Assembly (NCBI GenBank): GCA_018902385.1
Contig: JABSSW010000119.1
Span: 1-22,404 of the forward strand
DNA: 22,404 nucleotides
Direction: 5' to 3'
Source of the DNA: Physcia stellaris
Taxonomy: Eukaryota; Ascomycota; Lecanoromycetes; Caliciales; Physciaceae
Below the pieces are notes generated by a model, which did not search any database, had not been told where the DNA came from, and saw only the letters and a program-made list of their open reading frames with translations. How positions within the stretch are numbered: position 1 is the stretch's first letter; each line of letters begins with the position of its first letter. The translations under genes and the position numbers were made by a program. Of the stretch, positions 1 through 22,404 are shown in pieces.

Positions 1-551
1 TTTTTTTCGCGAACGTCGTTTTGACGATTCGTTGTTGTTTCGAAATTGAAAAATTTTGTTGAAAATTTTGTTGATTGATTTGAATGTTTGCAAATTTCAA
101 AAATTTCACGATTATCATTTTCATTTTCAAATATTTCGTTATTGTTTCAAAATTCGATAAAATTTGACAACAATTTTGAAAATGTTTTTGACACGATTCA
201 ATTTTCATGCGACGTAAATTTTGATTGTAAATAACATCGAAACGATAACGAAAATTAAAAATTGCGAAAATGTTACGAAAATGAAATCGAAATGAATGTA
301 TTGAATTCGAAATTTTCAGAATTTTAATCGAATGTAATTTCGATTAATGCCAATATAACGATTTTTTTCGAAAACGACGACGATTCGTTGAAAATTTAAT
401 TCGTTAACGACGTTTTGAAATATTGAAATTAACGTTTTGAACGATTTTGAATTTGCAATCGTAAAATGAATGCGATAAAAATCGTTCATCACGTCGCGAA
501 CATTATCGGAATTTTTTGTTGTCGATATAATATCGTGTTCGATCGTGCGAT
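1..551. repeat. AT-rich mutated repeat DNA, unidentified
   Basis: No gene is visible here. The sequence is almost devoid of CC, CT, AG and GG, with only scattered exceptions, while CG, CA and TG are common. This is the same signature as the gypsy element beyond 2500. Because the LTR element at 552-2496 has target duplications on both sides, this stretch was contiguous with 2502 onward before that insertion. It may therefore be the 3' part of the minus-strand gypsy element, but no LTR or polypurine tract could be recognised in it. Confidence 0.6.
547..551. repeat. Target site duplication, left copy (GCGAT)
   Basis: It matches ACGAT at 2497-2501 in four of five bases. In the right copy the variable base follows the terminal A of the LTR, so an original G there would have been ApG, the mutated context, and would read A as observed. 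Confidence 0.65.
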
Positions 552-736
552 TGTTACGAGCATGTCTGAGAAAAAAATCTCGATTGAAATTTTATCTTAT
601 CAGCGAGAATTCATATGAGAACTAGTGTGACTTGACAGCATTTCTACTTCTGACATTCGATCATCGTGTACATATTTCTTTCTAGATCAAATATTCTCGT
701 TTCTGCTATCTATTGACTCGGGGCGCGTCATTGACA
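552..736 (+). repeat. 5' LTR of the 552-2496 element
   Basis: This 185-bp repeat aligns end to end with 2311-2496. By eye about twelve of the differences are C/T or G/A transitions, each at CpT or its complement ApG. A few others, near the 3' end and around the CTTTC block, do not fit that pattern. Termini are TG and CA. Confidence 0.82.
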
Positions 737-1227
737 TAATATTTGATCTTCATCGTGACGAGCGATGTAAACTTCACACTCGCTCATCGTCGGCGAATAG
801 AAAGAAACACGACGATCAATTCGTGACGATTTCATTTTCAGCACGAAATCTCGGTCAATTTGCGACGATGACGTCTTCAACGCAATTTCTTTCTATCAAC
901 TGCAATGACGATGATTCATTGTTTACAACACGACGATTTCTCGCTTTGAGTTTTGCGAGATTAACTGACATTCGTCAAACTCTTTGTCTCGAATAGATTG
1001 CTCGTCGAAATACGCGAGTAAACAAAATAAAATCGCCAAAATGTGAAATTCTTTTAGAAAAAGATCACGAAAGCAACAGAACGAATCTTCGTGAGTTGAA
1101 TGAAATTTACATAGAGCATCTTCAGATCAACGAAACGAAAATTCTTTTGCGAAAAGTCACGAAATCACAAATCGAATCTTCGTGGTGAATAAGAACAAAA
1201 CGAATTTTCACGAAACGAAAATCTTTT

Positions 1228-1378
1228 CTTTGAAAGCGATGATTGCATCTCACTTTCACTTGACGTATCGTGAGCCAACGAGAATGATCGTGAATCTGCG
1301 TTAATGAAGAAATTTACTCTTTGAAGACGATGATTGCGCTCTATTTTCACTTGACGTATCGTGAGTCTGCGAAAATGA
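1228..1378 (+). repeat. 60-bp direct repeat inside the non-autonomous element
   Basis: The segments 1228-1287 and 1319-1378 align without gaps over 60 bases. They share TTTCACTTGACGTATCGTGA and most of the preceding GATGATTGC block. Several differences are transitions. No coding function is apparent. Confidence 0.7.
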
Positions 1379-1856
1379 CAATCAATAGACGATCTTCATG
1401 CTTTCTCGAGCCGATCAGCTCATCTATTTTCGAATGATCTCTACAATAATCGTCTTTTGAAGCGTTGAAACATCGCTTGATACAGAGAGAAATAGGAAGT
1501 TACACACACTCATCAAATCATTTACATCTAACTATCTCAAATCAACAAACAATCACTCAAAACATCAAACAAAAAAATTTGAATTCCGCTTCGCTTCGTC
1601 AGTTCTAACGATCTGCTCGCTTCAATGACATCTAATGAGTTCGCTACAACGACTAGTGAATCTGCTTCAATGAAATTTTAGTGAGTCGACTAGAACGATC
1701 TCAAAACGCATGCGTTCGATTCTTTACATCTCTGCAATCAACATCAAAAATGAATCTATTACATACAACGATACGAGCAAATGACATGAAGAAATGAAAA
1801 ACAACAATCAATGTAAATCTGTCACGCAATCAACTCAGTTCGTCTTCTTCACAAAT

Positions 1857-1876
1857 CTCTGTCTGTCTGTCTGTTT
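1857..1876 (+). repeat. (GTCT)n microsatellite
   Basis: Four to five tandem GTCT units lie within the interior of the non-autonomous LTR element. Confidence 0.85.
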
Positions 1877-2291
1877 GTCGTCAACATTTTCTGTTCAATA
1901 GTTTGCAGTCAATCAGAACGCGCCGATTAATAAGAACTCGAAAAGTTCAAATTCGAGAAATTTGAAACAACATATGTTTGCGAAATCGATATCGCTTTCT
2001 GCTGTTTTTGCTTTTGCTTGATTCTGAAACATCGATCGTTTCATCATACTAATTTGCAAATATCTTCGCGATCAAAATTCTCAACAAGATTCTCATTTCG
2101 ATTGCTTTGACATATATATTCTGTTCTCGCTCTCGTTTTCTGTTTTCGAATTTATTTTTCTACGTTTATCGCATTTGCGTCGAAACTTTCAGCGTCAATC
2201 ATGATCAAACAGATATCTAAATCACAATCGATGAATTTCTTCGCAATGCCGATCGATAAAAAAAATGAATATTCGTTTCGAAACGAAACTT

Positions 2292-2310
2292 GAAAAAAAA
2301 AAGAAAATAA
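2292..2310 (+). other. Polypurine tract of the 552-2496 element
   Basis: A run of G and A interrupted by one T abuts the first base of the 3' LTR. This is where plus-strand priming occurs in LTR retrotransposons. Confidence 0.6.
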
Positions 2311-2496
2311 TGTTACGAGCATGTCTGAAAAGAAATCTCGATTGAAATCTTATCTTATCAGCGAAAGTTCATATGAAAACTAATGTGACTTGACACACAT
2401 TTTTACTTCTGACATTCGATCATCGTGTACATATTTGCTTTCTAAATCAAATATTCTCGTTTTTGCTATTTATTGACTCAGACACGATCATTGACA
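2311..2496 (+). repeat. 3' LTR of the 552-2496 element
   Basis: This is the partner of 552-736, starting with the same 18 bases and ending CATTGACA. It lies directly after a purine run and directly before ACGAT, the altered copy of the target duplication. Confidence 0.82.
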
Positions 2497-2501
2497 ACGA
2501 T
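2497..2501. repeat. Target site duplication, right copy (ACGAT)
   Basis: Immediately follows the CA end of the 3' LTR. It pairs with GCGAT at 547-551, with a single G-to-A difference in ApG context. Confidence 0.65.
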
Positions 2502-2854
2502 CAATTCAATCAATTAACACGATATTGAAAACGATTGTAATGATATCGAAATTTCAAAATATCGTTCATTTTTCATTCGAAATTTTCGTTAATTATGACA
2601 AAATCAAAAAATTCATTAATTTGATTTTCGAATGAATCACGAAAATTTTTGCGCAAAAATCAACAATAAAACACATCGTAAATATGTATGATTTCAAACA
2701 ATTCGAATCGATATGAATTGTTCATACGTTGTAATATTTTGTAAAAATTTAATTTTTGTCGTCGAATTTGTCAAACGATTTGATCGTTTTGATGTTTCGT
2801 CGATCGAAAAAAACGAAATTTTTTTCGACGTATTTTACGATTTTTCGATGTTTG

Positions 2855-3928
2855 TTAATTTGAATTGTCATACGTTTTTAAGTCATTTTTGCATGATTTC
2901 GTACGTAATTGAAAATATTTTGCATTGTGTCGATAATATTTTTTGTTTTGACGATCAAAAATCGTTTTTTCGTTATAACGTACGAAATAAAATTTGATGA
3001 AAAAATTCATACGAAAATGAAAATCTTTATTGATGAAAAATGAAAATAATTTTGTTGTTGCAAATATTGCGTTGTTGTTTGCAAATTCGATCATAAACAA
3101 TCAAACGTTTTAATCGTTTTGCATGTAATTGTAATATTGTCGCAATTATTTTTCGATATTTTGATTGATTTTTTCGATTTGTTCATCGATTTTTGAATGA
3201 AAAACGATGAAAAAGTTACATTTGATGTCGAAAATTCGACAAAATATTTGTCAAACGAACGATATGAATTGAAAATTTCGATCAAACGTTATCGAAAAAA
3301 ATAATTCATGCGTACGAAATACGTAATTAATGAATATTTTGATCGTGATTTCAACATTGATATTTTCGTCGTCGACGATACAAAACACGTAATGACGTTT
3401 TTTATTAAATTTGTCAATTATCGTGCATATAACATTATGATCGTGAACGTCGAACAATTCGATAATGAAATTCATTGATATGTCGATTCAACGTTGCAAA
3501 AATATAATTAAAAAATAAATAAATCGTTTTTGCGATTTTTGAAAATTTTCGTGCGTTGACATTCATAACAATTACGTACGTATTGACGAATCGTTTTACG
3601 CATGTTGAATCAATAATAATCGCGACGTATAAAATTTTTCATGCGATTAAAATTTGAATGTTTCGAAACAAAAAATTCATGAATTTTTTGAAAAAATCAA
3701 CGAATAAAAAACATCGACGAATATTCAAAATCGATTTTTTCGATACAAAACGTCGTTTTTTTCAATGCAATTTCGTAAATCAATTTCATTCATTGAAATG
3801 AAATTTTGTTCGATAATTTCACGATAAATCGTGCAATCATCGTCAATTTTATTGACAACAAAAATTCGTTCATAAATAAATTCGTCAATTTTTATCGCGT
3901 GAATTTCGAATCGTTTCGAAATAAACAA
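2855..3928 (-). pseudogene. Ty3/gypsy integrase remnant
   Basis: The piece at 3928-3725 with NKIDDDCTIYREIIEQ and NDVLYRKNR is the segment before the zinc-binding region of gypsy integrase. The piece at 3475-3251 is the catalytic core: MNFI (normally MDFI, so the first catalytic Asp is Asn), then IIDKFNKKRHYV, YVFRTHELF and DRNFQF, where the family has DRGPQF. The piece at 3100-2855 starts with FANNNAIFATTKLFSFFINKDFHFRM, the conserved segment after the core. The Gly-Pro to Asn-Phe change in the core is the direct result of GGNCC becoming AANTT. A chromodomain could not be identified. Confidence 0.82.
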
Positions 3929-4439
3929 TATTTGTTTTCGATATTAATGTCGTTCGTCAATATCGTTTTTTGATCGTGAATCAAACATACGAATCAAAAC
4001 ATTTGTTTTAACGTTTTGAATTTCGAATTGAAATTGAATGATAATATTGAATTTCAAAAAAGTTTTTGTTCAACGAATTTGACGAAAAATTAATTTCTTT
4101 GACGTCATGAAAATTTTTAAATTTTTGTGATCGATGAAAATTTTGATCGATTTTTCAATGTTTTCAAATTCAAAACGTCAATGTTTTAAACAACGAATAA
4201 TAATCAACAATTTTTTGTTATAAATTTCGTAATTGCATTCGATTGAAATCATGTTGCGATTATAAAAAACGACGAAATGCAAAATTTTTCGTCGTCGTAT
4301 TGAAATAATATTTTCGCATTGACGTAATCAAAAAAATCAATTTTTAAAATGATTTGTTTGATTCGATCGTAATGTCGTAATATGAAAATTTCGATTATCG
4401 TTTTTTTGAAAAATTGAAAATTTTTTCGATTTTAACAAT

Positions 4440-5588
4440 TCATTCGAAATTCACGAACTTTTGATCATTCGAATGAAAATTCGAATTTTTTTTCGAAAAA
4501 TCACGAATGAATCGTTTGTAAAAATTGACGAAATTCACGAAAATTTGCATTTTTTCAAATTTGTAAAACGTTTTCAATTAACAATGATTTTTATTTTTTT
4601 CGAATTCATGCGAAAATCATTCATCGATAATATGACGTTCAAAATGTCATTTTTTTTTGAAAAATTCGCATTTTTCAATATTCATTTGTAATTCGATTTT
4701 TTTGAAATTTTTCAACATTTTACGAACGTGAACGATGTTTTTTTTTGAATTTGTTGTAAATGAAAATATTATTTAAATAAATTTGACAAAAATCGTTCAA
4801 AAAATTGAACAACAAATCGTTTATATAATGTTGTCAATTCGCGAATTCGTTGATCGATTCGAAAAATAATATTCGATATTTGTACGATTTCATGAAAATA
4901 ACAAATGTGATAAATTTTTCATTTTTTTTTCATTCATTCGAAATTTGTTAAAAATCGATATGATATTCAATTTGATCAAATATTTGCAATTTTGCATTTT
5001 AATTAAAAATTTTTCGATCAAAAAAATGAAATATCGATTGCGTTTCGTGATGTGATTAAATCGTCGATAATTCACACACAAACGTAATTGATCATTTGAT
5101 TTGATTGCAAATAAAACGAACGAAACGTATGTTGTTTAATTGAATACGATAAAACTTTTTTTGAAAATTATTTTTCAAATATTTTTTGAATTTTTGAAAT
5201 TTGAATTCGAACAAAAAATATATTCGATTTCGAAACAATGTATTGTTATCGTTTAAAAATTCGATTTTGTGATCGTAAATTCGATACGACAATAATTCAA
5301 TTATTTTTTGAAAATCGAATATTTTTGATAAATGTTTGAAATATTTCGATATTTTTTTCATTATACGTTCAAAAATCGATTTGATTTGTTCGTGTTTCAA
5401 AATTTTTTGATCATGACGACAATTTTTAACGATTCAAAATTTGTTCGCAATGTTTTGAATGCGAAATCGATTTGATTGATCGTAATGAAAAAAACATTGC
5501 ATTTTTTGTTTTCGATTTTTTGAAATCGACGAAAAAACAAAAAAATCGCATCAATTATCGCGATATTCATCGAATCGTTTGAATTCAA
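4440..5588 (-). pseudogene. Ty3/gypsy reverse transcriptase remnant
   Basis: The piece at 5588-5397 with MNIAIID and KCNVFFITINQID resembles the linker before fungal gypsy RT. The piece at 5400-5092 with LSYRIYDHKIEFLND and KKFYRIQLNN matches the start of the RT domain. The piece at 5081-4890 with CVNYRRFNHITKRNRYF and YLIKLNIISIFNKFRM matches the region carrying the first catalytic Asp, which here reads Asn. Around 4690-4500 the minus strand reads NIEKCEFF and later FVNFYKRFIRDF, the end of RT and the connection. Stop codons interrupt it throughout. RNase H should lie between about 4440 and 3930 but was not resolved. Confidence 0.78.
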
Positions 5589-6071
5589 TTTCGAAAATGA
5601 AAAAATTTCGAATTGTTGTTTTTTGATTTTTCAACGTTTGTTGCGTTGTTTTTTCAATTTTTTTTTAACGAATGTCGTTTTCGTAATCGTTGTGATATCA
5701 ATTTTTGAATGATTTGATTCAACGACGAACGATTCGTCATTTTGATCGATTTTCGAATGAATAAAACAATCGAAATATTTCGAATCGAATACGTTTGATT
5801 CGTTCTGTACATAAAACGTTGAAAAATTAAATTGCGAACGAAATAAAATTGTATATCGAAATTTTATTAACAATATGTTTCGCGTTATTTGTTTTCGATA
5901 AAAAACATCGCGACGTCAATTAAATACGTTTTATCGACGATTTAAATCAAAAATTTTCAAACGTCGAATTTGTATTGTTTTGATGAATATATTGTCATAA
6001 TGATTACATTTGAACGATTTGAAAATCAATTTATCGTAAATCATTTTCAAAATAATTTCATGTTTGTTCAT

Positions 6072-6442
6072 TCACGATTTTTTTTTAAAATTATCGAATG
6101 ATTGTTCAAATCGATGATGAACAAAAAAAATTGTCAATTCGAAATGCAAATCAATTATCAATTTGAAATAAATGACATGAATTATTGAAAAAATTTGACG
6201 ATCGTCGAATTCGATAATGAATTTCGATTTTAATAAAAATACGAAATTCATGTTCAACATGTTGCATACAAATTGCGCAATTTTTTTTTATCAATGAAAA
6301 CATAATCAATTGCATCAATGTTTATTAAAATTTCTAATTTATGTTTATTATCGTTGAATGACAACGTACAATTGATGATTAAAAATCGTTTGACAAAAAA
6401 ATCAAACAATTCGTCATGATGAATAAAAATTTTTTTAAACAT
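6072..6442 (-). pseudogene. Ty3/gypsy aspartic protease remnant
   Basis: The minus-strand peptide around 6442-6254 contains CTLSFNDNKHKLEILINIDAIDYVF. This aligns with the fungal gypsy protease core, in which a DTG catalytic motif follows a hydrophobic strand. Here the triad reads Asn-Ile-Asp, so it would be catalytically dead. The following peptide (6260-6072), with EFDDRQI and DLHFELTIFFV, matches the segment usually found between the protease and the reverse transcriptase. It lies between Gag and RT, as expected. Confidence 0.7.
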
Positions 6443-6659
6443 TCATCAATCGCGTTTTTGATGTAAATTATTAATTTTTCGAATCAAATTCGTTCGATTC
6501 GTTGATTATGTTCATGTAAAACATTTGCATTTTGTGTTAATAACGTTTTTAATGTTTGTGAACGTTCAAACATTTTTTCATACGTAATCAATTTTATCGC
6601 ATGTAAAACATTTGTTCGTGACGATCAATTTGTTTATTATCGAATCACAAATTTTGATT

Positions 6660-8105
6660 TCAACGTTGAAATGAAAATGAACGACAAATTTCACGAAAAA
6701 ATCGAAATAACAAATTTCGTAAAAAACATCGAAATCGAAACGACAAAAATTGATTTAAATTGAAACAATTCAAAACGTTGTTGACGTGTCGCGATTTTTT
6801 TTTTCGAAAATTTGATTGTCGATTGTATATTTGTTGCAAAATGATTCGAATTTCGTCGAACGTAATGAATTCGCGAAAATATACATTCATCGTTTTTTTC
6901 AAATTTCAAAAAAAATTTTCATTAATTTTTCGATTTTGATGATTTCGTTATAATCGATTGAATTGTTAAAACGAAAGAAAATAAAATAAAAAAATTGAAA
7001 ATTTTGAATATTCATGATTAATGTTCGAAATTGAATACGCATATTGCGTTTGAAATCAAAATTTTCGAAAATGAAATTCAAAAATTTCAATATTATATGT
7101 CAATTTTGAAATGATTTATGTCGATATCACGTATCGATTGTATGTGATCGTCGACATCATTTTCAATTCAATCAATCACAATAATGATTGCGATTATGTT
7201 CGTGTCGTAATGATCGACGTTAATCGTCATTTTATCATGTATTTTTGTTTTTCAAACACGTCAAATAAATTTCATTTCGTCGATGAATTTAAAAAAAATG
7301 AAATGAATTTTTGAACGTCGTTTGTTTTTATTGAAAAAATTAATTACGTTGATTTCGTCGTCGTTGTTTTCATCGTCGTCGTCAAAATTTCGTGTACGAT
7401 CGCGAATCGTGATTAACAAAACGTCATAATTTTTTAAAAAATGTAATCGTATTGTTTGATTAAAAATCGATCACGCGTTTGTTCGTAATTAATTTTCAAT
7501 GTATTCATTTTTTTACGAATTTCATCGAATTGACGTTTGTATTGATCAATTCGTCACGATCGACGTTGACGATATTGTACAAATTTCGATATTAAATCAA
7601 AACGTTCAAATAATTGTCACGATCAATGCGTAATCGATCAAATTTTTCAAAAATCGATGATTTTTGATTGATTTATCATTTCAATTGATCGATAATGACG
7701 ATATTCAAAAAATGAATGATTTCGTTATTTTTCATTTTTATGAATTCGATCGTTGAAACAAATCGACGACGTTTGAATTGTTCGACGAAATTTTCGTCGA
7801 AAAAATTGTCATTGATTTCGTGTAACATACGATTCACATTGAAACGTAACGTTTTGAAACGTTGTTTCATCGAAATAAAAAATTCGAAAAAAGTTGTTTC
7901 GTGATGATTTCGAATCATAATTAAAAATGAAAAATTGAAAAATAATAAAAAAAAAATTAATCGAATCAATTTTTTTTATCGTCGAAAATATCGTCGTTTG
8001 CGTGAAAATTCGATTTGTTATTTTACGATTTTCGTCAAATGTTTCGTCAAAAAAATTTTGATCGTTTGTTTGATTAACAAAGTTTTTCGTCGTTTGTTTC
8101 GTCAA
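6660..8105 (-). pseudogene. Ty3/gypsy Gag remnant
   Basis: On the minus strand, a basic, hydrophilic N-terminal part lies about 8105-7676, including MKQRFKTL and NRMLHEINDNF. A capsid-like region lies about 7320-6900. In it can be read peptides such as KRNMRIQFRTL and RFNNSIDYNEI, which resemble the conserved end of fungal gypsy capsid domains. Several frames and stops interrupt it. The 7090-6899 segment is the longest clear piece. A C-terminal zinc knuckle expected before the protease could not be found. Assignment rests on position upstream of the protease and on residue patterns. Confidence 0.6.
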
Positions 8106-8149
8106 AAGAATTTGATCGATTTGAAATTTTATTTTTGAACGTTCGCGTA

Positions 8150-8400
8150 TTACGACGAACGATAAAATTGAAAATTTATTGTAATATCATGAATCGTGTT
8201 TGAATAAACGTATTATTGATTAATTAAACGAAAACAATAAATTTGCAAAAACAAATAAATACAAAATGTTGAAATTGCAAACAATATGCGACGTCAAGTT
8301 TCAAATCACGTTAATTTCAACGTAAAATTAAAACATAATTCGTTGTTCGATCACATATCATATCAATTATTTACAAGTTTGCTCGTGAATTTTTTCAAAA
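8150..8400. repeat. AT-rich mutated sequence, no gene
   Basis: This transition zone between the Gag remnant and a less mutated island is still largely free of CC, CT, AG and GG. If the gypsy element's 5' leader or LTR survives, it should be here or just beyond, but no terminus is recognisable. Confidence 0.5.
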
Positions 8401-9248
8401 TTCCATGCAGCGCTTAAAATTAAAGTTAAATCTGATAAGATTGCGATGTTGTGCGAAAAGAGCTCGAGCTAGATCGCATTGAGCAAGAGTGTCGCAAAGT
8501 CGCAGATTCGGAGATTTCCAATGTTTGGTTTCTGAATTGCAAAATCGCAGTCATTTGATCATATTTTCGAAACATAGCATGATTTCGAATCGGATTTGAT
8601 GCGATTTGAATTTGACAAACACGTGATATTTGAATTGCAGACACGCATATGGTTTGAAACAATGTTTTTTATTTTCACTCATTGATAAGACTATATAGAT
8701 AAACGTCAAAGCTTCGTTGAATATCGTCGTACAAGTTTTCTTTTCTAGATCAAATCTACAGTATTTGACAATCTTTCTCGTAGCATTATTCGCATCATGA
8801 TCTCGTCGTTGACTCGAATCGTTGTGATCAAAGAAGAATAAATCATCGATTTAATTACAGCAAAGAAACTATTGCGATTTTTTCAGTCTCGATATCTTGT
8901 AATTCAGACGAAAATAGCAACTTGATAAGACGAATTGATTCATTCAACATCGCTGCAATGTCTATCTGTAAAATCGATTTTGAATAATGTCAATCGAAAA
9001 CGTTGCGAGCGATTCATTTCTCTTTTGTATATGTTGAATATTTTAGAGACTTCGACTTGTTTCACGTTTCATCAATATACAAATATTTGACGTTTTCAAG
9101 TCTGTTGCTTTTTTTGACTTTGTTTTTGCTGAGACACGATCTGAATCTTGATATTTTCGTTGATTGTGTTCTCAAAAACGACATCGAATAAAGAGCGACA
9201 AAAGATAACAGAATTTTGAATTCGAAAATGTATGCGATCGATTTCGAA

Positions 9249-9545
9249 TCAAGTCATATCGTTCAAATCGTTGACGATATAATGAAACTTTCGAAATTGA
9301 ACGGATGATTGTTCATTGACTTGAAATGAGTGACAAAATCGAAAAAGAATGCATATATTTTCGATATCAAGAATTGAGAGTTCTGAGTTGGATTGTTGTT
9401 GTTGCTGAGCAATGAGTTGATTTTGAGCGAGCAATTGTCGAGACTGTCGATGTTTCTTTTGTTTTTCTCGCTTTCTCTGCTCTCGTAATGCCGCTTGACG
9501 TTCTTTTGCAGTGATAGACAGATCGAAATCCAGAGTAAATTGCAT
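9249..9545 (-). CDS. Possible small basic coiled-coil protein
   Basis: This 98-residue minus-strand frame begins at an ATG in the less mutated island. Residues about 13-35 are a run of Arg, Lys, Glu and Gln (KERQAALREQRKREKQKK), followed by a Gln-rich stretch (QLLAQNQLIAQQQQQ). This is a typical short coiled coil with a nucleic-acid-binding charge pattern. The C-terminal 45 residues are of unclear nature. No family was recognised. It is not rich in stops, unlike its surroundings, but it lies within a repeat, so a retrotransposon-derived leader or gag fragment is the likeliest origin. Expression is not demonstrated. Confidence 0.3.
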   Translation of the reverse strand: MQFTLDFDLSITAKERQAALREQRKREKQKKHRQSRQLLAQNQLIAQQQQQSNSELSILDIENICILFRFCHSFQVNEQSSVQFRKFHYIVNDLNDMT

Positions 9546-9660
9546 GATGAATGTGAGATGCTTGAAATAATGTTTCGGAAATGAACGTGTTTTGGATAGT
9601 GAACTCGGAATTGATTTCTCGGCAACAATTTCGCGTGTAGAACTATTTGTTCATCTCATA

Positions 9661-9808
9661 ACTATTGCGATAATGAGTCGATTTCTGTTTTTATTGCAGC
9701 GTTGAATTGCGTTCGTTCTGCTCTACAATTTAGGCTAGATAATTGAAAATCATATGTGATTGTTTGTTGATGTGCAAGCTGCGAAATACTGCATGGACGC
9801 AATAGTCG
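9661..9808 (-). repeat. Dispersed repeat, copy 1 (minus)
   Basis: The reverse complement aligns with 10261-10400 and 11631-11777. Shared blocks include TCATTATCGCAATA, ACAGAA (as CAGAA) and the CATCAACAAACAAT region. This copy is the least mutated of the three. The plus strand reads VDVQAAKYCMDAI, reminiscent of the AKELWDAL-type segment of copia Gag, but this is a weak clue. Confidence 0.6.
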
Positions 9809-9931
9809 AATTTTGATGTTCGTGATTTGAATTCTGAAGATTCTGTGCTTTCTAATCAAGCTAGCGTCAAAACTGAAGAGAAAACGCAGAATATTTTATT
9901 ATAAGAAAATTTTATTTGTCAAATCTATTTG

Positions 9932-9949
9932 TCAGACATGCTCGTAACA
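9932..9949 (-). repeat. LTR-like terminus in inverted orientation
   Basis: The reverse complement of this segment is identical over 18 bases to the starts of the LTRs at 552 and 2311. The sequence beyond is only loosely similar (a shared ATTTT, then CTTAT), which suggests a related subfamily rather than the same element. Confidence 0.65.
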
Positions 9950-10260
9950 AAAACAAAAACATCAAATTTCATCGCATTTTCATTCACAATCATTTCGTGT
10001 GTACACAAATTCATGAAATTATCAAATTGTAAAATTAATTGAGCGCATTTCAACGCATCAACAATCGCATTAATTCGAACAATATTGAATTTGTTATGAA
10101 ATTTGAAAATAAAATGATTTTCGAATTCGTCGAATTTATTTCGCAAATCAAAATCTTTTTCGTTAAATTCGATGTTTTCATCAATTGAAAATTCAAATTT
10201 TCAAAGAAAAAATATATCATTGTTTATTGAATTTAACACGAACATCGAAATTTTTGTGAT

Positions 10261-10400
10261 CATACAATTGTTTTGCACTTTGTACATCAAACAACAATCA
10301 CATTTGACATTGATCTGCTGAAATCAAATTATAAAACAGAATAAACGCATTTCAACGCATCAAAAATAACGAAAATCGATTCATTATCGCAATAGTTACG
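10261..10400 (+). repeat. Dispersed repeat, copy 2 (plus)
   Basis: Aligns along its length with 11631-11777 and, in reverse complement, with 9661-9808. The most conserved part is AAAATCGATTCATTATCGC at the 3' end. The 18-base block CGCATTTCAACGCATCAA inside it also occurs at about 10044-10061, which hints at a further partial copy. Confidence 0.7.
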
Positions 10401-10445
10401 ATTTATGTAAATTATTTGATTTGCAAATTCTTTGCAAAATTTCAT

Positions 10446-10498
10446 TTGTTTATTTATTTACGTATTCATTTATTTATTTATTTATCTATTTATTTACT
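10446..10498 (+). repeat. (TTTA)n microsatellite
   Basis: An imperfect tandem array of TTTA or ATTT units with a few single-base interruptions (CGTA, TCTA). Confidence 0.9.
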
Positions 10499-11630
10499 CA
10501 CGCGAAATTGAAATTTCTCAAACAATTGCGTTCGTCATGAAAAGTTTTTCGATTTCGATTTATGCAACAATGTTCGCTTTCGAAAACAAATCAACAAACA
10601 CGTCAAAAAACGAAAAATTCGAAAAACATCGAAAACGAATTACTTTTTTTTTTTTTTTCGACGATTCAAATCGTTTTTTCACGAAAGTTTATTCTTATTG
10701 TCGACAAACAATTTGTTAAAAAACATAATTTTATTCAATATATTCACGATATGAACAATGTTGACAAAAATTACGATATATCATTTTTCATTCAACGTTT
10801 TACGAAAGACATTTTCTCATTGAAAATTCATTGCGAAATCAACAATTAACGTTTTGCAAAGTTTTACAACACGAAATTATTGAACAAAATAAAGAGTGAT
10901 TAAAAAACACGATTGACGAACATTTCGAAATTTTCGATCGATATCAAAAAATCACGATATCAAAACATTCGAAATCATTTGTTTTCGATTTTGCAAAAAA
11001 ATTCGATTCGACGTTTTGATTTTTCATATTTTCAAACATTTCACGACGACAACGACGAAAACGTTAAAACAGAATTCGCTTTTACATTGAAAATTTTCGA
11101 TCGATATTTGAATTTGAAACAAAAGAAAAAAATAACACGATCAATTGAATGTTTTTAAAACGTTTCAAAAACGAAAAATTGAATCATGATCGACTTTTTC
11201 AAAATCATCATAATCGATCATGAAATGAAATTGTTGAAAAAATCGAAAACGTTTTCAATCATTTCACGTTTTTGCAGAAATTATGTTCAGATTTGATCAA
11301 AACATTGTTGTTTTTCAAAAGACATTCAGATAATTTTTGTTTGCAAACGTTGTTGAAAATCGTCGAAAAGAAAAATCATTTTGCAATTTTCAAATGTCAA
11401 CATATGTACATAAAATTCAGAATGATCGATATTAGAACAAATACATTTTAATATTTTATTGCGTTATATTCAATCGAAAATCATGATATGTTTCGAAAAT
11501 GTGATCAAATGATTGCAATTTTTTGCAATGCAAATTTCATGTTTGACATTGAAATTTTCAAATTTTGCGATATTATTTTTTGATTTGATTAATTCAAAAT
11601 CTTTTTGATGTTCAATCATCGAACTTATTG

Positions 11631-11777
11631 CGTCATACAGTTGTTTCGCATTTTGCATTTCAATCAACAATTACAACGATTTTTCATTTATTTAGTCAAA
11701 ATTGTAAAACAGAATGACACGCAAAATATTTCAACGTCGTAAAAATAACAAAAATCGATTCATTATCGCAATAATTT
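11631..11777 (+). repeat. Dispersed repeat, copy 3 (plus)
   Basis: Starts CATACAGTTGTTTCGCA and ends with ATCGATTCATTATCGCAATA, in parallel with copy 2. Its minus strand is the start of an open frame (11670-11470) reading MQNAKQLYDAISSM, similar to the matching part of copy 2 (SAKQLYD). The repeat may therefore derive from a coding region, possibly Gag of a copia-like element. Confidence 0.65.
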
Positions 11778-12132
11778 TGAAATTTCAAAAGTACGTCGTT
11801 GTCAAATTTGTGTTCGTTTCGAATTTTTGCAATTTTATCAGATTTGATTTTAATTCTAAAATTTTCGACAAAGTTTTTTAAAAAAACTTTCGAATTTACT
11901 TGTTATTTTATAACAATATATTTTTCAAATTGTTATAATTTTTTTTTTTGAATTTTTTTTCGTTAAATTTGATTTTTCGTTTGTATTAAATTTTCGAATA
12001 CAAATAAATCGAATATTATTTTTGTTATAAAATAATCGTAACATAATTCGTAATAATTTATCGTTAATCAACGAAAATTATGCGAAAAAAATATGATTCG
12101 AAAAATTATTTTTTTATCGAATTTTTTAAAAG

Positions 12133-12137
12133 ATTTT
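12133..12137. repeat. Target site duplication, left (ATTTT)
   Basis: Identical to 15016-15020. Choosing LTR ends at TGTTGG and TTTCAATA makes the flanks agree perfectly. Ending the LTR at the more usual CA would give ATAAT on the right, which does not match. Confidence 0.8.
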
Positions 12138-12335
12138 TGTTGGAAATACAGCCTCCGCAGGTGTGCTGCAGTCAGGATCCAGTTGGTATAATCTGACGAA
12201 AGAAGGACTAGTGCGTCCTTGTTGGGACTAGTGCCTTGGCACCCGCACACTTCTTGTGCTCTCACCTGCATGTATGTTACTAGAATAACGAGATTCAAAG
12301 CAATAGAATGGTAGTCATTCATACATCTTTCAATA
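12138..12335 (+). repeat. 5' LTR of the 12138-15015 element
   Basis: Differs from the 3' LTR by four clear transitions, each in CpC/CpT or GpG/ApG context, by a small indel in the A-rich GACGAAA run, and by a more divergent stretch of about 20 bases before the final TTTCAATA. Confidence 0.93.
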
Positions 12336-12351
12336 GATTATGAGAATCGAG
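12336..12351 (+). promoter_or_regulatory. Primer-binding site, methionine tRNA anticodon arm
   Basis: The first bases after the 5' LTR are GATTATGAGAATCGAG. The complement reads CTCGATTCTCATAATC, which is a GATT/AATC stem closing the seven-base loop CTCATAA with CAT anticodon. It therefore matches the anticodon arm of a methionine tRNA, not a 3' acceptor end. Copia-type elements are known to prime from internally cleaved initiator tRNA, and this site is of that kind. Which methionine tRNA is used cannot be decided without the host tRNA genes. Confidence 0.7.
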
Positions 12352-12696
12352 TTAGCAACTTTCGCTACATCTAGTACCAGCTACAGCAGCATGTCGGAGC
12401 ACACGAAGCAGTAGTATCTAGCCGCAGGCAGTACAAAAGTGTACACACGCAGTAATCAACTCAGTGAAGTATCCAGTCTTGTCAGACCCGAATTGACTCA
12501 GTTGCATTGGCAGCATTCAGTACCTTGGTACAAATCAGTACATCCAGTACCCTCAATTACATCGGTAACACCTACCTACCCACCTAACGAATCCTTCGCG
12601 AATTCGACCTACCTATCTACCGACCTTACCTTACGAACTCGCGTATCACCTACTCGGACCTCTACGCAAAATCTACCTACGTATCACGCAGTCAGA
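12352..12696 (+). other. Leader of the young LTR element
   Basis: Between the primer-binding site and the probable gag start lies a pyrimidine-rich leader with many CTAC and CTACC units (12570-12680). An open frame runs through it from 12439 to 12855, but upstream of 12697 it is low-complexity (Ser, Thr, Pro, Tyr) because of these repeats. It is better read as untranslated leader, where packaging and dimerisation signals usually lie. Confidence 0.45.
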
Positions 12697-13903
12697 ATGG
12701 CTGCCTTTACTCCTACTTATGCGAGTCCCGCACTCGCATCTACTCCTACTCCGCGGCCACGTCCAAATCGGCGCCCGTATCCTCCACCTCCGAACCTGAC
12801 CTCTTACCTTTTTCGTCTGCCCTTTGCGACCACGTGCCTGAAGGCCACCCCATGACGCGAGATCTAAAAACGCTCTATAGCATGCACCTGACTGGGGATG
12901 CTAAGGCTTTAGATGCAGTTGGTTCACTCAAGCGAAGAGGGCACAAGAGAGTTATCATTTACGAAAGCATGAGTTGGAGGTCAAGAACAAACTCAAGGAG
13001 GAAATGAAGCAGTTGACAAAGCAAAAGGAGGAAGCCCGTCTGGTCAAGAAACGGGCTGAAGGATATACTTGTCGGCGTTGCAAGAACAGTACGAAATTTG
13101 ACGGCAACATCAAGCTTCACGAGCATATTCGTACTCGTCATGCAAAGAAGTCGAAGGCAGTTGTTTCGCCCTCTGCGCAGGCCTCAGAACCGAAGGCTGC
13201 TTCGCAGCAGTCAATGCTCTCATCTTCTTCGTCATCTCAATCGGTCATCTCGTCAGCCCCTACGTCACCGAAATTAGTAGCCGAGTCAGCTACTCTATCT
13301 CTTCGAAACCCTCACTAGAATCCTTGTCGGTTGCAACACCAGAAAACCGATATTCTGGGCAGAAATTGCCTCACGATCAGTCGTTGCATTCAAGTTTTCA
13401 CGTCTCTCGATTGCGACACCCAAATCGGTGTGCAAATCCTCGGAGAATGCAAGCGTTGCTTGCCCGCCCCTCCGCCTCGAGCACCTACACCATCGAGGCC
13501 CTATCTCACTGTGGACGACCTGTTCCGCATGTTCGCAGGGAAGCCGAGTCCATTTGGCCTGCAGCGGCACCAAATGCGCTCGTTTTCTCCTCTTCGGCCC
13601 TGGCAAATGCAGTCCAGCAAGCAAATGTGGCCCCATACAAAGCCGCATTACGTCATACTTCCATGCGGTGGCCTCACCTGCTTCCAAATCCCGGCCAAAT
13701 TCGAAGCATTTGCACCAACGCATGACTCGGTTAAACAGTCGGCCCGCACATCACCTTCCTTGTTTCGCCCTACTTCTCGATTTGCTTCGGTGCGCCCTCT
13801 TTCTCGGCATTCTCTCGCCCTTCTTCTGTTTGCAGGCATTGTCAAGGGCGTTTTGCCACTATTGGCCTACTGGCTGGGCCACGCCAAATGCCTCAAGATT
13901 TGA
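12697..13903 (+). pseudogene. Gag-like gene with C2H2 zinc finger, frameshifted
   Basis: The likely start is ATG 12697 (MAAFTPTYASPALAST), in a Pro/Thr-rich segment. Coding character then moves to a second frame at about 12740-12925 (SAPVSSTSEPDLLPFSSALCDHV and MTRDLKTLYSMHLTGDAKALDAV). It moves to a third frame at about 12935-13310: a Lys/Glu-rich coiled-coil-like helix, then the zinc finger YTCRRCKNSTKFDGN...HEHIRTRH with Cys-X2-Cys and His-X4-His spacing, then a Ser-rich linker. After 13310 it passes through two frames to KPIFWAEIASR and KSVCKSSENASVACPP, and finally to SRPYLTVDDLFRMFAGKP around 13497-13550. A protein split over five frame changes cannot be translated normally. The finger and YLTVDDLFRMF block look like a fungal repeat-encoded family, recalled only loosely. 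Sequencing indels are an alternative explanation. Confidence 0.65.
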
Positions 13904-14331
13904 GAACAATGAGATACCCATGGGGCAGCGCTATTGGAGTTTCGCTCCTCCCCGCCCTGCTTTGGGGAGTATTGACCCCTCCTGAAGTCACTACTTTGGG
14001 GGAGTTAGCATGTTGTTTGTTTGTTGTTTGCCCGCCCGCCCTCCTATTAACCGTTGATCGGCCTGGGGGACTAAAAGTTGTTGTTATTTTAATGGATTCG
14101 GTATCCCGCCCCTCCCGCCTATTTCGGCCTGGGGTGCTTTTAAAAGTTGTAGTATGCTTTGTTTATTTGTTCATTGTTTCACGAATTTGTAGGGACTTAC
14201 CTCTGTTGTGGCTTCGTCTTGATCTAACACGACTAATTAACGCCTCTTTCCCTACTACCCTTGAGGCTTAGCCGCCCGATAAATACGAGGGGAGAGAGTG
14301 AGATCGTTAGAACGGAGGAGGAACAGACTAG
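13904..14331 (+). other. Non-coding interior of the young LTR element
   Basis: There is no recognisable domain. The sequence has G- and T-rich blocks with related phrases (CTTTGGGGGAGTTAGCATG, CGGCCTGGGG twice, TAAAAGTTGT twice at about 14071 and 14141), suggesting internal duplication. A frame from 13888 to 14271 crosses it but shows only hydrophobic low-complexity sequence. Confidence 0.45.
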
Positions 14332-14461
14332 ATAGTACGACTTCGGGGGAGCGTACTATACAGTCATTGCTAGGAGTCACGTCAATACCGCTTCGGGGAG
14401 CGTATTGAGTCTATTACAACAGGGCTTGATGCCAACTAGTACCGCTTCGGGGAGCGTACTA
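14332..14461 (+). repeat. Three hairpins with covarying stems
   Basis: Three units share the core CTTCGGGGAGCG (the first has one extra G) but have different flanking arms that remain complementary. The arms are ATAGTAC/GTACTAT (14332-14338 with 14353-14359), TCAATAC/GTATTGA (14382-14388 with 14402-14408) and TAGTAC/GTACTA (14437-14442 with 14456-14461). Units 2 and 3 add an inner GCT/AGC pairing after a bulged C, leaving a TCGGGG loop. The compensated change in unit 2 is good evidence that RNA or DNA folding is selected. The function is unknown, but packaging or export is a reasonable guess. Confidence 0.75.
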
Positions 14462-14486
14462 TGCAGTCATTACACCTCGGCCTTGC

Positions 14487-14540
14487 AGAGCAGGAACTCG
14501 GTCAAGAAGGACAAGAACTCGATCAAGAAGGACAGGAGAT
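14487..14540 (+). repeat. Tandem 21-bp repeat, Glu/Gln-rich if translated
   Basis: AACTCGGTCAAGAAGGACA is followed by AACTCGATCAAGAAGGACA. In one frame it gives ELGQEGQELDQEGQEISDLFAY then a stop. This could be the tail of a coding region or a chance reading of the repeat. Confidence 0.55.
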
Positions 14541-14640
14541 ATCTGACCTTTTCGCATACTAATCGACCTGATTCTCTGCCAGGTCTTAGTTAGGTCAGAA
14601 AAGCTCGTTTCTGCAGTCTTCGCATCGGTGCATGACCTCA

Positions 14641-14813
14641 CCACGTTGGGGAGCTTGCTCAGAAGCTCAGGCAATACGTCGCTGGGGGAGCTCTAGGATA
14701 CGCATCGCTGGGGAGCTACATCGCTGGGGAGTTACATCGCTGGGGAGCTTGCACGGAAGCTCCAGGCTCGATAGGATACAGGGCAGGTGGCACAAGCGGT
14801 TGCTGTGGGGGAG
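14641..14813 (+). repeat. GCTGGGGAG repeats leading into the polypurine tract
   Basis: Units of the type ATCGCTGGGGAGCTAC recur at about 14687-14750 with small variations, preceded by a related CGTTGGGGAGCTTGC. The last G-rich run, GGGGGAG at 14807-14813, abuts the 3' LTR and is the likely polypurine tract. The upstream copies resemble it and could act as extra priming sites. Confidence 0.65.
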
Positions 14814-15015
14814 TGTTGGAAATACAGCCTCCGCAGGTGTGCTGCAGTCAGGATCCAGTTGGTATAACCTGACGAAAAGGAGGACTAGTGCGTCCTTGTT
14901 GGGACTAGTGCCTTGGCACCCGCACACTTCTTGTGCTCCCACCTGCATGTATGTTACTAGAATAACGAGATTCAGAGCAATAGAATGATAGTACGCCCAC
15001 ATGATTCTTTCAATA
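14814..15015 (+). repeat. 3' LTR of the 12138-15015 element
   Basis: The 202-bp partner of 12138-12335. It follows a G-rich polypurine tract and is followed by the ATTTT duplication at 15016-15020. Confidence 0.93.
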
Positions 15016-15020
15016 ATTTT
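15016..15020. repeat. Target site duplication, right (ATTTT)
   Basis: Perfect partner of 12133-12137, directly after the 3' LTR. Confidence 0.8.
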
Positions 15021-15650
15021 TAACAATCGAATAATCAAAAAATCATTTATTTTTTAATCGTTTTTCAAAAATTCAATTATTAAATATGAAAAACTATTTA
15101 TATTATTTAAATAATGAAAATATCAAATTTATATACATTGATTGTTTTATTATTTGTTTATTTCAAACTATATATTTTTCGATAAAAATAATAAAAAACA
15201 ATTAATTTTGTAATATTGTTTCATTACGACGTCGAAAATGTGCAATAATCATCAATTTATAAATTATCAATTTATTTTTGAATTTTATTACGATTAACAA
15301 TTGTCAATAATTGTATTTAAATTGTCGACACGAAATCAATCGATAAAATTAAATGTAAAATTTCAAAAATTCGATATCGATATTATGTTAAATAAAAAAT
15401 GTTATTCGAATATAATTTCGACGATTGTTGATTAACGATAAATAATTAATTATTTAAAGTTAATTTTTTAAAAAATTTTCGTTTATTAAAATAATTATTT
15501 TGCATAATTATATTGTTAACATAACGTTCGTGACAATCATGTCGAATAAAATTGTTGATTCTTATACTATTTATATTTGATTTTCTTTTATAACATTTAA
15601 CGAGTTAATCGATCAATCGATTAATTTAAGAAAATATTCTTTGAATTGAT
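15021..15650. repeat. AT-rich block resumes
   Basis: Very AT-rich, with few CC, CT, AG or GG. It continues the DNA interrupted by the element at 12138-15015. No gene or retroelement motif is recognisable. It grades into ordinary sequence between about 15560 and 15700. Confidence 0.6.
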
Positions 15651-16260
15651 ATGATTTATTTGATCATGATGATTCTTTTGATTCAGATTCGTGTGCTCAA
15701 TCAACAATCTCGAACAACATCAAAAACATATTCGAGAAACTCTCATAAGAGTTGAATGTACGTATTTTGATCTTGTTCAATCCTGAAGACGTGAAAATCC
15801 GTTCTAGTGCGGTTTCGTGTGTAACAAAAAACGACCAAGGAAGAATTAATAATAATAATAAGACTCATGCTACAGAAGACTCTTGATATGGGTCCGAAAG
15901 GATATCATACAGGAGTCAACGATACTCCATAATACTCCTTATTAGTCCCGTGAAATCATGCATGGGAAACCTGAACGACAAATCATCTAAGCAGTATGTA
16001 ATTATATTAATTCGATGTAGTATGACAATTCACGATAACAACGCATAGTAGTGTATCATACGACATCGTGTCTTACAGTACCTAAGGTACTGTACCCACA
16101 ATAAAGCTGGATGACGATGAAAGCAGGACAGCTCATCTCTAATGATTCGATGCAAGGTTGTACCGTGAAACAATATCTTATTCCTAGGTCGGACCTCCGC
16201 GTTTTTACAGCATTTCTGTAATCACTTGGTCCAAGAAGAGTGGAAGAACATCACATTTGG
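15651..16260. other. Transition to ordinary DNA, no gene
   Basis: Composition becomes balanced. The phrase GTGTGTAACA at about 15818-15827 could be an LTR end (TAACA) closing the repeat block, but no start was found. There is a short ATA/AAT microsatellite near 15848-15860 and a perfect inverted repeat at 16074-16094. Confidence 0.4.
16074..16094. repeat. Perfect 10-bp inverted repeat
   Basis: Arms TACAGTACCT and AGGTACTGTA are separated by a single A. It could be a binding site for a dimeric protein or a small hairpin. No adjacent intact gene is present to give it meaning. Confidence 0.6.
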
Positions 16261-16267
16261 TCTATTT

Positions 16268-17990
16268 CTAAGTTGTACAGGTTGTGTAAAGCTTGCATGT
16301 ACCCTGCCTAGGATCAAGCTTCAGTGCTGGCCTCGTGCTTCTGCTCCAACACTTGGCTGCAGAGCTTACTCCTCCTCTAAGGAAGCCCCCGTATCTCAGT
16401 AGAACAAAAGGAGCGATAGCCATGAAAAGTGTGACCGCTCCGAGCAGACTTGAAGCTCCGCTCACACCCAATGATGCATACAAGGGCCGTGCGAGCAAAG
16501 GTAAAACGCGCCGCAAATGCTTCGGGAAATAGCCGCTGAAGCCAACGCTGAGGCTGCGAGTACCATAACCGTCGCAAAGAACGCTTGTTAATGACATGAA
16601 TGTCAGCTCTATGCCCATTCCATATGGGACTCCAGCAAGCATTGGGATCAGCCAATGACATCCCGGTTTGGCAGACCAACCCTACAAGTGAGTAAATTGT
16701 CAGTGGAACTGTCATCATTGTCTGTTCAGTCTTACTCGCCCAGTATAAGCAGTAGCAAATGCACTGCACAGAGATCTACCACGCTACTCACCAGCCAGAA
16801 AGATAGCGAACAGAGCGGTCCACCAAGGCAGGCCAGCGGTATACGTCGATATTCTTCTCTCACGGCCCCGCTGCCATTCAGCTTGGCTCGCTCCATGTAG
16901 CGATCCCCAGCCCCACTACTATTCCCATGTCCTAAGCACCCTATCGGCACTTGGTCGTGGCCTTCTCCAGTTAGACTCGGATGTGTATCTCACTTGGGAT
17001 AAATGCCAACGCTGAGATGCCAGGGCTCATATGATAGACTCCTTCACGTAACATTAGTGTGGACAATCAAATACACACCTGGAGAACACCAGACTCTACC
17101 TTCGAATATTATCAGGTAAGCCTCAAAGAAAGGTAGAAGATAGCATATTCCAATGCCATCAAAAGACGTGGCCAGAACGATAGGCTCAGCAAAAGACGCA
17201 TTGGTCTAATAAGCGCCACTTTGAGTATTTCCATTGCCCCTTGTTTCTCGGTGCCGGTAATGTTGCAAATTCCGAGCCACTGCTTCGTTCGCGAGTCGCA
17301 CGAATACGCCACGCTTCTAGTACAAGGACCATATATGTTTCTGCATCTGTAGAATCTTACCGCAAATACTGTATGTAAGACTCACTTACCTGGGAGGAAC
17401 CATAGAAGGAATCCGGGAGACGGCCGCAATTATCAAGGCAATCAGTATTCCCACCTCCAGTCTATTGGCGCCACGAAGCCCGAAATTATGGGGCCCATTG
17501 CAGGCCCGATATTCAAACACTTCAAGCTTGTTAGCTGGCCATAAGCTATTGATATTTGCCGCTACTTACAATCATAAGCGCCATGATTGCTCTTCCTCTA
17601 TAAGCAGCATTTGAATAGACATCCGCACAGATCCCTCCAGCGAGGGTATACGGTGCTGATACCCATAAACCGGCGAAAAATCGGAAAACCAGAAGAGCTG
17701 GCCACGATGTTGCAAGTGCACAACAAAGTGTAAAGATGGTATATCCAGCGAAGGTTATCCAGTATGATTCTTCTCCCATACATCTCACTGAGGGGAAAAA
17801 ACAATAGGTCCAAAAGATATAACCTAAGAAAAACAGAGATGGGGAGTGCTAGCTGTTGTTCACTTGTGACTTGGAAATAGTCGGCCGTGAAGCTGATGGC
17901 ACCCCCAGGAAGCGACGAGCTGATAGCAGAATTGACAACTACAAGTAGGCTTGTGCCAATTACCAGGAGCTTCTTCGTCTGCCTCGCCAT
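16268..17990 (-). pseudogene. MFS transporter (DHA1-like) pseudogene
   Basis: Encodes a fragmented 12-helix major facilitator transporter of the fungal drug/polyamine H+ antiporter type. Reading down the minus strand: MARQTKKLL and a first membrane segment, then PLSEMYGRRI, matching MFS motif A after helix 2. Next come FAGYTIFTLCCAL, SWPALLVFRFFAGL and SAPYTLAGGICADVY, then GPIISGFVAPIDWRWEY near 17460. Then come AMEILKVALIRPMRLLL (17220-17170), YMERAKLNGS and EEYRRIPLACLGGPL (16895-16820), and finally IELTFMSLTS and LLGAVTLFMAIAPFVLLRYGG. Single-base frame changes separate many blocks, for example after EMYGRRI, so no full protein is made as the sequence stands. Introns with good GT..AG sites remain. 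Either a recent pseudogene or unpolished sequence fits. Confidence 0.85.
17520..17569 (-). other. Intron in the MFS pseudogene
   Basis: Begins GTAAGT, has a GCTAAC branch-like site and ends GAAG, 50 nt in all. It separates IMALMI from the exon with GPIISGFVAPIDWRW, which supports fungal splicing rules. Other likely introns are 17347-17389 (GTAAGT...ACAG) and 16682-16791 (GTGAGT...TGTAG). Confidence 0.6.
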
Positions 17991-18021
17991 TTAGTAAGAA
18001 CTCTACGCACATTCTGAAAGC

Positions 18022-18735
18022 TCACCCATGGCCAGCTCTCGGCGTCACGGCAGGCTTCGAGTTGAAGTCAATCAGTGTCCTCTCATCGGTATAGACTGAT
18101 GCTGAAATATATGGACACGTAGATATAGAGGGGGTCCCTTCAAAGTCGAAATTGGGTAGTTGGACACTAATGGCTTTGACTGGTTGAGACATCTTACTGT
18201 GGCCGCCTAACCGGTCGACCAAAGCTTGAGTATTGGAAACCGGGCACGTTCCAGAATATATATATCTTTGCGTTAACAAGCCCATGGGCCCAACGCCCTC
18301 CGGTTTCTGCATGGGGGAACATAATCTCCTGCACTTAAAGCTATTTCGCATCTAATAGCTCCTAGAGGGACGTGCCATTGCAAGATGGTCATTGCTTTAT
18401 GCAGTGAAAGGTACGTACTGGACGTGTACTGGTTAGCCTGCTCGACATAGGCGGCGTTGCTGACTCCGCCATACTTAGGCCCCTTCACAGAGCGTAGATT
18501 GAACTTTGCATACCTCTACTGCGTTGTAAGAGCCGCACCGATCGAGGATGCAGTCAATGCCTCTTAGCACGCTATGACATTTAATATGAACCTCCTCAAC
18601 GGTCATCTCGATAGCGCATGCTTGTCTGGTTTTGACATGGCGCCTACTAGGATATTTATGATACGTTTGCTGCCCACGACCCCTTGACATCTGATCGTAT
18701 CGGCTCAAGCTTATTTTGCCTTCTGAAACAGACAA
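18022..18735 (-). pseudogene. Unidentified broken gene upstream of the MFS pseudogene
   Basis: Three overlapping minus-strand frames read as one protein if joined by small frame changes. The first (18735-18475) ends with the Cys-rich CHSVLRGIDCILDRCGSYN and VCKVQSTLCEG. The second (18488-18352) has KGPKYGGVSNAAYVEQANQYTSS and ILQWHVPLGA. The third (18351-18022) has KPEGVGPMGLLTQRYIYSGTCPVSNTQALVDRLGG, LPNFDFEGTPSISTCPY and YTDERTLIDFNSKPAVTPRAGHG. The amino-acid composition is that of a real soluble, possibly secreted, Cys-containing protein. I do not recognise the family. It points the same way as the MFS pseudogene, about 30 bp upstream of its start, and shows the same indel-type decay. Confidence 0.45.
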
Positions 18736-18739
18736 GCAG

Positions 18740-20760
18740 GGTTCAATAAATTAAAACGCAGACGTGAACATGTGACCGAGGAACGTGAGCCATAACGGCC
18801 TTGCAGAAGCCCACAGCTGCCGCCAGCCGCTCCTTTGGCAGCACCCAATCGATAACCGACATGGCTCGTCATCAAAACTTCAGGTCACCATAATGCTTAG
18901 AAATGTCGCCACCTACAGGAATGGGAGTATAGGAATCCATCAGCTCTACACCACAATCTTCGGTAAGCCTGTAGACACACGCGAGCAATGAGCCAGGGTG
19001 AATGAGGAGACACTGAAGGCATAGGAGGAAAGTAGTTCTATGAACAGGTGTCACTCAAGGGTGCAGGGATCGGCTATTGCAACGACGCTTGGGATCCTGC
19101 AGATCGGTGCGACCGACATAATGCATATGTATATCATTCACAAGCACACGGACGGAGAAAAGGGAACAGTAGTAACGGGCACGGCCGTTCATTGTTCTCC
19201 AACGTCATTCGTTCCTGATCTACCGTTCCTTGCATGTGCTGCGCCAGCGGAACGGGCCGCTAAAATGGTAACATTGTCTCACTTCAGAAGTTCAGACTCC
19301 CTGGACCTGACTCCCTACCTTAATGGGCGACAAGCCTGAAGCTCCCAAGGCCATGGCGGAGTAGTGGCTCCACCCCGCCACCCTATCACTACCAAGTCGA
19401 ACCCAGAACATGGCAAGTCCCGCCGGACTGAATTCAAGCAAAGGTTTCTTCTGGAGCTGATGACCAACAAACCTCTTTGAGTCTTTCCCCGAAGCTGAGC
19501 TTACGCTCTGGCGAGCTTTGCTCGGTGACTGCTCGCGAACCTTCCCGAAAAGACGGTCTCCACGGCTGCCCAAAAATCGATTTTCTACTCTGTCTTCCTT
19601 AACACATAGCGTTTCGCCGCTTGGGAGGGCGAAAGGGTGACGCTGCATCGCATGACTTTGCCCTTAGCCGCTTTTGCAATCTGTGCAAGAAGCGATAGCA
19701 GCTCGCTTCCCGATTGAGCAAAATCTCATGAATGGACCGGGCCATTCCCAGCTTCAAGCCTCCATGGGCCGGTATTACGGTAAACAGCCGCCGCAGCATA
19801 GAAAAACACAGCTCTGGCCGTTTATGTCATCTTGAACGGATCGATTTCGGTAAGGATAAGTTCATAAGACTGTAAAATGCTATTGGTAGTATTCTGTTTC
19901 CTACTTTACTTCCATCATTATCCAGAATTTACGTCTGTTGTTCCAGGCCTCGAAATTGGTACTACCTGAAGGAAAGTGTACTGGATAGTCGACATGAAGT
20001 TTTCTGAGAAAGCTGTTTCATCATTCTGGGATTCGATAAATCTTGTTCACTGTATGACTGGAAGTTACGTGCCCATCTGATACCAGACCAATCAGACAAA
20101 ACTTTCACACAACCCGACAATTCGAGGTGCTCCATACAGCAAGTCAAGCCTGATGTAAGCTTCCTCAAACGATGGGGGATGACCATGGGTGAACAATGAA
20201 GAGCAGTCTCTCTCATAATTCTTGAAAACCTTGAGTACGTACAGCTTTTCTAGCAGCTACAAGATCTAGCACGAATGACTTTCCCCACCTAGGTACGTAT
20301 TACCGAAACCTATAGAGCTAGGTATCTCATTGGCTGATAGTCGGTAACGAAAACATGTATACGGCGGCAATACTCATACCAAAAAGCAGGCCACTGCGTT
20401 TGGACCGCATAGGCAAGCGGCTCGAGCGACCATGTAGACATGGGATCAGCCTTTTGGGTTGAGTGTCTGTTTCGGGTCTGAAGGTCTACTGAAGAGCTTT
20501 TTTATTGAACGTGTAAGCCTGAGATCAGGGTCGTAGATTCCTGCCACTCAACCTAAACGTGAGTGGGCCTAAGAAACCTCTAATGGCCTTTGAAATATTG
20601 CTTTGTCAATGGGCTTTGCTTGCCCAGCGCAAGCCACGACTGGCGAGTCGAGAAGTGTCAGGCGTTGAGAATAAGGATCGAACATGCTTTGCGTTGATAG
20701 AAAAGTTGAAGGAATGGAAGCTTATTGGAGAGGAGAAAAGCATGACTTGGTAAGGTGGTT
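18740..20760. other. No convincing gene
   Basis: Balanced composition with several short open frames on both strands and no recognisable protein motif, tRNA or rRNA segment. The only candidates are the low-confidence overlapping frames at 19292-19799. Confidence 0.4.
19292..19799 (-). CDS. Two overlapping frames, uncharacterised
   Basis: Minus-strand frames 19799-19599 (MLRRLFTVIPAHGGLKLGMARSIHEILLNRE...) and 19648-19292 overlap by about 50 bases and could be one gene with a frame change. They are rich in Arg, Ser and Gly. No domain, signal peptide or membrane segment is evident and no family was recognised. They may well be chance open frames in GC-richer DNA. Confidence 0.18.
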
Positions 20761-20840
20761 AGTTCATAAGTCCTCCCTCCAACGGCACCTTCCTACTATC
20801 ATCCTCTTCGTTCACCATAGTAAGACCTTAAACTCTCACC

Positions 20841-21011
20841 ATGAAGCCTCTATGGTTACCTTTCACAAATCATCCTTCATACACACCATTACTCACGAAC
20901 AACATCAATACTGATTTACATTGCAAGAACATCATTCCCACTAATTCACACGCATCCATCACTTCAACCGTCCACGCCACCGTTCACTCCCCACCCGCAT
21001 ACGCAACATGA
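20841..21011 (+). CDS. Possible 56-residue small protein
   Basis: An ATG in a good fungal context (TCTCACCATGAAG) follows a pyrimidine-rich stretch (20770-20815) like those upstream of fungal transcription starts. The short frame is Thr-, His-, Asn- and Pro-rich (MKPLWLPFTNHPSYTP...) and ends at TGA 21009-21011. No family is known, and there is no signal peptide. It may be the 5' end of a decayed gene. Confidence 0.15.
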   Translation: MKPLWLPFTNHPSYTPLLTNNINTDLHCKNIIPTNSHASITSTVHATVHSPPAYAT

Positions 21012-22404
21012 TTGAAAAGTTTGACAACAATTCACTCAATTCGTTCACACTATTCCTTGCACGACTTGCACGAAGACAACACGCACTTAGAGAATGTCGT
21101 GTGATGGTCGTTCCAATGCGAGTGGCGCCTAACAGATTGCAATCTTAGCCGACACAACTATTATGTTTCTGTTGCTCACGCGAAGTCCTGCTATCGGTTA
21201 GCTCGACGAGAGAATGGTGACCGCACTATTTGTTACTTTGCCACTATTTGTCCCTTGGTCATAGCCTCGTTACGCCACAATTACAAGCCATGGGGCCTCT
21301 TCAATTGAAACGCAAAGATCTACACTGTGGGCTTTGCTCTAATTAATGTGCATCACAGACGCCTCTTCGCTGTACTATGCCCCGTGGAAACGCGCATATA
21401 GCGGTAAGTTTTTGTATCCTTACTGTGAGATAAACTCTAACAAACAAAGAACAAGTTAAGGAAAGCCCCAGCATCGCCAAAGTCATCTTTTGCAGGGCTC
21501 CCTCCGCTCGCTTGATTGCCTACGCATTCGAGCAACTCCGGGCCCCGACCCGAGGAAAGCAGCGGGGTGTGTCTATCCTCTATTGATTTTACTACACCAC
21601 TTCTGCCGTGTAACGCTATGCTGTAGGTTCGACTACCTGACCATGTTATCTTGGCTCAGGGCTCTACATCAATCCTGGAGGATCGGTATCTGGGGGAAGC
21701 CGGAACCAGTGCGAACGCATCGCGAGAAGGGACATTGTTGATAGTATGTGCTAACCATTATATGGCTTTGTTGGTGCTTTGGTAATTGGCACGTAGAGTG
21801 GTCATGCCGACAGGTTCTGATCTCGGAACGGAAGGACCACTCCGGTTGGAAGTCTTAGTAACACAAGTCTAATAGATATACACGTTAAGGTAATTAATAT
21901 ACGAAGCTCTCGTACTATCCATCTTAGGCCGCCACGCTGAAGTTGGTGTTTGTGCCATTTGGACGCCAAAAGGGAGACCTCCACTCTTCGCGAGCAGATG
22001 ATACGGGATTTTGGATTGCCTCGTGCAAAACTGGAGCTAACGCTGCAATTAGATCGACATCTTGCAACCGCGTACAAAAATTTGACGTAAGTTTCCCACT
22101 TCGCCGACCTCAGCCGTGCATTCATCCTGCATGGCCATACTTCCCATAGTCAATTGCCAAGTGGCTACTGGAGTTACATAGATTATCAATGCACGAAGTC
22201 TATGGGCGACCTAGATTAGTCCCTATCAGAGAGTGACGCTACATGCAGGACATCAAAGTTGAAGGTTCACACCCTTGCTTTGTCTTAGACAATTACGAGG
22301 TCGTGCGTCAGTACCTTACTGTACCTATAGGGTGATGGGTTCCTCCCAATTGAACCGACCACAGTCACAGCTACAACTCAGACATTAAACCTCACAGTAT
22401 ATTC
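21012..22404. other. No convincing gene
   Basis: Balanced composition. Frames of 68 to 107 codons exist (for example 21802-22125 minus, 21490-21741 plus) but none shows a domain, and they overlap each other. This is probably intergenic or long-decayed sequence. Confidence 0.4.

Follow-up and report, generated by a model that had tools for sequence, protein, structure and literature searches.

The AT-rich block of this locus raises the question of which process removes cytosines that precede a pyrimidine. Here we analyzed a window of 22,404 nucleotides (the whole stretch, positions 1 to 22,404 of contig JABSSW010000119.1 of Physcia stellaris), for which the initial annotation had proposed C-to-T mutation before pyrimidines on both strands, by a RIP-like process that retains CpA and CpG. 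Dinucleotide counts showed that the depletion is real: observed/expected ratios in 1-12132 were 0.05 for CC, 0.08 for GG, 0.35 for CT and 0.29 for AG, with CA (1.21), TG (1.22) and CG (3.12) kept and TA at 0.42, whereas the same dinucleotides all ranged within 0.83-1.15 in 16000-22404. The stretch 15021-15650 matched the pattern of the block (CC and GG 0, CT 0.26, AG 0.14, CG 5.1), and 2701-2820 contains, as claimed, no CC, CT, AG or GG at all, each C there sitting before G or A. Counts in 2498-8373 were 0 for CC and GG, 6 for CT and 8 for AG. Base composition alone was ruled out as the cause by 200 base shuffles, in which CpY plus RpG dinucleotides numbered 1702 (sd 28) for 1-12132 and 740 (sd 19) for 2498-8373, as opposed to 424 and 14 observed. 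A bisulfite or assembly artefact was also ruled out, as the gene-like DNA of the same contig is normal. TpA/ApT was 0.37-0.44 across the parts of 1-12132, and none of the 23 windows scored with RIP indices was positive, the depleted block scoring negative. Common RIP indices are built on CpA-to-TpA changes; standard detectors miss the mutation here because its sequence preference is far from the textbook one, and repeats saturated for CpC and CpT changes can thus be overlooked. As to effects on genes, the tryptophan codon TGG can turn into the stop TGA and TAG nearly vanishes; the six frames of 2498-8373 hold 1 TAG versus 394 TGA and 289 TAA.

Depletion is uneven within the block, which consists of repeat-derived pieces and other AT-rich DNA (Table 1). 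Most of the first piece found a match in 22-24 of the 29 loci retrieved, and in full copies it directly abuts the sequence at 2498-8373. The body of the insert that separates the two was matched in a single one of the 29 loci (L011, on contig C5), its right end also on C66. The assignment of this interrupted element (family 1) to Ty3 is tentative and stands on one weak PDB match, for which both of the two sequences found at E up to 10 are Ty3. A second stop-free piece of the saturated element returned only a beta-lactamase (E 2.3) from PDB. Pfam gave no match at E 0.01 for ten stop-free pieces of this element and, with E raised to 10 for four pieces, nothing beyond a chance hit of Colipase type; the piece at 4893-5135 drew no Pfam match, and the open reading frames of the window drew none above cut-off. 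The insert at 12133-15020 falls outside the AT-rich block as delimited in the initial annotation.

Table 1. Features of the window. The depletion index is (CpY+RpG)/(TpY+RpA).
Feature	Position	Strand	Remarks
5' internal part of putative Ty3-like LTR element (family 1)	1-551		Saturated, index 0.01; contig begins inside element
Nested LTR-type insert	558-2496		Index 0.245; almost all CC/GG gone, CT/AG in part retained; terminal repeats about 558-736 and 2316-2496
Remainder of family-1 LTR element	2498-8373		Saturated; ends in 189-base terminal repeat 8185-8373
Stop-free piece, possibly Ty3 reverse transcriptase-like	4893-5135	-	Weak PDB match, best E 0.057
Other AT-rich DNA, some repeats	8374-10050		CC/GG nearly gone, CT/AG partly kept, index 0.228
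Other AT-rich DNA, some repeats	10050-12132		Nearly saturated, index 0.041
LTR-type insert, normal composition	12133-15020		Terminal repeats 12138-12315 and 14814-14992; yardstick for mutated relatives
Depleted flank, graded edge	15021-15781		Repeat similarity to about 15495; CC/GG absent to 15781; CT/AG back from 15561
Adjacent gene-like DNA, normal composition	16000-22404		One long match (C66), others short; control

The little-mutated copy at 12133-15020 was used as the reference against which relatives of this LTR-type element were scored for C-to-T changes by 3' base. In the two most mutated relatives, 68-81% of CpC and 41-49% of CpT sites were changed, as opposed to 7-12% of CpA and CpG sites (L038: CC 216/266, CT 156/319, CA 24/321, CG 27/229; L040: CC 196/287, CT 132/324, CA 23/326, CG 23/242), and CC or CT differed from CA with Fisher p of 2.2e-25 or less. 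Two little-mutated relatives (L036 and L037) gave a background of 5-10% in all four contexts, and both CC and CT are present in little-mutated relatives. The alignments therefore bear out C-to-T mutation before a pyrimidine on both strands. Mutability is set by the 3' neighbour: within bins selected for high CpC change, the 5' base had no clear effect (CC 0.80-0.88, CT 0.45-0.50) and the +2 base had little (CC 0.76-0.91, CT 0.46-0.50), as illustrated by single trinucleotides (TCA 0.07, TCG 0.08, ACC 0.88, TCC 0.86). Two further copies (L039 and L041) are mutated and become unmutated partway along the element. Since mutated and unmutated copies of this family lie at similar transversion distances, neither age nor distance accounts for which of them were mutated.

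The sparing of CpA and CpG stood for these relatives, in which both contexts were near background, but for CpA it did not fully extend to the saturated family 1. There, CpA changes amounted to 87/673 versus 27/900 in gene-like DNA (p 5e-14), an approximately fourfold excess at similar transversion distance, while CpG was not clearly raised (38/770 versus 19/602, p 0.10); across six references, 9-14% of CpA and 3-8% of CpG sites in family 1 were T. The preference is thus graded rather than absolute.

Control DNA showed no such bias. The contig of the window (C119) runs collinear with C66 for some 20 kb at about 95% identity, and transitions in the unmutated gene-like part were flat across contexts (CC 16/696, CT 28/840, CA 27/900, CG 19/602). 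This untouched duplication or second haplotype counts against the RIP-like reading: either C119 and C66 are haplotypes, the process has fallen idle, or it spares some duplications. The insert at 12133-15020, though embedded in depleted DNA, differs from its C66 copy by 0.87% transversions and a slight CpC excess (22/358 versus 25/1100 for other contexts). RIP requires duplicates above a threshold of length and identity, given as 80% over 400 bp for Neurospora crassa (PMC3017866). Among the 39 of 216 candidates scored, no listed relative of the little-mutated L036 exceeded 84% over more than 1 kb, which fits such a requirement. Eight short 5S genes with scores above the family cut-off fit it too, and the unmutated gene-like DNA shared with C66 points the other way. 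At the right edge of the depletion, CC and GG are missing for about 290 bases beyond the last repeat match, a measure from one edge, and graded edges also occur in L013, L015, L023 and L025; these may reflect spill into single-copy DNA beside repeats. In the stretches compared, mutation follows repeat families and not region.

The order and speed of the process were also apparent. Of 1101 bins of 250 bases, 501 have at most 2 CT/AG, with a mean of 0.01 CC/GG, and compared with unmutated bins their CA/TG (29.7 versus 33.3) and CG (15.9 versus 13.8) have hardly moved. CpC is mutated first and CpT afterwards, and the nested layers of the block represent different mutation stages. In twenty family-1 copies only 4 CpC sites survive, and of the CpT sites that occur in two or more copies 4-51% are retained, with median transversion divergences of 0.4-2.8%; mutation is orders of magnitude faster than transversion. 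CpT loss is largely independent among these copies, although this independence is incomplete, since some pairs share more retained CpT sites than expected by chance. A MAFFT alignment of the window with 19 family-1 loci, seven of them in reverse orientation, served for position profiles and not for context counts; a further copy lies on C66. For the nested insert, found at two places, changes summed over both directions were CT 61/375, CA 10/507 and CG 12/460 at 0.7% transversions, and in this pair CpT loss continued once the copies had separated.

A search for methyltransferases of the RID and DIM-2 types found both. PF00145 matches lie on contigs C3, C5 and C6, and the genome holds one DIM-2-like gene (C3) and two RID/Masc1-like genes (C5 and C6). 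The latter carry the motif PPCQ together with EQT or EET, which marks both as putative RID/Masc1 members. Together with the repeat alignments, these genes support the proposed RIP-like process with an unusual 3' context. Repeated DNA carries C:G-to-T:A transitions on both strands next to flat gene-like DNA, and putative RID/Masc1-family genes are present by motif; the CpA preference of classical RIP is absent, CpC and CpT being targeted in its place. We consider it probable (about 0.8) that a RIP-like defence converts C to T in transposon copies in the order CpC > CpT >> CpA > CpG. Such a defence would act on both strands, chiefly at cytosines followed by a pyrimidine, with CpC as a strong target, CpT hit roughly half as frequently, CpA as a weak target and CpG hardly hit, if at all. 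The agent may be a cytosine methyltransferase of the RID/Masc1 type, of which the genome has two paralogues, possibly helped by the DIM-2 homologue. Its recognition of targets would have shifted to the 3' pyrimidine, and it would act on closely similar duplicates during the sexual phase, over several cycles, before meiosis. That one of the two RID-type paralogues switched from CpA to CpC/CpT, giving full RIP with an almost inverted preference, is a tentative proposal to which we give slightly less than even odds.

An overlapping reading is that RIP-like mutation belongs to the past and that, with the machinery or the sexual cycle now inactive, the genome is its record. The unmutated gene-like part shared with C66 and the nearly unmutated insert at 12133-15020 fit this, whereas family-1 copies are saturated yet young by transversions and the insert pair already shows its CpC excess, and we consider purely past activity unlikely. 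Slow decay, in which repeats methylated at CpC and CpT lose 5-methylcytosine by spontaneous deamination over long times and with no active mutator, likewise predicts C-to-T changes confined to repeats, and is in line with the DIM-2-like gene and with CpT loss that continues once copies have separated. It is distinctly improbable in view of a CpT loss estimated at three orders of magnitude above transversion (4% of CpT kept at 0.4% median divergence), of undepleted CG (observed/expected 3-5), and of an insert that has lain within depleted DNA with so slight a CpC excess. Methylation and deamination of CpG were ruled out, as CpG is kept in 1-12132 (3.1) and 15021-15650 (5.1).

APOBEC/AID and UV-type agents read chiefly the 5' neighbour. 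Mutation of repeats by APOBEC/AID or another cytidine deaminase, or by dipyrimidine damage of the UV type, which C-to-T changes at a C adjoining a pyrimidine resemble, is therefore very improbable where no clear influence of the 5' base is seen and gene-like DNA of the same contig is unaffected. Classical CpA-type RIP, with the present composition reflecting odd ancestral elements, would agree with RID-like genes and mutated repeats, typical of RIP-proficient ascomycetes, and with the weakly raised CpA of family 1. Yet copies with a little-mutated yardstick show strong mutation of CpC and CpT and not of CpA, and TpA/ApT is low in the block, whereas CpA-type RIP raises it; as the main process it is refuted for the three families examined, and we give it next to no weight.

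A RIP-like defence directed at CpC and CpT has partial precedents, as far as the accessible parts of the published accounts go. Neurospora crassa RIP (RID, with DIM-2 as a second route) shares the 3'-determined C-to-T changes on both strands of repeats and the gene types, but its preference is CpA > CpT > CpG > CpC (PMC5496416); in an alignment analysis of Neurospora Tad1, CpT changes exceed CpA (PMC2621366). Trichoderma reesei likewise combines repeat-targeted C-to-T with a non-Neurospora preference, CpA and CpG being similar, then CpT > CpC (PMC5496416), so that CpC is last there and first here. Magnaporthe oryzae, Botrytis cinerea and Sclerotinia sclerotiorum have RID/Masc1-family genes and transposon mutation with a CpT signature alongside a CpA one, CpT being a main or second target as here; "CpC" is absent from the main text of that report (PMC4352252). 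In a later survey, CpT-to-TpT was also dominant where LARD elements from RIP-capable fungi were aligned (PMC7882544). Monilinia, Botrytis and Sclerotinia reportedly show double changes from CpC to TpT (PMC8959702), but the classical CpA-to-TpA is the main change there, as expected, whereas here CpC turns into TpC and CpA is minor. In Coccidioides repeats, according to a review, CpC is particularly affected together with CpG (PMC9409882), which is kept here. RIP-like mutation of the CpG type in Basidiomycota is also a non-CpA C-to-T process, but CpG is the best-kept context here; in a table for Rhizoctonia AG8, CpC spacing is the closest of the four single contexts, and it is CpG that its authors describe as the target of the bias (PMC4014442). 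Across 1,239 genomes, a survey came to the conclusion that CpA preference is common to RIP-like defences (PMC12543289).

The presence of two RID-like paralogues alongside so clean a 3' rule makes it possible to ask directly which part of a RID protein senses the nucleotide 3' of the cytosine it acts on. If the RID target has indeed shifted, index-based surveys would count such lineages as RIP-free, and RIP would therefore be more widely spread than currently assumed and could change its specificity more readily in evolution.

Dinucleotide counts confirmed the near-loss of CC, CT, GG, and AG that the initial annotation had claimed for positions 1-12132. Observed/expected ratios were 0.05 for CC, 0.35 for CT, 0.08 for GG, and 0.29 for AG, with CA at 1.21, TG at 1.22, CG at 3.12, and TA at 0.42. 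In base shuffles, the deficit lay 46 standard deviations under expectation in 1-12132 and 38 in 2498-8373. In the latter stretch a single TAG stop was present over six frames, versus 394 TGA and 289 TAA, as expected if AG had been removed. Ordinary dinucleotide composition was found in 12133-15020 and 16000-22404.

LTR elements of the window and their arrangement
Element	Positions	Description
Family 1	1-551 + 2498-8373	LTR element (Ty3-like), terminal repeat 189 bases
Nested insert	558-2496	LTR-type, inside the family-1 element; a few host bases repeated at the join
Third element	12133-15020	LTR-type, inserted into depleted DNA; normal composition

In other full copies of family 1, 1-551 is joined directly to 2498-8373. 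The nested insert has lost almost all CC/GG and only part of its CT/AG. The nested layer thus carries fewer mutations than the element around it, and the third element has hardly any. The third element carries a short ORF (12974-13318) with zinc-finger-like Cys/His spacing, for which Pfam returned only a sub-threshold match to Ima1_N (E 0.0068).

The direction and context of mutation were read from relatives of the third element, with the window copy as yardstick. In the little-mutated relatives L036 and L037, C was read as T at 5-10% of sites, about equally over the four contexts. Four depleted relatives gave CC 216/266, CT 156/319, CA 24/321, and CG 27/229 (L038); CC 196/287, CT 132/324, CA 23/326, and CG 23/242 (L040); CC 174/279, CT 125/318, CA 20/325, and CG 18/229 (L039); and CC 128/305, CT 68/342, CA 15/343, and CG 23/254 (L041), the lower fractions of the last two arising because part of each copy is unmutated. 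When only bins with 60% or more of their CpC sites changed were pooled, a selection that raises the CpC value itself but none of the others directly, T fractions came out at 0.84 for CC (of 761), 0.48 for CT (of 855), 0.07 for CA (of 908), and 0.09 for CG (of 646). The 5' base had no clear effect in these bins, and the second 3' base had little. These fractions indicate that in the third-element family the 3' neighbor decides: change is strong before C, about half as frequent before T, and at background before A or G.

A regional cause was weighed using pairs of similar age. From position 1865 the window's contig (C119) is collinear with another contig, C66, from its first base (1865-22404 = C66:1-20606) at approximately 95% identity in each of the stretches covered: 94.7% over 1865-8370, 95.5% over 11757-15339, and 95-96% over 15040-22404. 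The transition spectrum of the gene-like part, 16000-22404, was flat at 0.79% transversions (CC 16/696, CT 28/840, CA 27/900, CG 19/602). The third element, at 0.87%, showed an excess at CC over the other contexts (CC 22/358, CT 11/410, CA 7/376, CG 7/314; p 0.0008). The nested insert and its counterpart on contig C5 differed at 32/187 and 29/188 CT, 6/250 and 4/257 CA, and 9/238 and 3/222 CG sites (transversions 0.7%), and its 615 bases comparable with C66 gave CT 24/54.5, CA 3/76.5, and CG 5/69.5. At similar transversion distance, CpY changes (C before C or T) therefore track repeat status and not region. Within the third-element pair, the slight CpC excess clusters at the left end (12243-12556), and 15 of the 22 CpC changes over the whole element are on the C119 copy.

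Family 1 gives the same result for CpC and CpT and adds a qualification. With L018 as reference against 19 other copies, T was read at 2603/2954 CT, 1381/13164 CA, and 440/13368 CG sites; over six reference copies the ranges were 66-88%, 9-14%, and 3-8%. Between the window and C66 (2498-8370, transversions 0.58%), CT differed at 11/14, CA at 87/673, and CG at 38/770 sites. CpA change in this saturated family is thus about four-fold that of gene-like DNA in the same contig pair (87/673 versus 27/900, p 5e-14), and CpG change is not clearly raised (38/770 versus 19/602, p 0.10). No CpA excess was found in the less mutated nested insert (10/507 versus 27/900, p 0.30). We read the preference order as CpC > CpT >> CpA > CpG, with CpG at or near background. 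Hence, of the proposal that only CpC and CpT are targets, the third-element alignments bear out the targets themselves, and the complete sparing of CpA does not hold for family 1, where it is weakly raised.

To follow the order of loss, the window and the retrieved loci were divided into 250-base bins, 1101 in all (L004, L005, L033, and L034 omitted as overlaps; some bins are counted twice, since L042 and parts of other loci overlap). Mean CC/GG was 0.01 in bins with at most 2 CT/AG, 0.63 in those with 9-16, and 25.3 in those with at least 25; from unmutated to depleted bins, CA/TG fell only from 33.3 to 29.7 and CG went from 13.8 to 15.9. CpC is therefore exhausted before CpT, while CpA and CpG counts hardly alter. 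The right edge of the depleted DNA is graded, with CpC loss extending further than CpT loss: repeat similarity was found to about 15495 (by a search that passes over very frequent words), no CC/GG occurs before 15781, and CT/AG reappear from 15561, with one AG earlier. Similar edges were seen in the 250-base profiles of the family-1 loci L013, L015, L023, and L025. Leakage of RIP into adjoining single-copy DNA has been reported (PMC4014442).

The genome (44 Mb, 147 contigs) contains at least 27 further places matching 2501-8000 over about 1.5 kb or longer, at least 19 of them over 5 kb or more, among the best 25 of 581 candidates; this is a lower bound, since the C66 copy lies outside these 27. 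Across 30 family-1 loci (L005-L034, with the window as L005; flanks are included throughout and some loci overlap), observed/expected ratios were 0-0.63 for CC/GG and 0.02-0.41 for CT/AG, the higher CC/GG values in position-profiled copies being due to normal flanks. The union of 20 copies held only 4 CC sites. Of 241 CT sites present in at least two copies (union 461, the 220 single-copy sites being left out), between 4% (L007) and 51% (L018) were retained, and median transversion divergence per copy was 0.4-2.8%. A copy with 96% of CpT sites lost at about 0.4% divergence implies, by our estimate, a CpT rate roughly a thousand-fold over transversion. Among ten copies with at least 40 kept CpT sites, L018 shared kept sites with each of the other nine near chance (with L015, 41 versus 39.8 expected). 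Sharing was above chance for several pairs within L013-L017 (L014/L013, 16 versus 8.2; L013/L016, 15 versus 7.5; L015/L017, 34 versus 24.0) and for L021/L022 (64 versus 22), a pair that was probably duplicated after mutation. On C119 and at C5:690808-692744 this nested insertion sits within the same family-1 element, and C66 also carries the right end of the insert, so the stretch must have been duplicated once the insertion was in place.

Some observations fit less well. The 20 kb C119/C66 pair, either a second haplotype or a segmental duplication, shows no CpY excess in its gene-like DNA. Third-element copies, mutated or not, have similar transversion distances from each other, and L039 and L041 pass from heavily mutated to unmutated partway along the element, at around element positions 2150 and 1600. 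For the unmutated L036, none of the relatives listed among the best 39 of 216 candidates exceeded 84% across a stretch longer than 1 kb, which would suit a possible identity threshold. These cases may reflect haplotypes, an interrupted sexual cycle, recombination, or truncated partners.

Standard indices miss the signal. TpA/ApT was 0.37-0.44 in the different parts of 1-12132 and reached 0.72 in 15021-15650; (CpA+TpG)/(ApC+GpT) was 1.18-1.60. Of 23 one-kilobase windows across 1-12132, none passed RIPper-type thresholds. Neither 15021-15650 nor any of the parts of 1-12132 passed the TpA/ApT cut-off of 0.89 given for RIPCAL (PMC2621366).

Published preferences are CpA>CpT>CpG>CpC in N. crassa and CpA~CpG, then CpT>CpC in T. 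reesei (PMC5496416). Signatures at CpA, at CpT, and at CpG are described in a transposon survey, where the three species with a CpT signature also have CpA (PMC4352252). RIPCAL treats CpC-to-TpC as a possible class, with S. nodorum CpA-dominant and Neurospora Tad1 favoring CpT over CpA (PMC2621366). In another survey CpT-to-TpT predominated when LARD elements from RIP-capable fungi were aligned (PMC7882544), Monilinia combines classical CpA with CpC-to-TpT double changes (PMC8959702), and in Zymoseptoria crosses CpA made up 240/242 changes in duplicated regions (PMC10294615). A Rhizoctonia AG8 table has CpC changes as the most closely spaced of four contexts, and the accompanying text names CpG (PMC4014442). 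According to a survey covering 1,239 genomes, a CpA preference is common to RIP-like defenses (PMC12543289). Among these sources the nearest precedent for CpC is Coccidioides, where a review has CpG and CpC affected (PMC9409882). We recognized no description of CpC>CpT with CpA and CpG largely spared in the open-access literature searched, and one may have been published earlier.

The search for RID/DIM-2-type methyltransferase genes returned three PF00145 matches, on contigs C3, C5, and C6, each with a Pfam-confirmed methylase domain. The C3 gene, a long frame with DUF7893, has as its best solved match 9bap, a 1456-residue DNA cytosine-5 methyltransferase (E 2e-181), and appears DIM-2-like. 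The proteins encoded on C5 and C6 are related to each other and carry PPCQ together with EQT or EET, motifs that we take to place them in the RID/Masc1 class; their genes have an apparent intron at the same place. This seemingly common position (loci L001 and L003) points to an old duplication as the origin of the two RID/Masc1-like genes.

The suggestion of a RIP-like process with an unusual 3' context is thus supported: C-to-T change is repeat-associated and depends on a pyrimidine at the 3' side, with CpC lost ahead of CpT and CpA hit to a minor degree in the family that is mutated most. The process resembles RIP in its working, and the genome has genes of the RIP type; the enzyme and timing of CpY mutation are what we infer. 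Since the classical CpA preference was not found, we regard it as a variant of RIP and not as classical RIP.
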